Below are positions 1-64,000 of a stretch of DNA of 64,000 bases, piece by piece; positions within the stretch are counted from its first letter, which is position 1, and each line of letters starts with the position of its first letter. The position numbers and the translations under genes are program-made. Under the pieces are notes generated by a model. That model made no database searches, was not told the origin of the DNA, and was given only the letters and a program-made list of their open reading frames with translations. Source of the stretch: Varunaivibrio sulfuroxidans (GTDB taxonomy: Bacteria > Pseudomonadota > Alphaproteobacteria > Rhodospirillales > Magnetovibrionaceae); the NCBI RefSeq assembly GCF_029318635.1, contig NZ_CP119676.1:512614-576613 (forward strand), written 5' to 3'.

Positions 1-156
1 TCTCACGCCGCGCGCCGACAGGACCCGAGCCAACACGTCGGGAATCCCCAAACGCTGCGCGAAGGTCAACGCCAAACGTTCATCGACGGGTTTGCTAGCC
101 CATCGCCGTCCCGATAACGACGACGCGACGTTCAAAAAATTTTTATCGTCGGTCAT
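1..156 (-). CDS. recJ: Single-stranded-DNA exonuclease RecJ, N-terminal fragment
   Basis: Only the first 52 codons lie inside the window; the gene runs off the left edge. The visible N-terminus begins MTDDKNFLNVASSLSGRRW and continues through a DERLALTFAQRLGIPDV-like stretch to a LSARGV motif, the usual start of bacterial RecJ (5'-3' ssDNA exonuclease in recombination and mismatch repair). It follows glpX on the same strand with a 5-bp gap, an order I associate with Rhodospirillales-type genomes. The catalytic DHH domain is not visible, so the call rests on the N-terminal signature and context. Confidence 0.72.
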   Translation of the reverse strand, partial: MTDDKNFLNVASSLSGRRWASKPVDERLALTFAQRLGIPDVLARVLSARGVR

Positions 157-161
157 TCGGT

Positions 162-1118
162 TCAAGGTCGCCCATCGGCGAAGTTATGGTGCGCCTCGAT
201 GTAGCGGACGGTTCCGGTGACCGAACGCATGACGATGGAATGGGTAATATGCACGCCATGATTTTGCACCCCGGCGAGCAATGCGCCGTTGGTCACCCCG
301 GTGGCGGCGAACGTGACATCACCGTTCGCCATTTCCGCCGCGGTCCATATTCGATCTAAATCGTGGATACCACACCCTTGGGCCAGGTGGCGTTCGCCAT
401 CGTCGCGATAAACCAACCGTGCTTGCATTTGCCCCCCAACGCAGTTCAGCGCCGCCGCCGCCATCACCCCCTGGGGGGCGCCTCCAATCCCCATGTACAG
501 ATCGATGCCGCTTTCCGGCCACCCGGCGCCCAAGGCGCCGCTGACGTCACCATCGCGGATCAAAACGATTCTCGCCCCCGCCTCGCGCACCTGAGAGATC
601 AGCTGTGCATGGCGGGGCCGGTCCAAGACGCACACGACCAAATCGCCGATATCCATATCCTTGGCGTCGGCCACAGCGGAAAGGTTTTCCGCGGGCGCGC
701 GTTCAAGAGATACGATCCCCTCGGGGAGGCCCGCGCCGACGGCAATTTTTTCCATGTAAAGGTCGGGGACATTCAAAAACCCCCCCTCTTCGGACATCGC
801 GAGAATCGATAAGCCATTGGGTTCACCCTTGGCGATAATCGTCGGCCCCTCCAAGGCCATTACCGCGACATCGACCTGCGGCCCATTACCCGCCCCGACT
901 TTTTCCCCGGGAAAGAGAAGATCGCCGTTATCACCGAAACGCACGGCGCCGTCGATCGCCAGCTTGGCGATGGCCCGGTGCATGGCCGTGATAGCGGCGC
1001 GGTCGGCGGCCTCATCATCGCCACGCCCCATCAGGCGTGAAGCCGCCAACGCGGCCGCTTCGGTAACGCGCACGGCCTCAAGCGCGAGATTACGTCCGGA
1101 ACCGCTGCTGTCGCTCAT
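162..1118 (-). CDS. glpX: Fructose-1,6-bisphosphatase class II (GlpX)
   Basis: 318 aa, the normal length of the GlpX family. This lithium-sensitive phosphatase converts fructose-1,6-bisphosphate to fructose-6-phosphate in gluconeogenesis and the Calvin cycle. Family features seen: N-terminal LALEAVRVTEAAALAASRLMGRGD, the metal-site region VAVMALEGPTIIAKGEPNG near residue 90, and the glycine-rich MGIGGAPQGVMAAAALN near residue 210. The ATG is preceded by GGGAGG at good spacing. It sits between hom and recJ on the same strand; the 122-bp gap to hom could hold its own promoter. Confidence 0.93.
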   Translation of the reverse strand: MSDSSGSGRNLALEAVRVTEAAALAASRLMGRGDDEAADRAAITAMHRAIAKLAIDGAVRFGDNGDLLFPGEKVGAGNGPQVDVAVMALEGPTIIAKGEPNGLSILAMSEEGGFLNVPDLYMEKIAVGAGLPEGIVSLERAPAENLSAVADAKDMDIGDLVVCVLDRPRHAQLISQVREAGARIVLIRDGDVSGALGAGWPESGIDLYMGIGGAPQGVMAAAALNCVGGQMQARLVYRDDGERHLAQGCGIHDLDRIWTAAEMANGDVTFAATGVTNGALLAGVQNHGVHITHSIVMRSVTGTVRYIEAHHNFADGRP

Positions 1119-1240
1119 ATATGACGCCTCCCAAATTTCGCACCGTCAAACACGCCCGCCCCAAACGCCACTGTCGTGGCGCACCACGCCACGCCCAAGA
1201 AAAAACGCCTCAAGTCAAGTTTACGCCAACGCCGCGTGAT

Positions 1241-2533
1241 TTAAAAACTTTCGATACGGATCATGTGCGGAGCCTCGAGAACGCCGTCGATATCGGCGAT
1301 TTTCGCAATGGCCTGGGCCATTTGTCGTTCGGTTGTTTCGTGGGTGATGACGACCACGGGAACGGGTTCTCCCGGGTTGCGCCCGCGCTGCAACAACGAC
1401 TCCATCGAGACGTCATGGTCGCGCAACGCGCAAGCAATATCGGCGAAGACGCCGGGACGATCGACCAACATCAACCGCAAATAATACGCCCCATGGCGAT
1501 CGGCGATGGATTGGCTGGCGTAATCTCTTAGCACACCGGCGGGGACGCCAAACGTGGGAACGCTGACGCCGCGGGCGATATCGGCGATATCGGCGACAAC
1601 TGCCGATGAGGTCGGCCCCGCTCCGGCGCCGCGGCCTTCGTGCATCAGGGTGTCCACGGCGTCACCGTCGGCGACGACGGCGTTGAAGACGCCTTCGACG
1701 GTGGATATGGGGCTGCCCCCCCGCACCAAGCACGGGTGCACCCGCTGGTCGATCACATCGTCATGGCGTTCCGCGATCCCCAACAATTTGATGCGAAAGC
1801 CGAGTTCATCGGCAAATTGAATATCCAGAGCGGAAATATTCGTGATGCCTTCGACATGGACCGAAGGAAAGTTCAATGCTCCGCCAAAAGCGACGCTGGC
1901 GAGAATGGCGATTTTATGGGCGGCATCAACCCCCTCGATATCGAAAGCGGGATCGGCCTCGGCGTAGCCCAGGCTCTGAGCCTCGGCCAAGACGTCGGCA
2001 TAATCGCGCCCGGTTTCGCGCATCGTGCTCAGGATATAATTGCAGGTTCCATTGAGAATACCGTAAACCCGAGACAACGCGTTCCCGGCCAAACCTTCGC
2101 GCAGGGTTTTGACGATCGGAATTCCCCCGGCGACGGCAGCCTCGTAATTCAAGGAAACACCTTTTTCTTCCGCTATTTTCGCCAGTTCAACACCATGATG
2201 GGCCAACAACGCTTTGTTCGCGCTCACCACATGTTTGCCCGAACCGAGCGCCGCGGTGACCAGATCGCGGGCGACGCCTTCCGAGCCGCCGATCAATTCG
2301 ACAACCACGTCACAATCGGCATCTTGCGCCATCGCGCAAGGGTCGTCGTACCAGGCATAGGGGGACACATCGACGCCTCGATCCCGGCCTCGGTCGCGGG
2401 CGCTGACGGCGGTAATGACGATTTCCCGTCCGCAGCGCGCCTTCAGGAGGGCGCTATTTTTTTCGATCACGCCAACGGTGCCGGCGCCGACCGTTCCCAG
2501 TCCGGCGATGGCTATTTTTAAAGGAGTGTTCAC
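1241..2533 (-). CDS. hom: Homoserine dehydrogenase
   Basis: 430 aa, typical length. It reduces aspartate-semialdehyde to homoserine in the threonine/methionine branch. Domains: N-terminal NAD(P)-binding Rossmann fold with GLGTVGAGTVG at residues 11-21; central catalytic domain with NYEAAVAGGIPIVKTLREGLAGN and GILNGTCNYIL; C-terminal ACT domain from about residue 350 (LMLVDRPGVFADIACALRDH), which usually gives threonine feedback inhibition. Its start overlaps the stop of the upstream aminotransferase by 4 bp, so the two are translationally coupled. Confidence 0.95.
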   Translation of the reverse strand: MNTPLKIAIAGLGTVGAGTVGVIEKNSALLKARCGREIVITAVSARDRGRDRGVDVSPYAWYDDPCAMAQDADCDVVVELIGGSEGVARDLVTAALGSGKHVVSANKALLAHHGVELAKIAEEKGVSLNYEAAVAGGIPIVKTLREGLAGNALSRVYGILNGTCNYILSTMRETGRDYADVLAEAQSLGYAEADPAFDIEGVDAAHKIAILASVAFGGALNFPSVHVEGITNISALDIQFADELGFRIKLLGIAERHDDVIDQRVHPCLVRGGSPISTVEGVFNAVVADGDAVDTLMHEGRGAGAGPTSSAVVADIADIARGVSVPTFGVPAGVLRDYASQSIADRHGAYYLRLMLVDRPGVFADIACALRDHDVSMESLLQRGRNPGEPVPVVVITHETTERQMAQAIAKIADIDGVLEAPHMIRIESF

Positions 2534-3762
2534 GATGCCTCTGCGCGTTTTTTTTCCGAATCCTCGATGACATGGTCATAGGTGTCGAGGAATTGTTTAA
2601 TACTGCGCACCGCTTGGCGGGTGCGATGTTTATTTTCGACGAGACCAAGGCGCACGAATCCGTCGCCGTACTCCCCGAAACCGATTCCCGGCGCGACCGC
2701 GACCTGGGCTTCGCTGAGCAATAATTTGGAAAATTCCAACGATCCTAAATGGCGAAAAGCCGGAGGAATGGGCGCCCAGGCGAACATTGTCGCCTCGGGG
2801 GATGGTAACTTCCAGCCGGCCTGCCCGAGTCCCTCGACAAGGGTGTCGCGGCGTTCCTTATACAGCTTGCGGATATCTTCGACGCAATCCTGGGGGCCGT
2901 TCAACGCCGCCGCCGCCGCCACCTGAATGGGGGTAAACGCGCCGTAATCGAGATAGGATTTGATCCGCGTTAAAGCCGCGATCAGGTCCTTATTACCGGC
3001 CGCGAACCCGATCCGCCAGCCCGGCATCGAGTAGGTCTTGCTCATCGACGTGAACTCAACCGCGATATCCCGCGCCCCCGGCACCTGCAAAATCGACGGC
3101 GGCGGATTATCGTTAAAATAAATCTCCGCGTAGGCGAGATCGGAAAGAACATAAATTTTATGATGGCGGCAAAAATCGACGACACGCGCATAGAAATCCA
3201 AATCCGCCATGCACGCCGTCGGGTTGTTCGGATAATTCAACACCAGCATGGTCGGCTTAGGGATGCTGTGACGCACCGCGCTATCCAGAGATTGGAAAAA
3301 GGCTTCCCCTGTCGCCACGGGAATGTTGCGCACCGCCGCGCCGGCGATAATAAAACCGAATTGGTGAATCGGATAGCTGGGATTGGGCACCAAGATCACA
3401 TCGCCCGGGCTGGTCACGGCCGAGGCCAGATTAGCCAAGCCTTCCTTCGACCCCAGGGTCACGATGCATTCGCTTTCGGGATCGATGGCGACATTGAAAC
3501 GACGTTCGTAGTACGCCGAAAAAGCCTTTCTCAAGCCCGGAATTCCTCGCGAATTCGAATACCGATGGGTGCGCGGATTGTTCACGGTTTCGATCATTTT
3601 ATCGACAATATGGCGCGGAGTCGGCGAGTCGGGATTGCCCATACCGAAATCGATAATGTCCGCGCCATCGGCGCGGGCGCGGGCCTTCATGGCGTTGACC
3701 TCTGCGAAAACATAGGGCGGAAGGCGCTTTATTCGATGAAAATCTTGGTTCATATCGCTCAT
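2530..3762 (-). CDS. alaC: Class I/II aminotransferase, AlaC / LL-DAP aminotransferase-like
   Basis: 410 aa fold-type I PLP enzyme. The Schiff-base lysine lies in SMSKTYSMPGWRIGF near residue 240; DFGMGNPDSPTP and LNYPNNPTA are the substrate and cofactor loops. The protein resembles the AlaC (glutamate-pyruvate transaminase) and LL-diaminopimelate aminotransferase-like group that sits upstream of hom in many alphaproteobacteria. Overlap with hom (4 bp) supports an amino-acid biosynthesis operon. The exact substrate cannot be read from the sequence; alanine synthesis is the likeliest role. Confidence 0.85.
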   Translation of the reverse strand: MSDMNQDFHRIKRLPPYVFAEVNAMKARARADGADIIDFGMGNPDSPTPRHIVDKMIETVNNPRTHRYSNSRGIPGLRKAFSAYYERRFNVAIDPESECIVTLGSKEGLANLASAVTSPGDVILVPNPSYPIHQFGFIIAGAAVRNIPVATGEAFFQSLDSAVRHSIPKPTMLVLNYPNNPTACMADLDFYARVVDFCRHHKIYVLSDLAYAEIYFNDNPPPSILQVPGARDIAVEFTSMSKTYSMPGWRIGFAAGNKDLIAALTRIKSYLDYGAFTPIQVAAAAALNGPQDCVEDIRKLYKERRDTLVEGLGQAGWKLPSPEATMFAWAPIPPAFRHLGSLEFSKLLLSEAQVAVAPGIGFGEYGDGFVRLGLVENKHRTRQAVRSIKQFLDTYDHVIEDSEKKRAEAS

Positions 3763-3901
3763 GTGTAAAAAAACCGCAGGGTTATAACTGGTCGTTTTCG
3801 CACGGATCCGGCCCGTTCCCCAAGCATTGTCGTTTTTTTTGGATACCGCGTCCGAATCTTGGCGCGCGCCGCGCCGTCAAAGACTTACTTAAGTCAACGC
3901 C

Positions 3902-5110
3902 TTACTTAACAAGAAAAATTTCGGCCCGGCGGTTACCGGCTTCCCCAGAGGGCATGACTTCGTAGTATAACGGCTCCGTATCGGAGACCGCGACAATTTG
4001 CACCGCGCTCTTAGGGACACCGAGGGAAACCAATTTCCGCGCGACGTTGTCGGCCCGTTCGACGGACAATTTGAAATTCAGCATTTTGTGACGAATGGGA
4101 TCCATATTCGCGGTACGCGAAGAGGCATGGCCCACGACACGAAGTTCCCCCCCCCGTTCCGCCTGCAGTTCGCGAACCGCCCTTAAAATGGAAACATCGC
4201 GGGAATCCAGACCGGCGGAGTCGTTGGCGAACAGGATGCTCGCCACCTTCAGGTCGCCCACGGAGGATGCGCCGTGCGCGACGGGTTTACCCGGGGTTTT
4301 CGCGGAGGATGGAAAGAGAAGCTCGCCCTTGTGGGGCACGATTGCTCCGCTGGACTCCGTCACGTTGGCGGTATCCACGCCATCACTGGAGATGATAACC
4401 GTCTTATAGGAATCAGCGGCCTCGCCGCCGGCGCCATTTGCCCCGGTCAATTCCGCCAACTTGCGCGCGGACATCTCGGGCGCGCCGCGCCCGGCGGTCG
4501 CACCATCAATCACCACGGTCCCGTATTCGCTGTTCGCGGCGGCCATCGGAGAAACGGGCGGCGGCAAAGGCGACGTCTTCGACGCCACTGCGCCAAGGTT
4601 TTCAGGCGCGGTGGGGGGCGACGTATCGGAAGCCTGCCCCGTCTGTGTATGTTGCGTGGGCGGCGGCGCAATCTGTTCCGGCGTCACCGCGATGACCGGT
4701 TGAGCGGCCGGAGCGGGCGCCTCGGCGGTGGGCGGAGTCTCGCTGAGCACGCTGCTTGGCGCGCTTTGCCGGGGAATCGGTTCGGAGGCGTACGCCTGGG
4801 CCCCATCCGCGCTATTCAGGCCGCTGGAAGTTTCGCCGGGTGTGGTTTTTTTTGAAGCTTGCGGTTTGGGCGCGTTCTTGTCGGCGACAAGACCGTTCGC
4901 CGGCGCCTTGGCCTGCCCGGCGGTGTCGCCACCGGTGAAAAAATCCGAAGCGCTTTTGTACCATTCAACCGGGTTTGCGGCATTGGGAACCGAAGAACAC
5001 CCGGCGATAGCGCCAAGCGCCAACAAAGCCACGAGCCGCGTCACAGGGTTTAATCCAGTCGGAGCGCCTCGCTCCGAGGCGCCATGCCTACTGCCACTGA
5101 TGTCCGCCAT
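3902..5110 (-). CDS. OmpA-family outer-membrane lipoprotein
   Basis: 402 aa. A lipobox (LGAIAGC) lies near residue 38 after a hydrophobic stretch, followed by a long Ala/Pro/Thr-rich low-complexity spacer and a C-terminal OmpA-like peptidoglycan-binding domain from about residue 285 (ILFANDSAGLDSRDVSILRA, VVGHASSRT, NRRAEIFLV). The lipid anchor plus OmpA domain suggests tethering of the outer membrane to peptidoglycan. The listed ATG gives an unusually long pre-signal; a GTG about 22 codons downstream (MTRLVALLALGAIAGC) would make a standard lipoprotein signal and may be the true start. No characterised orthologue is recognised. Confidence 0.78.
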   Translation of the reverse strand: MADISGSRHGASERGAPTGLNPVTRLVALLALGAIAGCSSVPNAANPVEWYKSASDFFTGGDTAGQAKAPANGLVADKNAPKPQASKKTTPGETSSGLNSADGAQAYASEPIPRQSAPSSVLSETPPTAEAPAPAAQPVIAVTPEQIAPPPTQHTQTGQASDTSPPTAPENLGAVASKTSPLPPPVSPMAAANSEYGTVVIDGATAGRGAPEMSARKLAELTGANGAGGEAADSYKTVIISSDGVDTANVTESSGAIVPHKGELLFPSSAKTPGKPVAHGASSVGDLKVASILFANDSAGLDSRDVSILRAVRELQAERGGELRVVGHASSRTANMDPIRHKMLNFKLSVERADNVARKLVSLGVPKSAVQIVAVSDTEPLYYEVMPSGEAGNRRAEIFLVK

Positions 5111-5459
5111 GCGAATACGACCGCCCCCAAAGACTTAAAAAATTAACTGTGCATTCATTGCACATTGTACCGCTTTTGTTAAGAATAAGAATGCAATGTA
5201 TGGAAGACGAGGTAAAGCACGCAAGGCGCGAACACGCCCCCCTTGCGGCGTTACCGAGATTGGAGCTTGCGATCATACTGGAAAAGCGGGAATCTCATAA
5301 TGATTGAAACGACGGCGTCCACGTACATAGGGTCGAGGGAGGCCTAACTCGAAATTCCGGGATATTCTTTACCCTCCTCTATCCAATGCGAATAACCCTG
5401 AAAACGCTTCCAAGTTAATGGTAACATCCAAATCCCCCCCTTTGAGGTTACGATTCTCC
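5111..5459. promoter_or_regulatory. Divergent promoter region with PhaR-like palindrome
   Basis: This 349-bp gap separates the divergent OmpA lipoprotein and phaC genes. It contains a perfect palindrome at 5148-5164, TGTGCA-TTCAT-TGCACA. TGCA-rich dyads are known targets of PhaR, the repressor of PHA genes, so this may be its operator; that is inference. The phaC ribosome-binding site (TTTGAGG) lies at its right end. No open reading frame with coding character was seen here. Confidence 0.4.
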
Positions 5460-7403
5460 ATGCACAATCCTGCGGACAAAATCAAAAAAGCCTCTGCAAT
5501 TCCGACCACCGAAGCGCCGTCATCCGAAAGCTCCGACCTCGCCGCCGATGCGAACAAAAATGGCGATAACGCAGAGCTTAGCGGGATCATGGCCACCATA
5601 GCCGAGCGCTCGCAAAGAATTGTAGCGGATTTCATCGCCCAACAGCATGCCGCACCGCACCCCGGAGCGATGCTGCAAAAAAGCATGGCCGACCCGATGA
5701 ACGTGGCCAAAGCCTTTATGGACGTCATGGAGCGAATGACGCGCGACCCCGCAACGGTGGTAAGCGCGCATGTCTCTTTGTGGAACGATTACCTGAAATT
5801 GTGGCAGAACGCCTCCGAGCGCATGATGGGCCGGGAAGCGCCCCCCGTCGCGACCCCGGAAATCGGGGACAAACGCTTCAAGGATGCGGCTTGGCGGGAT
5901 AATGCCGTCTTCGATTACATCAAACAGTCCTACCTTCTGACGTCACGCTGGATGCAGTCAACCATGCAAAACGTTCCCGGGGTAGACGCCAAAACGGCGC
6001 GCAAAGTCGATTTTTACGTCCGCCAGTTTACCGATGCCCTATCGCCGACAAACTTCGTCATGACCAATCCGGAAGTGTTGAAGGCGACCCTTGAAACGCG
6101 CGGGGAAAATCTGCTTAAGGGCTTGAAGAACATGCTTGCGGACCTCGAGCGGGGGCATGGGCAACTGGCCGTTCGGCAAACCGACCTAGAGGCCTTCAAG
6201 GTCGGCGTCAACCTCGCCACCACCGAAGGTAAAGTAATCTATCGCAATGCGTTGATGGAACTGATCCAGTACGCCCCCAGGACACAGAAAGTGCGCAAGA
6301 CTCCATTGTTGATCATCCCGCCGTGGATCAACAAATACTACATTCTGGACATGCGCGCCGATAACTCTTTTGTCCGATGGGCCTGCGAACAGGGCCACAC
6401 GGTATTCACCATTTCATGGGTCAACCCGGACGAGAAACTGGCCCGCGAAACATTTGCCGATTACATGCGGTGCGGGCCGTTAGGCGCGCTCGAAGCGATC
6501 GAAAAAGCCACCGGTGAGCGCCAGGTCAACGCCATCGGATATTGCATCGGTGGAACCTTGCTGGCGAGCACCCTGGCCTACATCGCCGGAACGACGGACG
6601 CGCGCTGGAAAAAGCGCATCAAAAGCGCCACCTACTTCACCACGTTGGTCGATTTTTCCGACGTTGGAGAAATGTCGGTTTTCATCGATGAGGAACAGGT
6701 CGCATCCCTCGAGCAGCGGATGACCGAGCGCGGTTACCTTGAAGGCGGCGAAATGGCGACGACATTTTCCATGCTGCGCTCCAACGATCTAATCTGGTCC
6801 TTCGTTATCGACAACTATCTCCTGGGGAAAGACCCCTTCCCGTTCGATCTTTTGTATTGGAACTCCGATTCGACCCGCATGCCCGCAGTCATGCATGCCT
6901 ATTATCTGAGGAACATGTACCTGGATAACAAACTGGTTCAACCCGGAGCGCTGACAATAGATGATGTCGCCTTGGATTTGGGCCGTATCGATACGCCGTC
7001 CTATATTATGGCGGCGCGCGAGGATCATATCGCGCCTTGGAAATCGACTTTTCAGGCCGTCAACGTCTACCAAGGGGAAACGCGGTTCGTGCTTTCCGCA
7101 TCGGGCCACGTCGCCGGCGTCGTCAACCCGCCGGTAAAGCGCAAGTACTGCTACTGGACCGATGGGGACGCCGCCACCAGTCCCGATGCGTGGCTGAACG
7201 GCGCAATCCAACATACGGGATCATGGTGGCCCGATTGGGCGAAGTGGATCAACAAATACGCAGGCGTGAAGAATATTCCTGCGCGTATTCCCGGCGACGG
7301 CGCCTTGAAGCCCTTGTGCGACGCCCCCGGCGCCTACGTTGTGATGCGTGCCGATCATCAAACGGACCACCGAGAAGACGCGGCCAAGCCGAAGACGAAA
7401 TAA
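5460..7403 (+). CDS. phaC: Poly(3-hydroxyalkanoate) synthase, class I
   Basis: 647 aa from the ATG at 5460, which has TTTGAGG about 9 bp upstream; an in-frame ATG at 5418 lacks this and is less likely. The enzyme polymerises 3-hydroxyacyl-CoA into storage polyester granules. The lipase-like box GYCIGG carries nucleophile Cys362; Asp522 (REDHIAPW) and His550 (SASGHVAGV) complete the triad. PWINKYYILD and SWVNPDE are class I hallmarks. The length fits class I rather than the shorter class III. No phaA, phaB or phasin gene is adjacent. Confidence 0.95.
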   Translation: MHNPADKIKKASAIPTTEAPSSESSDLAADANKNGDNAELSGIMATIAERSQRIVADFIAQQHAAPHPGAMLQKSMADPMNVAKAFMDVMERMTRDPATVVSAHVSLWNDYLKLWQNASERMMGREAPPVATPEIGDKRFKDAAWRDNAVFDYIKQSYLLTSRWMQSTMQNVPGVDAKTARKVDFYVRQFTDALSPTNFVMTNPEVLKATLETRGENLLKGLKNMLADLERGHGQLAVRQTDLEAFKVGVNLATTEGKVIYRNALMELIQYAPRTQKVRKTPLLIIPPWINKYYILDMRADNSFVRWACEQGHTVFTISWVNPDEKLARETFADYMRCGPLGALEAIEKATGERQVNAIGYCIGGTLLASTLAYIAGTTDARWKKRIKSATYFTTLVDFSDVGEMSVFIDEEQVASLEQRMTERGYLEGGEMATTFSMLRSNDLIWSFVIDNYLLGKDPFPFDLLYWNSDSTRMPAVMHAYYLRNMYLDNKLVQPGALTIDDVALDLGRIDTPSYIMAAREDHIAPWKSTFQAVNVYQGETRFVLSASGHVAGVVNPPVKRKYCYWTDGDAATSPDAWLNGAIQHTGSWWPDWAKWINKYAGVKNIPARIPGDGALKPLCDAPGAYVVMRADHQTDHREDAAKPKTK

Positions 7404-7436
7404 GCCGCGCAACATCGCAGGAAATACCGTGCATTA

Positions 7437-7701
7437 GGGTCAGGACCTCTTAATCTGGTGCGTCTGGCGGAGATGAACTTAAGTGTGGGTTAGGCGGAGA
7501 GCCCGCCGCAATGGCCCTCATTGCAAGGATTTTCCAACGACATCCGCACTTAAACTCATCCCGTCCCGCAGGGATTTGTGAAAAATGCCCCAAGAGCGTC
7601 GTCGAAGACTTTTGAAAGTGAACGGCACTTCCGGCAAGACTTCTCCTAGGTCTGTGACATTTTTCACAAACCAGACGCACCAGATTAAGAGGTCCTGACC
7701 C
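7437..7701. mobile_element. MITE-like element, copy 1
   Basis: A 265-bp non-coding element flanked by TA dinucleotides (7435-7436 and 7702-7703), as expected for TA-targeting (IS630/Tc1-like) transposition. Its ends form a perfect inverted repeat of about 33 bp including the TA, beginning TAGGGTCAGGACCTCTTAAT. The interior can fold into at least two hairpins: arms GATGAACTTAAGTG with CACTTAAACTCATC, and TTTGTGAAAAATG with CATTTTTCACAAA. A GCAATG/CATTGC hairpin sits inside the first. It has no transposase. A copy of identical length lies at 44395-44659, about nine in ten positions identical by eye. Confidence 0.82.
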
Positions 7702-7931
7702 TAGTAATGCGGCGGCCTCACGTCGGCGGAAGGAACGTTGCCATCGACCCGGTCCTCGATATCCAACATGTTGGATTTCAGTCTTTCGATGAGCGCATTT
7801 TGCCGGTCCACCGTTTTCCACAAAGCCTCGACCATCGCCGACAAATCCTCGATCGTGGCCTGCTGGTGGGCCGAAAATTCTTCGAGGGACGCCAGCCGTC
7901 GCGCTATTTCGCCGATATCTTGTGCGCTCAT
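7701..7931 (-). CDS. slyX: SlyX family protein
   Basis: 76 aa. A short coiled-coil protein (RLASLEEFSAHQQATIEDLS, then VEALWKTVDRQNALIERLK) ending in the family's characteristic PPHY. The function of SlyX is unknown. The stop codon TAG is unusual: T and A come from the TA beside the MITE-like element and the G is the element's first base, so the element inserted exactly at the stop. The start overlaps the meaB stop by 4 bp (7928-7931), suggesting coupled translation. Confidence 0.85.
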   Translation of the reverse strand: MSAQDIGEIARRLASLEEFSAHQQATIEDLSAMVEALWKTVDRQNALIERLKSNMLDIEDRVDGNVPSADVRPPHY

Positions 7932-8893
7932 ACGGATTCCCCCAAATGATCCAAAATCATAACCGCCGCGCCATGGATATCGATTTCATGGTTTTCGACC
8001 CGCTCGACCATTTCCTTTAGGCCCCCTTCCCGTGTCGCCGCGATACGCGCGCGGATCTGATCTTCAATGCTTTTAACGATCCGCATTTCGATGATCGCCC
8101 GTTTGCGCGCGGCCAATTCGCCGCTTTTTTCGAGGGCGCGCCGGTGTGCGTCCAGGGTGCGGCAAAGTTCGTCCATGCCCTGCCCGGTCTCGGCACTGGT
8201 CGGGATCACCGGGGCGCGCCAGGCCGACGGCCCCTGGGCGTAGCGCCCCAACGACATCATCGCCTTCAATTCGGCCACTGTGCGCTCCCATCCCGGTCGA
8301 TCGCATTTGGAGACCACGTGAATATCGGCGATTTCCAAGACGCCGGCCTTGATCGCCTGAATGTCGTCGCCAAGTCCAGGCGCGGAGACCACCACCACGG
8401 TATGGGCCGCCTGAACGATATCCACCTCGTCCTGCCCCACACCGACAGTTTCGATCAACACCACGTCATATCCGGCGGCGTCCAAAATATCCACCGTGTC
8501 GAGGCTGGCGCGGGCCAAGCCGCCCAAAGCGCCTCGGGTCGCCATCGAGCGGATGAAAACGCCGTCATCGCCGGAAAACCCGGACATTCGCACTCGATCA
8601 CCCAGGATCGCGCCACCGGAAAACGGACTCGACGGATCAATGGCGATAATCCCCACACGCACGTTTTGACTGCGCAGCAACCGCGTGAGGGATGCCACCA
8701 TGGTCGATTTGCCGCTTCCCGGCACCCCCGTCAAACCGACGATATGGGCCCGTCCGGTATGCTTTTGCACCTCGCCCATGAGGGCCGCCGCCGCCGCCGT
8801 GCGGCCCTCTATAAGGGACATCGCGCGGGCGATGGCGCGGGGGTCTCCCGCCCCTATTCCCGCGCTCAAGCCTGCGATCGTATTGTCCGTCAT
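7928..8893 (-). CDS. meaB: MeaB/ArgK-type GTPase, methylmalonyl-CoA mutase chaperone
   Basis: 321 aa from the ATG at 8893, which has GGAGG 8-9 bp upstream; a further upstream in-frame start would overlap the preceding gene. This G3E-family GTPase protects and reloads the adenosylcobalamin enzyme methylmalonyl-CoA mutase. Seen: P-loop GLTGVPGSGKST near residue 50, IIAIDPSSPFSGGAILGDR, the Walker-B-like IETVGVGQDEVDI, and the VSKCDR nucleotide-specificity motif. The mutase genes are not in the window. It lies in a tight minus-strand run: carbonic anhydrase, meaB, slyX. Confidence 0.92.
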   Translation of the reverse strand: MTDNTIAGLSAGIGAGDPRAIARAMSLIEGRTAAAAALMGEVQKHTGRAHIVGLTGVPGSGKSTMVASLTRLLRSQNVRVGIIAIDPSSPFSGGAILGDRVRMSGFSGDDGVFIRSMATRGALGGLARASLDTVDILDAAGYDVVLIETVGVGQDEVDIVQAAHTVVVVSAPGLGDDIQAIKAGVLEIADIHVVSKCDRPGWERTVAELKAMMSLGRYAQGPSAWRAPVIPTSAETGQGMDELCRTLDAHRRALEKSGELAARKRAIIEMRIVKSIEDQIRARIAATREGGLKEMVERVENHEIDIHGAAVMILDHLGESV

Positions 8894-8897
8894 CGGC

Positions 8898-9431
8898 TTA
8901 GCCTCCGGAATTTTTGTATTCATGGGCCAGCTTGACGTAATGCGGGGCGGTATAGTCCATCATCGCGCGGTCTTGTTCATTGATATCGCGCACGTAGCGC
9001 GCAGGGCTCCCGGCCCATAATTGACCGCCGGGTACGGTTTTCCCAGGCGTCAGCATGGCCCCCGCGGCCAGCAACGCGCCCGCTTCGACCACCGCGCCGT
9101 CCATGACCATCGCCTTCATGCCGATAAAGCAGCCGTCCCCCAGTGTGCAGGCGTGGATTACCGCCATATGGCCGATCGTCACGTCATCGCCGATCAGCGT
9201 CGGATAAAGCCGCGATTCATGGACAATCGTTCCGTCCTGAATATTGGTGCGCGCGCCGACACGCACCTTATTGACGTCGGCGCGGATGACGCAACCATAC
9301 CAAATCCCGCTATCCGGGCCAATTTCGACATCCCCCGCAATGACCACGCCCGCGGCGACGTAGGCGCCCGCGTCAATGCGAGGGTACGCATCCCGGTAGG
9401 ATCGTATATATGGGACCATTGTCGTTTCCAT
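8898..9431 (-). CDS. Gamma-class carbonic anhydrase family protein
   Basis: 177 aa left-handed beta-helix protein built of hexapeptide repeats (GVVIAGDVEIGPDSGIWYGC, then RADVNKVRVGARTNIQDGT). Metal-binding histidines are seen in IVHES, IGHMAVIHACTLGD and the helical tail. This matches the YrdA/PaaY/CaiE group of gamma carbonic anhydrase-like proteins. Enzymatic activity is not assured for this subgroup. A second ATG four codons in is an alternative start. It ends 4 bp before meaB. Confidence 0.88.
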   Translation of the reverse strand: METTMVPYIRSYRDAYPRIDAGAYVAAGVVIAGDVEIGPDSGIWYGCVIRADVNKVRVGARTNIQDGTIVHESRLYPTLIGDDVTIGHMAVIHACTLGDGCFIGMKAMVMDGAVVEAGALLAAGAMLTPGKTVPGGQLWAGSPARYVRDINEQDRAMMDYTAPHYVKLAHEYKNSGG

Positions 9432-9594
9432 AGTGTTTTAGGCGCCTCTCCGTGTTGATTTTTCTTCCTTGCGCCCTACCCCGGCGGCAAAGTGAAACGA
9501 TAGAACACCACGTGCCAAAAATCGAGCTCGATACCGCCGCCCAAGACGCCGTGCGACACCGCGTTGAAATGCTCGGCGTGAGCCCATTAGGTCG

Positions 9595-10314
9595 TCAAAA
9601 GCCACTCATGCATCGCCCTAGCCACTCACGCATCGCCCTATTGACGGCGTCGGGTTCTTCCAGCGGGGTGAGATGCCCAGATTCCGGAACCACCACAAGG
9701 TGCGCGTTGTCGCCAATCATATCGACGATCTCGCGGTGAATTTCCGGTGGCGCCAATTGGTCGTTTTGACCACACAAGACCAATGTCGGACAGTCGATAT
9801 CTTTCAGGAAAGGCCGTGAATCAAGGCGGTTCATAATGGCGTTTTGCTGACGCATGAACGAGAGCTTACCCACTCTTTCCGCCATTTCAAAAACCACGTC
9901 CCGCACGCCCGGCGCGTTAACATGGGATGGATGCACCAGATTGGGGAGCAATTTCGCCGTCACGCCACGAAATTCCCCCAATTCCGCCTCTTTCATCAGC
10001 GCCAGGCGGCGCGCCGTGATCTCGGGCGTGTCGGGCCGAGCACTGGTGTCAAGCAAGGCCAGACCGGCGACGCGATCGGGCTCTTGTCGCATGATTTCCA
10101 TCGCCACGTAGCCGCCCATGGATAATCCCGCAAGCGCGAATTTTTCAGGCGCCCGGCGCAAAACGGCGCGGGCCAAATCGGCCATATTGTCCTCCCGGGT
10201 TAAATCGGCGACCCGGGTAAAAGAAATATCGCCGAGGGCGTGGACCTGATGACGCCACAACATTTCATCGTTTAAAAGTCCGGGAAGAAGAATAAGGGTG
10301 GGGTTTTCGCTCAT
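9595..10314 (-). CDS. Alpha/beta-fold hydrolase
   Basis: 239 aa. Nucleophile elbow GLSMGGYVA at about residue 83-91, acid in LVLCGQNDQLAPPE, and His in VVPESGHLTPLEEP, giving a complete Ser-Asp-His triad. The substrate cannot be assigned. A 20-bp tandem duplication with one mismatch (9601-9620 and 9621-9640) lies inside the last codons. Because 20 is not a multiple of three, the last residues (GRCMSGF) come from a shifted copy of the same DNA, so the C-terminus has been altered recently. Confidence 0.85.
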   Translation of the reverse strand: MSENPTLILLPGLLNDEMLWRHQVHALGDISFTRVADLTREDNMADLARAVLRRAPEKFALAGLSMGGYVAMEIMRQEPDRVAGLALLDTSARPDTPEITARRLALMKEAELGEFRGVTAKLLPNLVHPSHVNAPGVRDVVFEMAERVGKLSFMRQQNAIMNRLDSRPFLKDIDCPTLVLCGQNDQLAPPEIHREIVDMIGDNAHLVVVPESGHLTPLEEPDAVNRAMREWLGRCMSGF

Positions 10315-10352
10315 GAGTCTCGATTTTCGACCTCTTTTAAAAAACGTTCAGT

Positions 10353-10745
10353 TCAATCCAATTCGTTAACGTCACGTTCGGCAAAAACCTCTTTGGCGGC
10401 GAAAATGCCGTTCAAGGCCGAAGGGAACCCCGCGTAGACAGCCATCTGTATCATGATTTCCACGATCTCCTGCCGGGAACAGCCGACATTCAGGGCGCCG
10501 TGAATATGCACTTTGAGCTGAGCAACGGCGTTGCCGAGCGCCGTCAAGGCCGCAACCGTCGCAATTTCGCGCGATTTCAGGTCCAGACCGGGACGGCTGT
10601 ATATCTCACCAAAAGGAAATTCAATAGTATACCTGGCCAAATCCGGCGCGATGTCCTTCAAGGCCTCAATCACGCGCTCGCCGGCGGCGCCGTCGATCTC
10701 TTTGAGTTTTTCCCAGCCGATGGCGTATAAATCCTTATCGGGCAT
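10353..10745 (-). CDS. Carboxymuconolactone decarboxylase family protein
   Basis: 130 aa from the ATG at 10745, preceded by AAAGGA at 7 bp; an upstream in-frame start lacks a ribosome-binding site. The segment REIATVAALTALGNAVAQLK and the following CSRQEIVEIMIQMAVYAGFP are the CMD/AhpD-like helical core. A single cysteine is seen instead of the CxxC of AhpD, so peroxidase activity is unlikely; a gamma-carboxymuconolactone decarboxylase-like role is possible. It is followed on the same strand by the alpha/beta hydrolase, a pairing that recalls the beta-ketoadipate enzymes, but no pathway is present. Confidence 0.83.
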   Translation of the reverse strand: MPDKDLYAIGWEKLKEIDGAAGERVIEALKDIAPDLARYTIEFPFGEIYSRPGLDLKSREIATVAALTALGNAVAQLKVHIHGALNVGCSRQEIVEIMIQMAVYAGFPSALNGIFAAKEVFAERDVNELD

Positions 10746-10807
10746 AATCGATCCTTTACGCAAAGAATGTATAAAGCGGCGCGCGACGCGTATATTTAGA
10801 ACGTATG

Positions 10808-11350
10808 TTATTTGATCAGCGCGCTTATTTGTTTGAATTTTTCAGATGCCGACGTTCTCAACCATTCGAAAAGCACCATCTCGACGCTGACGATCCGGCA
10901 CCCGGCCTGACGCATTCGCGCGATCCCGAGACGATGGTTTCGCGCAGTTCGCGATCCCGTCGCATCGGCGACTACGAATACCTCCACATCCCGCGCACGT
11001 AGATCAAGCGCCGTTTGCAGGACGCAGACATGCGCCTCGATCCCACTAAGCACGACCTGAGTGCGGTCGAACGCGCCCAAACGTTCGACGAAGGGGGCGC
11101 AGGCCAGACATGAAAATGAATTCTTCTCGATGATATCCTTCGCCGGGATGTGGGGGCGCAAATCCTCGACGGTAGGGCCTATTCCCCGTGGATACTGTTC
11201 CGACGCCAGCACCGGCGCACCCAAGATCGAAGCCCCTCGCGTCAAGATCGCCAATTGCGCGCGCACCGCACCCGGCGCCGACATCGCCGGCAACAGCCTT
11301 TCTTGAACGTCAACGACCACCAAAAGGCTTTGCGCAATGTCCAGCAGCAC
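10808..11350 (-). CDS. Isochorismatase-family cysteine hydrolase
   Basis: 180 aa from a GTG at 11350 preceded by GGGAG at about 7 bp; a TTG 11 codons upstream is possible but lacks support. Rossmann-like hydrolase core: VVVDVQERLLPAM with the catalytic Asp, a lysine in DIIEKNSFSC, and the cis-peptide/Cys motif VVLSGIEAHVCVLQTALDL. This matches the YcaC/nicotinamidase-like branch. The physiological substrate is unknown. Confidence 0.85.
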   Translation of the reverse strand: MLLDIAQSLLVVVDVQERLLPAMSAPGAVRAQLAILTRGASILGAPVLASEQYPRGIGPTVEDLRPHIPAKDIIEKNSFSCLACAPFVERLGAFDRTQVVLSGIEAHVCVLQTALDLRARDVEVFVVADATGSRTARNHRLGIARMRQAGCRIVSVEMVLFEWLRTSASEKFKQISALIK

Positions 11351-11441
11351 CGAGATCTCCCATAAACAACGTTCCCCCCGCAAAGATTAAAGGCTCGCAT
11401 CGGGAAAGAACATCAAGCCCAGAGCACACCTATTCCACCTT

Positions 11442-11485
11442 CCCTGAGTTGCGATCTCTCCGGCCCTGAGTTGCGATCTCTCCGG
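11442..11485. repeat. 22-bp direct repeat, two copies
   Basis: Two exact tandem copies of CCCTGAGTTGCGATCTCTCC plus GG, lying about 140 bp upstream of the helicase start codon. Another tandem array with the same 22-bp period but a different unit lies at 34765-34830, and a degenerate relative (CTGAGTTGCG then CTGAATTCC) occurs near 32735-32755. No gene is interrupted. Confidence 0.8.
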
Positions 11486-11623
11486 GCGCCCCGCCTAAGG
11501 ATCATCCCGGCGTCGGCATTGACATCAGCGGCGGAAAGTCTAATTATCCCGCTGCAGTTCTTTTTTTCAATAAATATTCCCGTGCACCGCCTTTGGCGCG
11601 AACGGGGGGACAAACAAAACCAT

Positions 11624-13189
11624 ATGAATTTTACCGAACTAGGACTTGGCGATAACGTTCTGCGCGCTGTCGATGACGCCGGATATGTCAGGCCGACCCC
11701 CATTCAAGAGCAGGCTATTCCCACCGTCCTCATGGGCCGCGACATTCTTGGTTGCGCCCAGACGGGAACCGGCAAGACCGCATCGTTCACCCTGCCCATG
11801 ATCGACATTCTCGCCAATGGCCGAGCCAAGGCGCGCATGCCGCGCTCGCTGATCTTGGAGCCAACACGCGAGTTGGCGTCGCAGGTCGCTGAAAACTTCG
11901 ACATTTACGGCAAGTACCACAAACTCAACAAGGCGTTGCTGATCGGCGGCACCAATATGCGCGAACAGCAAACGGTCCTCGATCGGGGGGCGGATGTTCT
12001 GATCGCCACGCCGGGGCGCCTGCTCGACATGTTCGAGCGCGGCCATCTTTTGATGAACGACGTCAAAATTCTGGTTATCGACGAGGCCGACCGGATGCTC
12101 GATATGGGCTTTATCCCCGATGTCGAAAAAATCGTATCCTTGCTGTCGCCGATCCGACAAACGCTGTTTTTCTCTGCGACGCTGGCCCCGGCCATTCGCA
12201 AACTGGCCGACAAATTCCTCCTCAATCCCAAGGAAATCACCGTGGCTCCCCTGACGTCGGCGGCGGAGACCGTGACTCAAGGATTGCTGGTCGTCCCCCA
12301 TATGGACGGCAAGCGCCCCGGAGGGGGAATGAAGGAAAAACGCGCGGCGTTGCGCGAATTTATCGCCCGAGAAAACGTTTCCGATTCGATTATTTTCTGC
12401 AACCGCAAGCGCGATATCTCCGTCCTTTTTAGGTCGATGCAGAAGCGCGGATACAGCGTCGGTCAGTTGCACGGTGACATGTCGCAGCCGGCGCGCATGG
12501 AAATGCTGCGCGATTTCAAAGATAAAAAATTCACCCACTTGATTTGCTCGGACGTCGCCGCGCGCGGCCTGGATATCCCGGCGCTCAGCCATGTTTTCAA
12601 TTTCGACGTTCCGACCCACGCCGAAGATTATGTTCACCGGATCGGGCGAACGGGCCGGGCCGGCCTCAAGGGCCACGCCTATACGATCGCGGTTCCCCAA
12701 GACGCTAAGTACATCGCCGAAATCGAAAAGCTGATTGGCCGGGAAATTCCCCGCATCACTCTGGAAGGCGTCACGGAAACATCCCTTGATTCTGCGGCCA
12801 AACGCCCATCGCGTGGCCACGAACCGCAAAAATCGTCCCCGCGGGATGCCGCCTCGGCGAATTCGGAGGAACCCGGCTCCGAGAACGCGCCGAAAAAACG
12901 CCGTCGGCGGCGCAGTTCTAAACGCGCCGATACCTCCAGCGGAGAGTCCGGTGCGATCAAAACGACGGAGTCTCCCACTCGGGACGCAACGACAACGCCC
13001 CCCAAAGACACGCCCAAAGCTAAACAAGCGCCCCGGACGCAGGCGACGAAATCTCGGGGTGGCGCAGGCCGAAGCGGGGCAGACGATGTACCCGCGCGCA
13101 ACCATGATCATCTTCCCGCTTTTTTAACCCGACCGATTTCGACAACCGTGAAGAAGAAAAAGAAAAAACCGGCCGCGCCGCAAGGGTGA
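11624..13189 (+). CDS. rhlE: DEAD-box ATP-dependent RNA helicase (RhlE-like)
   Basis: 521 aa from the ATG at 11624; an in-frame upstream start lies across the 22-bp repeats and would add a non-homologous leader. All motifs are present: Q motif (PTPIQEQAIP), motif I AQTGTGKT, PTREL, TPGRLLD, DEAD in VIDEADRMLDMGF, SAT, ARGLDIPAL and HRIGRTGRAG. After about residue 390 the protein becomes a low-complexity Lys/Arg/Ser/Pro tail with KKRRRRRSSK and a final KKKKKK tract, probably an RNA-binding extension. Role: RNA unwinding in ribosome assembly, decay or cold response. The choice among RhlE-type paralogues is tentative. Confidence 0.93.
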   Translation: MNFTELGLGDNVLRAVDDAGYVRPTPIQEQAIPTVLMGRDILGCAQTGTGKTASFTLPMIDILANGRAKARMPRSLILEPTRELASQVAENFDIYGKYHKLNKALLIGGTNMREQQTVLDRGADVLIATPGRLLDMFERGHLLMNDVKILVIDEADRMLDMGFIPDVEKIVSLLSPIRQTLFFSATLAPAIRKLADKFLLNPKEITVAPLTSAAETVTQGLLVVPHMDGKRPGGGMKEKRAALREFIARENVSDSIIFCNRKRDISVLFRSMQKRGYSVGQLHGDMSQPARMEMLRDFKDKKFTHLICSDVAARGLDIPALSHVFNFDVPTHAEDYVHRIGRTGRAGLKGHAYTIAVPQDAKYIAEIEKLIGREIPRITLEGVTETSLDSAAKRPSRGHEPQKSSPRDAASANSEEPGSENAPKKRRRRRSSKRADTSSGESGAIKTTESPTRDATTTPPKDTPKAKQAPRTQATKSRGGAGRSGADDVPARNHDHLPAFLTRPISTTVKKKKKKPAAPQG

Positions 13190-13494
13190 CGTTGAGACGC
13201 CGGGGGACGCACCAGCCCTCCGATTGGTGGCTTCTTTGTGCTTCCGGCGCTTTTTTCGTTCTTTTTCCGCCCTATCTTCGATCCTGTTTTTTGGGGCGCC
13301 TTTTTTTCATCTTCACCACCGACGAAAAAAAAAGAAATCCGATCGTTTTTTTATTGCCAAAAAAAACTTTTCCGCGTATTCCACATTTCCTCAATGACGC
13401 ACACGCACGTGCCGCTGGCCCTTGGTGGTTTATGTAACGACGAACGCGTCCTTTTTGGTTTCCCCGGCAAGGCCGGACTAGAAGGGGTGTGACG
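13190..13494. other. Intergenic leader of ornithine decarboxylase
   Basis: 305 bp between the helicase and ornithine decarboxylase. It is rich in T-runs then A-runs (13250-13375) and should be flexible or terminate helicase transcription, though I could not draw one clean hairpin. A 32-codon ORF at 13394-13492 starts MTHTHVPLALGGL and ends with TGA 2 bp before the decarboxylase ATG; it could be a regulatory leader peptide. Polyamine genes in alphaproteobacteria often have structured leaders. Confidence 0.4.
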
Positions 13495-14748
13495 ATGTTT
13501 GCTACTGAACAGGGGCGCGATGCCCTATTGCTGCGTACAACCGTTTCCAAAAAAACGCCTATTTCCCTGGTGCCCGACCCTGTTGAAGGGGTGCGCCTCC
13601 CTGAGGAACAGGGCGGCCTTCCGCCCCGGATCGCCGAATATTTGGCGCGCCACGAAGTGCCCTCGCCCTGTCTGATCGTGGACGTGGACATCATCGAACA
13701 CAACTACGTCTCGCTCAACCGGGCATTGCCGTTGGCCAAAATCTATTACGCGGTCAAAGCCAACCCGGCGCGCGAGGTCGTCGCCCGTTTGGCGGCCCTG
13801 GGATCGCACTTCGACACCGCCAGCCCCAATGAGATCGATCTGTGTCTGGAACTCGGCGTCCCGGCATCGCGTGTTTCCTATGGGAATACGATCAAAAAAC
13901 AGGCCGACATCGCTTCGGCGTATACCAAAGGCGTGCGCCTGTTCGCCTTTGACAGCGCCGAAGAATTGGAAAAAATCGCTCACGTCGCCCCTGACGCCAG
14001 CGTGTATTGCCGCGTTCTGATGCTATGCGCCGGCGCCGAATGGCCGCTGTCGCGTAAATTCGGCTGCACCCTCGAAATGGCGCGCGACCTTCTGCGCAAG
14101 GCCCGCGACCTGGGATTGGATCCTTATGGGGTTTCCTTTCACGTCGGTTCCCAGCAGACCGACCTTCACCAATGGGATATCGCCTTGGGCCAGACGGCCG
14201 ACCTTTTCGCCCAGTTGAAAAGTGACGGAATCGAGCTGCGCATGCTTAACCTGGGGGGTGGATTTCCCGCGCGTTATCGCGCACGGGTAAACCCCGTCGA
14301 GGCCTATGCCGAGGCGGTAAAAATAGCCCTGGTACGGCGTTTCGGTCATGATATTCCCGAAATTATCATCGAACCGGGGCGGTCCATCGCGGGTGACAGT
14401 GGCGTTATCCAGGCCGAAGTGGTGCTCACCGCCCACAAGGGCGACGAAGACGGGCGACGATGGGTGTATCTGGACATCGGGAAATTTTCCGGCCTCGCCG
14501 AAACCATGGACGAAGCGATTAAATATCGCTTCATGACCCCCCATGACGGCGGGGAAACCGTCCCCGTCGTGATCGCCGGCCCGACCTGCGACAGCGCCGA
14601 CATCCTGTACGAAAAGACCCCGTACCGGATGCCCGCCCGCCTGAAAGCCGGCGACAAGGTTCTGATCCTCTCGACGGGGGCATACACCACCACGTATTCC
14701 GCAGTGAATTTCAATGGCTTCGCGCCGCTTGAAACGATCTGCATATAG
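13495..14748 (+). CDS. Ornithine/lysine decarboxylase, PLP fold type III
   Basis: 417 aa. It decarboxylates ornithine to putrescine (some alphaproteobacterial members also act on lysine). PLP lysine is Lys88 in YYAVKANP; FHVGSQQ and GGGFPARY bind the cofactor phosphate; IIEPGRSI is the EPGR motif; the catalytic Cys365 lies in GPTCDSADIL. The length and motifs fit the eukaryote-like ODC/lysine-ornithine group rather than arginine or diaminopimelate decarboxylase. ATG 13495 is favoured over GTG 13489 because GAAGGGG is at better spacing. The acetyltransferase gene follows 10 bp downstream. Confidence 0.92.
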   Translation: MFATEQGRDALLLRTTVSKKTPISLVPDPVEGVRLPEEQGGLPPRIAEYLARHEVPSPCLIVDVDIIEHNYVSLNRALPLAKIYYAVKANPAREVVARLAALGSHFDTASPNEIDLCLELGVPASRVSYGNTIKKQADIASAYTKGVRLFAFDSAEELEKIAHVAPDASVYCRVLMLCAGAEWPLSRKFGCTLEMARDLLRKARDLGLDPYGVSFHVGSQQTDLHQWDIALGQTADLFAQLKSDGIELRMLNLGGGFPARYRARVNPVEAYAEAVKIALVRRFGHDIPEIIIEPGRSIAGDSGVIQAEVVLTAHKGDEDGRRWVYLDIGKFSGLAETMDEAIKYRFMTPHDGGETVPVVIAGPTCDSADILYEKTPYRMPARLKAGDKVLILSTGAYTTTYSAVNFNGFAPLETICI

Positions 14749-14758
14749 GACCGCCGCG

Positions 14759-15367
14759 ATGAACGCTCTTTTGCATGTTGTCCCTGAAAGCGGGACCGAC
14801 GACACCGTCGTGATTCAAACCGAGAAAGCGCACCACACCTCCGATGTGGATATGCTGGTGCATGCTCGTTTCGGACAAGACCGCCTCAAAAAAACCGTGT
14901 ATCGCCTGCGCGAGAACACCGCGCCTCTTGGCGATCTTAGCCTCGTCGCCATGCGCCGTGGCCAGTTGGTCGGCACGTTGCGGTTTTGGCCGATCCGTAT
15001 CGGCGCACAAATACCGGCTCTATTGCTTGGCCCACTGGCGGTCGCCAGCGCGTACCAGGGGCTGGGCATCGCCACCCGATTGATGCACCGTGGCCTTGCC
15101 CGCGCCCAGGATCACGGTCACGAGATCGTCGTTCTGGTCGGCGACGAGCCTTATTACCGGCGGTTCGGGTTTCGTCGCGACTTGGCGCGGGACCTCGCCC
15201 TGCCCGGCCCCGTCGCTCTTGAGCGCTTCCTCGCCCGGGAACTCGTCCCCGACGCCTTACGCGGCGTCGGTGGCATGATCGAGGCCCCGCGCGACGCCAC
15301 CATCACCCAACCCTTCTTGGTCTCGGGAAATGGCGCGCATAACGGCCGGGATTGGTTCGGCGTATAG
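14759..15367 (+). CDS. GNAT-family N-acetyltransferase (YhbS-like)
   Basis: 202 aa starting at ATG 14759, just after the decarboxylase stop; an upstream ATG would overlap that gene. The acetyl-CoA site is seen as LLLGPLAVASAYQGLGIATRLM (Q-x-x-G-x-G/A near residue 100), followed by VLVGDEPYYRRFGF. YhbS-like acetyltransferases commonly follow ornithine decarboxylase in alphaproteobacteria, so a polyamine substrate is possible, but nothing in the sequence proves it. Confidence 0.85.
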   Translation: MNALLHVVPESGTDDTVVIQTEKAHHTSDVDMLVHARFGQDRLKKTVYRLRENTAPLGDLSLVAMRRGQLVGTLRFWPIRIGAQIPALLLGPLAVASAYQGLGIATRLMHRGLARAQDHGHEIVVLVGDEPYYRRFGFRRDLARDLALPGPVALERFLARELVPDALRGVGGMIEAPRDATITQPFLVSGNGAHNGRDWFGV

Positions 15368-15570
15368 TCGCCCACCAATTACGGAATTGCGAAACACAAA
15401 CCGATGACACGCGACCCCGCGTCCATGAAGGCGCGGGGTCGTTCGCGTTGGCCGTTAACCTTAACCCGCCAAACGAAAGACAACCACGATCATACCGCGT
15501 TCCTGGTCATACCGCGTTTTTCGGAGACTGAAATTTTGAGGGAAACAATGAGACGGCGGAAGAAAAATGA

Positions 15571-15648
15571 TGGGGTGGCTGATGGGATTCGAACCCACGA
15601 CCTCCGCGACCACAACGCGGCGCTCTAACCAACTGAGCTACAGCCACC
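15571..15648 (-). tRNA. tRNA-His (GTG anticodon)
   Basis: Read on the minus strand it begins GGTGGCTGTAGCTCAGTTGG, with the extra G at position -1 typical of tRNA-His encoded at 15648. The anticodon loop is TTGTGGT, anticodon GTG. The T-arm GGGTTCGAATCCC and the acceptor stem (GTGGCTG pairing with CAGCCAC) are intact and the 3' CCA is encoded (15571-15573). Confidence 0.97.
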
Positions 15649-15896
15649 ATATTCCCGTTGCCGTGAATACGGCACCTAAGTAGACGGATCGCCTCGCCCC
15701 GTCAAGCTGTCGCGTGCGCCACCGTTAAAAAAATATTGCGTCAGACCTCGCTCGACAAATCACTGTCTTGTGAACCCGGCGGATTAGGAAATTATGATAG
15801 TCTGCGCGAGCAATTGGCTGAATTAAGGTTCTTCCAAGGCGGGACCTTCCATTGACGTGTCAAAATTAGGGATCCCTGGAGAAACGGAGGGATACG

Positions 15897-16532
15897 ATGG
15901 AAACAAAAGAAATGAAATTGATAACGTCACAACACTCTTCCGCCGCGCTGAGCGTGATCCTCTCCATCGTCGTTTTCGCCTTGACTTTAGGTCTCGCACC
16001 GTCGCCGACACGGGCCGCCCCCGCCGCCCCCGAAGCGATGAAAATGATCGACGGTATCCACGTCGAGTCCTGGATGGTTTCCCCGGACAAAAACATTGAT
16101 CTGGCCCAAGCCCTGAAGGCGGCGAGCCTGGCAGGTAAGATCTTCGTCGTTCTCTACGAGCAGCCTGGTTGTCCCTTTTGCGCCCGTCTGCACAAGGAAG
16201 ACTTTCGTGACCCCAAAATCGTCGATCTGATGAAGCGCAAGTTCAGCGTGGTGCAGGTCGATATGCGGTCCGACAGAACCATGCGCGACTTTACCGGGAC
16301 GACGCTCAGTCAGCACGATTTTTCGGCGCGAAATCGGGTTAACGGCACACCGACAACCATTTTTTATGCGCCCGATGCTTCCGAGATTTACCGAATGCCG
16401 GGTTTCCTACCGCCCCTTCATTATTTCGCGGCGCTGCAATACGTCAACAAGCACGGCCCCCAACAAGGATTGGGATTGCGTGCCTGGATACAAAAAAATT
16501 TGGACTTTCTGGAAAAATCCTACGGTTCGTAG
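15897..16532 (+). CDS. Periplasmic thioredoxin-like protein, SoxW family (paralogue 1)
   Basis: 211 aa with a signal peptide (hydrophobic residues about 17-35, cut near TRAAPA). The redox motif is Cys92-Pro-Phe-Cys95 in EQPGCPFCARLH and the cis-proline loop is NGTPTTIFY. GGAGGG lies 5 bp before the ATG. It resembles SoxW, which reduces periplasmic partners of the Sox system, and is a paralogue of the protein at 44689-45351, but lies about 24 kb from the sox genes. Expression with the following kinase is likely (10-bp gap). Confidence 0.85.
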   Translation: METKEMKLITSQHSSAALSVILSIVVFALTLGLAPSPTRAAPAAPEAMKMIDGIHVESWMVSPDKNIDLAQALKAASLAGKIFVVLYEQPGCPFCARLHKEDFRDPKIVDLMKRKFSVVQVDMRSDRTMRDFTGTTLSQHDFSARNRVNGTPTTIFYAPDASEIYRMPGFLPPLHYFAALQYVNKHGPQQGLGLRAWIQKNLDFLEKSYGS

Positions 16533-16542
16533 GTGCAGTGAA

Positions 16543-17070
16543 ATGCAAAAAATCGTAATTTTCGGCAATGCCGGGTCGGGGAAAACCACCCTAGCCCGCC
16601 ATTATGCAAACCATTATGGACTGGCACGCCTAGACCTGGACACCCTGGCTTGGACAGACGCCACGCCGCCGTCGCGCAAGGCGCTCTGCGATAGCGCCGA
16701 AGAAATAGAAACCTTCATCGCGCAAAATCGGAAGTGGGTCATCGAAGGCGTCTACGCGGGCCTTCTCGGCGTGGCGATCGTCCGGGCCGACCAGCTTTTT
16801 TTCATGAACCCTGGGGTCGAGGCCTGTGTCGCCAATTGCAAAAGCAGGCCGTGGGAGCCCCATAAATACAAAAGCGCCGCGCAGCAGGATAAAAATCTCG
16901 CCATGCTGATCGAATGGGTGCGTCGTTATCCGAACCGCCGCGACGAATATTCCCTGGCCGCGCACCGCGCCCTCTTCGATTCTTTTACGGGAGAAAAGAA
17001 AGAGGTGACGCGGAATGATGAAAATTTACCCTCGCCCCGCTCGGCTTTTAAGTCCCTCACCGTACGATGA
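16543..17070 (+). CDS. P-loop nucleotide kinase-like protein (adenylate/shikimate kinase fold)
   Basis: 175 aa. Walker A FGNAGSGKTTLARHYA begins at residue 6; LDLDTLAW and the WVIEGVYAG segment resemble FlaR/topology-modulation-type P-loop kinases. The substrate is unknown. It follows the SoxW-like gene after 10 bp, suggesting co-transcription, and converges with the methyltransferase, overlapping its 3' end by 45 bp. Confidence 0.75.
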   Translation: MQKIVIFGNAGSGKTTLARHYANHYGLARLDLDTLAWTDATPPSRKALCDSAEEIETFIAQNRKWVIEGVYAGLLGVAIVRADQLFFMNPGVEACVANCKSRPWEPHKYKSAAQQDKNLAMLIEWVRRYPNRRDEYSLAAHRALFDSFTGEKKEVTRNDENLPSPRSAFKSLTVR

Positions 17071-17742
17071 CGGAAGCGCCGGTTTTTCCACGACGAAAAC
17101 GAAGAAAGGCCATAGCGGCACGCCGATGTGTTCTTTAAAAATACACACACAACCGAGTTTCTCCAGGGTGGGTAAGACACGAACAGATCGACACCCCAGG
17201 GATATTGACGGGATATGCCAAACAAGGTCCTCGACTCGATCCGCCAACCATTTAACGACCGGGGCCTCGGGATCGGTGGAGTGTGCGACGCCTATGCGTC
17301 CCCCCGGTTTGGTGACGCGATACAGCTCCATGGCGCCCTTGGCGGGATCGTGCACCGGGCACATGCTGTATGTAGAAAGGACAACATCAAAGCTGTCGTC
17401 TTCGAACGGTAAATCGAGCATGTCGCCCCGTCGAAACGCGATCCGGGCCCGTACGTGGGTGCGCGCCGTTTTTTCTTTGGCGAGCGCCAACATTTCCTCG
17501 CTGGCGTCAAAGAATACGACTTTTCCAGATTCTCCGGCCTTGCCCGCCGCCAATATCCCGGTGGAACCCGTGCCCGCGCCACAGTCGAGGACCATGTCGC
17601 CACCGCCAACCGCCTTATCGACCAGGAGCTCGCGTCCACGCTGATCCGATCGCGCCGTAAAAAAAGAATGCTGAAAATCGTATCGCTTGGCGACATGGCC
17701 ATAGATGGTTTTTAGCTTTCCACTATCGAGCGCCTCTCTCAT
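17026..17742 (-). CDS. Class I SAM-dependent methyltransferase
   Basis: 238 aa from ATG 17742, preceded by GGAGG at 8 bp. SAM-binding motif I is VLDCGAGTGSTGIL, followed by VVFFDASEEMLALAKEK and the motif II/III region GDMLDLPFEDDSFDVVLSTY, as in UbiE/COQ5-like enzymes. The C-terminal half includes VTKPGGRIGVAH. The substrate is not identifiable. Its 3' end overlaps the convergent kinase gene. Confidence 0.85.
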   Translation of the reverse strand: MREALDSGKLKTIYGHVAKRYDFQHSFFTARSDQRGRELLVDKAVGGGDMVLDCGAGTGSTGILAAGKAGESGKVVFFDASEEMLALAKEKTARTHVRARIAFRRGDMLDLPFEDDSFDVVLSTYSMCPVHDPAKGAMELYRVTKPGGRIGVAHSTDPEAPVVKWLADRVEDLVWHIPSISLGCRSVRVLPTLEKLGCVCIFKEHIGVPLWPFFVFVVEKPALPSSYGEGLKSRAGRG

Positions 17743-17819
17743 TTCAAAAACCTCCACGCGAATGCGGCTTCGTGAGCATCATGCTTACACCGTTGGCGTA
17801 AAACATGGCGAGAGTATGG

Positions 17820-17871
17820 GAACGCCCCTTGAAGGGCCATGACGAACGCACCGTCAAGGGCGTTCGTTTTT
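17820..17871 (+). terminator. Inverted repeat with T-tract
   Basis: GAACGCCCCTTGA at 17820-17832 pairs with TCAAGGGCGTTC at 17854-17865, followed by five T on the plus strand. It resembles an intrinsic terminator reading rightward, though it lies between two minus-strand genes. It may stop antisense transcription or simply be a stable hairpin. Confidence 0.5.
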
Positions 17872-18538
17872 ACCACACCCCGGCCAACCATGCCGGGGCG
17901 CGCAGAACATACGGCTTTAAAAGGCTGAACGCGATCGTCCACATGACGATGGCGATGAGGCCGTCAAGAACGCGCCAGCTGATGGGTTTCGCGAACAATG
18001 GCGCTAGGCGGCCCGCGCCATAGCCCAGGGTATAAAACCAAACCATCGAGGCGAACGACGCGCCGAGCGCGAAGGCGACGCGTTCGGCCCCGACGTGACG
18101 TCCCGCGACCGATCCCAGCAAGACGACGGTATCCAGATAGACATGCGGGTTGAGATATGTCAGCGCCAGCGCCGTCGCGAGCGTGGCGCGCAGGGAGGGG
18201 GACTCGTTCTGGACGGCCGCCTTCAACACCCCGGGATGAAACGCCGCGCGCAGCGAGCGATAGCCATAGGCAATCAGAAATGCACCGCCCCCGAGCGAAG
18301 CGAGCACGAGCAAACCTTGGTGAGAAGACACCAAGGTCCCCATACCCCCCGCCCCCAAGGCGATCAACACCACGTCGGAGAGGAAACACACCGTGGCGAC
18401 GGCAAAAACATGGCGGCGTTTCAGCCCTTGGCGCAGAACAAACGCATTTTGTGCGCCGATGGCGACGATCAGGCCCGCGCCGAGAGCGAAACCTTCCAAC
18501 GCCGGGCTTACAAACGGGCTCGAAAAAGACACCATCAC
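17870..18538 (-). CDS. LysE/ArgO-family amino-acid exporter
   Basis: 222 aa with about six membrane helices. The N-terminal signature GFALGAGLIVAIGAQNAFVLRQGL is that of LysE/ArgO, which exports lysine or arginine. LALTYLNPHVYLDTVVLLGS in the middle is also conserved. The start overlaps the stop of the upstream aminotransferase by 4 bp. No divergent LysG/ArgP regulator is seen beside it. Confidence 0.9.
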   Translation of the reverse strand: MMVSFSSPFVSPALEGFALGAGLIVAIGAQNAFVLRQGLKRRHVFAVATVCFLSDVVLIALGAGGMGTLVSSHQGLLVLASLGGGAFLIAYGYRSLRAAFHPGVLKAAVQNESPSLRATLATALALTYLNPHVYLDTVVLLGSVAGRHVGAERVAFALGASFASMVWFYTLGYGAGRLAPLFAKPISWRVLDGLIAIVMWTIAFSLLKPYVLRAPAWLAGVW

Positions 18539-19722
18539 AAGGGCGTCCCCTCCCGCGGGACGCTTCGGGCAAAATGTTTTTGTAGGCGGCGGCAGGCTTC
18601 ATCCAAGGTCGCGTCGTTCTTGCAAAAGCAAAAGCGCACGAAGTGGTCGGCCCCGCCCCCTTCATAGAAAGCGCTGACCGGCACGGCGGTGACGCCGGCT
18701 TCGATGGTGATGTGGCGACAAAAATCGACATCGCCGCCGACGTGCCCCACGGAACGAATGTCGGCGGTGATAAAGTAGGAACCGTGCGCCGCCATGACCT
18801 CGAACCCCGCCGCGCGCAGGCCTTGCGTCAGACGGTCGCGTTTGTCCTGCATCGTTTGGGCGAGGGCGCTGAAATACGCCGCCTCCTTGGCCAAGCCGTA
18901 GGCCACCGCGCTTTGCAAGTGGGGCGCGGTGGTAAAGGTGACAAACTGGTGCGCCTTGGCGATCGGCGCGATCAATTCGGGCGAGGCGGTAATGTAGCCG
19001 ACCTTCCAGCCGGTCAAGGAAAAGGTTTTCCCCGCCGAGCCGATGCGCACGCAACGATCGCGCATGTCTTCAAGACACATCAGGGGGATATGCGCCAGGC
19101 CATCGAAAACCAAGTGCTCGTAGACCTCGTCGCACACCGCATAGGCGTCGTGTTTTTTAAGCAGCATCGCAATGAAGGACAGTTCATCTCGATCGAAAAC
19201 CTTGCCCGATGGATTGTGCGGAGAATTGAGAACGATCAACTTCGTTTTATCACTAAAGGCCGCGGCCAGAGCCTCTCGGGGAAGTGTCCAGCGAGGGGGC
19301 TCCATGCGGACCGTTTTCGCGACACCTCCGGCGAGGCGAACGATCGGCGCATAACTGTCGTACAAGGGTTCGATCAAAACGACCTCGTCTCCCGGTTCGA
19401 TCAATCCGAGCAGGCTATCGCAGAGCGCCTCGGTCGCCCCGGAGGTGACGATGACTTCCGTGTCGGGGTCGATGTCCAAGCCATAAAAGCGCGCATTGTG
19501 CGCGGCCACGGCGCGGCGCAATTGGGGCGTGCCCATCATCGGCGGATATTGGTTCGGTCCCTCGAACACGGCGTCCGCGGCACGGCGGCGAATATCGCGC
19601 GGCCCGTCCTCATCGGGGTAACCCTGGCCCAGGTTGATGGCGTCGTGCTCATTGGCCAGGGCGCTCATCACCGTGAAGATCGTCGTCGCGTAACCCGACA
19701 AGATAGTGTTGCCTTTTTTCAC
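18535..19722 (-). CDS. Class I/II aminotransferase (methionine/kynurenine type)
   Basis: 395 aa from a GTG at 19722 preceded by GAGGGGG; an ATG 25 codons upstream lacks homology in the added segment. The PLP lysine is in GSAGKTFSLTGWKVGY; INLGQGYPDEDGP and LNSPHNPSG are typical of the YbdL/kynurenine aminotransferase branch, which transaminates methionine, glutamine or aromatic amino acids. Coupled with the downstream exporter gene, so an amino-acid overflow role is possible. Confidence 0.87.
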   Translation of the reverse strand: MKKGNTILSGYATTIFTVMSALANEHDAINLGQGYPDEDGPRDIRRRAADAVFEGPNQYPPMMGTPQLRRAVAAHNARFYGLDIDPDTEVIVTSGATEALCDSLLGLIEPGDEVVLIEPLYDSYAPIVRLAGGVAKTVRMEPPRWTLPREALAAAFSDKTKLIVLNSPHNPSGKVFDRDELSFIAMLLKKHDAYAVCDEVYEHLVFDGLAHIPLMCLEDMRDRCVRIGSAGKTFSLTGWKVGYITASPELIAPIAKAHQFVTFTTAPHLQSAVAYGLAKEAAYFSALAQTMQDKRDRLTQGLRAAGFEVMAAHGSYFITADIRSVGHVGGDVDFCRHITIEAGVTAVPVSAFYEGGGADHFVRFCFCKNDATLDEACRRLQKHFARSVPREGTPL

Positions 19723-20409
<687 letters not shown>

Positions 20410-20536
20410 CTTCAAATCGCCGGCCATAGGCCTTCAGGATGGCGTCTTCGCATTCGTGGCGTTTATCCCCGCTAAGATCATGACGGTGTGATCCCAATCG
20501 TACGTTTCAACATTTAAAGACAAAGGACTTAATTTC

Positions 20537-21961
20537 ATGTCACTCAATTGCAAGACACCTGATGACGTCTTGAAACTCCTGAAAGAGGACAACATCGAGT
20601 ACGTTGATCTGCGGTTCACCGATCCGCGCGGCAAGTGGCAGCACTTGACCATGTGCTCGGATTTCGTTGACGCCGACTCCTTCGAAGACGGCATCATGTT
20701 CGACGGTTCCTCGATCGCGGGTTGGAAGGCGATCAACGAGTCGGATATGTCCTTGATTCCCGATGCGACAACGGCCGTTATGGACCCGTTCGCCGCGCAA
20801 CCGCAGATGATCCTCTTTTGTGACATCAACGAACCGTCAACCGGCCAAGCCTACAACCGTGATCCTCGTTCCGTCGCCAAAAAGGCCGAGGCATATCTCG
20901 CCGCCACGGGTATCGGCGATACCGCCTACTTTGGCCCCGAGCCGGAATTCTTTGTTTTTGACGACGTGCGCTTCGACGTCAAAATGAACCACTGCTTTTA
21001 CGAATTTGAATCCGAAGAAGGGCCTTATGTCGCGGGGAAAGCCTTCGACGAGGGCGGCAACATCGGCCATCGCCCCCCGGTAAAGGGCGGTTATTTTCCG
21101 GTTCCACCCGTTGATGGCGCCCACGACCTGCGCGCCGAAATGGTTAGCGTGATGAAGGAAATGGGGCTTGTCATGGACAAGCACCACCACGAGGTGGCGC
21201 CGTCTCAGCACGAATTGGGCATGGCGTTCTCCACCCTGGTGCGCACCGCCGATAACGTGCAAATCAACAAATATTGCACCCACATGGTCGCCCACACCTA
21301 TGGCAAAACCGCGACCTTCATGCCCAAGCCCGTCGCCGGTGACAACGGATCGGGAATGCACACCCATCAATCCATTTGGAAAGACGGCAAACCGTTGTTC
21401 GCGGGATCCGGCTACGCCGACCTTTCCGACACGGCCCTTTATTATATCGGCGGCATCATCAAACACGCCAAGGCGTTGAACGCGTTCACCAACCCGTCAA
21501 CAAACAGCTACAAGCGCCTGATCCCCGGCTTTGAAGCTCCGGTTTTGCTGGCTTACTCCGCCCGCAACCGTTCCGCGTCGTGCCGCATACCGTTTTCGAG
21601 CAACCCGAAAGGCAAGCGCGTCGAAATCCGTTTCCCCGATCCGACCGCCAATCCTTACCTAGCCTTCGCCGCGATGATGATGGCCGGCCTGGACGGTATC
21701 GAAAACAAGCTCCATCCCGGCGACGCCATGGACAAAAACCTCTACGATCTTCCGCCCGAAGAGTTGGCCGAAGTCCCGACGGTTTGCGGATCCCTGCGCG
21801 AGGCCCTGGAATCTCTCAACGCCGACCGCGATTTCTTGCGTAAGGGCGACGTCTTCAACGACGATATGCTCGACGGCTACCTGTCCTTGAAATGGGAAGA
21901 AGTGTACGCCCTGGAACACGCTCCCCATCCCGTGGAATTTCAAATGTACTACTCGGTGTAA
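20537..21961 (+). CDS. glnA: Glutamine synthetase type I
   Basis: 474 aa including the stop-proximal C-terminus. It condenses glutamate and ammonia into glutamine using ATP. Seen: [17 protein letters not shown] near residue 55, the ATP/glutamate motifs [10 protein letters not shown] and [16 protein letters not shown], and the adenylylation tyrosine in [11 protein letters not shown] near residue 402, so it should be controlled by GlnE and P-II. The gene ends before a strong bidirectional terminator. Regulation probably comes from the sigma-54 promoter upstream of glnB. Confidence 0.97.
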
Positions 21962-21977
21962 TCCGTATCCAATCCGC

Positions 21978-22014
21978 AAAAAAAGGCCCCTCCAATTTGG
22001 AGGGGCCTTTTTTT
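21978..22014. terminator. Bidirectional intrinsic terminator
   Basis: A-tract, GGCCCCTCC stem, short loop, GGAGGGGCC stem and T-tract. It ends glnA transcription rightward and pap transcription leftward. The stem is GC-rich and perfectly paired. Confidence 0.93.
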
Positions 22015-22046
22015 ATCGCGCCCTGGCGGCGCAGTTTCCAAAACCC

Positions 22047-23540
22047 TTATGATAGGTCGTCGATCGCCTCTTGGAGGCGCTTGCACACGGTCTTCAGAAC
22101 CTTGATACGGGCGTAATATTTGTTGTTCGCCTCGACCAAGGTCCAGGGGGCGTATGGCGTCGAGGTGCGTTCCACCATGTCGTTGACCGCCCGGGCGTAG
22201 TCGTCCCATTTATCGCGATTGCGCCAGTCTTCATCCGTCAACTTAAAACGCTTGAACCCGCTGGCCTCACGTTCCTGAAATCGGCGCAGTTGCTCGTCCT
22301 TATCGACGGAAAGCCAAAATTTAACAACCAGCGTGCCGTGATCGTTCATCTGTTGTTCAAACCGATTAATTTCGCCATACGCACGCATCCAATCGGACTG
22401 GGGCGACAGTCCCTCGACCCGCTCAACCAAAACCCGGCCATACCAGGACCGATCAAAAACGGTGACATTCCCCTGGCGAGGCAAGTTGCGCCAAAAGCGC
22501 CATAAATAAGGATGCGCCAGTTCTTCGTCGCTGGGCGCGCCGATCGGAATAATGTCATAGAAACGCGCATCCAAAGCGCCGCACACCCGTCGAATGGCCC
22601 CACCTTTTCCGGCGGCGTCGTTGCCTTCAAAAACAATCACCATGGATTTTTCACGAAAAATCTTATTCCGACTCAGTTGATTGAGCAGCGCTTGATATTT
22701 AGCCAATTTTTTCTTGTAGTCGCTTTTCTCCAACGCCCGCGTGAGGTCCAGGGTGTCGAGGACATTTTTTCGCTCCTCCATGTCGTTGAGGGCGGCGGTC
22801 ACGGCGGCTCGTTTGGCGGGGAGTCGTCCGTCGTCAAGGCGATCGCGCAGGGCTTTGTGTAATATTTTACCGACGGTCAAGCTGCGATAGCGTTCGTCTA
22901 CGCTTTCCACGACCGACCATGGAGCGAAGGCATTGGAGGTCCGGCGCAACATGTCCTCGGCGACGGACTTATAGGTATCGTAATTTTCAAAACGTTTCCA
23001 ATCGTATTCGGAGACGCGCCAGCGCGTTTCCTCGCGCTGTTCCAGTGTCGTCAGGCGTTCCTTCAGGTCCTTTTTGGAAAGATGAAGCCAAAATTTTAAA
23101 ATCAGGGCGTTCTCGTTCGCCAGCATACGCTCGAAATGATTGATTTCGTCGATGGCGTGATCAAAATGCGCCGTCTTCATGTCCTCGTAAACCCGCGCGA
23201 TCAAGGGCGTTGTGTACCAGCTGCCGAAAAAGATACCGATCGCCCCCTTAGGCGGCAGGGCGCGCCAATAACGCCACATGGGGGGACGCTCTTTTTCCTC
23301 GTCCGATGGGGTGCCCATGGCGTGAGAATGGATATTACGAGGATCCATCCAGTAGTTCAGGGTATTGACCGTCGTCCCTTTCCCCGCCCCATCCATCCCG
23401 GCAATGATGATGACAGTTGGAAATTTTTTTTCCTGAGCCAGATCAAATTGCGCCTCAAGAAGGTCTTCGCGAAGATTCGGCAACTCCTGCTTGTATTTGT
23501 CCTTGTCTATGGATTGCCCCAACTCTGCGGTTTCGAACAT
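22047..23540 (-). CDS. pap: Polyphosphate:AMP phosphotransferase (two-domain PPK2)
   Basis: 497 aa composed of two PPK2 domains. Each has a Walker A: GMDGAGKGTTVN near residue 50 and GNDAAGKGGAIRRV near residue 306, followed by FDRSWYGRVLVERVEG and a lid region. Two-domain (class II) PPK2 proteins phosphorylate AMP to ADP with polyphosphate. Transcribed toward the shared terminator with glnA. The N-terminal domain has GSWYT in place of the DRSWY-like motif, so one domain may have reduced activity. Confidence 0.9.
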   Translation of the reverse strand: MFETAELGQSIDKDKYKQELPNLREDLLEAQFDLAQEKKFPTVIIIAGMDGAGKGTTVNTLNYWMDPRNIHSHAMGTPSDEEKERPPMWRYWRALPPKGAIGIFFGSWYTTPLIARVYEDMKTAHFDHAIDEINHFERMLANENALILKFWLHLSKKDLKERLTTLEQREETRWRVSEYDWKRFENYDTYKSVAEDMLRRTSNAFAPWSVVESVDERYRSLTVGKILHKALRDRLDDGRLPAKRAAVTAALNDMEERKNVLDTLDLTRALEKSDYKKKLAKYQALLNQLSRNKIFREKSMVIVFEGNDAAGKGGAIRRVCGALDARFYDIIPIGAPSDEELAHPYLWRFWRNLPRQGNVTVFDRSWYGRVLVERVEGLSPQSDWMRAYGEINRFEQQMNDHGTLVVKFWLSVDKDEQLRRFQEREASGFKRFKLTDEDWRNRDKWDDYARAVNDMVERTSTPYAPWTLVEANNKYYARIKVLKTVCKRLQEAIDDLS

Positions 23541-23851
23541 ATTATTCCCTCTTGGCGCGCGGCATGTAAGGTATGGGCATTAAGGTATGATGGTCCTTAC
23601 GAAACGGTGCGTCATACAGTTTGTTATTATGCCCCTATCCACGAACATCTCCCTTGAACTTAAGGGCGCCTGTCGTACCGAAGCTTAATTCAAAGGCTTA
23701 ATTATGGTGTCTCACGAAAGATTGCGATAGGTTTTTATCCTGGTTATAAAAACGCCTGTGAGTTGAATACTTATTGTGGAATATTCATGCGCGGACCATA
23801 GGCTCGATCCTCGGGCTACCGACACTTCGACTGACCCCTCAGGAGGCCATT
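23541..23851. other. Divergent intergenic region
   Basis: 311 bp between pap and the membrane-anchored hypothetical gene. It holds a perfect-looking dyad around 23727-23756 (GGTTTTTAT...ATAAAAACGCC). The Shine-Dalgarno AGGAGG of the next gene lies at its right end. No other feature was seen. Confidence 0.4.
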
Positions 23852-24751
23852 GTGAAAAAAATTCTAATCGTCGTTGGTATCCTCGCCGTCCTCGTCGGCG
23901 GCGGTGTTGCTTACTTATACTCCTCGCTTGACGAGATCATCACCGCCACGGTGCAAAAGGTAGGCAGTCGTATGATGCTGGTGGATGTCACCCTGAAGAA
24001 AACAAAATTATCCCTAACTTCGGGGCGAGGCGAGATGGACGGCCTAAAAGTCGGCAACCCACAGGGGTACAACACCAATTACGCCGCCAGCTTGGGTAAG
24101 GTCGTTCTTGAAGTTGATGTCAATACCGTCATCAAAAATCCCACGATTATTCACGGCGTATTCGTCGAGAAACCCGAGGTGACTTACGAAATTGGGGGCA
24201 ACGGATCAAATATCACGGCGATCCAAAAAAATGTCGAAGGTTCACTGTCTCGTCTCGGAATCGGCGGCACGGGAACCGGAACAACATCCGGTCAAAAGCC
24301 GCCGAAGAAATTCATCATAGAAAATCTGATTATCCGCGATGGCGTCGTGCGGGTCAGCGCCACCATGTTTCAGGGCAAAACATTGGATGTCCCTCTTCCC
24401 AAAATTCATTTGCGCGATATCGGCAGAAAAAAGGGCGGCCTGACGTCAAATGAAATCGTATTGGAGGTCGTCAACGCCATGACCAAAGCGGCGACAGAGG
24501 CGGCGATGTCAACGGATTTATCTAAACTCGGCCTTGACATGACCACGATAGATAATCTGAAGACACAGGTTAAAGGTCTTCTGGGTACCTCCGGCGGCGC
24601 CAAGGCCGTGATCGACCAAAAACTCGGCGCGGCGAAAAAAATCATCGAACAAACGACGGGGGGATCGACCCCAATCGAAAATGCGCCTCAAGAAATTCAG
24701 AAAAAATTGGGCGGCGCACAGGATCAGTTAAAGAATTTGTTCGGCAATTGA
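23852..24751 (+). CDS. Membrane-anchored protein, AsmA-like fold, unknown function
   Basis: 299 aa from a GTG at 23852 with AGGAGG 5 bp upstream. One N-terminal membrane helix (ILIVVGILAVLVGGGVAYLY), then a periplasmic region. Its beta-rich repeats (VTLKKTKLSLTSGRGEMDGL, VLEVDVNTVIKNPTIIHGVF) resemble the AsmA/DUF748 group of lipid-transfer-related proteins. A C-terminal helical stretch (TQVKGLLGTSG... DQLKNLFGN) follows. No catalytic motif was seen. The function is not known. Confidence 0.78.
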   Translation: MKKILIVVGILAVLVGGGVAYLYSSLDEIITATVQKVGSRMMLVDVTLKKTKLSLTSGRGEMDGLKVGNPQGYNTNYAASLGKVVLEVDVNTVIKNPTIIHGVFVEKPEVTYEIGGNGSNITAIQKNVEGSLSRLGIGGTGTGTTSGQKPPKKFIIENLIIRDGVVRVSATMFQGKTLDVPLPKIHLRDIGRKKGGLTSNEIVLEVVNAMTKAATEAAMSTDLSKLGLDMTTIDNLKTQVKGLLGTSGGAKAVIDQKLGAAKKIIEQTTGGSTPIENAPQEIQKKLGGAQDQLKNLFGN

Positions 24752-24780
24752 TCGCAAGGCGCCACAAGACGACGAACGCG

Positions 24781-24812
24781 AACGTCAGGCGAGCGTGCTC
24801 GCCTGACGTTCT
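24781..24812 (+). terminator. Intrinsic terminator
   Basis: Perfect stem AACGTCAGGCGAGC / GCTCGCCTGACGTT with a two-base loop, followed by CTTTCGTT. It ends the upstream plus-strand gene and could also serve the convergent MFS gene. Confidence 0.8.
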
Positions 24813-24870
24813 TTCGTTGCCGGCATAGACCGTGAAGACGCGGTGACCGTGAGGACGCGGCCCGCCTTTA

Positions 24871-26070
24871 TCACGTTTTGATACGCGCCGCCGCTTCCCG
24901 TCCGCGTCGTGACGTCCACGCATACCACAACGTCACGCCGGCGGTCAGCACGAGTACGGGGATCGCGCCGTAGTTCACCGCGTTCCATCCCGACCAGTTC
25001 AACAAACCTCCCGATGAAAAAGACCCTGCGGCGGCGACGGCGAAAACCAAAAATTCGTTCAAGGCCTGAACCTTGGTACGTTCACTGGGATGGTACGCCT
25101 CGGTCAACAGGGTCGTGCCGCCGACATACATAAAGTTCCAGGCGACCCCCAGTAAAATCAAAGCCACGGTAAAGTTCGCCAAATCTATCCCGGCGATCGC
25201 GGCGGCGGCGCTGGCGGTGAACAGCGCCATGCCGACAAACAGCACCGGCAAAACCCCGAAACGGCGGATCAGATTACCGGTAAAAAAGGAGGGCAGAAAC
25301 ATAGCCAAAACATGCCACTGGATAACCGATCCCGCTTCCGCCACCGGGAAAGCGCAGGCCACCATGGCCAAAGGCGTAGCCGTCATGACAAGAACCATCA
25401 CCCCATAGCTCGTACAGGCGTTGAGCACTGCGGCGGCGAAAACCGGCTGGCGCATGATTTCCCGCATCGGTCTACCCTGCCCTTCGTGGGCTTGCACCGC
25501 GATTTCTGGAATTTTCAAAAAGAACAACGGCAGCAAAGCCAGAAAACTGACGGCCATCACAGCAAGATAGGTCCCGGCAAAGGGTATGGGCGAGGCTAAA
25601 TCCTTACTGAGAACGCCAATTTTAGGCCCTAAAAAGGCGGCGGCGACGCCCCCAAGCAGGACGTAGGAAACGGCGCGGCTGGTGTATGCCGCAGGGGCCG
25701 ATTCCACGGCGGCGAACCGATAATATTGGGAAAACGCCTGAAAGCTTCCCTGCAGAAAGGCCGCGGCGCAGAAGAGCCAGAAATTCCCCTGGACGATCGC
25801 GAAAAAGGCTAGCCCACCGCTCAACGCGCCCGAAAACGCCCCGACCATGAACCCGCCCCGCCGACCGATACGGCGCATAAGGAACGATGCGGGCACCGTA
25901 ATCGACGCCGTCCCCAGGGTCAGCATAGCCACCGGCAGGGTCGCCAACAGTTTATTGTCGGCAAGCATCTGGCCGACGAGACCGCTGAACGTAATGCTGG
26001 CGATGCTGGTGATCAAATATAGGGCCTGGGCGGAGGATAGCAAAAAAACATTAATTTTATAACGCCGCAT
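24871..26070 (-). CDS. MFS transporter
   Basis: 399 aa with about 12 predicted membrane helices. The loop motif FLMRRIGRRGGFMVG after helix 2 is the MFS A-like motif. The substrate is not recognisable. It resembles the YbjJ-like or unassigned bacterial MFS group. It is monocistronic between a terminator and the EamA transporter gene. Confidence 0.85.
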   Translation of the reverse strand: MRRYKINVFLLSSAQALYLITSIASITFSGLVGQMLADNKLLATLPVAMLTLGTASITVPASFLMRRIGRRGGFMVGAFSGALSGGLAFFAIVQGNFWLFCAAAFLQGSFQAFSQYYRFAAVESAPAAYTSRAVSYVLLGGVAAAFLGPKIGVLSKDLASPIPFAGTYLAVMAVSFLALLPLFFLKIPEIAVQAHEGQGRPMREIMRQPVFAAAVLNACTSYGVMVLVMTATPLAMVACAFPVAEAGSVIQWHVLAMFLPSFFTGNLIRRFGVLPVLFVGMALFTASAAAAIAGIDLANFTVALILLGVAWNFMYVGGTTLLTEAYHPSERTKVQALNEFLVFAVAAAGSFSSGGLLNWSGWNAVNYGAIPVLVLTAGVTLWYAWTSRRGREAAARIKT

Positions 26071-26123
26071 CGCGCCCTCCCCTTGCGTCGCGCGTTTCCG
26101 ATAAAGACCGCAACACCGCGTGA

Positions 26124-27062
26124 TTAGCGTTCATCGGGCACGCTCCGGGGAATAATGTTTTCACGACCACGAGCCATCCCCCGCGTGGTCAAGTAAATAC
26201 CCGCCAAAATCAGAGGCAATCCCGCGAAATGATACCCCTGCAGGCGCTCGCCCAGCAGAAGGATCGCAAGAAAGGCGCTGAACAGGGGAATCAGATGAAT
26301 GAACAACCCCGCCTTGTTCGCGCCAACTTCGTGCACCGCCTTGTTCCAGCTTAAAAAAGCAACGATGGATGCGAATATGGCGACGTAGGCGATCGCCGCC
26401 AAATTGGCGGGGCTCGGCGTGAAGCCGCCATAAAGATAAACCTCCCGCAGATAGAACGGAAAAACCAGAACGATGCCGATCATCATGATGGTCTGCAACA
26501 TCACGAGGGAAGGCATTTCTCGGGGAAGGCGTTTCAATAACGAGGAATAGATCGACCACGATATGACCGCACCCAATATCCATAAATCTCCGGGAGTGAA
26601 CGACAGGCGCGTTAAAACGGACCAATCGGCGCGAGAGATGATAATCAGGATTCCGATCGATGAAACGCCGATCCCCGCAATCTGACGACTGCTCAACCGA
26701 TCTCCATTAATCAAATACGAGAATAAGGGAATGACCATCGGCATTACCGCCAGAACCAGCGATGCGTTGACTGCGGTCGTCGTGTGTAGGGCAATGTAGA
26801 CGAAGCTGTGAAAAATCGCGACTCCGGTCAACGACAGCCCCAACAGTACATAAAAATGGCGTCTCACCAAGGCGCGGTGCGCGAACAAGGCGCGCCCGGA
26901 AAGGGGAAACAACAAGAGACACGCCATGACCCAACGCCAGAAGGTCAGGGACATCGGGGGCATGTCGGCATGGACCGCCCGCGCAATCACAAAATTCCCC
27001 CCCCAACAAAGGGTCGCGATAACGAGCAAAACGTACGGGGATGAAAAGGCGTGGGACTTCAA
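26124..27062 (-). CDS. DMT-superfamily transporter (EamA family)
   Basis: 312 aa from a TTG at 27062 that has CGGAG about 8 bp upstream; an in-frame start at 27131 would add 23 non-membrane residues and is an alternative. About ten membrane helices in two EamA repeats: VLLVIATLCWGGNFVIARAV and WILGAVISWSIYSSLLKRL. Such proteins export small metabolites such as amino acids; the substrate is unknown here. Confidence 0.85.
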   Translation of the reverse strand: MKSHAFSSPYVLLVIATLCWGGNFVIARAVHADMPPMSLTFWRWVMACLLLFPLSGRALFAHRALVRRHFYVLLGLSLTGVAIFHSFVYIALHTTTAVNASLVLAVMPMVIPLFSYLINGDRLSSRQIAGIGVSSIGILIIISRADWSVLTRLSFTPGDLWILGAVISWSIYSSLLKRLPREMPSLVMLQTIMMIGIVLVFPFYLREVYLYGGFTPSPANLAAIAYVAIFASIVAFLSWNKAVHEVGANKAGLFIHLIPLFSAFLAILLLGERLQGYHFAGLPLILAGIYLTTRGMARGRENIIPRSVPDER

Positions 27063-27131
27063 ATTTTCTACTCCGGTTAAACCATCGGACAGGCCAAGAC
27101 CAGGATCATGCCCCCCTCGCCTTACGCCCAA

Positions 27132-27421
27132 AGCGCCTGCAGTCTTATCCTATTTTCAATCCATTCTGGACCTATATTTTTTGTTAGGTCTTTAAATCCT
27201 CCCGTTCCACCCATCCATATCCCCCATTCTCCCTTGTTCCTCCCTATCATTTTACGCGTTTAATTTCCCCCTTTCGCTGTTGTGCGGTCTTTACGTTTTA
27301 TGCCGGAAAATTATTGATTGCCCTTATTAAATGTTCTTGTTATGTTCTTTTTTAATTGGATATTTTAGGGTGGATGGCATGCTGATACAAAGAGATAAAA
27401 TAATGAAAATTGGACTTATTA
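27132..27421. other. AT-rich low-complexity intergenic stretch
   Basis: About 290 bp of pyrimidine-rich DNA, markedly lower in GC than its surroundings. It includes a possible 35-codon hydrophobic ORF beginning at 27379 (MLIQRDKIMKIGLIINELSV), which overlaps the 3' end of the unknown minus-strand gene. No transposase or inverted repeat was seen. It may mark an insertion or transfer boundary. Confidence 0.35.
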
Positions 27422-27907
27422 TTAACGAGTTATCGGTAATAACTCTACTTTTTGCAGCAGGCTATGCTTGCCTTTTAGTGACATGAGCCAAGGTTCGTCA
27501 AAGGCGTCCCACTCGATATCCTGTGGTCGCATTACGATCCCTTCCCCTCCTGCTTGGGGAGCGGGAAGGGATATCAGACGCGTTTTCCCTTTGCGATAAA
27601 GGGTAAAAAAAACCGCACCCCGCAGGTGAGTGCCTAAATCTCGCCAAATCGACGGCATAAGATACGCCCAGAGGACAAAGGATATCCGTTGGCCATGGAA
27701 GTGACTCTTTGGTCGAACGGGCGGCTGTGTTTTTAAAAGGTCAAAAGCGTTTAAAAAAGCCATGGCGCATGGGCTCATTCCGACAGGGCGGAGAAACCAG
27801 TCCGTTGGAATATTGGACTTAGCGAAACATTCCTCCAGAAACTCAGCCTTTCTTCTCGAAAGAAGATCATAGTCTTTTGAAGGGACCAAGACATCGAACA
27901 ACATCAT
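27422..27907 (-). CDS. Hypothetical protein, no recognised family
   Basis: 161 aa from ATG 27907; the frame stays open to 27961, which would overlap the divergent DoxD-like gene. The sequence looks like a real protein (DYDLLSRRKAEFLEECFAKS; FVLWAYLMPSIWRDLGTHLR; ENPWLMS-like tail) but I recognise no domain. GC content is lower than neighbouring genes and it borders an AT-rich stretch, consistent with transfer. No good Shine-Dalgarno is seen. It is head-to-head with the DoxD-like gene. Confidence 0.5.
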   Translation of the reverse strand: MMLFDVLVPSKDYDLLSRRKAEFLEECFAKSNIPTDWFLRPVGMSPCAMAFLNAFDLLKTQPPVRPKSHFHGQRISFVLWAYLMPSIWRDLGTHLRGAVFFTLYRKGKTRLISLPAPQAGGEGIVMRPQDIEWDAFDEPWLMSLKGKHSLLQKVELLPITR

Positions 27908-27929
27908 AGTCTTGTGGAGTTTTCTTATC

Positions 27930-28454
27930 ATGGATACGAATACGGAAAAATGGCGCGCCACGACATATGCGGCAATACGAATTTCTTTTGGCCTCGTTTG
28001 GGCAATCGACGCCGCCTTTAAATGGCAACCATCATTTATCTCTGGATTTTCATCGTACCTGACCGGCGCTCTCGCCGGGCAGCCGGTCCCTGTTCAAGTG
28101 TGGATCAAGTTTTGGATTGAAATTATTAACGTTGATCCTGTTTTATTCGCCCATATCGTGGCGATAAGCGAGACAGCGCTGGCGGCATCCTTGCTTTTTG
28201 GGATATTCACAAATGTCGCATATTTTGGCGGGACGCTACTTTGCTTCGTTATCTGGTCTACGGCAGAAGGGCTTGGCGGGCCTTACACGGCAGGTTCCAC
28301 GGACATCGGCACCGCGGTAATTTACATTTTCGTTTTTGTCCTGCTCTACGTATCGCGGGCGGGACTGACCCTGGGTGTTGACGGTTTCCTTACGCCCCGG
28401 CTCGGCCGATGGGCAATCCTGGCCGCCGGAGAACGGCGCCATGAGAAACAATGA
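27930..28454 (+). CDS. DoxD/DoxX-like membrane protein
   Basis: 174 aa with four to five membrane helices; start ATG 27930 with GGAG about 10 bp upstream. FGLVWAIDAAFKWQPSF and the later GPYTAGSTDIGTAVIYIFVF resemble the DoxD subunit of thiosulfate:quinone oxidoreductase and DoxX relatives. In a sulfur-oxidising genome a role in thiosulfate or quinone redox chemistry is plausible, but the DoxA partner is not seen. It lies 7 kb from the sox genes. Confidence 0.65.
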   Translation: MDTNTEKWRATTYAAIRISFGLVWAIDAAFKWQPSFISGFSSYLTGALAGQPVPVQVWIKFWIEIINVDPVLFAHIVAISETALAASLLFGIFTNVAYFGGTLLCFVIWSTAEGLGGPYTAGSTDIGTAVIYIFVFVLLYVSRAGLTLGVDGFLTPRLGRWAILAAGERRHEKQ

Positions 28455-28493
28455 TTGGCCAGGGGAGCACGATCGATCAAGGAAATCGATACA

Positions 28494-28898
28494 TTACTCT
28501 TGAGAAATCACGCGTTTTTCGCCTTTCGCGTTTAAAGCGACGAAGACGAAATCGCCCTCAGTCACCTTGATTTCCTCGACGTGACCTTCACGAAGACGTT
28601 TGACCCAGGCTTCGACGTGCGTCTTAAGCGATGTCCTACCGACCTTCACGATGTCGACATGACATGAGAGAACATCACCGACGAGAACCGGACAATGAAA
28701 CTCCATGGCGTTGATCGCCACCGTCGCCACCCTACCCCGGGCGAATTCGGCGGCGGTAATCCCACCGGCCACATCCATTTGCGACAATAACCACCCGCCG
28801 AAAATATTACCGCCCGTATTGGTGTTGGCCGGCATCGCCAGGGTTCGTATAGCCAAAACGCCATGGGGTGTTGACGGCGAAGACGGTTTGTTCGACAT
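28494..28898 (-). CDS. Acyl-CoA thioesterase (YciA type)
   Basis: 134 aa from ATG 28898 (AGAGAGGAAAAC upstream). Hot-dog fold: TLAMPANTNTGGNIFGGWLLSQMDVAGG with the catalytic Asn/Asp, and EFHCPVLVGDVLSCHVDIVK. YciA-type thioesterases hydrolyse a broad range of acyl-CoAs. The frame is open upstream to 28970 but the added residues are not conserved. Confidence 0.9.
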   Translation of the reverse strand: MSNKPSSPSTPHGVLAIRTLAMPANTNTGGNIFGGWLLSQMDVAGGITAAEFARGRVATVAINAMEFHCPVLVGDVLSCHVDIVKVGRTSLKTHVEAWVKRLREGHVEEIKVTEGDFVFVALNAKGEKRVISQE

Positions 28899-29136
28899 GT
28901 TTTCCTCTCTTGCTACGCTCCCATGGGGACGCATAAACGCCTCTCCCCTTGGGGATAAATAGCACAACATTTTGTTATAGAACCTGGATAAAACACTCTA
29001 TCATCCTTAATATGGTTCGCTATGATTTTTAATCTGCGCGGCGTAGCTTGGCCCGCCTTTGGCCACCTTTGGGCGCAATGGCGGCCTCGTGGCGAGTTTA
29101 TATTGCGTCGAAGTGGGACGACTGACGGGAATCGGC

Positions 29137-31272
29137 ATGAACGATCTTTTTACACGACCGGGCATAGAACCCCTTAAGACCGATAAGGAAAAAGCGGCGG
29201 GTAGCGAATCAACGCGCCCTCAAATCTCCACTTCTACCGCTTCCCAATCCAATCGCAAGCTACCGCGAACATCGCCTTCACGAACCCTCTCCCCGCCCTC
29301 ACCGTCAAGCGGAAGCGCCGGCGGCTATTCGGCGAAAGACATTCAGGTCCTGGAAGGCCTGGAGCCGGTGCGCATGCGCCCGGGAATGTATGTCGGCGGC
29401 ACCGACGAACGGGCGCTCCATCACCTGGTGTCCGAAGTTCTCGACAACGCAATGGACGAGGCCGTCGCCGGCCATGCCAGCTTGATCGACCTGGAACTGG
29501 CGGCGGACCAAACCGTGACCGTTCGCGATAACGGGCGGGGCATCCCCATAGATCCCCACCCCAAGTTCAAGGACAAATCGGCCTTGGAAGTCATTTTGAC
29601 GACCTTGCACTCCGGCGGAAAATTCGGCGGCGAGGCCTATGAAACGTCGGGCGGTTTGCACGGCGTCGGCATTTCCGTGGTCAACGCGCTTTCCGATCGC
29701 CTATCGGTCGAAGTGGCGCGCGATCGTCATCTCTGGGGGCAGGACTTCTCCAGAGGCGTCCCCCAAACTCCCCTTCGGGACTTGGGGAACATACACAACC
29801 GACGTGGAACTCAGGTGGTTTTTCACCCCGACGCCGAAATCTTCGGTGCGCGCGCCATCTTCCGCCCCCATCTTCTATATCGGCTAATACGATCCAAGGC
29901 CTATCTCTTCCGCGGCGTTAAAATTCGCTGGAAATGCGCCCCCGAACTTTTGGCTTCCGAAGAAAAGATCCCCGCCGAGGACACGCTTCATTTCCCAGGC
30001 GGGCTCGGCGACTATCTCGAAGAAACCCTGAAAAACCGAAAAACGTATACCCCGATCGCCTTCGCCGACGAAAGCGCCTTTTCGGATGGCGCCGGAAAAG
30101 CCGAGTGGGCCGTGGCCTGGCCGCGTGATGAAGAAGGTTATTTCAATTCCTACTGCAATACCGTTTACACCCCACTGGGGGGCGCCCACGATGCGGGGAT
30201 GCGCAATGCCCTGACCAAGGGACTGCGCGCCTATGGCGAACTTATCGGGAATAAGCAGGCCGCGAAAATCACTTCGGATGATGTTGTCGGCGGCGCAGAC
30301 ATTCTGTTATCCGTTTTTATCCGAAACCCCCAATTTCAAGGTCAAACCAAGGAAAAATTGGCGACGGGCGAAGCCACGCGCCTTGTCGAGGGAACCGTTC
30401 GCGACCATTTCGATCATTGGTTATCGGGGGACCCGGCGGCGGCGCGAATACTGCTTGAGGCAGTGATCGCGCGGGCCGAAAGTCGGCTACGCCGTAAGGC
30501 GTTGCGCGAGACCAAACGTCAGTCGGCGACGAAAAAACTTCGCCTTCCCGGAAAGTTAGCCGACTGCGCGCAAAAAACCGCCGAAGGAACGGAAATTTTC
30601 CTGGTCGAGGGCGATTCGGCGGGCGGCTCGGCGAAACAGGCGCGCAACCGCAAAACCCAAGCGATCCTCCCCTTGCGTGGAAAAATTCTTAACGTGGCCA
30701 GCGCCACCGCCGACAAACTGAAAGCTAATCAGGAACTCTCGGATCTTACCGAGGCGCTGGGGTGCGGAACGCGATCCCATTACGATCACGATGCGCTGCG
30801 TTACGACAAAGTCATCATCATGACCGACGCCGACGTGGACGGCGCGCACATTGCCTCCCTATTGATCACATTTTTCTACAGAGAAATGCCGGAACTCATT
30901 GAAAAAGGTAACCTTTATTTGGCGCAACCCCCTCTGTACCGACTCGCACAGGGGGCCAAGGTCGGCTATGCGCGCGACGAAACCCATAAGGACGAGCTCT
31001 TGAAAAGCGATTTTTCGGGGCGAGGAAAGGTCGAGATCAGTCGCTTCAAAGGACTGGGCGAAATGCCGCCAAGCCAATTGAAGGAAACGACGATGGACCC
31101 CACCAAACGAACCTTGTTGCGTGTGATCGTCCCCAACGTCCTAAGAGAGGAAAGCGTGGACGACGCGCGCGATACGGAAAATCTCGTGGAAAGCCTGATG
31201 GGAAAAAAGGCCGAGTTACGCTACGCCTTTATCCAAGAACATGCGCGCTTCGTCGAGGATATCGACGTGTAA
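29137..31272 (+). CDS. parE: DNA topoisomerase IV subunit B
   Basis: 711 aa from ATG 29137. GHKL ATPase with GLEPVRMRPGMYVGG, DNGRGIP and GGLHGVGIS; toprim EGDSAGGSAKQARNR and DADVDGAHI; C-terminal FKGLGEMPPSQLKETTMDP. Together with ParC it decatenates daughter chromosomes. The length and the lack of the GyrB-specific insertion favour ParE. An unusual N-terminal extension of about 75 Ser/Thr/Pro-rich residues precedes the ATPase domain. Confidence 0.93.
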   Translation: MNDLFTRPGIEPLKTDKEKAAGSESTRPQISTSTASQSNRKLPRTSPSRTLSPPSPSSGSAGGYSAKDIQVLEGLEPVRMRPGMYVGGTDERALHHLVSEVLDNAMDEAVAGHASLIDLELAADQTVTVRDNGRGIPIDPHPKFKDKSALEVILTTLHSGGKFGGEAYETSGGLHGVGISVVNALSDRLSVEVARDRHLWGQDFSRGVPQTPLRDLGNIHNRRGTQVVFHPDAEIFGARAIFRPHLLYRLIRSKAYLFRGVKIRWKCAPELLASEEKIPAEDTLHFPGGLGDYLEETLKNRKTYTPIAFADESAFSDGAGKAEWAVAWPRDEEGYFNSYCNTVYTPLGGAHDAGMRNALTKGLRAYGELIGNKQAAKITSDDVVGGADILLSVFIRNPQFQGQTKEKLATGEATRLVEGTVRDHFDHWLSGDPAAARILLEAVIARAESRLRRKALRETKRQSATKKLRLPGKLADCAQKTAEGTEIFLVEGDSAGGSAKQARNRKTQAILPLRGKILNVASATADKLKANQELSDLTEALGCGTRSHYDHDALRYDKVIIMTDADVDGAHIASLLITFFYREMPELIEKGNLYLAQPPLYRLAQGAKVGYARDETHKDELLKSDFSGRGKVEISRFKGLGEMPPSQLKETTMDPTKRTLLRVIVPNVLREESVDDARDTENLVESLMGKKAELRYAFIQEHARFVEDIDV

Positions 31273-31291
31273 CGGGACCGCCGTGAATTGA

Positions 31292-31410
31292 CTCCGACGT
31301 TTCGCTCCCGCGAACCATCGGGCCGACCACTATCTATCTTTTTGTTGCAGTTTGATTTCTTCACACATTTGTGTCCAATTGCATCGGACTCAAATGTTAA
31401 ACTCAAACCA
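31292..31410. repeat. 119-bp structured intergenic repeat, copy 1
   Basis: Begins 19 bp after the parE stop and ends 5 bp before the argC stop. A copy of the same length lies at 44266-44384, 17 bp after the ccdA stop. Shared blocks include TTTCGCTCCCGCGAACCATC and AAATGTTAAACTCAAACCA. The hairpin CACA-CATT-TGTG here is CACG-CATT-CGTG in the other copy, a compensatory change supporting a folded RNA. Confidence 0.75.
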
Positions 31411-31415
31411 CTAGG

Positions 31416-32486
31416 CTAGGGAAACAGCGGGGCCTGCATCAGGCCTTCCGTCTCGTCAAACCCATACATCACATTCATGTTTTGCACCGCCTGCCCCGAC
31501 GACCCTTTGACCAGATTGTCGATCACCGAAACGATGATCACCCGCCCCTCTTTGCGGTCCGCGAAGACGGCGATGTGAACATAGTTCGAGCCGCGCACAT
31601 GCTGCGTGGCCGGAGGCGGCGCCCCCCACGGCAAGACACGCACAAAAGGCTCGCCTCGATAATGCTCCGTCAGAGCTTCATGCACGGACTGGGGCGTTTC
31701 CCCCTCGCCCAAGGTGGCATAAATGGTCGCCAGGATACCCCGGCTCATCGGCGCCAAATGAGGCGTAAAGGTCACGGTGAGCGGCGCATTCGCGACCTGG
31801 GACAAGGCCTGCTCCATCTCCGGGGCATGGCGATGATGGGCGATGGCGTAAGCACTCAATCCTTCGCCCATTTCACCGTGTAGGAGGTTTTCTTTCGCCG
31901 AACGTCCTCCCCCCGTCGCCCCCGTCTTGGCGTCGATGATCACCGAACCGTCATCAATCAAACCACGCCCGACCAGCGGCAAAAGGGGAAGAAGCGCGGA
32001 TGTCGGGTAGCATCCCGGACAGGCGACCAGACGCGCAGATTTCAGCGCATCCCGAGAAAATTCGCTGAGGCCGTAAACCGCCTCCTTTTGAAGTTCCAAG
32101 GCTTGATGAGGGTGGCCGTACCATGTGGCGTACAGGTCCCCGTCACGAAGTCTAAAATCCGCAGAAAGGTCAACGATCTTCAAACGCGGATACCGGGCGA
32201 ATAAGTCCGCGACAACCTGTTGCGTTGTGCCGTGAGGAAGACAGCAGAAGGCCACATCGATGGTGGTGAAATCGATATCCTCCAACGCGCACAAATCGGG
32301 CAACCCCCGCCCATCGAGGTGTGGATAAACCGCGCCATATGGCAGTCCGGCCTTGCGATCGGCGCCAAGGGCCACGATTTCAACCCGAGGATGGCGCAAC
32401 AAAAGACGAACGGTCTCTTCTCCGGTGTACCCACTGGCGCCGATGATCGCGGCCTTGATGGAGGATGGTGAAAGCGGAGATGTCAT
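31416..32486 (-). CDS. argC: N-acetyl-gamma-glutamyl-phosphate reductase
   Basis: 356 aa from ATG 32486. Arginine biosynthesis: reduces N-acetylglutamyl-phosphate to the semialdehyde. NADP site AAIIGASGYTGEETVRLL; catalytic cysteine in ARLVACPGCYPTS; His in SAYAIAHHRHAPEMEQ. The open frame extends upstream to 32585 with poor sequence. It stands alone: the usual rpsI neighbour is not present. The 3' end abuts the structured repeat. Confidence 0.93.
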   Translation of the reverse strand: MTSPLSPSSIKAAIIGASGYTGEETVRLLLRHPRVEIVALGADRKAGLPYGAVYPHLDGRGLPDLCALEDIDFTTIDVAFCCLPHGTTQQVVADLFARYPRLKIVDLSADFRLRDGDLYATWYGHPHQALELQKEAVYGLSEFSRDALKSARLVACPGCYPTSALLPLLPLVGRGLIDDGSVIIDAKTGATGGGRSAKENLLHGEMGEGLSAYAIAHHRHAPEMEQALSQVANAPLTVTFTPHLAPMSRGILATIYATLGEGETPQSVHEALTEHYRGEPFVRVLPWGAPPPATQHVRGSNYVHIAVFADRKEGRVIIVSVIDNLVKGSSGQAVQNMNVMYGFDETEGLMQAPLFP

Positions 32487-32767
32487 CGCCTGATCCAGAT
32501 TACTGTCAACATATTGAAAAACAAAAAACGCCCGCGTGGGGCGTCTCGCAAAAAGAAACACAAAGCCCCTGCCGTTAAGACACACTCTCCTTCGTTCGCA
32601 GCGCCAACGTTCGCACAGTCATGGACAGGACCTTATTCAAAAAAACGGGGCGCACCCGATACGCACAGAACCCGCCGCGTTGAACATACACGAAGAAAAA
32701 AAAGAGCACAACGCCGTACGTATCTCCGCCCTCTGAGTTGCGCCCTCTGAATTCCATCCCTGAAATA

Positions 32768-33118
32768 TCAGGGCGAGTCCGCCGTTAATTTTTGGATGGT
32801 TTCGGCAAAAATATTCACGATGCTGCGAATGAACGGATCCGTTTTAGACAGCTTCTCCTCAAACATCTGTCGGGTAACCACGATCAGAACCGTGGGCTCG
32901 GTCGTGCGTGCGCTGGCGGCCCGAGGCGCGGTTCCGATCAGGGCCATTTCTCCAAACAAGGCGCCCTTACCCAACGTATCGCTGACCTTCCCGTTTTTAA
33001 TAATTTCAACGCCGCCCTGCTGGATGATGTAAGCGTTTTTCGCCTCTTCATCCTGAGTGTAAATTTGAGCGCCCTTGGCAAGATTACGCCGTTCTAAAAC
33101 TATATCGCCGTTTGACAT
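32768..33118 (-). CDS. Cyclic nucleotide-binding domain protein
   Basis: 116 aa, essentially a single cNMP-binding domain: EEAKNAYIIQQGGVEIIKNG and the phosphate-binding cassette LFGEMALIGTAPRAASA with the conserved Glu and Arg. No DNA-binding or enzymatic domain is attached, so it may act through a partner. Intact for its type. Confidence 0.82.
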   Translation of the reverse strand: MSNGDIVLERRNLAKGAQIYTQDEEAKNAYIIQQGGVEIIKNGKVSDTLGKGALFGEMALIGTAPRAASARTTEPTVLIVVTRQMFEEKLSKTDPFIRSIVNIFAETIQKLTADSP

Positions 33119-33243
33119 CTAGATATTCCTACAAAACACAAGCGGAGCGCTTTTGCGCGCCATCACTTCCCGGTTTTATTCCAACGGAACTTTGGGCGGG
33201 AATTTTTCAATAACCTTCAACGACCCTACGAGAAGAGTCTCTC

Positions 33244-33999
33244 CTAATACTTGACCCCCATCACCTGGGCGGCAATTTTCGCCACGATCCCCAATGCCTC
33301 ACGTCGCGGCGTCCCGGGTTTCAGGCGGGGATCGTATAAAACACGCAATAAGACTTTATCGCTATAACTTAAACGGGTCAGGTGATCGAGGTCGCTAAAA
33401 ATCGACGGGCGTAAATTGTTGCTGTCGTTGGGCAGACCCATGCTTTGCACCAATTCCTCCAAAAGACAACTGTCGATCAAGGCGTCCGGGGCCTCGACGT
33501 TGACAAAAATAAGGGCGCGAACAATCCTCTTTTCCGGCTTGCGATAGGCCAAAAAAAGACATCGTGCGTGAAGCATCTGAGCTTGAATGAAACGACTGTC
33601 TACGTTTTTTCCCTTAACGTTCATGATTTCCGCGCGCGTTAGAAAATACAGGCTGATCGCATTTGGGGTATTGGGCTTAACTTGCTTGAAACGTACGCCG
33701 GAAACACGCGTAATTTCCCGCAGATGACGCTCCACCGCCTTGATATAAAATGGCTTAATTCGACCGCTCAGAGAAATGCCGACAGGATTATCCTGCCATT
33801 TGGCGACAACCTTCGACGCCATCTCGGGGGACAACTCACTGGCAAAAACGATCGTGTTGAAGTATGAAACGATTTGACGAAGCGATGGGGACGCCGAATC
33901 GGCGCGCGCCAAGACCCCACCGGCGACAATCGCCGCCACGACAATTCCCCCAAACGCGACTTTCCGCGCCCTGCCCACCAGCATTCTCCTTTGCGTCAT
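33244..33999 (-). CDS. DUF2927-domain secreted protein
   Basis: 251 aa with an N-terminal signal or anchor segment (AFGGIVVAAIVAGGVLARAD). The body shows IVFASELSPEMASKVVAKW, ALIFVN and the LLEELVQSMGLPNDSN motif typical of DUF2927, a metalloprotease-like family. ATG 33999 is chosen; nearby in-frame ATGs at 34035 and 33984 are possible. Function unknown; periplasmic location inferred. Confidence 0.78.
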   Translation of the reverse strand: MTQRRMLVGRARKVAFGGIVVAAIVAGGVLARADSASPSLRQIVSYFNTIVFASELSPEMASKVVAKWQDNPVGISLSGRIKPFYIKAVERHLREITRVSGVRFKQVKPNTPNAISLYFLTRAEIMNVKGKNVDSRFIQAQMLHARCLFLAYRKPEKRIVRALIFVNVEAPDALIDSCLLEELVQSMGLPNDSNNLRPSIFSDLDHLTRLSYSDKVLLRVLYDPRLKPGTPRREALGIVAKIAAQVMGVKY

Positions 34000-34160
34000 C
34001 GTCCTTTGACCTATCACGCCACGGCAAATTATCACCTTGAAATTGACAAGGCACTTTGCAAGTCTCCGGCAGAGGTTGTAAGACTATGCTTCGTGTTGGC
34101 CTTTCAATACAGGAAAAAAAACGCCCAGAAACCCTTCTGGCATTGGATAGGTTTTGCGCC

Positions 34161-34727
34161 ATGACCTCCTCGATCTTGATTTCCATTATATGTCCGGACC
34201 GCGTCGGATTGTTGGCCGATCTCACGGGACGCCTATTCGACCTTGGAGCGAATTTAGGCGACGTCACTTTCGCCGTCTTGGGCGAAGGCGCTGAATTTAC
34301 CGGCGTTTGCTCTTTCTTCAATGGTATCGAACTCACGTCCCTAGAGGAGGAATTACGCGCCGTAGAAGGCCTGCAAGACGCCGAGATGACGCTGTCTCGG
34401 TTCACCTTGTCCCCCGTGCACGCCCCGAGCGGACGGATCACCCACCGCCTGGTGATCAGCGGCGGAGATCGTCCAGGATTGACGGCGCGTTTATGCGAGT
34501 TGTTTGTTCAATTCAAGGTCAATATCGTCCGCCTGAACGCCGAACACGTTCCCGATGGCGCAGATGGGCAATATGTCATTCGCATCGCGGCCAGCATTCC
34601 CACGCAATCCGTACAAAGCTGCTTGGCCGCCGTGGCCAATACGGCCGGCGAACTGGGGTTGAATTTTGAGTCCGGCGCAGCCGCGCAAGACCAGCTTTCA
34701 GGACCGACGCCCCAAGGGAAATCCTAG
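34161..34727 (+). CDS. ACT-domain protein, GcvR-like
   Basis: 188 aa consisting of two ACT domains: SIICPDRVGLLADLTGRLFD at the N-terminus and VISGGDRPGLTARLCELFVQ in the middle. This architecture matches the glycine cleavage repressor-like GcvR family, which senses glycine or acts by protein contact. Start ATG 34161 is the only one that begins directly at the first ACT strand. Possible target genes are not in the window. Confidence 0.82.
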   Translation: MTSSILISIICPDRVGLLADLTGRLFDLGANLGDVTFAVLGEGAEFTGVCSFFNGIELTSLEEELRAVEGLQDAEMTLSRFTLSPVHAPSGRITHRLVISGGDRPGLTARLCELFVQFKVNIVRLNAEHVPDGADGQYVIRIAASIPTQSVQSCLAAVANTAGELGLNFESGAAAQDQLSGPTPQGKS

Positions 34728-34764
34728 CCCCATCGGTACAAACGGGACCAGCCGTCGCCTACAA

Positions 34765-34830
34765 CCGAGAGTAAATTCGAGTGAGGCCGAGAGTAAATTC
34801 GAGTGAGGCCGAGAGTAAATTCGAGTGAGG
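34765..34830. repeat. 22-bp tandem repeat, three copies
   Basis: Three identical 22-bp units, each CCGAGAGTAAATTCGAGTGA plus GG, without spacers, between the ACT-domain gene and soxS. It is not a CRISPR because units abut without unique spacers. The period matches the two-copy repeat at 11442-11485 although the unit sequence differs. Confidence 0.95.
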
Positions 34831-34899
34831 AAAGAACGCCTCCCTCCCTTGAGAAACATGCCTGAATCGCGGAAAAGGCCGGCAATATCCTCCTTCAGG

Positions 34900-35340
34900 T
34901 TAGCACTTATGACGCCCCGAGTCCGCCTTGCCCCCTGGGCAGGACGCGTCAGCCGAGGTTTTTGCGACGGCGCCCCCGACGGGAACTTTTTTGACCAACT
35001 CGTCCAGGCGAACCCAGAAAAAACCTTCGCCCGGATAGCCGACGATACGTCCAACTTCCTTGCCATGTTCCACAGCGACGAACGTGGGCGTATACACAAC
35101 GCCTTTGATAAACGAGATATCCGAAGGCAACGGCGCCTCGGAATTCACGACGCGAAGAGGCAGGACCTTGGACTCGTCCGTCTTCGGATAGATCGGGGCG
35201 ATCTGATGATCCCACAGCTCGCAGTACGAACAGCCCTTACTGTGAAAATATACGAGTTCGGCGCCATTGGCCAAACCGACACGCCCGCCCAGTACAAGCA
35301 AGGCGAGCACAAATCCCGTGCGTGCGAACTTAAAAATCAT
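34900..35340 (-). CDS. soxS: Thioredoxin SoxS
   Basis: 146 aa from ATG 35340 (GAGGTGTTAT upstream). Signal sequence ARTGFVLALLVLGGRVGLAN; redox motif Cys37-Ser-Tyr-Cys40 in KGCSYCELWDHQIAPIY; cis-Pro loop YTPTFVAVEHGKEVGRIVGY, then PGEGFFWVRL. This pattern matches SoxS, the periplasmic thioredoxin that reactivates Sox proteins such as SoxYZ. It is read away from the other sox genes and is followed by the 22-bp repeat array. Confidence 0.88.
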   Translation of the reverse strand: MIFKFARTGFVLALLVLGGRVGLANGAELVYFHSKGCSYCELWDHQIAPIYPKTDESKVLPLRVVNSEAPLPSDISFIKGVVYTPTFVAVEHGKEVGRIVGYPGEGFFWVRLDELVKKVPVGGAVAKTSADASCPGGKADSGRHKC

Positions 35341-35569
35341 ATAACACCTCAAACAGACCCGGATCCAGATAATCATGATCAAGATTCAAAGAGGCCGCTC
35401 GGGTGTAAAAAAGAACTTACCCCGCACTTCGCCTCATGATGACGGGGCGCGATACTCTCAAAAAAAAGAAAAACATATCGCCCCCATCCCATTATGGTAC
35501 CCGGCCTTTTCGCAAAGGAAAAGACCGGGAAAACCACTAGACCTAGGCGGGAAATCCCCTAGAAGCGGG

Positions 35570-35791
35570 TCAATTTTTCTTGATGAGGTAGCGAAAAACG
35601 CCTCCATCTTCAGAGCTTTCGACCAATTCATTACCGGTTGAACGGCAAAAGGCCTCAAAATCTTTGACCGAACCCGGGTCGGTTGACAAAACCTCAAGGG
35701 TATCGCCGACCTTGAGGTCTTTAATTGATTTTTTGGTCTTCAAAATAGGCAACGGGCAGTTCATTCCTTTGGTGTCGAGTGTCGTCGTCAT
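35570..35791 (-). CDS. tusA: TusA-family sulfur carrier
   Basis: 73 aa. The sulfur-binding Cys12 lies in KGMNCPLPILKTKK, and VGDTLEVLSTDPGSVKDFEA is conserved. TusA proteins carry sulfane sulfur as persulfide, delivering it to tRNA modification or to sulfur oxidation. Here the neighbours dsrE2, soxT and soxS suggest the dissimilatory TusA type. An upstream 51-bp gap separates it from the ribbon-helix-helix gene. Confidence 0.93.
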   Translation of the reverse strand: MTTTLDTKGMNCPLPILKTKKSIKDLKVGDTLEVLSTDPGSVKDFEAFCRSTGNELVESSEDGGVFRYLIKKN

Positions 35792-35842
35792 AATAAAATT
35801 TCTCCCATTTTTTTAGTGTTCAAAAAACCACCACCGGCAGAT

Positions 35843-36142
35843 TCAATAACCGATGTTGATGTATTTCAGGCAAACCACCCGAAGGCAGGACGCCATGTTT
35901 TTCTGATTTGCAACCTGACAGTGATCGTAAATTCGCGTAACCAAACCGGCAACAGAAATACTTTCTTGACCCGCAAGTTCCTCAAGAACCGTCCAGAAGG
36001 CGCGTTCAAGGCGTATCGTTGTCGAGTGGCCGTGAATGCGCAAAGAGCGGCGCTCGGGCGTATACTCACGATCCTGATCGGCGACACAAAGCCCGAAAAG
36101 GTATGAAAGTGGCGATTGGGACTCCGCTTCCAATTTAGCCAT
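35843..36142 (-). CDS. Ribbon-helix-helix domain protein
   Basis: 99 aa from ATG 36142. The C-terminal part RSLRIHGHSTTIRLERAFWT VLEELAGQESISVAGLVTRI matches the RHH_4 type, in which a beta-strand precedes two helices. Its position within the sulfur cluster next to tusA suggests a regulatory role, but neither a partner nor an operator is known. The 51-bp distance to tusA suggests one transcript. The frame is open upstream to 36220 but a start there seems unlikely. Confidence 0.72.
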   Translation of the reverse strand: MAKLEAESQSPLSYLFGLCVADQDREYTPERRSLRIHGHSTTIRLERAFWTVLEELAGQESISVAGLVTRIYDHCQVANQKNMASCLRVVCLKYINIGY

Positions 36143-36505
36143 CGTTCGATGTGTCCTTAACAAATATCCCGGCGGACCAATGAATACGCCCGCACGCCGA
36201 TGAGGAAAGGAGACGCCCACTTTCCATTCTCAGGGACACCCCAGGATGTCGCCCCGAAGATGTCATGAAGGCAAATCCGCACCAACCTATATGGCTTGGT
36301 CGTCATTTTGCAATAAATTAGCGCGAACGTCCCCCTCTAGGCGCCACCCTTGTCCTATATTAATGACCGTGCGCCGGGCGGATTTTTTTAAGAGGGCCGG
36401 TTAAAACTCCGACGCCACGCGCGCCCGGTCGGTACAGCAGAACCAGGGCGGAACAAAAGAAAAGGCCACACAGGGGAAGCGGACGCCCCCCGCCGGGGAC
36501 GCTAA
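36143..36505. other. Intergenic region
   Basis: 363 bp between dsrE2 and the RHH gene on the minus strand. No convincing ORF, terminator or repeat was seen. It presumably holds the promoter for the RHH-tusA unit. Confidence 0.4.
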
Positions 36506-37006
36506 TCAGATGTACAAATTAACATCGGAATCCAGAGCCTTTTCCATAAAGGTCGCGGCTCCGCCAAGCTCCATCTCCGGGATCATGTCATCCTTGTTCC
36601 ACTCGAATAAATCCAGTGTCATCTGACAACCGATGATTTTGACATCGCATTCAACGGCCATGTCACGCAGTTCAGGAATCGACGCAACCCCTTTTTTCTT
36701 GGTCAGGTTACGCATCATCGACGAGGCTATCGCATCGACGCCGGGAATGGCGGAAACGATGTTAGGCATCGTCATGTGCATCCCCATGATGGGCATTTCC
36801 ATGGCCGGGTTCCCCAGCGTGGATATCTGTAAATGGCTGAGATCTTTTTTGAGCAATTGCAGCCCATAAAAAGTGAAGAACAAAGTCACATCGACGTCCA
36901 TGCTGGCGGCGGTTGTCGCCAGGATAAACGGCGGGTAGGCCCAGTCCAAGGTCCCCTTCGTGACAATGATCGACATCTTTTTGGTGTTTTCACCGCTATT
37001 TGACAT
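36506..37006 (-). CDS. DsrE2-family sulfur-transfer protein
   Basis: 166 aa from ATG 37006. DsrE/DsrF/DrsH-like fold: KMSIIVTKGTLDWAYPPFILAT, then FFTFYGLQLLKKDLSHL, and the conserved cysteine in VKIIGCQMTLDLF. DsrE2 proteins work with TusA and rhodanese in cytoplasmic sulfur trafficking during sulfur oxidation. Divergent from soxT across a 516-bp regulatory gap. The cysteine is present, so it should be able to carry persulfide. Confidence 0.87.
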   Translation of the reverse strand: MSNSGENTKKMSIIVTKGTLDWAYPPFILATTAASMDVDVTLFFTFYGLQLLKKDLSHLQISTLGNPAMEMPIMGMHMTMPNIVSAIPGVDAIASSMMRNLTKKKGVASIPELRDMAVECDVKIIGCQMTLDLFEWNKDDMIPEMELGGAATFMEKALDSDVNLYI

Positions 37007-37522
37007 TGTTTCTTCCCTATTAAAAATATGCCAACTCATCAACATACGTCGATTTAAGAGTTTAGCGTTTTCTTATATAACCCCAATCTAACGTACCTCA
37101 AATTCCCAATGGTAGTACTCAGTGCCTACGCATCACGATTTCAGGTACCCCCATTGCATATCCAGAGCCGCGGAGAAGACATTCCGACAAGGAAAACACC
37201 CCACACGCTTCGCTAAACTACGGTGGGGCGTGCCTGCGTAAACAATCTCAACGCCTTGTTATAAAAGTTAAAATTCGGAGGGAACCCCCAATAGTAGGGA
37301 AAACCCCAATTCACGAATTATAACGGCGTGATAGGTTTAGCCGCAGCGAAGGCGTTAGTGGACTCTAATTTAGTATAATCTTTTAATACACTAAAGCATT
37401 AGCTTGAAAAATTCGTTCATGCGGCCTCGCCAATAGATCAAGACGTACAAAATTGCGTTCGCGGGACGCTTGAGCGCCAAAAAAATAGAAAAAAACATAT
37501 CGATCAAACAAGGGATGGTGAA
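37007..37522. promoter_or_regulatory. dsrE2-soxT divergent regulatory region
   Basis: 516 bp. A perfect -10 TATAAT at 37374-37379 is flanked by two CTAA/TTAG dyads, CTAATTTAG (37365-37373) and CTAAAGCATTAG (37391-37402). The motif TAGGGAAAACCCC at 37295-37307 recurs, reversed, upstream of soxX. TACCCCC at 37145 resembles it. Together these suggest control by the ArsR-type repressor of this locus plus another factor; binding is inferred. Confidence 0.55.
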
Positions 37523-38626
37523 ATGGAAGCGATGAGTGTAGGGACGATTGTGTCCACCTTCGGGTTGTTGGCCGGAGTTGTCTTCGGCGCCACGGCCAAT
37601 AAAACAAATTTCTGCACCATGGGGGGCGTATCCGACATGGTGCTGATGGGGGACAAAGGCCGTTTCCGGTCGTGGATGCTGGCGATTGCCGTCGCGATTA
37701 TTGGAACCCAGACGCTTCACGTTCTCGGGTACATTGACATTTATAAATCGATCTATCTGACCAGTAATTTCGGTTGGCTCGGCGCAATTGTCGGCGGGCT
37801 GATGTTTGGCTACGGCATGACCCTGGCCGGTGGATGCGCCGGGAAAAACCTGATTCGTGTCGGTGGTGGGAATTTAAAATCTCTGATCGTGGTCCTCGTC
37901 ATGGGGGTTTTCGCTTATATGACCTTACGCGGATTGATCGGCATGGGGCGCGTCCAGATGGAGGCCGCAGCCAACGTCGATCTGACCGGCGTCGGCCTGC
38001 AAAGCCAAGGAATGGTGGATATCATAGCAAAATTGGTTGGCGTGCAGCCCGATTCCATCCGGGTTGCAATTACCGCGATTTTCGCCGGGGCATTGTTGAT
38101 TTACTGCTTCAAGGATCGTAAATTCCGCGGCGAACCGCTTAATATTTCGGCGGGCGTCATCATTGGCCTCCTAACCCCGATCGGTTGGTACATCACCGGG
38201 GTCATGGGATACGATGATTTCGAACCGACACAACTGGCCTCGTTCACCTTCGTCGCGCCCTCCGGCGACAGCCTTCAGTACCTGATGACGTTTTCCGGCG
38301 CGACGATCAATTTCGGCATCGCCACCGTCGGTGGGGTCATACTGGGTTCGTTTTTGGCCGCGATCGCAAGTAAATCCTTTCACATCGAGGGGTTTTCCAC
38401 AACGCCGGACATGATCGGACATTTGTTTGGCGCCGCCATGATGGGAACCGGCGGCGTGTTGGCCCTGGGTTGCACGATCGGCCAAGGAATTACGGGCATG
38501 TCCACCCTGGCCGTCGGCTCGTTGATCGCCTTATCGTCGATCATCATGGGTGCGGTCATCTCGTTAAAACGCATGGAGGAAGGGTCTTTCAGTGGTGCTT
38601 TCAGGGCAATTTTCGCCGCCGGCTGA
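37523..38626 (+). CDS. soxT: SoxT-like YeeE/YedE sulfur transporter
   Basis: 367 aa with nine or more membrane helices. Conserved cysteine signatures GGCAGKNLIRVGGG near residue 110 and LGCTIGQGITGMS near residue 316 are those of YeeE/YedE (TsuA-like) transporters that pass thiosulfate or sulfane sulfur across the membrane. In Sox loci this family is called SoxT. AGGGATGG precedes the ATG. Followed by a terminator, so probably monocistronic. Confidence 0.87.
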   Translation: MEAMSVGTIVSTFGLLAGVVFGATANKTNFCTMGGVSDMVLMGDKGRFRSWMLAIAVAIIGTQTLHVLGYIDIYKSIYLTSNFGWLGAIVGGLMFGYGMTLAGGCAGKNLIRVGGGNLKSLIVVLVMGVFAYMTLRGLIGMGRVQMEAAANVDLTGVGLQSQGMVDIIAKLVGVQPDSIRVAITAIFAGALLIYCFKDRKFRGEPLNISAGVIIGLLTPIGWYITGVMGYDDFEPTQLASFTFVAPSGDSLQYLMTFSGATINFGIATVGGVILGSFLAAIASKSFHIEGFSTTPDMIGHLFGAAMMGTGGVLALGCTIGQGITGMSTLAVGSLIALSSIIMGAVISLKRMEEGSFSGAFRAIFAAG

Positions 38627-39386
38627 CCGACGAGCTTTCCTCGCCTATCTTCTCGGGCGCGCGCAAACGGCGCGCCTCAGTCCACGCAAACCTCGCCATG
38701 ATTATGGCGAGGTTTGTCATTTTACAAGACAAAGACCGATAATAAGAATAAATCCCGGGATCGCCATTGCGCCCCCCCTCTTAATGTTCCCCTTGAGCGT
38801 CCTCCGGTTGCGCGCGTCATCGAGAAGGAGGCTTTTTGTTTTGCCGCCAGCTTCCTGGCTTCGGCTCCGTTAAGCGCGCGCCTTTGCGCCTAAAAAATCG
38901 AAACATCGACCATATCCCTAGTAAATCCCCCTGTACAAATAGGGGTTTTCCCTAATTGTCTATAGCCATTCGCAGAGATAATGTTATCTTCATCTAATAA
39001 AAGGAATTTCGCATCAATGCGATCCATAAAAAATCCTTTAAAAGGCCTGGGAGGCCGAGGCGTTAAATTGGGATGATGGGAAAAATATCTCCGAAAACTC
39101 GTGTGTGGGGCGACTGCGTTAGATAAACGCGGCGGGACCCTTTGATGGCGACGTCGCGCTTGAGTTCTAGTACACAGTTAAGGTTGTATCCTCATCCGTC
39201 TATTTTATGCATAAGCAATACCCCTGGGGTTGTCTGATCTTTTGACAATACACCAATAAAGGGTTTGCAACTCCGTACGGTCGATAAATCAGCGCACATA
39301 GATGCGTATTGTCGGCAAGCTCCCCGCAAGTGGAGGCGTTCCCTGCGGGAAACAACGACTAAGACCTTTTTTAAAAGGGAGGGACA
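38627..39386 (+). promoter_or_regulatory. Long soxX upstream region
   Basis: 760 bp without a convincing gene. It starts with the soxT terminator (38688-38721). TAGGGGTTTTCCCTA (38940-38954) is the reverse complement of a motif upstream of soxT. A weak promoter is TTGTCT (38956) with TAATGT (38979) inside the dyad AGATAA/TTATCT (38976-38989), followed by a CTAAT half-site at 38994. The TTGACA at 39242 has no good -10. CCCCTGGGG lies at 39220-39228. The long leader suggests complex control of sox expression. Confidence 0.5.
38688..38721 (+). terminator. Intrinsic terminator after soxT
   Basis: AAACCTCGCCAT at 38688-38699 pairs with ATGGCGAGGTTT at 38704-38715, a four-base loop, followed by TGTCATTTT. 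Confidence 0.82.
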
Positions 39387-39842
39387 ATGAAGACCTTAAA
39401 AATTTTTGTCGCCACCATGGGATTCGCATTGATGGGATCCACGGCGTACGCCGCGCAGGTAACCGCCCCCAACGATGTTGTGATTAAGGACGATACCGTC
39501 CCACAATCGCTAACCGGCGTTGCCGGGGACCCTATCCGTGGCCGTAAAATCGTAATCAACCGAAAAAAGGGGAATTGTCTGGCGTGCCACGACATCAAGG
39601 ATATTCCCGAGCAACCCTTTCACGGACAAACCGGGCCTGCACTGGAACACATTCCCGAGCATCATAGCGTCGCCGAAATGCGCATGCGTCTCGTCGATTC
39701 TAAGATGATTAACCCAGCGACCATGATGCCCAGTTTTTACAAATTGGGCCAATATCGCGTTCTCAAGGGCTTTCGAGGGAAAACCGTTTTGTCGGCGCAA
39801 GATGTGGAAGACGTCATCGCCTACATGATGACCTTAAAGTAA
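39387..39842 (+). CDS. soxX: Cytochrome c SoxX
   Basis: 151 aa with a Sec signal (MKTLKIFVATMGFALMGSTAYA). Single heme site Cys64-Leu-Ala-Cys67-His68, with a probable distal Met ligand in the NPATMMPSFY segment. SoxX pairs with SoxA to attach thiosulfate to SoxY. GGGAGGG lies before the ATG. First gene of soxXYZA. Confidence 0.95.
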   Translation: MKTLKIFVATMGFALMGSTAYAAQVTAPNDVVIKDDTVPQSLTGVAGDPIRGRKIVINRKKGNCLACHDIKDIPEQPFHGQTGPALEHIPEHHSVAEMRMRLVDSKMINPATMMPSFYKLGQYRVLKGFRGKTVLSAQDVEDVIAYMMTLK

Positions 39843-39876
39843 CGGAAGTTTTTCCGAAAAATCGAAGAGGAACGAA

Positions 39877-40359
39877 ATGAATAACCAACCACAAAAAATA
39901 ATTGATACAGGACGGCGCAACGCCTTGAAGGCGGCGGGCGTAGGCGTGCTGGCGATCGCCGGGGCTTCCCTAACGGCGAATGTCGCCCAGGCCACCCCCG
40001 AGGAAGTGGCCACGGCATTGGCCAAGCTGACTGGTGGGGTTACGCCCCAGTCGGGTAAAATCACCTTAAAGCTGCCCGAAATCGCAGAGAACGGCGCCAG
40101 CGTTCCGGTGACCCTCATCGTCGATAGCCCGATGACCGCGGACAACTACGTCAAACAAATTCACTTATTGGCGGAAGGCAATCCAACCCCCGAAGTCGTC
40201 AGCTTCTACCTGACCCCGGCGGCGGGAAAAGCCGACATCTCGACGCGCATGCGCCTGGGACAAACCCAAAAGGTCGTTGCCGCCGCCGTTATGAGCGACG
40301 GCTCCGTCTACTCCACAAGCAAAGAAGTCAAAGTCACCATCGGCGGCTGCGGCGGCTGA
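39877..40359 (+). CDS. soxY: Sulfur carrier SoxY
   Basis: 160 aa. Tat-type signal (TGRRNALKAAGVGVLAIAG) and the carrier tail VTIGGCGG, where Cys158 holds the sulfur intermediate. The remaining beta-sandwich (KITLKLPEIAENGASVPVTL) is typical. Encoded 34 bp after soxX and 34 bp before soxZ, with which it forms a heterodimer. Confidence 0.96.
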   Translation: MNNQPQKIIDTGRRNALKAAGVGVLAIAGASLTANVAQATPEEVATALAKLTGGVTPQSGKITLKLPEIAENGASVPVTLIVDSPMTADNYVKQIHLLAEGNPTPEVVSFYLTPAAGKADISTRMRLGQTQKVVAAAVMSDGSVYSTSKEVKVTIGGCGG

Positions 40360-40393
40360 GTGTAAAGATCGTTTTTTACAGGAGAAACCAATA

Positions 40394-40720
40394 ATGGCTA
40401 CCAAACCGCCGCGCGTTAAAGTCCCCAAAACGGCGAAAAAAGGGGAAGTTTTTGAAATCAAAACGTTGATTACCCATCCCATGGAAACCGGGAATCGCAA
40501 GGGAAAAGACGGCAAAAAAATTCCGCGCATGATCATCAATAAATTTACCTGCACCTATAACGGGAACGAGATTTTGCGCGCCGATATGAACACGTCCATC
40601 TCCGCCAACCCCTACTTCGCGTTTTATGCAAGGGCCACGGACAGCGGCACGTTCGAGTTCGCATGGACAGACGATAACGGGAAAACCGTAAAAACAAGTA
40701 AAAATATCGCTGTTTCTTAA
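40394..40720 (+). CDS. soxZ: SoxZ
   Basis: 108 aa with no signal peptide; it is exported with SoxY. KPPRVKVPKTAKKGEVFEIK and LITHPMETGNRKGKDGK are family signatures. It binds SoxY and keeps the carrier arm presented to SoxAX and SoxB. Confidence 0.96.
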   Translation: MATKPPRVKVPKTAKKGEVFEIKTLITHPMETGNRKGKDGKKIPRMIINKFTCTYNGNEILRADMNTSISANPYFAFYARATDSGTFEFAWTDDNGKTVKTSKNIAVS

Positions 40721-40749
40721 GGGGGTATAACCAAGGGAGGTTATCAAAA

Positions 40750-41538
40750 ATGAATATTAAACTTACCGGGGTTATCATCACACTGGGTATGGGGGCTCTG
40801 CTGGCCGGCTGCACGGGGGGGGATTCGAATCCTGATGCTTGGTCCGGCTATAAAACGGCAACGCCTGAAACACGCGCCATGCAAGACGATGATTTTTCCA
40901 ACCCCGCCATGCCATGGGTTGACCTGGCTTCAGAAAACTGGACCAAAGTCGAGGGAGAGGCGGGAAAGTCCTGCGCATCGTGTCACGGCGACGTGAAAAG
41001 CATGAAAGGCGTCGGCGCCCGTTATCCCGTGTACGACAAGGAAACGAAGAAGCCGATCAATATAGAATTGCGCATCAATAAGTGCCGTACGGAAAAGATG
41101 AAGGCCAAGCCTTATAAATACGAATCCGACGAACTGCTCGGCATGACGGCGCTAATCCGCATGCAGTCGCGCGGCATGCCGGTGGTCTCGACCGCAGCCA
41201 ACGAAAACGATCCTTTGCATCAGGCTTGGCTCAAAGGCAAAGAATTTTACTACAAACGCCGCGGACAGCTCGACATGGCGTGCAGCAATTGCCACGAAGA
41301 CCATGCCGGTCAATATATTCGCGCCGAACTGCTTTCTCAGGGACAGTCGAATGGTTTTCCGACCTACCGTCTAAAATGGCAAAAAATCGGATCTCTAGAC
41401 CGGCGTTTCCGGGGCTGCAACAAAAATATCCGCGCACAACCTTACGGCTATGGTTCGGATGAATATCTCAATCTCGAAACCTATTTGGCTTGGCGTGGTC
41501 GAGGCCTTAAGGTCGAGACACCTTCCGTTCGGAAGTAG
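40750..41538 (+). CDS. soxA: Diheme cytochrome SoxA, predicted lipoprotein
   Basis: 262 aa. Two heme motifs, Cys75-Ala-Ser-Cys78-His79 and Cys178-Ser-Asn-Cys181-His182, plus Cys223 in RGCNKN, the likely persulfide heme ligand. SoxA with SoxX oxidatively couples thiosulfate to SoxY. The N-terminus GMGALLAGC is a lipobox with Cys21, so it may be membrane-anchored; most SoxA proteins have a simple cleaved signal. Encoded 29 bp after soxZ and followed by a terminator-like hairpin before soxB. Confidence 0.93.
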   Translation: MNIKLTGVIITLGMGALLAGCTGGDSNPDAWSGYKTATPETRAMQDDDFSNPAMPWVDLASENWTKVEGEAGKSCASCHGDVKSMKGVGARYPVYDKETKKPINIELRINKCRTEKMKAKPYKYESDELLGMTALIRMQSRGMPVVSTAANENDPLHQAWLKGKEFYYKRRGQLDMACSNCHEDHAGQYIRAELLSQGQSNGFPTYRLKWQKIGSLDRRFRGCNKNIRAQPYGYGSDEYLNLETYLAWRGRGLKVETPSVRK

Positions 41539-41550
41539 CCAAATTTACTC

Positions 41551-41592
41551 AAAAAGGGGTGGCCTTGGCCTTGGCCCATGCCGCCCCTTTTT
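41551..41592 (+). terminator. Attenuator-like hairpin between soxA and soxB
   Basis: AAAAAGGGG at 41551 pairs with CCCCTTTTT near 41584-41592, extended by GGC/GCC pairs. The T-tract follows the right arm. It should reduce but not fully stop read-through into soxB, 139 bp further on. Confidence 0.6.
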
Positions 41593-41730
41593 CTCAATTT
41601 ATTCTTTTTTATTTTTCACCGAGACACGCATCACAACAAAATGGAATAGGCAAAGGGGGTCCCGCCCCATTTTGGCGGTTAATTTGCTTCCGCCAAACGG
41701 TTTATCCCTAACGGAGAAACGGAAAACAAC

Positions 41731-43422
41731 ATGCTCACCCGCCGAGATTTCATGCAAATAACCGCCGCGACCGCAGCCCTGCTTGGGCCCACGGGGTGTT
41801 CCTCGCTAGGGCGCGCCGCCGCCGGACAAAAAATTACCCAGGAGAAACTTCTTCAGTTCGATCCCGTCGGGCAGGTCACGTTGCTGAATTTCACCGATAT
41901 CCACGCCCAATTGGTGCCCTTATATTTCCGTGAGCCATCCACCAATTTAGGCGTCGGTAAATCCGCCGGCATCCCCCCGCACCTGACGGGGAAAGATTTT
42001 CTGAACTATTTCAAACTTCGCGCCGGAACGATGGATGCCTACGCCTTCACCAGCGACGATTATGTCTCCCTGGCTCGACAATACGGACGCGTCGGCGGCT
42101 TGGCGCATATGGCGACCTTAATCAAGGCTATCCGCGCCGAACGCCCGGACAACACGGTTCTGATCGACTGCGGCGATACCTGGCAGGGTTCTTACGGATC
42201 ATTAAAATCTCGCGGCGAGGATATGGTCACGGCGATGAACGCCCTGGGTGTCGATGTCATGGTCCCCCATTGGGAATTCACCTATGGTGAGGACCGCGTC
42301 AAGGAGTTGATCAAAAAACTGAAATTCCCCTTCCTAGCGGGTAACGTCAAGGATAACGAATGGCAAGAACGCGTGTTTGATTCGATCGCTTATTTCGAAC
42401 GTTCCGGCGTCAAGGTCGCGGTTATCGGACAGGCCTTCCCTTATACGCCGATCGCCAACCCGCGCTACATGGTCCCCGACTGGTCGTTCGGCATTAATGA
42501 AGATATGATTGTCGAAAATATCGCCGAGGCTAAATCCAATGGAGCCGACCTAATCGTTCTCGCCTCGCATAACGGCTTTGACGTCGATCGCAAACTGGCC
42601 GGCCGCGTGGAAGGCATCGACGTCATCCTGACCGGCCACACCCACGACGCCATTCCCGCCTTGGTCAAGGTCAAAGACACCCTGCTCGTCGCCGCCGGAT
42701 CGCACGGCAAGTTCTTGGCGCGACTGGATTTGGACGTTCAGGGTAAAAAAATCGTCAACCACAGCTTCAAAATGATCCCCATTCTCTCCGACGCCATCGC
42801 CCCCGACCCGGAAATCGCCGCCGTCGTCCGCGACGTACGCGCACCGTATCTAAAAGACATTTCCGAAATTCTCGGCCGTACGGACTCGCTGTTGTACCGT
42901 CGGGGCAATTTCAACGGCAGCTTCGATGATTTGATCTGCCAAGCCATTCGTCAGGAACGCGACACCCAGATTGCCCTTTCGCCGGGATTTCGTTGGGGGG
43001 CGACGCTTCTGCCCGGACAGGCCATCACCACCGACGATCTGTTTTCACAAACCGCGATCACCTATCCCAACTGCTACCGTCAGGAAATGACGGGGGCGCG
43101 TCTGAAAACGATATTGGAAGACGTCGCCGACAATCTGTTCAATGCAGATCCCTACTACCAACAAGGCGGCGATATGGTTCGCGTCGGCGGTATGGGCTAC
43201 GCCATCGATATTTCGAAAACAATCGGAAACCGGATCAGCGAAATGACCCTGCTGGACACCGGAGAGCAGATCGACGCGAAGAAGACATATACCGTCGGCG
43301 GATGGGCGTCGGTCAACCCAGGCACCGAAGGGCCGCCGATCTACGATGTCGTTTCCGATTATATTCGTCGCAAAAAAGTTGTTTCGGTTCCGCAAAACAA
43401 TACGATCAAAGTCACGATATAG
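41731..43422 (+). CDS. soxB: Thiosulfohydrolase SoxB
   Basis: 563 aa. Tat signal TRRDFMQITAATAALLG. Metallophosphatase-like metal motifs NFTDIHAQL, IDCGDTWQGS and GHTHDAIP are present, and WGATLLPGQAIT then C-terminal 5'-nucleotidase region follow. SoxB hydrolyses sulfate from cysteine S-thiosulfonate on SoxY using a dimanganese site. Complete in length. Separated from soxA by 192 bp carrying a hairpin, so it may be expressed at a different level. Confidence 0.95.
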   Translation: MLTRRDFMQITAATAALLGPTGCSSLGRAAAGQKITQEKLLQFDPVGQVTLLNFTDIHAQLVPLYFREPSTNLGVGKSAGIPPHLTGKDFLNYFKLRAGTMDAYAFTSDDYVSLARQYGRVGGLAHMATLIKAIRAERPDNTVLIDCGDTWQGSYGSLKSRGEDMVTAMNALGVDVMVPHWEFTYGEDRVKELIKKLKFPFLAGNVKDNEWQERVFDSIAYFERSGVKVAVIGQAFPYTPIANPRYMVPDWSFGINEDMIVENIAEAKSNGADLIVLASHNGFDVDRKLAGRVEGIDVILTGHTHDAIPALVKVKDTLLVAAGSHGKFLARLDLDVQGKKIVNHSFKMIPILSDAIAPDPEIAAVVRDVRAPYLKDISEILGRTDSLLYRRGNFNGSFDDLICQAIRQERDTQIALSPGFRWGATLLPGQAITTDDLFSQTAITYPNCYRQEMTGARLKTILEDVADNLFNADPYYQQGGDMVRVGGMGYAIDISKTIGNRISEMTLLDTGEQIDAKKTYTVGGWASVNPGTEGPPIYDVVSDYIRRKKVVSVPQNNTIKVTI

Positions 43423-43504
43423 GGCGCCTTTCCACGCGTCGGGGTAGGCATGCCGGTTGAAAAACGTAAGGTCGTTCAGCCGCCAAAGAAATTCAGGATA
43501 ACTT

Positions 43505-44248
43505 ATGGACCCGTTTAACATTAGCTACTTAGGCGCATTTACCGCTGGAATTCTGAGCTTCGTGTCCCCATGCGTCCTTCCCTTGATTCCGGCGTATCTT
43601 TGTTTCCTTGGAGGTTCCACCCTCGACGAATTAACCGCAAAGGATGGAATCAACAAGGCGGTTCAGCGTAAGGTCTTTCTTTCCGCCCTCTTTTTCGTAC
43701 TTGGCTTTTCCTCCGTTTTTGTCGCCCTGGGCGCAACAGCGACGACATTGAGCGCCGTCCTCGCCGAGAACATGGGGGTTCTATCCAAGTTCGGGGGGGT
43801 GGTCATTATCATCTTTGGCTTGCACTACATGGGTATTTTCAAAATTGGTTTTCTCAATTTTGAAAAGCGGGTCCATATCCAAAACAAACCTTCGGGATTT
43901 TTCGGGTCTTATGTTTTGGGTCTGGCCTTCGCCTTCGGTTGGACACCCTGCGTTGGCCCTATTCTGGCGACGATATTAATGGTCGCGGCGGGAAGCGATT
44001 CGGTATGGTTCGGTGTTCGCTTGCTCGCGGTTTACGCCGCCGGCATCGGCATTCCTTTCTTGCTGGCGGCCTTCGCGGTCAAACCCTTCATGACGTTCAT
44101 GGGACGCTTCCGTCGCCACCTGCACAAGGTGGAAATCGCCATTGGCGTTTTATTGATCCTAACCGGCATCGCCATTTTCACGGGCTCTCTAGCCGACGCT
44201 TCGCAATGGATTTTGGAAACCTTCCCCAGCCTGGGCGAACAAGGTTAA
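43505..44248 (+). CDS. soxV: CcdA-type thiol transporter (SoxV)
   Basis: 247 aa, six membrane helices. Redox cysteines lie in FVSPCVLPLIPAYL near residue 25 and GWTPCVGPILATI near residue 145. CcdA/SoxV passes electrons from cytoplasmic thioredoxin to periplasmic thioredoxins such as SoxW. Its position next to soxB and soxW supports SoxV; CcdA for cytochrome c maturation is the alternative name. Confidence 0.9.
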   Translation: MDPFNISYLGAFTAGILSFVSPCVLPLIPAYLCFLGGSTLDELTAKDGINKAVQRKVFLSALFFVLGFSSVFVALGATATTLSAVLAENMGVLSKFGGVVIIIFGLHYMGIFKIGFLNFEKRVHIQNKPSGFFGSYVLGLAFAFGWTPCVGPILATILMVAAGSDSVWFGVRLLAVYAAGIGIPFLLAAFAVKPFMTFMGRFRRHLHKVEIAIGVLLILTGIAIFTGSLADASQWILETFPSLGEQG

Positions 44249-44265
44249 CTAGGCCGGGGGACCGG

Positions 44266-44384
44266 CTCCGGCGTTTCGCTCCCGCGAACCATCGGGCCGA
44301 CCCCTGCCTCTCTTTTTATTGCGGTTTGATTTCTTCACGCATTCGTGTCCAATGGCGTCGGACGCAAATGTTAAACTCAAACCA
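44266..44384. repeat. 119-bp structured intergenic repeat, copy 2
   Basis: Lies 17 bp after the ccdA stop and just left of MITE copy 2. It matches 31292-31410 in order and length; the CACG-CATT-CGTG hairpin here pairs with compensatory changes relative to copy 1. GTCC...GGAC is kept in both copies. Confidence 0.75.
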
Positions 44385-44394
44385 CCGAGACCTA

Positions 44395-44659
44395 GGGTCA
44401 GGACCTCTTAATCTGATCCGTCTGGCGAAGACGAGTTTAAGTGTGGGTTAGGCGGAAAATCCGCCGCAATGGCCCTCATTGCAAGGGTTTTCCAGCGACA
44501 TCCGCGCTTAAACCCATCCCGTCCCGCGGGGATTTGTGAAAAATGCCCCAGGAACGTCGTCGAAGACTTTTGAAAGTGAACGGCACTTCCGGCAAGTCTT
44601 CTCCTCGGCTTGTGACATTTTTCACAAACCAGACGCACCAGATGAATAGGTCCTGACCC
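44395..44659. mobile_element. MITE-like element, copy 2
   Basis: 265 bp, the same length as copy 1 and about nine in ten positions identical by eye. The left end begins TAGGGTCAGGACCTCTTAAT after a TA (44393-44394); the right end GGTCCTGACCC is followed by TG rather than TA, and the two ends no longer match perfectly, so this copy looks older or has decayed. It is inserted between the convergent ccdA and soxW genes, directly after the 119-bp repeat. Confidence 0.8.
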
Positions 44660-44688
44660 TGAGGTGCGACCTTCCTTTTGTGCGTGCG

Positions 44689-45351
44689 TCACCACAAATT
44701 CACGGGCTCTCCGCGACGTTGCATTTCCTCGGCGACACCCTGAAGCCATCGTTGAAAATTAGGTTCTTTTTCATAGGCTTTTTCAGAGACATAAACGAAC
44801 GAATTGAGAAAATGAAACGGCTTCCAGTAGCCGAGCAATCGCCAAACCTCGCGATCTCGTGGGGATAGCTTTCCGATTCCGTTCGGGTCGTCCTTGAAAA
44901 ACATGATCGTCGGCGTGAACTGCACGCCATATTTGCGGGCCAGTTTCTTTTCCGAGAGTTTCTCCCCATCAAAATCGACGACTTCTCGGTCGCCCCACAA
45001 ATTCATCTGGATCACATTGAAGTGCTTGGTAATGTAATCAACGACCTTGGGTTGGCGCAGATTCACTAAATGTGTTTCACGGCAGTAAGGACACCCCCGT
45101 TGCTCCCACATAATCGCCAACCGCTTTCCTTGGGCCGACGTTTCCGCCAAATCGCTAGAAAGTTCGAGAAAGCTGTCGAGGAACCACGGCTGCACATATA
45201 AGCCGTCTTCACCCAAAGCCGGTACGGGCAAACGTTCGTCCGACGCGACCGGCGCGCCCTCACCGCGCGAGGGAAAAATCCCCACACCCATCCCCGTTGC
45301 CGCGGCCGCCACGGAAAATGCCAAAAGCGATCGTCTGGATAATCCCGTCAT
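44689..45351 (-). CDS. soxW: Periplasmic thioredoxin SoxW (paralogue 2)
   Basis: 220 aa. Twin-arginine-like signal SRRSLLAFSVAAAAT; redox motif Cys87-Pro-Tyr-Cys90 in EQRGCPYCRETHL; cis-Pro loop VQFTPTIMFF. Similar throughout to the protein at 15897-16532. SoxW receives electrons from SoxV/CcdA and is proposed to keep Sox proteins reduced. It converges with ccdA across the repeat region. Confidence 0.88.
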   Translation of the reverse strand: MTGLSRRSLLAFSVAAAATGMGVGIFPSRGEGAPVASDERLPVPALGEDGLYVQPWFLDSFLELSSDLAETSAQGKRLAIMWEQRGCPYCRETHLVNLRQPKVVDYITKHFNVIQMNLWGDREVVDFDGEKLSEKKLARKYGVQFTPTIMFFKDDPNGIGKLSPRDREVWRLLGYWKPFHFLNSFVYVSEKAYEKEPNFQRWLQGVAEEMQRRGEPVNLW

Positions 45352-45424
45352 TTTATTTACCTCCTTTTTGCTGCGTCTCAGCGGCGCGAAGGGTCGATAT
45401 TTTCGGCGGGGACCGTCCTTGGAA

Positions 45425-45871
45425 TTAGGGCTTGATATCGACCCACCCTTTCAAGCGCCGCTCGACGATTTCGGCCAGCCCCGACCGCACGACGCTCACG
45501 CCGTCGATAAGGTCGGCTTTAGTTTTATGTAGGGTGTCCATCGTGTTTTGACAGGCGATAAATTTAACGCCGTACATCATCAAGGAGCGTACGCGCTCGG
45601 CGACGGGCGACCCCTTCAACAGCATACGCACGCCGGGGCCGTAAGCGATGATGGCGATTTCGACGTTATCCTGCCCATAATTTTTTTGCAGATTGACGGT
45701 ATTGTATAAAATATTGTTCAGGCGGGCGACATCCTTGGTATCCACCCCGAGCACGATTCGCCGCGGGTTGTCCATCGTGGGTTGCGGATCGGCGAACTCT
45801 TGCGCCTTGGCCGTGGAAATACCACAAGCAACAAAAACCAAAAACACCCCAACCCATTGCCTGAATTGCAT
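45425..45871 (-). CDS. Secreted DsrE-family protein
   Basis: 148 aa with a Sec signal (QWVGVFLVFVACGISTAKA). DsrE-like core: RRIVLGVDTKDVARLNNILY, then VEIAIIAYGPGVRMLL, and FIACQNTM with a cysteine. Periplasmic DsrE-like proteins accompany Sox genes in several alphaproteobacteria; the role is presumably sulfur binding but is not established. Upstream lie two direct TTTATATTAG repeats (45897-45906, 45921-45930), matching the locus operator half-site ATTAG. Confidence 0.82.
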   Translation of the reverse strand: MQFRQWVGVFLVFVACGISTAKAQEFADPQPTMDNPRRIVLGVDTKDVARLNNILYNTVNLQKNYGQDNVEIAIIAYGPGVRMLLKGSPVAERVRSLMMYGVKFIACQNTMDTLHKTKADLIDGVSVVRSGLAEIVERRLKGWVDIKP

Positions 45872-46074
45872 AAAACCTCTCCCTTGAAAATATTTTTTTA
45901 TATTAGATTACTCGAATTTCTTTATATTAGTTTATCCGAACGTGTGATGAAAGCACCTTAAGGCTATCCTCGCCTCTGCTGACGAAAAAATAAAGCGCCC
46001 ACAGCGCGCTCCGAGATGACGATTGTTCCAGACGCACGCCATACGCAATAGCCGCATGCCACGTGGGCTTTGGC

Positions 46075-46110
46075 TTGACAGATATATAAGAATTATCTAA
46101 TAAATTAGCT
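46075..46110 (+). promoter_or_regulatory. Promoter and autoregulatory dyad of the ArsR-type regulator
   Basis: TTGACA at 46075-46080, 17 bp, then TAATAA at 46098-46103. The dyad CTAATAAATTAG (46097-46108) covers the -10 and ends 2 bp before the ATG. The predicted transcription start is at or just before the ATG, so the mRNA may be leaderless, and no Shine-Dalgarno is seen. Confidence 0.6.
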
Positions 46111-46440
46111 ATGAAACCAGCTTTAGAGCAAACTTCTCTAGATATCTTGGAGGTCCGGGCCACGGCGGCGAGCAAGTTGCTCAAAGCCATGAGCAACGAG
46201 ACGCGGCTTATGATCCTTTGCCAGCTGGTCCACGGCGAGAAGACGGTGGGCGAACTCGACACCACCGTTAAATTGAGCCAGTCGGCGCTTTCCCAACATC
46301 TTGCGGTCCTTCGTGAAAACGGCTTGGTAAAAACGCGCCGAAAATCACAATCTATTTTTTATTCGATCGCCGGCCCCGAGCCGAGAGCGATCATTGAGGC
46401 CCTTTACAAAATCTATAATAACAATTGCGCAACTTTTTAA
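46111..46440 (+). CDS. ArsR-family sulfur-responsive repressor (SqrR/BigR/SoxR-like)
   Basis: 109 aa winged-helix protein. SNETRLMILCQLVHGEKTVG and LSQSALSQHLAVLRENGLVK are the helix-turn-helix. Cys37 and the C-terminal Cys106 have nearly the same positions as the reactive pair of SqrR and BigR, which form a tetrasulfide with sulfane sulfur and derepress transcription. It has no metal-binding CVC motif. It lies between the DsrE and safE genes; its dyad motif is found at several promoters nearby. Confidence 0.87.
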   Translation: MKPALEQTSLDILEVRATAASKLLKAMSNETRLMILCQLVHGEKTVGELDTTVKLSQSALSQHLAVLRENGLVKTRRKSQSIFYSIAGPEPRAIIEALYKIYNNNCATF

Positions 46441-46833
46441 TCGTTAATCGAGTGCAGGTTATTGACAAACGGGCCGGTTCTTATTAGAAGCCCCTAATAT
46501 CCTTGAATCGAAGGGGTTTTGTGTTTTCCTCGCATAGCCTCGCCGGATGTGTCGATTGGGGGTCCGCATACGAAGCGGGACCGAGCACATGGAAGGCGGC
46601 GGCGTTTCGAACCCCAGACTTTCACCGATCTTATCGTTAACGAGCAATCGTTTTCACGAGCTTTCGGGAATTTCTTTCGTAGGCTTTTGGGGGCTGTCAG
46701 CACACCTTATGATGTTTCGCTCTATCGCGCTGTGAGACGCAACCGCCATGAAATGGTCGCGCCAGCCGACGCCGAACATTCGGTTAAGTGTGCTGCAGGC
46801 TGTATTCGAGACTGAATTCGAGGCGTAACCGTC
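46441..46833 (+). promoter_or_regulatory. safE1 leader with operator dyad and attenuator
   Basis: 393 bp. TTGACA at 46462-46467 is followed, 15 bp on, by the dyad ATTAGAAGCCCCTAAT (46483-46498). A hairpin CCCCT (46491-46495) / AGGGG (46512-46516) follows, then TTTTGTGTTTT to 46526. The same layout precedes safE2. About 300 bp remain before the CDS with no clear ORF. Confidence 0.65.
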
Positions 46834-47748
46834 ATGATGATCTACCTTCCTATAGCTAAAATCTCCGTCAATATTTTTGTTATTTTAGGCATGGGTGGGG
46901 GCGTTGGCCTGTTATCCGGCCTGTTCGGCGTCGGCGGAGGTTTTTTAATCACCCCTTTGTTGATTTTCATCGGCATTCCCTCCGCCGTCGCTGTGGCGAC
47001 CGGGGCCAATCAAATCGTGGCGGCCTCCGTGTCCGGCGTCCTCGCGCACTGGAAACGCGGTAATGTCGATCTCAAGATGGGGATTATTTTGCTGGTTGGC
47101 GGCGTGATCGGCTCAACCCTGGGCGTTTGGCTGTTCACCTTCTTAAAATCGTTGGGTCAAATTGACCTCGTCATCAAATTGTCTTATGTCGTTTTTCTCG
47201 GCATCATCGGGGGATTGATGCTTGTCGAAAGCATCAACGCCATGATGCGCAAAAAGAATGCGGGGGCGGGAAAACGCCATCATCACACCTGGATTCATGG
47301 ACTGCCCTTCAAGACCCGGTTTCGTCGTTCGCGCCTGTATATCAGCGCCATTCTCCCCTTCATAATCGGCATCATCGTCGGCGTTCTTTCGGCAATCATG
47401 GGGGTCGGTGGCGGCTTCGTCATGGTTCCGGCGATGATATATCTTCTTGGCATGCCGACGTCGATCGTCATTGGGACATCGCTTTTTCAGATCATTTTTG
47501 TTACCGGCAACGTCACCATCTTGCAAGCCGTTAACAATTACGCAGTGGACGTCGTCCTGGCGTTGCTGCTGCTGGTCGGTGGGGTCATCGGCGCCCAATT
47601 TGGCGCCCGGCTCGGCGCCAAATTGCATGGCGAACAGCTCCGCGTTCTTTTGGCGTTACTGGTTGTCGCCGTCTGCGCAAAGATGGCCTATGGCCTGATC
47701 GCCACGCCCGAAGACGTCTATTCCTTGGCGATGTTGGGCGGAAATTAA
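46834..47748 (+). CDS. TauE/SafE-family anion exporter, copy 1
   Basis: 304 aa with eight or so membrane helices in two repeats: GGGVGLLSGLFGVGGGFLITPL near the start and GVLSAIMGVGGGFVMVPAMIYLL in the second half. The family exports sulfite, sulfoacetate or related anions. In a Sox locus a sulfite or sulfane-sulfur export role is likely. A 304-aa paralogue follows with very high similarity. Confidence 0.9.
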   Translation: MMIYLPIAKISVNIFVILGMGGGVGLLSGLFGVGGGFLITPLLIFIGIPSAVAVATGANQIVAASVSGVLAHWKRGNVDLKMGIILLVGGVIGSTLGVWLFTFLKSLGQIDLVIKLSYVVFLGIIGGLMLVESINAMMRKKNAGAGKRHHHTWIHGLPFKTRFRRSRLYISAILPFIIGIIVGVLSAIMGVGGGFVMVPAMIYLLGMPTSIVIGTSLFQIIFVTGNVTILQAVNNYAVDVVLALLLLVGGVIGAQFGARLGAKLHGEQLRVLLALLVVAVCAKMAYGLIATPEDVYSLAMLGGN

Positions 47749-48096
47749 AAAAGAATGCCCCCCCCCGCGCCGCCGGTTGAAATTCGATATTGTCGATGCA
47801 CGCCCCTTGACAATCGGCCCACATTACATTAGAAGCCTCTAATGTCTTTAAATGTAAGGGGTTTTTTGTTTTATTCGATGCCTTACAGACATATGATCAT
47901 GCCTTCACACACGCCTTTTTCCGACATTTTTTCTCTGTCGGGAACGTTCGGTTCAAAACCTGGGACGTTAAAGAAGGCCACCGGGATGGAAAACAGACGC
48001 GCGTGACGACAAAAAATACATTTCAAACGCGTGCATGGGTGGTTTTGACCGCCTCGGCCAACACGTCCCGGGCAGGGAAATAAGGCAAAAATCGCT
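47749..48096 (+). promoter_or_regulatory. safE2 leader with operator dyad and attenuator
   Basis: 348 bp. TTGACA at 47807-47812, then 15 bp to the dyad ATTAGAAGCCTCTAAT (47828-47843; extended ACATTAG/CTAATGT). The hairpin CCTCT (47836-47840) / AGGGG (47857-47861) is followed by TTTTTTGTTTT. It parallels the safE1 leader base by base for about 65 bp, then diverges. No gene is seen in the remaining 220 bp. Confidence 0.65.
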
Positions 48097-49011
48097 ATGC
48101 AAATTTACCTCCCCATCGCCGAAGTCTCAGTGAACATCTTTTTAATCTTAGGCATGGGGGGCGGCGTGGGCTTCCTCTCCGGTCTTTTTGGTGTTGGCGG
48201 CGGCTTCTTGATGACTCCCTTGCTGATCTTTATCGGCATTCCCCCCGCGGTCGCCGTAGCCACGGAAGCCAACCAGATTGTAGCGTCGTCCGTGTCCGGG
48301 GTTCTCGCCCACTGGAAACGGGGCAATGTCGATGTCAAAATGGGGGTCATGCTGCTGATCGGCGGCGTCATCGGCTCTACTTTGGGCGTTTGGCTGTTCA
48401 CAATCCTCAAGGAACTCGGGCAGATCGATCTGGTCATTAAGGTCTCGTATGTCGTTTTCCTGGGAATCATCGGATCGGTTATGTTCGTCGAAAGTCTGAG
48501 GACGATGATGCATCGCCAGAAGCAAGCCGCTCCCAGGCGCAGGGTGCACAACTGGATGCATGGGCTGCCCTTGAAGATGCGTTTCCATCGTTCGCGTCTA
48601 TATATCAGCGTGATTCCGACTCTCATGATCGGCGTCGTCGTCGGCATCTTGTCTGCGATCATGGGGGTTGGCGGTGGATTCATCATGGTTCCGGCGATGA
48701 TTTATCTGCTCGGCATGCCTACGGCGGTCGTCGTGGGAACATCGCTTTTTCAGATTATTTTCGTCACCGCCAATGTCACCATCTTGCAGGCCGTCAATAA
48801 CTTTGCCGTTGATGTCGTCTTGGCGCTGCTCTTGCTTGCCGGCGGCGTGATCGGCGCCCAGTTTGGCGCCAAGGCCGGTGCGAAACTGCATGGCGAACAG
48901 CTTCGCGTTCTCCTTGCCGTAATGGTTCTTGGGGTTTGCGGAAAAATCGGTTTCGATCTTCTCATCACCCCAGTTGATGTTTTTTCAATCGGCCCCGTTG
49001 GAGGTCACTAA
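48097..49011 (+). CDS. TauE/SafE-family anion exporter, copy 2
   Basis: 304 aa, same length as copy 1 and very similar along its length (GVGFLSGLFGVGGGFLMTPL; GILSAIMGVGGGFIMVPAM). Tandem duplication including the leader is evident. Differences are concentrated in the central hydrophilic loop (HRQKQAAPRRRVHN versus KKNAGAGKRHHHT). The downstream TIGR02186 gene starts 4 bp later, so the two are co-transcribed. Confidence 0.9.
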   Translation: MQIYLPIAEVSVNIFLILGMGGGVGFLSGLFGVGGGFLMTPLLIFIGIPPAVAVATEANQIVASSVSGVLAHWKRGNVDVKMGVMLLIGGVIGSTLGVWLFTILKELGQIDLVIKVSYVVFLGIIGSVMFVESLRTMMHRQKQAAPRRRVHNWMHGLPLKMRFHRSRLYISVIPTLMIGVVVGILSAIMGVGGGFIMVPAMIYLLGMPTAVVVGTSLFQIIFVTANVTILQAVNNFAVDVVLALLLLAGGVIGAQFGAKAGAKLHGEQLRVLLAVMVLGVCGKIGFDLLITPVDVFSIGPVGGH

Positions 49012-49015
49012 GTCC

Positions 49016-49795
49016 ATGACGCTTTCAATGCTAATGCGCTTAATGCGTAAAAATTCACCTTTTATCGCAATATGTATGCTCCTCTTTGGCATATCCACCG
49101 CTCATGGCGAAGATTTAGCGATCGACCTTTCCCATAACGAGGTTGCGATCACCACGGCTTTCAGTGGTACCGACCTTCTTCTTTTCGGCGCCACCGACCA
49201 AAACAAAAAAAGCGACATTATCGTCGTTGTCCGTGGCCCCAAAGGCAAGGAAATCGTGCGCCACAAGGAGCACGTCATGGGACTTTGGATCAACAGTGGC
49301 GAAATGGAGTTTGTCGGCGTACCCGATTTTTATACCGTCGCCAGCAGTCGTCCCTTGAACGAAATTTTGCCCGAGGATGTCCTAAAGCGTGAACAGATCG
49401 GCGCACACCGTTTGGTCTTCAGTCCCATTGCGGGAACCACCATGGGGCCGGAAAAGCAGGCCGCCTACCACGAGGCCCTGCTGCGTAACAAACGCCGGCA
49501 AGGCCTTTACGCGACGGATATTGGGGATGTGACATTCGTCGGCGTAAATCTGTTTCGCACCACCCTTCATTTTCCCGCCGCCGTTCCCGTGGGCGATTAC
49601 CGGATCGAGACCTATTTGGTGCGCGACGACAAAATCGTCACGCGCCATGAAACGGAGATGCGCGTGCATAAAATCGGCGTCGAAGAAGAAATCTACAATT
49701 TCGCCCATCAACAGGCTTGGGCGTACGGAATTCTTGCTATCATCGTTGCCGGTCTGGCAGGATGGGTTGCAAACGCCATCTTCCGGAAGGCTTAA
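49016..49795 (+). CDS. TIGR02186-family membrane-anchored protein
   Basis: 259 aa from ATG 49016 (GGAGG 13 bp before). N-terminal signal (FIAICMLLFGISTAHGED), a periplasmic beta-rich domain (VAITTAFSGTDLLLFGATDQ; VVVRGPKGKEIVRHKEHVMG), and one C-terminal membrane helix (AYGILAIIVAGLAGWVANAIF). The family commonly follows TauE/SafE exporter genes; its function is not known. Two later in-frame ATGs are alternative starts. Confidence 0.82.
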   Translation: MTLSMLMRLMRKNSPFIAICMLLFGISTAHGEDLAIDLSHNEVAITTAFSGTDLLLFGATDQNKKSDIIVVVRGPKGKEIVRHKEHVMGLWINSGEMEFVGVPDFYTVASSRPLNEILPEDVLKREQIGAHRLVFSPIAGTTMGPEKQAAYHEALLRNKRRQGLYATDIGDVTFVGVNLFRTTLHFPAAVPVGDYRIETYLVRDDKIVTRHETEMRVHKIGVEEEIYNFAHQQAWAYGILAIIVAGLAGWVANAIFRKA

Positions 49796-49800
49796 AACTC

Positions 49801-50325
49801 ATGAGTGAAAAAAGATTATCTCCCGAAGCCCTAGAGGGCAGTGAAATCCACACCGACGAAAATAAGGAATTTACCTTTTTATGCGTCGTTGACGACACCG
49901 AGGAGCTTAGCCAGGCGCTTCGCTTTTCATGCGCCCGAGCGAAACGGGTCGGCGGACGGGTGTCCTTGCTCTATGTTGTCGAACCGGCCGAGTTCCATCA
50001 CTGGGTCGCCGTCGGCGATCTGATGCGTGAAGAACGCTTGGAAGAAGCCGAGGAGATGTTGAATGTCGTCTCGAATGTGGTTTTCAAACGTACCGGAAAA
50101 AAACCGACAAACTACATCCGCGAAGGCAACCTTCTCGAACAGTTAATCGAGCTGATCGAAGAAGAAAAATCCATTTCACTTCTGGTTCTCGGCGCAGCGA
50201 CGGGCGCCGAAGGTCCCGGTCCGCTGGTATCGACCTTGATTGAGAAGATGGCCGGTCAGCTGCGCGTTCCGATCACGATCGTCCCCGGATCGCTTACGGA
50301 CGAGGAAATAGACCAAATCACATGA
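49801..50325 (+). CDS. Universal stress protein
   Basis: 174 aa from ATG 49801, 5 bp after the TIGR02186 stop. Single Usp domain: FTFLCVVDDTEELSQALRFS, SLLYVVEP, then LLVLGAATGAEGPGPLVSTL with the ATP-site Gly-rich loop. It is probably part of the safE2-TIGR02186 transcript. A 20-residue N-terminal extension precedes the domain. Confidence 0.85.
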   Translation: MSEKRLSPEALEGSEIHTDENKEFTFLCVVDDTEELSQALRFSCARAKRVGGRVSLLYVVEPAEFHHWVAVGDLMREERLEEAEEMLNVVSNVVFKRTGKKPTNYIREGNLLEQLIELIEEEKSISLLVLGAATGAEGPGPLVSTLIEKMAGQLRVPITIVPGSLTDEEIDQIT

Positions 50326-50457
50326 TCTCTGCACCCTCCCCCTCCTCCTCCTCCTTTGAGGGGAAAAGGGCGCGGGGCGCTTGCTTCCGGGAGTCCGCGT
50401 CAGGGGCCGTGCCGCCGAAGGGCCGTTCCAAGAGCCGTACCCGAAAACACAGGACAC

Positions 50458-51426
50458 TCAGCGTACGATCATGACCGAATTGTGCGCCGTTTCCATGACT
50501 TTGAAGGCGACGGACCCCATGAAAAATCGATGCAGGCCACTCTTCGCCGTATCCGACAAGACAATCAGGGAATAATCCGGCCCGGCCTCGACGATTTCTT
50601 CTACCGGATCGCCCCTGCGGATCAAGGTTTCAGCCACGGAAATCTTCATGGATTCGAGCGCGTTGCGAGCCGCTTCGACGTTTTCTCGCGCCTTTTCCTC
50701 GCCTTCATCATCCAAAGCAACCGACATGATGGAAATCGGGCACTGGCATCGGCTAGCGATCATAGCGTCCTTGCGCACCATATCCATGGCGGTCGCGGAG
50801 CCGTCGGTACAGATCAAATGTCCATGCCCAACTTCCAAATCACGGGCGATCAAGACGGAACAGGGCGCGTGAATAGCGACTTTTTCGGCAACAGCCGGAT
50901 CCCAAAATCCCTTAATGCTCCCCTTCCAGCGCGAAGACGCCCCCAAGATGATCAAATCGTAAGGCGCCAGCTCGTACTGCTGCAAAATACCGGTAGCGAC
51001 ATCCGGGGCGACTTTAAGTTTTAGGACCGTCTTCTTGCCATTTTCATTCCTGTACTCAATTTTATTGTCCCCCAGCGTCGTGCCCTGGACATCGGTGTGA
51101 TAGCTGTGCTGCTCCCAGTTATTGTCCATAACGCCCAGATCGACGAGAAGATCGCGACCTTTCTTTAAATATTTAATCCCCGGCAATTCGAGGCCCCACT
51201 CCAACATGTTCTGGCGCGCCACTTCGATCTCAAACCCCCCGGAGCGCAACCCCTGATCGGCGGGGCGAACGTACAAAAGAACGATATCGGCGTCGATTCC
51301 CCCACCGAGTTTGGCGGCATAGCGCAGCCCTCGGTAAGATTCGTCCGATCCGTCTATACACACAAGGATGCGAAACCGGTGATCGTCCATCGCATCGCCG
51401 ATAGCTTTCTGATCCAGGTCGTTCAC
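50458..51426 (-). CDS. Tandem universal stress protein
   Basis: 322 aa with two Usp domains: FRILVCIDGSDESYRGLRYA with LIILGASSRWKGSIKGFWDP, and GHLICTDGSATAMDMVRKDA with LIVLSDTAKSGLHRFFMGSV. Starts 40 bp after the DASS transporter gene on the same strand, so they may be co-expressed. Specific ligand unknown. Confidence 0.87.
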   Translation of the reverse strand: MNDLDQKAIGDAMDDHRFRILVCIDGSDESYRGLRYAAKLGGGIDADIVLLYVRPADQGLRSGGFEIEVARQNMLEWGLELPGIKYLKKGRDLLVDLGVMDNNWEQHSYHTDVQGTTLGDNKIEYRNENGKKTVLKLKVAPDVATGILQQYELAPYDLIILGASSRWKGSIKGFWDPAVAEKVAIHAPCSVLIARDLEVGHGHLICTDGSATAMDMVRKDAMIASRCQCPISIMSVALDDEGEEKARENVEAARNALESMKISVAETLIRRGDPVEEIVEAGPDYSLIVLSDTAKSGLHRFFMGSVAFKVMETAHNSVMIVR

Positions 51427-51466
51427 GGCAACATACTCCTTAACTGAACACGCCGGTGGAAACGTC

Positions 51467-52966
51467 CTACACGCCGATCAGGGGCCAATACACCAAAGCC
51501 CCGATAAGCAGAATAACCGTCGAGACAATCACCATTTTCCAACCGACACGAAGGAAATCCGTGGTTTTCAGGTAACCCGATGCATAAACGATGGTGCACG
51601 CCGGCGTACCGACCACGGTAAGGTAGGCAAAAGCGGACGAAACCGCCGTCACGAAGCCCAGGACGATCGGGCTTTCGTGGGCCGCGACGGCCAACTTCAG
51701 GACGATTGGCCCCAACACGGCGACGGCGGCGCCATTGGACATGGTATTGGTCACAAAGGTGGTCAGAACGGAAACGGCGGCCCACAGACCAATTCCGCTA
51801 TGCGCCCCCAAGGGGGTGAGGAGCGCGAGGAAGCTTTCGGCAACCCATTGCGCCGCCCCCGTGTCCTTCATCTGAACGCCCAGGGATATTGCCGCGCCGT
51901 ACAGCAAAACGACTCCCCAGTTGACGCCCGAGTTGATGTCCTCCCAGCGCACCAGACCGGCAACCAAGAAGGCGGCGGCTCCGGCGATGGCGATGGTGCC
52001 CATGCCATGATCGCCGGAAAGGAAAATCCATCCCCCCAAGACCATCAGGAAAAGGACGATCGACAGCCAGTCGCCGATTTTCATCGGCCCCTGTTCCTCG
52101 ACCCTGGCGCGGAGCTTAACGATCGCGCGAGACATATCCTTGTATTCGGGGCGGAAGGTAAACAGCAGGATCAACGTAACAAACGGCAGTTGCACCAAAA
52201 ATATGGGATAGGCGTAAAATGTCCACTTCAGATAATCGACCAGATAGCCATATGTCGCGGGGTTGGTCGGGTCGTAAAAAAATTCTTTCCAATAGCCGAT
52301 CATGATGGCGTTACGCGCCCCGCCCGATGGCGTGCCAATACCGGCGACGGAACAGCCGTACGATATGGACAACAATAAAACGGCCGCCAGTTTACGCACC
52401 TTCCTGGGGTCGTCCGAGGTCAGGCTGATCAAGGTGATTCCCACCGGCAACATCATCGCAGCGACCGTGTGTTCACCGATGAACGAGGCCAGGATTCCCG
52501 AAACCGCCGATATTCCAAAGGCGATTCGCGCCGTGCGGGTTCCCGTCATGCGCACCAATATCCAGGCGATTCGCGTATCCAACTTTTGCTTGACGACGGC
52601 CACAGCCAACATCAGCGAGCCCATGATAAACAAAACGGAATCGCTCATCAGGCTTTTGGCGACGGTGGAAGATTCCAGTTCCATCAAGACGACTTCCGCC
52701 GTCACGATCAGTAGCGCCACGGTGGGCAAGGGAACCGGCTCGGTGATAAACAAAATCGTGGCGACCAGCGAGACGGTCAGAACGATCATCCCTTCGCGAC
52801 TCAGTCCTTCGGGTTGTCCCAAACTAAGCAGGATCGCGCCCACGGCGAGAGCGATGAAAAACCAACGTTTTTCCCAGAAATAGAGAAGATTCAAACGGCG
52901 GCGTACATGAAGAATACGAGGTAGATTCTTCGAGAGCGCGCCGACCGTTATCCGCCCATTAAACAT
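51467..52966 (-). CDS. DASS/SLC13-family anion transporter
   Basis: 499 aa from ATG 52966 (AGGGGG about 10 bp upstream); a GTG at 52990 adds eight residues. At least eleven hydrophobic segments, with SNGAAVAVLGPIVLKLA-like NTMSNGAA and the ATVAALMLPV-like clusters of sodium/sulfate symporters. The substrate may be sulfate or a dicarboxylate. The position beside sulfur genes and a Usp gene favours sulfate export or import, but this is unproven. Confidence 0.83.
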   Translation of the reverse strand: MFNGRITVGALSKNLPRILHVRRRLNLLYFWEKRWFFIALAVGAILLSLGQPEGLSREGMIVLTVSLVATILFITEPVPLPTVALLIVTAEVVLMELESSTVAKSLMSDSVLFIMGSLMLAVAVVKQKLDTRIAWILVRMTGTRTARIAFGISAVSGILASFIGEHTVAAMMLPVGITLISLTSDDPRKVRKLAAVLLLSISYGCSVAGIGTPSGGARNAIMIGYWKEFFYDPTNPATYGYLVDYLKWTFYAYPIFLVQLPFVTLILLFTFRPEYKDMSRAIVKLRARVEEQGPMKIGDWLSIVLFLMVLGGWIFLSGDHGMGTIAIAGAAAFLVAGLVRWEDINSGVNWGVVLLYGAAISLGVQMKDTGAAQWVAESFLALLTPLGAHSGIGLWAAVSVLTTFVTNTMSNGAAVAVLGPIVLKLAVAAHESPIVLGFVTAVSSAFAYLTVVGTPACTIVYASGYLKTTDFLRVGWKMVIVSTVILLIGALVYWPLIGV

Positions 52967-53354
52967 CGCGAGCACACCCCCTGTGTCCACGGGTCCCCGT
53001 GGCTTATATTCATGGCGTTTTCATGCAAGGAGAACACGAACCCGCAAAAAGGCCCCACCCGTGGGAATCATGGTACTCTATCCGGGATTGAAAATCCCCT
53101 CACTTATTAACCTTAAGACATTTACCTCCATCCGCCCAACAGGCGATGCCGGGAAAAGAAATCGCACTATACCGTGCAAACCCGCGCCGCTTCTTGATCG
53201 AGTTCGAGCCTTTTCTTAATCGAAAAAGGAGCCTCCGGCACCCTAAAAGATGAGATGAGATGAGACAGGATGGGATGAGACAGGATGGGATGGGTTCGCA
53301 AGGGAAAAGATGCCTTAGCAAAACACGACCTATTTTTTAGAACCCCATCAGTCT
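52967..53354. repeat. Intergenic region with short tandem repeats
   Basis: 388 bp between phnL and the DASS gene. At 53249-53294 there is a GATGA/GATGG-type low-complexity stretch in which GATGAGACAGGATGG occurs twice. A hairpin CCTTTT/AAAAGG lies around 53210-53228 and might be a terminator-like structure. No gene was seen, in particular no phnM or phnN. Confidence 0.6.
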
Positions 53355-54080
53355 TCACGGTGCGGACGTCAACGCCGCCATCTCGAAAAATTTCGCGCCC
53401 AATGCCTGGGGAAGGGCGTCGTCGTGAAAGGTCCCGACAACGCAGGCGCCGCGTCGCAACGCATCGCCGATCAGGGCGCCGACAACATCGCGGTTGTCCG
53501 CGTCCAGCGATGCCGTGGGCTCGTCCAGCAGCAGAATCGGATAATCGACGATCAGGCCGCGCGCAACGTTGATACGTTGCTGTTGGCCGCCGGAAAATGT
53601 CGCCGGGGCCAGCAACCACAGCCGTTCCGGGATGTTCATCCGGCGCAATACCGCCGCCGCCTTGTCGCGGGCGTGCGCCGCCCTCTCGCCCAAGGCGATC
53701 AAAGGCTCGGCGACGACATCGATCGCCGGCACCCGGGGGACGGCGCGCAGGAATTGACTGACGTAGCCGATGGTCCGACGGCGGATCTCGATAACTTGAC
53801 GGGGGGATGCGCCGACGATATCGACGACGTGATCGCCGTGGCGCACCCAGATGGCCCCAGCCTGGATTCGGTAGTTGCCGTACAAGGCGCGCAAGAGGGT
53901 GCTTTTGCCGACCCCCGACGGACCGCGCAAGACGAGACATTCACCGCGCCGCGCGGTCACGCTGACGGCGCGCAGGACGGGGATTTCGATGCCACCCTGA
54001 TTATGCAGGGTAAAGGTTTTTTCGATCCCCCGAACGAAAATCATATCCGCGTCATCGATCATGGAGGGGTTTTTTTTCAT
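53355..54080 (-). CDS. phnL: C-P lyase accessory ATPase PhnL
   Basis: 241 aa ABC-type ATPase: LRGPSGVGKSTLLRALYGNY (Walker A), TFSGGQQQRINVARGLIVDY (signature) and ILLLDEPTASLDADNRD (Walker B). VPAIDVVAEPL is a PhnL feature. It lies 7 bp after phnK and is the last phn gene of the run; phnM and phnN do not follow. Confidence 0.93.
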   Translation of the reverse strand: MKKNPSMIDDADMIFVRGIEKTFTLHNQGGIEIPVLRAVSVTARRGECLVLRGPSGVGKSTLLRALYGNYRIQAGAIWVRHGDHVVDIVGASPRQVIEIRRRTIGYVSQFLRAVPRVPAIDVVAEPLIALGERAAHARDKAAAVLRRMNIPERLWLLAPATFSGGQQQRINVARGLIVDYPILLLDEPTASLDADNRDVVGALIGDALRRGACVVGTFHDDALPQALGAKFFEMAALTSAP

Positions 54081-54087
54081 GAGATCC

Positions 54088-54894
54088 TCAGGGCTGTAAG
54101 ATCGAGGACACCAGCAATTGGGTGTAGGGATGCTGCGGGTCGTCGAGGACTTGATCGGTAAGCCCGCTTTCGATGATGCGCCCCCGGCGCATCACCACCA
54201 GGCGATGGGCGAGCAGGCGGGCGACCGCCAGGTCGTGGGTAACGATAATCGCCGAAACGCCCAGCGTCGCCACCAAGGAACGCAACAGATCGAGGAGACG
54301 CGCCTGCACCGAGACATCCAGGCCGCCAGTAGGCTCGTCCATGAACAATAGGCGCGGTTCAGTGATGAGGTTGCGCGCGATCTGCAAACGTTGCCGCATG
54401 CCCCCGGAAAATGTCGTCGGGAAATCGTCGATCCGCTCGGCGTCGATTTCGACCCGACGCAACCAGTGGAGCGCCCGAGTGCGAATATCGCCGTAGTGGC
54501 GCGCCCCCACCGCCATCAGCGGCTCGCCCACGTTGGCTCCGGCACTGACCCCCATGCGCAGACCATCCCGGGCGTCTTGCCGCACCAAACCCCACTGGGT
54601 GCGCATCACCATGCGTCGTTCGGCCGCGCTCAGGGAGAATATATCGCACAGGCCCCGCTCCGGGAGGTCGTACCACACGCCCCCCCCACTGGGAGAGCGT
54701 TGGGCCGATGCGCACTCCAGCACCGTGGTTTTCCCCGATCCCGATTCGCCGACGATGCCGAGCACCTCACCGGGCCAGATGTCGAAGCTGACATCGGCGC
54801 AACCGACCCGCATGCCGTACATTTTATGCAAACCGCAAACCCGCATCAGGGGTCTGCCGCCGGAGAGATCCGAGAGGGGCGTTTGTATTGTCAT
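54088..54894 (-). CDS. phnK: C-P lyase accessory ATPase PhnK
   Basis: 268 aa from ATG 54894, 1 bp after phnJ; an in-frame upstream extension overlaps phnJ and lacks homology. Walker A GIVGESGSGKTTVLECA, signature TFSGGMRQRLQIARNL and Walker B LLFMDEPTGGLDVSVQ. PhnK docks on the PhnGHIJ core and powers C-P lyase function. Confidence 0.94.
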   Translation of the reverse strand: MTIQTPLSDLSGGRPLMRVCGLHKMYGMRVGCADVSFDIWPGEVLGIVGESGSGKTTVLECASAQRSPSGGGVWYDLPERGLCDIFSLSAAERRMVMRTQWGLVRQDARDGLRMGVSAGANVGEPLMAVGARHYGDIRTRALHWLRRVEIDAERIDDFPTTFSGGMRQRLQIARNLITEPRLLFMDEPTGGLDVSVQARLLDLLRSLVATLGVSAIIVTHDLAVARLLAHRLVVMRRGRIIESGLTDQVLDDPQHPYTQLLVSSILQP

Positions 54895-54895
54895 C

Positions 54896-55834
54896 TCAGT
54901 ACGCCGCCTCGCGCTTCGCGGTCGCGTCCGTGGCCCCGTCCGTCGTTTCGGGCGCGCCGCCGTGCCCGGCCTCGCGGCGTTCCCGGCAATAATCGGTGTC
55001 CGAACAAACATGCATTCGCGCCCCCGCGTCGTCGATCACGATCTCGTCGAGATAGCTGTCGGCGCTGCCACATAGGGCGCACGCCTCGTCCCAGGTCTGC
55101 ACCGCAAAGGGATAGTCGTCGAAATCCAGGCTTTCGACCCGGGTGTAGGGTGGAACGGCGTAAATGCGCTGCTCACGCCCGGCCCCGAACAGTTGTAGCG
55201 CCGCCATACGGTCCATTTTCGGATTGTCGAATTTGGGGATTGGCGAGGGCGACATGAGATAACGCCCGCCGACCATGACGGGGTAGTCGTAGGTCGTGGC
55301 GATCCGCCCATAATGGGTAATGTCCTCATACAATTTGACCGACATCGCACCGTAATCACCGAGCGCGTGCATCGTGCGAGTCTGCGCCTCGCGCGGCTCC
55401 AGCCAGCGCAACGGTTCGGGAATGGGAACCTGATAGACCAAGACTTGTCCCTCTTCCAAGGGACTCTCGGGAATCCGATGGCGGGTCTGGATGAGGCTCG
55501 CTTCCGCGGTGCGCTCGGTGGTGGCGACGCCCGCCGTCTTGGCGAAAAAACGGCGAATGCTGACGGCGTTGGTGGTGTCGTCGGCGCCCTGATCGATCAC
55601 CTTTAGGGTATCGTCTTTACCGATGATGCTGGCGGTAATCTGAATACCGCCTGTCCCCCAGCCGTAGGGCAAAGGCATCTCCCGCGACGCAAAAGGGACC
55701 TGATGGCCGGGAATCGCCACCGCCTTGAGTATGGCCCGACGGATCATCCGTTTGCTCTGTTCGTCCAGGTAGGCGAAATTGTAAGCGCCTTGCCCCGCCA
55801 CGGTGTCGCCGGGCCACGGTCTGCTTGAATTCAT
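54896..55834 (-). CDS. phnJ: C-P lyase radical SAM enzyme PhnJ
   Basis: 312 aa. The FeS ligands are the cysteines in EACALCGS and MHVCSDTDYC with the typical spacing, and RIYAVPPYTRVESLDFDDYP precedes them. PhnJ cleaves the C-P bond of 5-phosphoribosyl-1-phosphonate through a radical SAM mechanism. Overlaps phnI stop-start by 4 bp. Full length. Confidence 0.96.
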   Translation of the reverse strand: MNSSRPWPGDTVAGQGAYNFAYLDEQSKRMIRRAILKAVAIPGHQVPFASREMPLPYGWGTGGIQITASIIGKDDTLKVIDQGADDTTNAVSIRRFFAKTAGVATTERTAEASLIQTRHRIPESPLEEGQVLVYQVPIPEPLRWLEPREAQTRTMHALGDYGAMSVKLYEDITHYGRIATTYDYPVMVGGRYLMSPSPIPKFDNPKMDRMAALQLFGAGREQRIYAVPPYTRVESLDFDDYPFAVQTWDEACALCGSADSYLDEIVIDDAGARMHVCSDTDYCRERREAGHGGAPETTDGATDATAKREAAY

Positions 55835-57009
55835 GACGCCGTCTCCTTCGGGGTGTCGGACACCGGATTATCGCACTGCTTGTCGTCACCGTGGCGTGCC
55901 TTGTCGGCATCGGCGCGCAGCTTGCGCACGGTTTCCAGTTCTCCCTGAAAATCGACGTAATGGGGCAACTTGAGGTGCTGCACGAAACCCGACGCCTCGA
56001 CATTGTCGCTATGAGAGAGGACGAATTCATCGTCCTGGGCGGGCGCCGTGACCTCCTCGCCCAGTTCGCGGGCGCGCAAGGCGCGATCGACCAGGGCCAT
56101 CGCCATGACCTTACGCTCGCAGTAGCCGAAGGCGAGCCCATAGCCACGCGTGAACTGGGCCGGGGCTTGCGCCGAGCCGGTGAACTGATTGACCATTTCG
56201 CACTCGCTGACGGTGATGTCGCCGATCTCGATGGCGAAACCCAATTCCTCGGGGACGATCTCCACCGCGACGTCTCCGAGACGAATTTCACCGGCGAAGG
56301 GATGATTGCGGCCATAGCCGCGCTGCGTCGAATAGCCGAGTCCAAGCAAGAAGCCTTCGTCGGCGCGCGCCAGCGCCTGCAGGCGCACGTCCCGTTCGGC
56401 GGGAAAGGCTATCGGATCGCGGGTAATGTCGCCGACGGGTTGGTCATCCTCGGCCACCTCGTCCTGGAGCAGGCCCTCGCGGGACAAAAATTCGGAAACT
56501 CGGGGCAAGACGGGTAGTTCATCGCCATCATCGGCAACAGGATAGTCCGCCGTCACCGGCCGTTCGCTCTTCGCCCGGCGCTCCGAGCGCGCCGCGCCGG
56601 GCGTCTCCGCCAGGGTGAAATCAAGCAGGCGATGGGTGTAATCGAACGTCGGTCCCAGCATTTGTCCACCGGGAAGGTCTTTGTAGGTGGCGGAAATGCG
56701 CCGACGGGTGTTCATCGCGGCGCTGTCGATGGGTGTGCTGGCGGCAAAGCGCGCCAAGGTGGTGCGAAAGGCACGCAATAGGAAAATGGCCTCGACCTGA
56801 TCGCCACAGGCCTGCTTTAGCGCCAACGCGGCGAGATCGCGGTCATACAGGGCGCCCTCGCTCATCACCCGATCGACGGCCAACCCCATTTGTTCCGAAA
56901 TCTGGGTCGGTGAAATTTCCGCCACGGCGGGGTCGCCGCGGCGCTGTTCGTCGAGCAGGGCATGGGCGCTGTCGATCGCCCGTTCGCCACCTTTGACCGC
57001 AACGTACAT
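55831..57009 (-). CDS. phnI: C-P lyase subunit PhnI
   Basis: 392 aa, normal for PhnI. MYVAVKGGERAIDSAHALLD at the N-terminus and GLGYSTQRGYGRNHPFAGEI in the centre are family signatures, as is VQHLKLPHYVDFQGELETV. It transfers methylphosphonate-type substrates onto adenine nucleotides as part of the PhnGHIJ complex. Begins 3 bp after phnH. Confidence 0.95.
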   Translation of the reverse strand: MYVAVKGGERAIDSAHALLDEQRRGDPAVAEISPTQISEQMGLAVDRVMSEGALYDRDLAALALKQACGDQVEAIFLLRAFRTTLARFAASTPIDSAAMNTRRRISATYKDLPGGQMLGPTFDYTHRLLDFTLAETPGAARSERRAKSERPVTADYPVADDGDELPVLPRVSEFLSREGLLQDEVAEDDQPVGDITRDPIAFPAERDVRLQALARADEGFLLGLGYSTQRGYGRNHPFAGEIRLGDVAVEIVPEELGFAIEIGDITVSECEMVNQFTGSAQAPAQFTRGYGLAFGYCERKVMAMALVDRALRARELGEEVTAPAQDDEFVLSHSDNVEASGFVQHLKLPHYVDFQGELETVRKLRADADKARHGDDKQCDNPVSDTPKETAS

Positions 57010-57012
57010 CGC

Positions 57013-57633
57013 TTAATCCTCGACTCGGGTCGTGCGCGGCAGGCAGACGATAGCGCTACGCACGCATAAAATAACATCGACGCCGCGGGGGAACTGGGCG
57101 TTGTTTTCCCTCAACGAGGACCAGAACCGTTCAGGAACGCCGCCGACAGACAACCTTCGCGCGCCGTCGATGCCGGGGCCGTCGAGGCGTTTCCCCCGCC
57201 CCTCCTCGAAGCTCTCGACCTGAACGATCACGGTGGTCGAGATTTCGGGCCGCACGTCCGTGCCCCGGCAAAAGCGCGCCAGGTCGGCGCAGCTCAGGGA
57301 GTCGGCGTGCAACGCAATGCGCGCCGCGCCGGGTACGGTGGTGATCGGACAGGCGCAGTGGAATTTCAGATGGTTGACCGTCTGCGCCGAGGCGGCGATA
57401 GCGTCGTCGATCCACAGTGGAGTCTCGAAATCCGCCAGACCGAGACAAATCGCCGCACTTGAGGGATACAACGGCAAAGGCGGCTCCGGAAGATCGTCAA
57501 AATCGACGACCCGACCGGGATGGGACATCGCCTCAAGAACGGAACGGAAGACGCGCTGACTGTCGTGGCCGGGATTGGAAAACCCGGGCAACGGCTGCGT
57601 GTCCCCACCAAAAATTGGAGTTTGCGCGGTCAT
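57013..57633 (-). CDS. phnH: C-P lyase subunit PhnH
   Basis: 206 aa. LPGFSNPGHDSQRVFRSVLE with SHPGRVVDFDDLP is the PhnH signature and IVCLPRTTRVE its C-terminus. PhnH is a core subunit with a PLP-transferase-like fold but no PLP lysine. Overlaps phnG by 4 bp. Confidence 0.94.
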   Translation of the reverse strand: MTAQTPIFGGDTQPLPGFSNPGHDSQRVFRSVLEAMSHPGRVVDFDDLPEPPLPLYPSSAAICLGLADFETPLWIDDAIAASAQTVNHLKFHCACPITTVPGAARIALHADSLSCADLARFCRGTDVRPEISTTVIVQVESFEEGRGKRLDGPGIDGARRLSVGGVPERFWSSLRENNAQFPRGVDVILCVRSAIVCLPRTTRVED

Positions 57634-58100
57634 GAGCTGTCGCCTCCTTGCACGCCCTGCGCGCGCGCCAGGGTGAAGAAATCAACTTTGGTCGCGGCCG
57701 TCTTGCGGTTTAACGCCTGTCGGCGGCGCGCCTGAGACGCGGCGAGCTTTTCAAGCAAGTCCGTTTTCAATCGGGCATACCAGACGGGATCTTGAAGAAG
57801 GGCGTCGAAAAGCGCGCCATAGTGAGCATGGCGGGTGTCGCGTCCGGCGACATAAGCATGTCCGATATAATTGTCCCCGGTGCGCACCGCACAACGACAA
57901 ACCGTCATTTCACCCAAGTTAAAGCGCCGTCCGGCGCCGCCCGCCCGAGCGCGAACCATGACCATTCCGATCTCCGCCGGACGCAAGAAGGTATAATCCG
58001 GAACCCCATCCAGATCCGTCCATGCCGCTTCGAGGGTCGCGCCGTCGGATCGCGCCAACGCCCCCATCCAGCGTTGACGAGGCGTTTTGTCCGCGCCCAT
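57630..58100 (-). CDS. phnG: C-P lyase subunit PhnG
   Basis: 156 aa from ATG 58100, giving the usual PhnG length and a Shine-Dalgarno-like GAGGGAAGGG. RQRWMGALARSD, LRPAEIGMVMVRARAGG and RFNLGEMTVCRCAVRT are typical. The frame stays open to 58286, adding a 62-residue extension rich in Asp/Ala/Glu that is not known from PhnG; it could be non-coding. It is the first gene of phnGHIJKL. Confidence 0.87.
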   Translation of the reverse strand: MGADKTPRQRWMGALARSDGATLEAAWTDLDGVPDYTFLRPAEIGMVMVRARAGGAGRRFNLGEMTVCRCAVRTGDNYIGHAYVAGRDTRHAHYGALFDALLQDPVWYARLKTDLLEKLAASQARRRQALNRKTAATKVDFFTLARAQGVQGGDSS

Positions 58101-58610
58101 CCCATCCCTTCCCTCGCTTGTCTCCGCCTCCCCGCTTTCGGCGGCGGAGCGCACGGCGCCCGGATCGTCATCGGCGCGCGTATCGGTTTGCGCGGCGACC
58201 CGCGCGTCGGTGGGCTCATTGAGGGGCGTGGCGCTGTCGATATGTGGCATTTTTCCATAATCGCACTGGTGTTGCGGTGTCGCCATTTGCGTGGGGCGGG
58301 TTTCTTCGACGGGAACTTCCTCTCGTCGAACCTAGGGTCCTGACCCTAATCTCCGAAGCTTGAACCGAGAGTGCATGACCAGCCTCTTAAACAATCGAAT
58401 TTAGTAGGCGCGTTCGGTTTTTTCGCCTTGCGGCCAAAACGGGATCTTTGGCTAATTTGTATAGACGTCTATATCTTATTGTGTTCTTATACGACTCAAC
58501 GGGCGCGCCGCGCAACAACTGTTGAATGAACTTTTTTTGACGCCATACGCATCCCCACCATGCGTCCGTCAACGCACCATGCGTCCGCCAACGCATAAGG
58601 AGGATTCTCG
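58101..58610. promoter_or_regulatory. Divergent phnG-phnF regulatory region
   Basis: 510 bp with the start of phnG on the left and phnF on the right. It contains the perfect palindrome TATAGACGTCTATA (58460-58473), a HutC/PhnF-type operator. A short remnant of the MITE end, TAGGGTCCTGACCCTA, lies at 58333-58348. Part of the left side may be coding if phnG starts earlier. Confidence 0.6.
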
Positions 58611-59333
58611 ATGTCCGTAGACCGCAGCCGCGGCGTCGCCGTATGGCGGCAGATCGCCGATATCCTGAAGGCCGAGATTGTCGGCGCGCGGTATTCCGCC
58701 GGTGCGCAGTTGCCCACCGAAAACGCCATGGCGTCGCGCTTCGGCGTTAACCGGCACACGGTGCGCCGCGCCGTCGCCACCCTGGTCGAGGAAGGCTTAC
58801 TTACCGTCGCGCAGGGCCGGGGGACGTTCGTTCGCGAGGATGTCATCGATTATGCGGTGCGCAAGCGCACGCGGTTCAGCGAAATCATGAGCGCACAATC
58901 GCGCGTTCCCGGCGGGCGCTTGCTGATGTCCCGCATCGTTGAGGGCAATGAGAAAACGCTCGACAACCTCACCCTTCCCCCCGGCGCGATGGTTATCCAA
59001 CTGCGCACGTTGAACGAAGCCGATGGTCGTCCGGTCAACATCGCCGATAGTTATTTTTGCGCCCGAAGATTCCCTAACTTGATCGACGTCTTTCGCGAGA
59101 CGGGATCGATTAGCCGCACTCTGGCGCGCCTTGGTGTTGAAGATTATACCCGCAAGGAGACACGCGTCAGCGCCCGTCTGCCAAAGCGCGAAGATGCCGA
59201 ATACCTTCGTCAGGCGCATACCCGTCCAATCATGGTCTGCGAAAATATCAATATCGACACCACCGGTCGTCCGGTCGAATTCGCCATCAGCCGTTTCGCG
59301 GGCGACCGGGTACAAGTGGTTTTCACACCCTGA
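58611..59333 (+). CDS. phnF: GntR-family regulator PhnF
   Basis: 240 aa. N-terminal winged helix (GAQLPTENAMASRFGVNRHT, VRRAVATLVEEGLL) and C-terminal UTRA effector domain. The sequence between (LLMSRIVEGNEKTLDNLTLP) is typical of the HutC subfamily. PhnF represses phosphonate genes until a ligand binds. Divergent from phnG, with a palindromic operator 140 bp upstream. Converges with phnE. Confidence 0.93.
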   Translation: MSVDRSRGVAVWRQIADILKAEIVGARYSAGAQLPTENAMASRFGVNRHTVRRAVATLVEEGLLTVAQGRGTFVREDVIDYAVRKRTRFSEIMSAQSRVPGGRLLMSRIVEGNEKTLDNLTLPPGAMVIQLRTLNEADGRPVNIADSYFCARRFPNLIDVFRETGSISRTLARLGVEDYTRKETRVSARLPKREDAEYLRQAHTRPIMVCENINIDTTGRPVEFAISRFAGDRVQVVFTP

Positions 59334-59374
59334 TCGTGCAAATGGTAAAATTCCGCCGGGGATGACGATCCCCC

Positions 59375-60202
59375 TCAGGCGATCACGCGGCGCAGATAGG
59401 CGGAGAAGCGTTCGGCGAGCATCACCATGACGAAAGTGACGATCAGCAGCACCGAGACCGTTTTATACTGAAACAGGTTCATGGCCGTAAGCAGCTGGAA
59501 ACCGATACCCCCGGCGCCGACGAAGCCGAGCACCAGCGACGAGCGGATATTCTCGTCGAGACGATACAGGCTGATGCCCAGAACCGAGGGCAGCACACTG
59601 GGCAATACGGCGTGGGTGAAGACCTGCATCCGGGTCGCCCCGGTCAACGTCAGGGCGTCCACCGGCCCCATATCCATGTCCTCGATAACCTCGGAGAACA
59701 AGCGCCCGAGCATACCGACCGAATGGATCGAGATCGCCAATGCGCCGGGGAACGGGCCAAGCCCGACGGCGGCGACGAACAGCAGCGCCCACACCAAATC
59801 AGGGACCGAGCGGCACAACGCGATCACCGCCCGCGACAGATAATAGAGCGGGCGCGCCGGACTGACATTGCCGGCGGCGAGCACGGCCAGCGGCACCGCG
59901 AGGAACACCCCGGCAAAGGTGCCGAAAATGGCAATGTCGATGGTCTCCAGCGCCGGCCACATGGCGCTGGGCAACTGGTCAACGGCGGGCGGCATGGCGC
60001 GGGAGATCATATCGGCCATGCCCGCCGCACCGGAAATCAGGTCCTCGGGCTTGGCCTCGATGACGAATAGGGATTGGATGAAAGCAATCAGGGCGCCGAA
60101 GCCAAGGACAAGACGCAGCGTGCGAGACGGACCGCCGTCAGAGATGACTTGATGGCCATTCGGCGTGTGGGGGGCGTCGGCGAGAGCGGGAATGGTGTTC
60201 AT
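59375..60202 (-). CDS. phnE: Phosphonate ABC transporter permease PhnE
   Basis: 275 aa from ATG 60202, overlapping the phnC stop by 4 bp; the longer open frame upstream overlaps phnC and is not homologous. Five or six membrane helices; the permease EAA-like motif is in EVIEDMDMGPVDALTLTGAT. Inner-membrane component of phnCDE uptake. Confidence 0.93.
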   Translation of the reverse strand: MNTIPALADAPHTPNGHQVISDGGPSRTLRLVLGFGALIAFIQSLFVIEAKPEDLISGAAGMADMISRAMPPAVDQLPSAMWPALETIDIAIFGTFAGVFLAVPLAVLAAGNVSPARPLYYLSRAVIALCRSVPDLVWALLFVAAVGLGPFPGALAISIHSVGMLGRLFSEVIEDMDMGPVDALTLTGATRMQVFTHAVLPSVLPSVLGISLYRLDENIRSSLVLGFVGAGGIGFQLLTAMNLFQYKTVSVLLIVTFVMVMLAERFSAYLRRVIA

Positions 60203-60963
60203 GCTGCCTGCGTTGTGTAAAGGGTGGAAACGTGGTGGTCGGACATGCCCTTGGGCGGGGTGTCGAACAAAATTCGCCCATCCTGGATGCCAATGATGCG
60301 ATCGCCGTAACGCGCCGCAAGTTCCGGCTGGTGCAGGACGCACAATACTGCGAGGCCGTCCTCGCTGGCGAGACGGCGCAGCAAACCCATGACGTCCTGA
60401 GCCGCCTCGGGATCGAGACTGGCGACCGGCTCGTCGGCGAGCAACACGCTCGGTCGTTGCGCCAGGGCGCGGACGATGGCGACACGCTGCGCTTGGCCGC
60501 CGGAAAGCGTTCCGGCGCGTTGGCGGGCAAGGTGGACAAGACCGACATGATCTAATAGGGCATGGGCGGACGTGAATTCGCCGCGAGGCAAGAAGCCCAA
60601 GGCGGTGACCGGATTGCGGTGGCGCCCGAGCGTGCCGCTGACCACGTTGGCGATGACACTGCGCCGCTTCACCAAATTGGCGTGTTGCGACACCATCCCC
60701 AACGCCATGCGGGCCCGGCGCAGGGCCTCGCCGGACAGGGCGGTAAGATCCTGTCCGGCGACCCTGATGGCCCCCGAAGACGGCGTCAAAAGACGGGCCA
60801 CGCACTTGAGCAGGGTGGACTTGCCCGAACCGTTGCTCCCTAAAACCACCGCCAATTCACCCGCCCGAACGGATAGGCTGGCGCCGTGCAACGCTTGCTT
60901 TCCGTTAGGGTAACACATGGCGAGATCGGTGATATCTAGAAGCGTGCGCGATGGCGTCTTCAT
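60199..60963 (-). CDS. phnC: Phosphonate ABC transporter ATPase PhnC
   Basis: 254 aa. Walker A VLGSNGSGKSTLLKCVARLL, signature LSGGQAQRVAIVRALAQ, Walker B SVLLADEPVASLDPEA. RSVIANVVSGTLGRHRNP is characteristic of PhnC. It couples ATP hydrolysis to phosphonate uptake with PhnE and PhnD. Confidence 0.94.
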   Translation of the reverse strand: MKTPSRTLLDITDLAMCYPNGKQALHGASLSVRAGELAVVLGSNGSGKSTLLKCVARLLTPSSGAIRVAGQDLTALSGEALRRARMALGMVSQHANLVKRRSVIANVVSGTLGRHRNPVTALGFLPRGEFTSAHALLDHVGLVHLARQRAGTLSGGQAQRVAIVRALAQRPSVLLADEPVASLDPEAAQDVMGLLRRLASEDGLAVLCVLHQPELAARYGDRIIGIQDGRILFDTPPKGMSDHHVSTLYTTQAA

Positions 60964-60994
60964 GAGAAGTCTCCTTCAGGGTGAGCCGTCGGCC

Positions 60995-61894
60995 TTAGAG
61001 TTTGGCCAAGTCGATATGCAAGGTGTGCACCAGGCTGCGGATCAGGTCGTAAGTATGATCCGTCGCCGGCACCAGATGTGAGCCGTTGGCGACCAGAACC
61101 TTGCGGTCCGCTTCGGACAGCACGCTAAGATCGAGATTGGCAAGCACCTTGGAAACACGGGCCTTGAACGCCGCGGGCAGGTTGCCGCGTACGGTGATCG
61201 GATCGGTCGGGATCGGATCGGATTTCCACAAGGTGATGAAGTCGCCATCCTTGTACTCGTTGGCCTGCTTGGCGGACTCGATCTGTTCGCTGTTCAATTC
61301 GCCGGCCTTGACCTTGTGATGGCGCAAAGCCTCGTAGGACGAGGTATGGCTGCCCGCGTAAATCGCCTTGACGCCATGGTCGGGGTCGATGCCATTGGTG
61401 CTCAGGCCATAGGCCGGAAACAGGTGACCGGAGGTCGATGCCGCGTCGGAAAATGCGAACGATTTACCTCTGACGTCATCGAGCGAGGCTATTCCCGAAC
61501 CCGGCCACGTGACGATGCTGGCGGTGTAGGTCGAGGGCTTACCGTCTGGGGTGGCGAAAGTCGCGACGGCCTCGGCCCCGGCGACCTGATGGGCGAGCAC
61601 ATAGCCGAGCGGACCAAACTGCGCGATTTCCAGCTTGTTGTTGCGCATCGCCTCGATCTCGGCGGTGTAGTTGGTGGTGATCAGCACCTTGACCGTGCAA
61701 CCGATCTTCTCGCCGATCAGTTTGCCGAGGTTCTTATAAACAGGCATCAAATGGGCCGACGATTCGTAAGGCTCGACGGCGAAACGGACGACGCCGTTGT
61801 TGGGGCAATCGGCCGAGGTGGCCATGGCCGAGGCGGCGGTGGCGGCCATGGTGGCCATCGCACCGGCGGCGATGACGGCGACACGAAGCTTCAT
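60995..61894 (-). CDS. phnD: Phosphonate-binding protein PhnD
   Basis: 299 aa from ATG 61894, preceded by GGGAGAG; the upstream extension to 62047 has no homology. Signal peptide (MKLRVAVIAAGAMATMAATA). Body: VRFAVEPYESSAHLMPVYKN, then ITTNYTAEIEAMRNNKLEIA and GPLGYVLAHQ, typical of PhnD. Periplasmic binding protein first in phnDCE. Confidence 0.94.
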   Translation of the reverse strand: MKLRVAVIAAGAMATMAATAASAMATSADCPNNGVVRFAVEPYESSAHLMPVYKNLGKLIGEKIGCTVKVLITTNYTAEIEAMRNNKLEIAQFGPLGYVLAHQVAGAEAVATFATPDGKPSTYTASIVTWPGSGIASLDDVRGKSFAFSDAASTSGHLFPAYGLSTNGIDPDHGVKAIYAGSHTSSYEALRHHKVKAGELNSEQIESAKQANEYKDGDFITLWKSDPIPTDPITVRGNLPAAFKARVSKVLANLDLSVLSEADRKVLVANGSHLVPATDHTYDLIRSLVHTLHIDLAKL

Positions 61895-62143
61895 TTTTTT
61901 CTCTCCCGTGATGTGATCTATCGGCGTGAACCGTTCCCCTTCGCCGCCCCCTGGATCGGAACGCGAAGCGATGGCGGCATAGGCGTTAACGGGAGGAAGT
62001 CTAGTTGCGCGGCGTTGCGGTTTTTGAATGAAACTGTGAACGCTCAATTACACTTTTGTGTTCGAACGGGCGCCATGACCGAACCGTCTCGAAAGAGTGG
62101 ACCCGCGCGCGCGTAAGCGAGGTTTGAAGCCTGTGATAAGGTC

Positions 62144-62188
62144 AAAAAAACGCCGCCTGGACCATCACGGCCAAGGCGGCGTTTTTTC
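62144..62188. terminator. Bidirectional intrinsic terminator
   Basis: AAAAAAACGCCGCC at 62144-62157 pairs with GGCGGCGTTTTTT at 62175-62187. It lies between cbiM and phnD, both on the minus strand, and should separate the two transcripts. Confidence 0.9.
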
Positions 62189-62201
62189 TGGAAAAGTGGA
62201 T

Positions 62202-62873
62202 TTACGAGCCGGCGATATTCAGTTCTCGAACCGCGAACAAACGCGAGACAAAGGATGAATTTTCTATTTTTTTCAATCCTTTGACGATGGTCCACGTAAA
62301 CACGGGTTCAAGCGCCACGAGCACAAGATAGGAACTGGCGAACTTCAGCCAAGCCATAAAGTGCGCCTCGCCGCCGCCGACCGTCAGCCAGAACCCGACC
62401 ATCGCGGTGACACCGGAATAATACATCGCATCCAATTTAACGATACGCGCCCACGAAATTTGCGGCGCATCGCCGCCGGCGAAATAACGCCGCCCGCCGC
62501 CGTAATGCACGGCCAGCAACGGCACGATTAATGACAGCGAATTAACCCCCAGATTGACCAAATCCCAGGGCGAGAAGACCAAGCCCTGAAGCAGCAACCC
62601 GATGGCGAACCCCAACAGCGTCGGTATAAACCCGAGCGTCAGGTACATCGCCATCGCACCGACGAAATGCAGTTCGGACGGACCGACCTGCATGTGGAAG
62701 CTCTGCATGAAAAGGGTGAAGAAAACCGCGGCGACCAAAGGCTTGGCCACCGACCAGGGGTTTTTAATCGAAATTTTGATATGTTCCTTGAGGGCCCATC
62801 CGGCAATAGCGAGCGCGCCGACATTGGCCATGGCGACTTTTACGGGCGTCACGAAACCCGGTTCGATATGCAT
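62202..62873 (-). CDS. cbiM: CbiM-type cobalt transport permease
   Basis: 223 aa from ATG 62873 (AAGGAAAG upstream). Begins MHIEPGFVTP, the metal-site N-terminus with His2, followed by six to seven hydrophobic helices and MQVGPSELHFVGAMAMYLTLG. CbiM is the substrate-specific component of energy-coupling cobalt uptake. A cobalamin riboswitch precedes it. CbiN, CbiQ and CbiO are not in the window. Confidence 0.85.
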   Translation of the reverse strand: MHIEPGFVTPVKVAMANVGALAIAGWALKEHIKISIKNPWSVAKPLVAAVFFTLFMQSFHMQVGPSELHFVGAMAMYLTLGFIPTLLGFAIGLLLQGLVFSPWDLVNLGVNSLSLIVPLLAVHYGGGRRYFAGGDAPQISWARIVKLDAMYYSGVTAMVGFWLTVGGGEAHFMAWLKFASSYLVLVALEPVFTWTIVKGLKKIENSSFVSRLFAVRELNIAGS

Positions 62874-62900
62874 TTTACTTTCCTTTACGTACCCACCGTA

Positions 62901-62934
62901 CAAAAACATGGCCGCCACCCCTATACGGCGGCCG
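62901..62934 (-). terminator. Riboswitch expression-platform terminator
   Basis: On the minus strand GGCCGCC (62927-62933) pairs with GGCGGCC (62910-62916), followed by ATGTTTTTG. It lies between the riboswitch and the cbiM Shine-Dalgarno, so ligand binding could end transcription. Confidence 0.72.
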
Positions 62935-62939
62935 GCTAA

Positions 62940-63132
62940 AACCATGGCAGGTCTCCTGGCTCACGGATCATCGCGAGGCCCTTCCCCTTCCCGGCGAAAA
63001 ATCGCCAGTGGGTTTACGAAAGGCCGCTACCGTTCACAGTTGCGGGGGCAGCCACGGATCGGGACCCGTCGAGGTCTTCCCTACCGTGTTCCCTTTTCAT
63101 CTCACGGGCTTTGCCCTTGAGAAACCAATGGT
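62940..63132 (-). ncRNA. Cobalamin riboswitch
   Basis: The minus strand carries the B12 box AGCCAGGAGACCTGCC at 62961-62946, together with CCCACTGG and GCCCCCGCAACTGTGA-type core segments at 63070-63000. Adenosylcobalamin binding should turn off cbiM through the downstream terminator. Confidence 0.93.
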
Positions 63133-63182
63133 CATTATTGTCTATCAGAGTTCATCGCGCGCGGCAACGCCCAGCCCATGAA

Positions 63183-63219
63183 AAAGAGACATCCGGCCGC
63201 AAAGGGCCGGATGTCTCTC
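63183..63219 (-). terminator. Intrinsic terminator after rpe
   Basis: AGAGACATCCGGCC pairs with GGCCGGATGTCTCT (14 bp), with the T-tract TTTTTC on the minus strand. It ends rpe transcription and precedes the riboswitch. Confidence 0.9.
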
Positions 63220-63258
63220 ACATGTCATTAAGGTCTTATCATTAAGGCCTGGGGTTTG

Positions 63259-63912
63259 TTATTTTTCGTAAACCTCTTTAATCGCCTTGATTGTCGCGGC
63301 GTAGTCATCGCCCTTGAAAACAGCGCTTCCGGCGACCAAGACGTTGGCGCCGGCCTCGACGACCGCCTTCGCGGTGCCGGCGTTGACGCCGCCGTCCACC
63401 TCCAGTTCGATCGGGCGGGCGCCGATCATCTCTTTGACCGCGCGAATTTTATTGAGCGCCTCGGGAATAAACCCCTGCCCGCCGAAGCCCGGATTGACGG
63501 ACATGATCAAGATCAGATCGAGACGGTCGAGGACATGTTCGATGACATTGATCGGGGTATGCGGGTTTAGCGACACCCCGGCCTTTTTTCCCAGATCCTT
63601 AATCACCTGGAGCGAACGATCGAGATGCTTATCGGCCTCGGCATGGACGGTAATGATATCGGCGCCCGCCTTGGCATATTCTTCGAGATAGGGCTGGGCC
63701 GGGTCGATCATCAGGTGGACATCGAAAACTTTCTTCGTCCACGGACGAATGCACTGGATCACCGGCGGGCCGAAGGTCAAATTGGGAACAAAATGACCGT
63801 CCATGACGTCGATATGGATATAGTCGCATCCCGCATCGTCGATGGCTTTGACCTCGGGGCCCAGTTGGGCGAAATCCGCGGACAGAATGCTAGGGGCGAT
63901 TTTAACGGTCAT
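63259..63912 (-). CDS. rpe: Ribulose-phosphate 3-epimerase
   Basis: 217 aa TIM barrel. [39 protein letters not shown] (metal His/Asp), [20 protein letters not shown] and [25 protein letters not shown]. Interconverts ribulose-5-phosphate and xylulose-5-phosphate in the pentose phosphate and Calvin pathways. Ends in a clear terminator. The upstream gene is beyond the window. Confidence 0.96.
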
Positions 63913-64000
63913 GGCGGCCTCTCTGTTGTTTTAGGTTATTGATATAATTAAGACTATCGCGTTCATACTATTTCGTTAGCGCCATGAAAAGTTGCGGCAA
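63913..64000. other. rpe upstream edge
   Basis: Only 88 bp upstream of rpe remain in the window. GGCCTCTCTGTTGTT and the AT-rich stretch around 63935-63960 could hold its promoter. No gene start is seen on either strand before the edge. Confidence 0.35.

Follow-up and report, generated by a model that had tools for sequence, protein, structure and literature searches.

A CTAG-flanked double-hairpin repeat of Varunaivibrio sulfuroxidans: a probable MITE that often lies at amber stop codons

ERIC elements form one long imperfect palindrome and duplicate TA on insertion, and the insertion sequence IS630 reportedly prefers CTAG as its target (a preference said to have been described by Tenzen and Ohtsubo in 1991). 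In the available passages, the enterobacterial ERIC element is described as intergenic, with a palindromic fold and with reported effects on transcripts at the 3' ends of genes (PMC10969869). MITEPsy1 of Pseudomonas syringae is, in the parts of the source available, a non-coding element of about 100 nt that duplicates 4 nt (CTAG or YTAA); the ends of its copies are identical, its distribution is restricted, and its likely parent is ISPsy2, of the IS5 family (PMC3189936). REPINs and BIMEs with RAYT are described, in the passages available, as mobile units of two inverted palindromes that lie outside genes, carry a tetranucleotide at their feet and undergo compensatory changes (PMC3116915, PMC6006769).

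The repeat examined here, from the single-contig genome of V. sulfuroxidans (3,066,297 bp), resembles each of these in part. Its likeness to MITEPsy1 covers the approximate size, the lack of coding capacity, the identical copy ends, the restricted distribution and a probable 4-nt duplication at CTAG. MITEPsy1 differs in having 18-nt terminal repeats with unrelated letters, and the available parts of its description mention neither two-hairpin covariation nor placement at stop codons, both of which are found here (PMC3189936). MITEPsy1 also has a likely partner, according to the same partial source, whereas the partner search described below yielded none among three Pfam families. The palindromic fold and intergenic position recall ERIC, and the size is similar to the 127 bp listed for ERIC; unlike ERIC, the present element targets the 4-bp CTAG, has two hairpins and matches no Rfam family. 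As judged from listings and passages of the literature, no description of this family, or of elements associated with both CTAG and stop codons, was found.

The starting point was the window, i.e. the whole 64-kb stretch of DNA analysed, in which the initial annotation placed a 119-bp repeat at 31292-31410 and 44266-44384. Sequence comparison confirms both copies, which are 90% identical; the window contains two instances of a 30-base core for which shuffles predict none. The distances of 19 and 17 bp from the preceding plus-strand stop codons also hold for these 119-bp boundaries. The boundaries themselves are too narrow. When the flanks are aligned, the similarity between copies ends with CTAGTGGATCGA at one end and with CTAG at the opposite one, so that the full unit is 135 nt long including CTAG at each end (CTAG-TGG...CCA-CTAG); about 127 bp lie between the two tetranucleotides, and the 119-bp repeat is the interior. 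Both termini carry CTAGTGGWTYGA in inverted orientation, a short repeat that is imperfect past 7 bp. Coordinates are collected in Table 1.

Table 1. Positions in the window of the two element copies and of the features associated with them.
Feature	Position	Strand	Basis or detail
Copy 1 of the 135-nt element	31280..31414	- (best-folding strand)	aligned flanks; covariance model, 154.8 bits
Hairpin I of copy 1	31347..31411	-	outer stem GTGGTTTGA/TCAAACTGC
Inner stem of hairpin I of copy 1 (position of the whole hairpin)	31347..31411	-	ACATTTG.GTCCGAT/ATTGGAC.CAAATGT
Hairpin II of copy 1	31283..31330	-	consensus GTGGTCGG.CCGATG..TCGC/GCGA..CGTCGG.GTCGATCCAC
Terminal CTAG of copy 1 (target tetranucleotide)	31411..31414	.	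aligned flanks
TAG stop of minus-strand gene (presumably argC)	31416..31418	-	1 bp past copy 1
Copy 2, older diverged subfamily-A copy	44254..44388	-	flanks; covariance model, 144.8 bits
Hairpin I of copy 2	44321..44385	-	fold and alignment
Hairpin II of copy 2	44257..44304	-	foot still paired after a double change of T-A into G-C (GTGG/CCAC, here GGGG/CCCC)

Copy 1 sits between convergent genes, of which the plus-strand neighbour was annotated as parE and the minus-strand neighbour is one that we take to be argC; the stop codon of the latter falls within an extra CTAG at 31416-31419. The core of copy 1 equals the consensus, and its 119 bp are 100% identical to at least 18 other copies among the blastn matches listed. 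Its left 12 bases are degenerate, which weakens the foot of hairpin II. Copy 2 begins 5 bp past the stop codon of a plus-strand gene, previously annotated as ccdA.

A search of the whole genome for further copies found many. With copy 1 as the query, blastn gave at least 42 matches (40 of 63 candidates scored), and the first 19 listed, the window copy counted in, are 100% identical over 119 bp. A covariance model gave at least 56 matches at 111 bits or more, followed by weaker ones (150 of 1778 candidates scored). These 56 comprise 55 full-length copies of what is here called subfamily A (including those at 165859 and 2895644) and one copy without hairpin II. About 10 older or partial copies lie beyond them, which brings the total to more than 60. 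The diverged subfamily B has a unit of 136 nt and is present as 8 copies or fragments; a few partial forms exist besides. Fifteen copies are identical across all 135 bases, which implies a recent burst. The element is non-coding; its consensus amounts to only 45 codons, too short for an enzyme, and thus has no room for a transposase gene. Two short deletion forms, L103 (near 1484-1525) and L100 (near 1486-1550), retain little beyond one hairpin, with the CTAG end preserved on at least one side. A left end without a right end, as would signal an autonomous parent, was not seen in the loci examined except in two deletion forms.

CTAG flanks the element on both sides in 42 of the 55 full-length subfamily-A copies, and a single copy has ATAG on both sides. 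Filled and empty sites were sought with 10 flank pairs taken from two related genomes (G047 and G063) that carry 121-nt members of the family. Four pairs had an empty orthologue, three were apparently filled in both genomes, as judged by spacing, and three had no orthologue in the list. In all four filled/empty pairs the empty site holds a single 4-mer (CTAG, CGAG, CTGG and CTAG) and the filled site two, and the net gain at each is the element plus 4 bp. A clean duplication of CTAG is seen in one of the four only (L187/L193; CTAG when empty, CTAG/CTAG when filled). At L184/L194 the empty CGAG corresponds to CGAG/CTAG when filled; the empty 4-mer matches one side only, contrary to what simple duplication would give. 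For the remaining two pairs (empty CTGG with filled CTAG/CTAG, and empty CTAG with filled CGCG/CTGG), a duplication requires later base changes. The two ends also differ in how often they vary. On the folding strand, the 3'-side 4-mer alone is altered in 8 of the 55 subfamily-A copies, compared with 1 of 55 for the 5'-side 4-mer; the corresponding counts in subfamily B are 3 and 0, and lone end changes are even in the relatives (2 and 2 among 18 rows). Plain duplication accounts neither for the uneven variation in V. sulfuroxidans nor for the CGAG site.

Taken as a whole, the element is short, present in many copies, devoid of a transposase gene and bounded by terminal inverted repeats. It is probably a non-autonomous transposon of the MITE type with a REPIN-like double hairpin, inserted with a 4-bp CTAG duplication by an IS5-like transposase acting in trans. 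It would then be a new MITE family; its double-hairpin fold is real and conserved. A puzzling intergenic repeat is thereby accounted for as a mobile element. The transposase supplied in trans would recognise the inverted ends TGGWTYGA, which form the feet of the two hairpins, and would place the element in the palindromic 4-bp target CTAG, so that a CTAG remains on either side. As has been proposed for MITEPsy1 and ISPsy2, the enzyme is probably a DDE transposase that works by cut and paste and duplicates 4 bp.

No autonomous partner with matching ends was found among the families PF01609, PF13358 and PF01797 in the V. sulfuroxidans genome. PF01609 (DDE_Tnp_1) is represented there by one broken gene, and PF13358 by one IS630 copy. 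As is reported for IS630, the present element targets CTAG, and the V. sulfuroxidans IS630 copy itself sits in CTAG; unlike it, the element ends in GTGGWTYGA, where the IS630 copy has GAGCATTTCCCG. This copy, the one IS630-type transposase locus found, lies near 0.907 Mb of the genome (L136, 964-2035), and its transposase is split over two ORFs.

The minus-strand consensus folds into two hairpins, one starting from each terminal CTAG, with an energy of -57.6 kcal/mol and a z-score of -8.6; the z-score of the opposite strand is -4.9. Of 42 distinct V. sulfuroxidans copies, 41 fold more stably on the minus strand; the 42 are mostly near-identical subfamily-A copies and not independent. In the relatives, the scored strand, which had been picked by the model, is the more stable in 12 of 16 distinct copies, and seven relatives folded singly gave z-scores from -5.0 to -11.6. 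A structure with compensatory changes had been proposed from the two window copies, and this is borne out, albeit in two longer hairpins and not in the CACA/TGTG helix originally singled out. The letters of the change from CACA/TGTG to CACG/CGTG are indeed present, but covariation beyond chance is not: the four-pair helix shows one double change in 35 distinct copies, a count matched by 310 of 500 shuffles, so that this helix gives no structural evidence.

Across the 42 pairs of the two longer hairpins, comparison of the A and B consensus sequences finds 21 pairs unchanged, 7 still paired after one change, 7 still paired after two and 7 broken in B. Three rows were left out of this comparison and of the within-copy counts given below, and hairpin II of L169 was masked. 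The covariation alignments were fitted to the structure and are hence biased in its favour. In an 11-row set, 9 pairs are doubly changed, compared with a shuffled mean of 7.7 (149 of 500 shuffles), which is not above the shuffles, but the cells and the score are above them. Once relatives are added, 20 of 42 pairs are doubly changed against a shuffled mean of 13.5 (0 of 500), with 101 cells against 42 in shuffles and 10-35 in slid versions; further pair types are less clear-cut (34 of 500 shuffles). Among 47 model-aligned rows, which include two antisense matches and two copies that are misaligned in part, 17 pairs are changed on both sides, compared with a shuffled mean of 6.4 and with 6-11 in slid versions. 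Alignment A7 consists of 23 author-selected loci; from alignment A2, two of 37 distinct rows (L089:1533 and L027:1365) and the copy without hairpin II were dropped. The fold is thus kept while the letters change, both within one genome and across genera.

Changes within individual copies tell less in favour of pairing. In subfamily A, Watson-Crick pairs turned into G-U 18 times and into A-C 12 times; in subfamily B the counts are 7 and 6. Kept pairing is not clearly favoured. With G-U and A-C so nearly equal, individual copies look nearly free of constraint, and it is apparently the moving lineage that maintains the hairpins, not the host at each site.

The double hairpin raises the possibility, which we consider unlikely, that the element is of the REPIN/REP type, with inverted palindromes and tetranucleotide feet, moved as single-stranded DNA by an HUH (Y1) TnpA-REP or an IS200/IS605 enzyme. 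This would agree with two inverted hairpins that have CTAG at each outer foot, with the better folding of one strand in nearly all distinct V. sulfuroxidans copies and with the greater variability of the end 4-mer on one side in this genome; one filled/empty pair also fits one target-borne plus one element-borne tetranucleotide. In the passages available, compensatory changes are common in REPINs (PMC3116915), and atypical feet are known in the superfamily, e.g. CnGA for class 3 (PMC6006769). Against such an origin stands the absence of Y1_Tnp (PF01797) matches in the V. sulfuroxidans genome, in a search that was positive in 5 of 14 control genomes. IS200/IS605 elements are described, in the same partial source, as inserting into the lagging-strand template (PMC6006769). 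From the GC skew of the fetched loci (table read by eye), replication would start near 2.05 Mb and end near 0.51 Mb, and orientation relative to replication is unbiased (26 of 56 copies, p 0.79), which argues against this lagging-strand mechanism. Most REPs described in the available parts of the literature carry GTAG/GTGG (or CGTC), not CTAG (PMC3116915, PMC6006769), one copy here has ATAG on both sides, and, unlike REPINs with RAYT, insertions add 4 bp. The tag differs and the expected enzyme was not detected in the V. sulfuroxidans genome, so that the element resembles REPINs in shape only, and a Y1/REP mechanism is less likely than a DDE-type MITE.

It is also improbable, in our estimation, that the folded single strand itself is needed, with a CTAG-specific element being copied or inserted via structured RNA or single-stranded DNA by an enzyme other than known DDE partners and Y1 transposases. 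If this were true, the harmless splitting of amber stops would have turned dozens of gene 3' ends into a shared structured module.

The position of the copies relative to genes can be understood from the target. Using a simple codon-based gene caller trained on the window, a terminal CTAG supplies the TAG stop of a called gene in 25 of 55 subfamily-A copies; a further copy, L112, was left uncounted, since its CTAG holds a stop codon only if the boundary is moved by one base. With the folding strand as reference, the stop codon is at the 5' end of the element in 15 cases and at the 3' end in 11, one copy having both. For comparison, 12 of 64 other non-coding CTAG sites in the fetched V. sulfuroxidans loci are stop codons (Fisher p 0.003), as are 3 of 19 within the window (p 0.03). 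A Pfam scan of 10 of the 26 stop-codon genes found domains in nine (e.g. DsbA, residues 5-196 of 198), so that the gene ends look real and not like truncations. In tandem contexts, 17 copies are sense and 10 antisense to the genes.

Copies lie just 3' of stop codons because the target CTAG often holds an amber TAG and, since CTAG is left on both sides of the insert, the stop codon is kept. With orientation free, the choice of target together with selection against other sites offers the best explanation of the position. Insertion within coding DNA would be harmful, but where C precedes an amber stop, the resulting CTAG could be interrupted at no cost, since TAG is regained from the second CTAG; copies would thus accumulate right behind stop codons. 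Amber stops would then be safe landing sites for a CTAG-seeking element, a simple and testable rule for where the repeat is found, and one that accounts for an apparent 3'-end element without assuming regulation. The initial suggestion of a mobile or regulatory 3'-end element holds in its first part; a dedicated regulatory role at 3' ends is unsupported, given the occurrence in both orientations.

The same placement, together with the strong one-strand fold and the pairing retained through double changes, could be taken to indicate a conserved host RNA element at mRNA 3' ends (a terminator, stabiliser or processing site) that may have spread by being useful. We regard this as very unlikely, as the copies at stop codons and in tandem contexts occur in both gene orientations, the 15 identical copies imply a recent burst, and G-U is not clearly favoured over A-C. 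No intrinsic terminator was called at copy 1, the only copy scanned. The initial annotation had noted that no protein-coding feature explains the structure; nor does an Rfam family, as the repeat had no match at the gathering score in a scan of the window, in which only a cobalamin riboswitch and a tRNA were found. That chance or segmental duplication, instead of a mobile element, produced the repeats has next to no probability and is already refuted, since nothing beyond the two window copies speaks for it and dozens of copies share ends but differ in their flanks, with empty sites found as well.

The covariance model built from subfamilies A and B matches 8 of 120 genomes at E 0.01 or better, V. 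sulfuroxidans included; these represent six genera and three families, and two of the eight matches are weak (E 0.003 and 0.0006). Matches in related genomes of three families make a search for the partner enzyme feasible. Blastn with the consensus detected the A type, at the DNA level, in 1 of 199 genomes, namely V. sulfuroxidans itself. An exact 23-base subfamily-A pattern had no occurrence in a public collection of genome contigs, from which the V. sulfuroxidans genome is perhaps absent, and a relative's copy had no match in a plasmid collection.

A second repeat in the window (7435-7702 and 44393-44660; 268 bp, 91.8% identical) has inverted ends GGTCAGGACC..GGTCCTGACC adjoining CTAG. It is often a neighbour or host of the 135-nt element, and one site within it is occupied by that element in both orientations in the V. 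sulfuroxidans genome. The second repeat is probably another MITE with the same target. Its two ends, directly joined, apparently make up a short palindrome found in L126 around 1710-1750, CTAG-GGTCGGGACCTATTCGAATAGGTCCCGACC-CTAG. Elsewhere in the window, two 845-bp stretches (46840-47684 and 48103-48947; 75% identical) are probably tandem paralogous genes, a near-perfect palindrome of 37 bp lies at 21978-22014, and the Rfam cobalamin riboswitch occupies 62929-63145 on the minus strand (117 bits).
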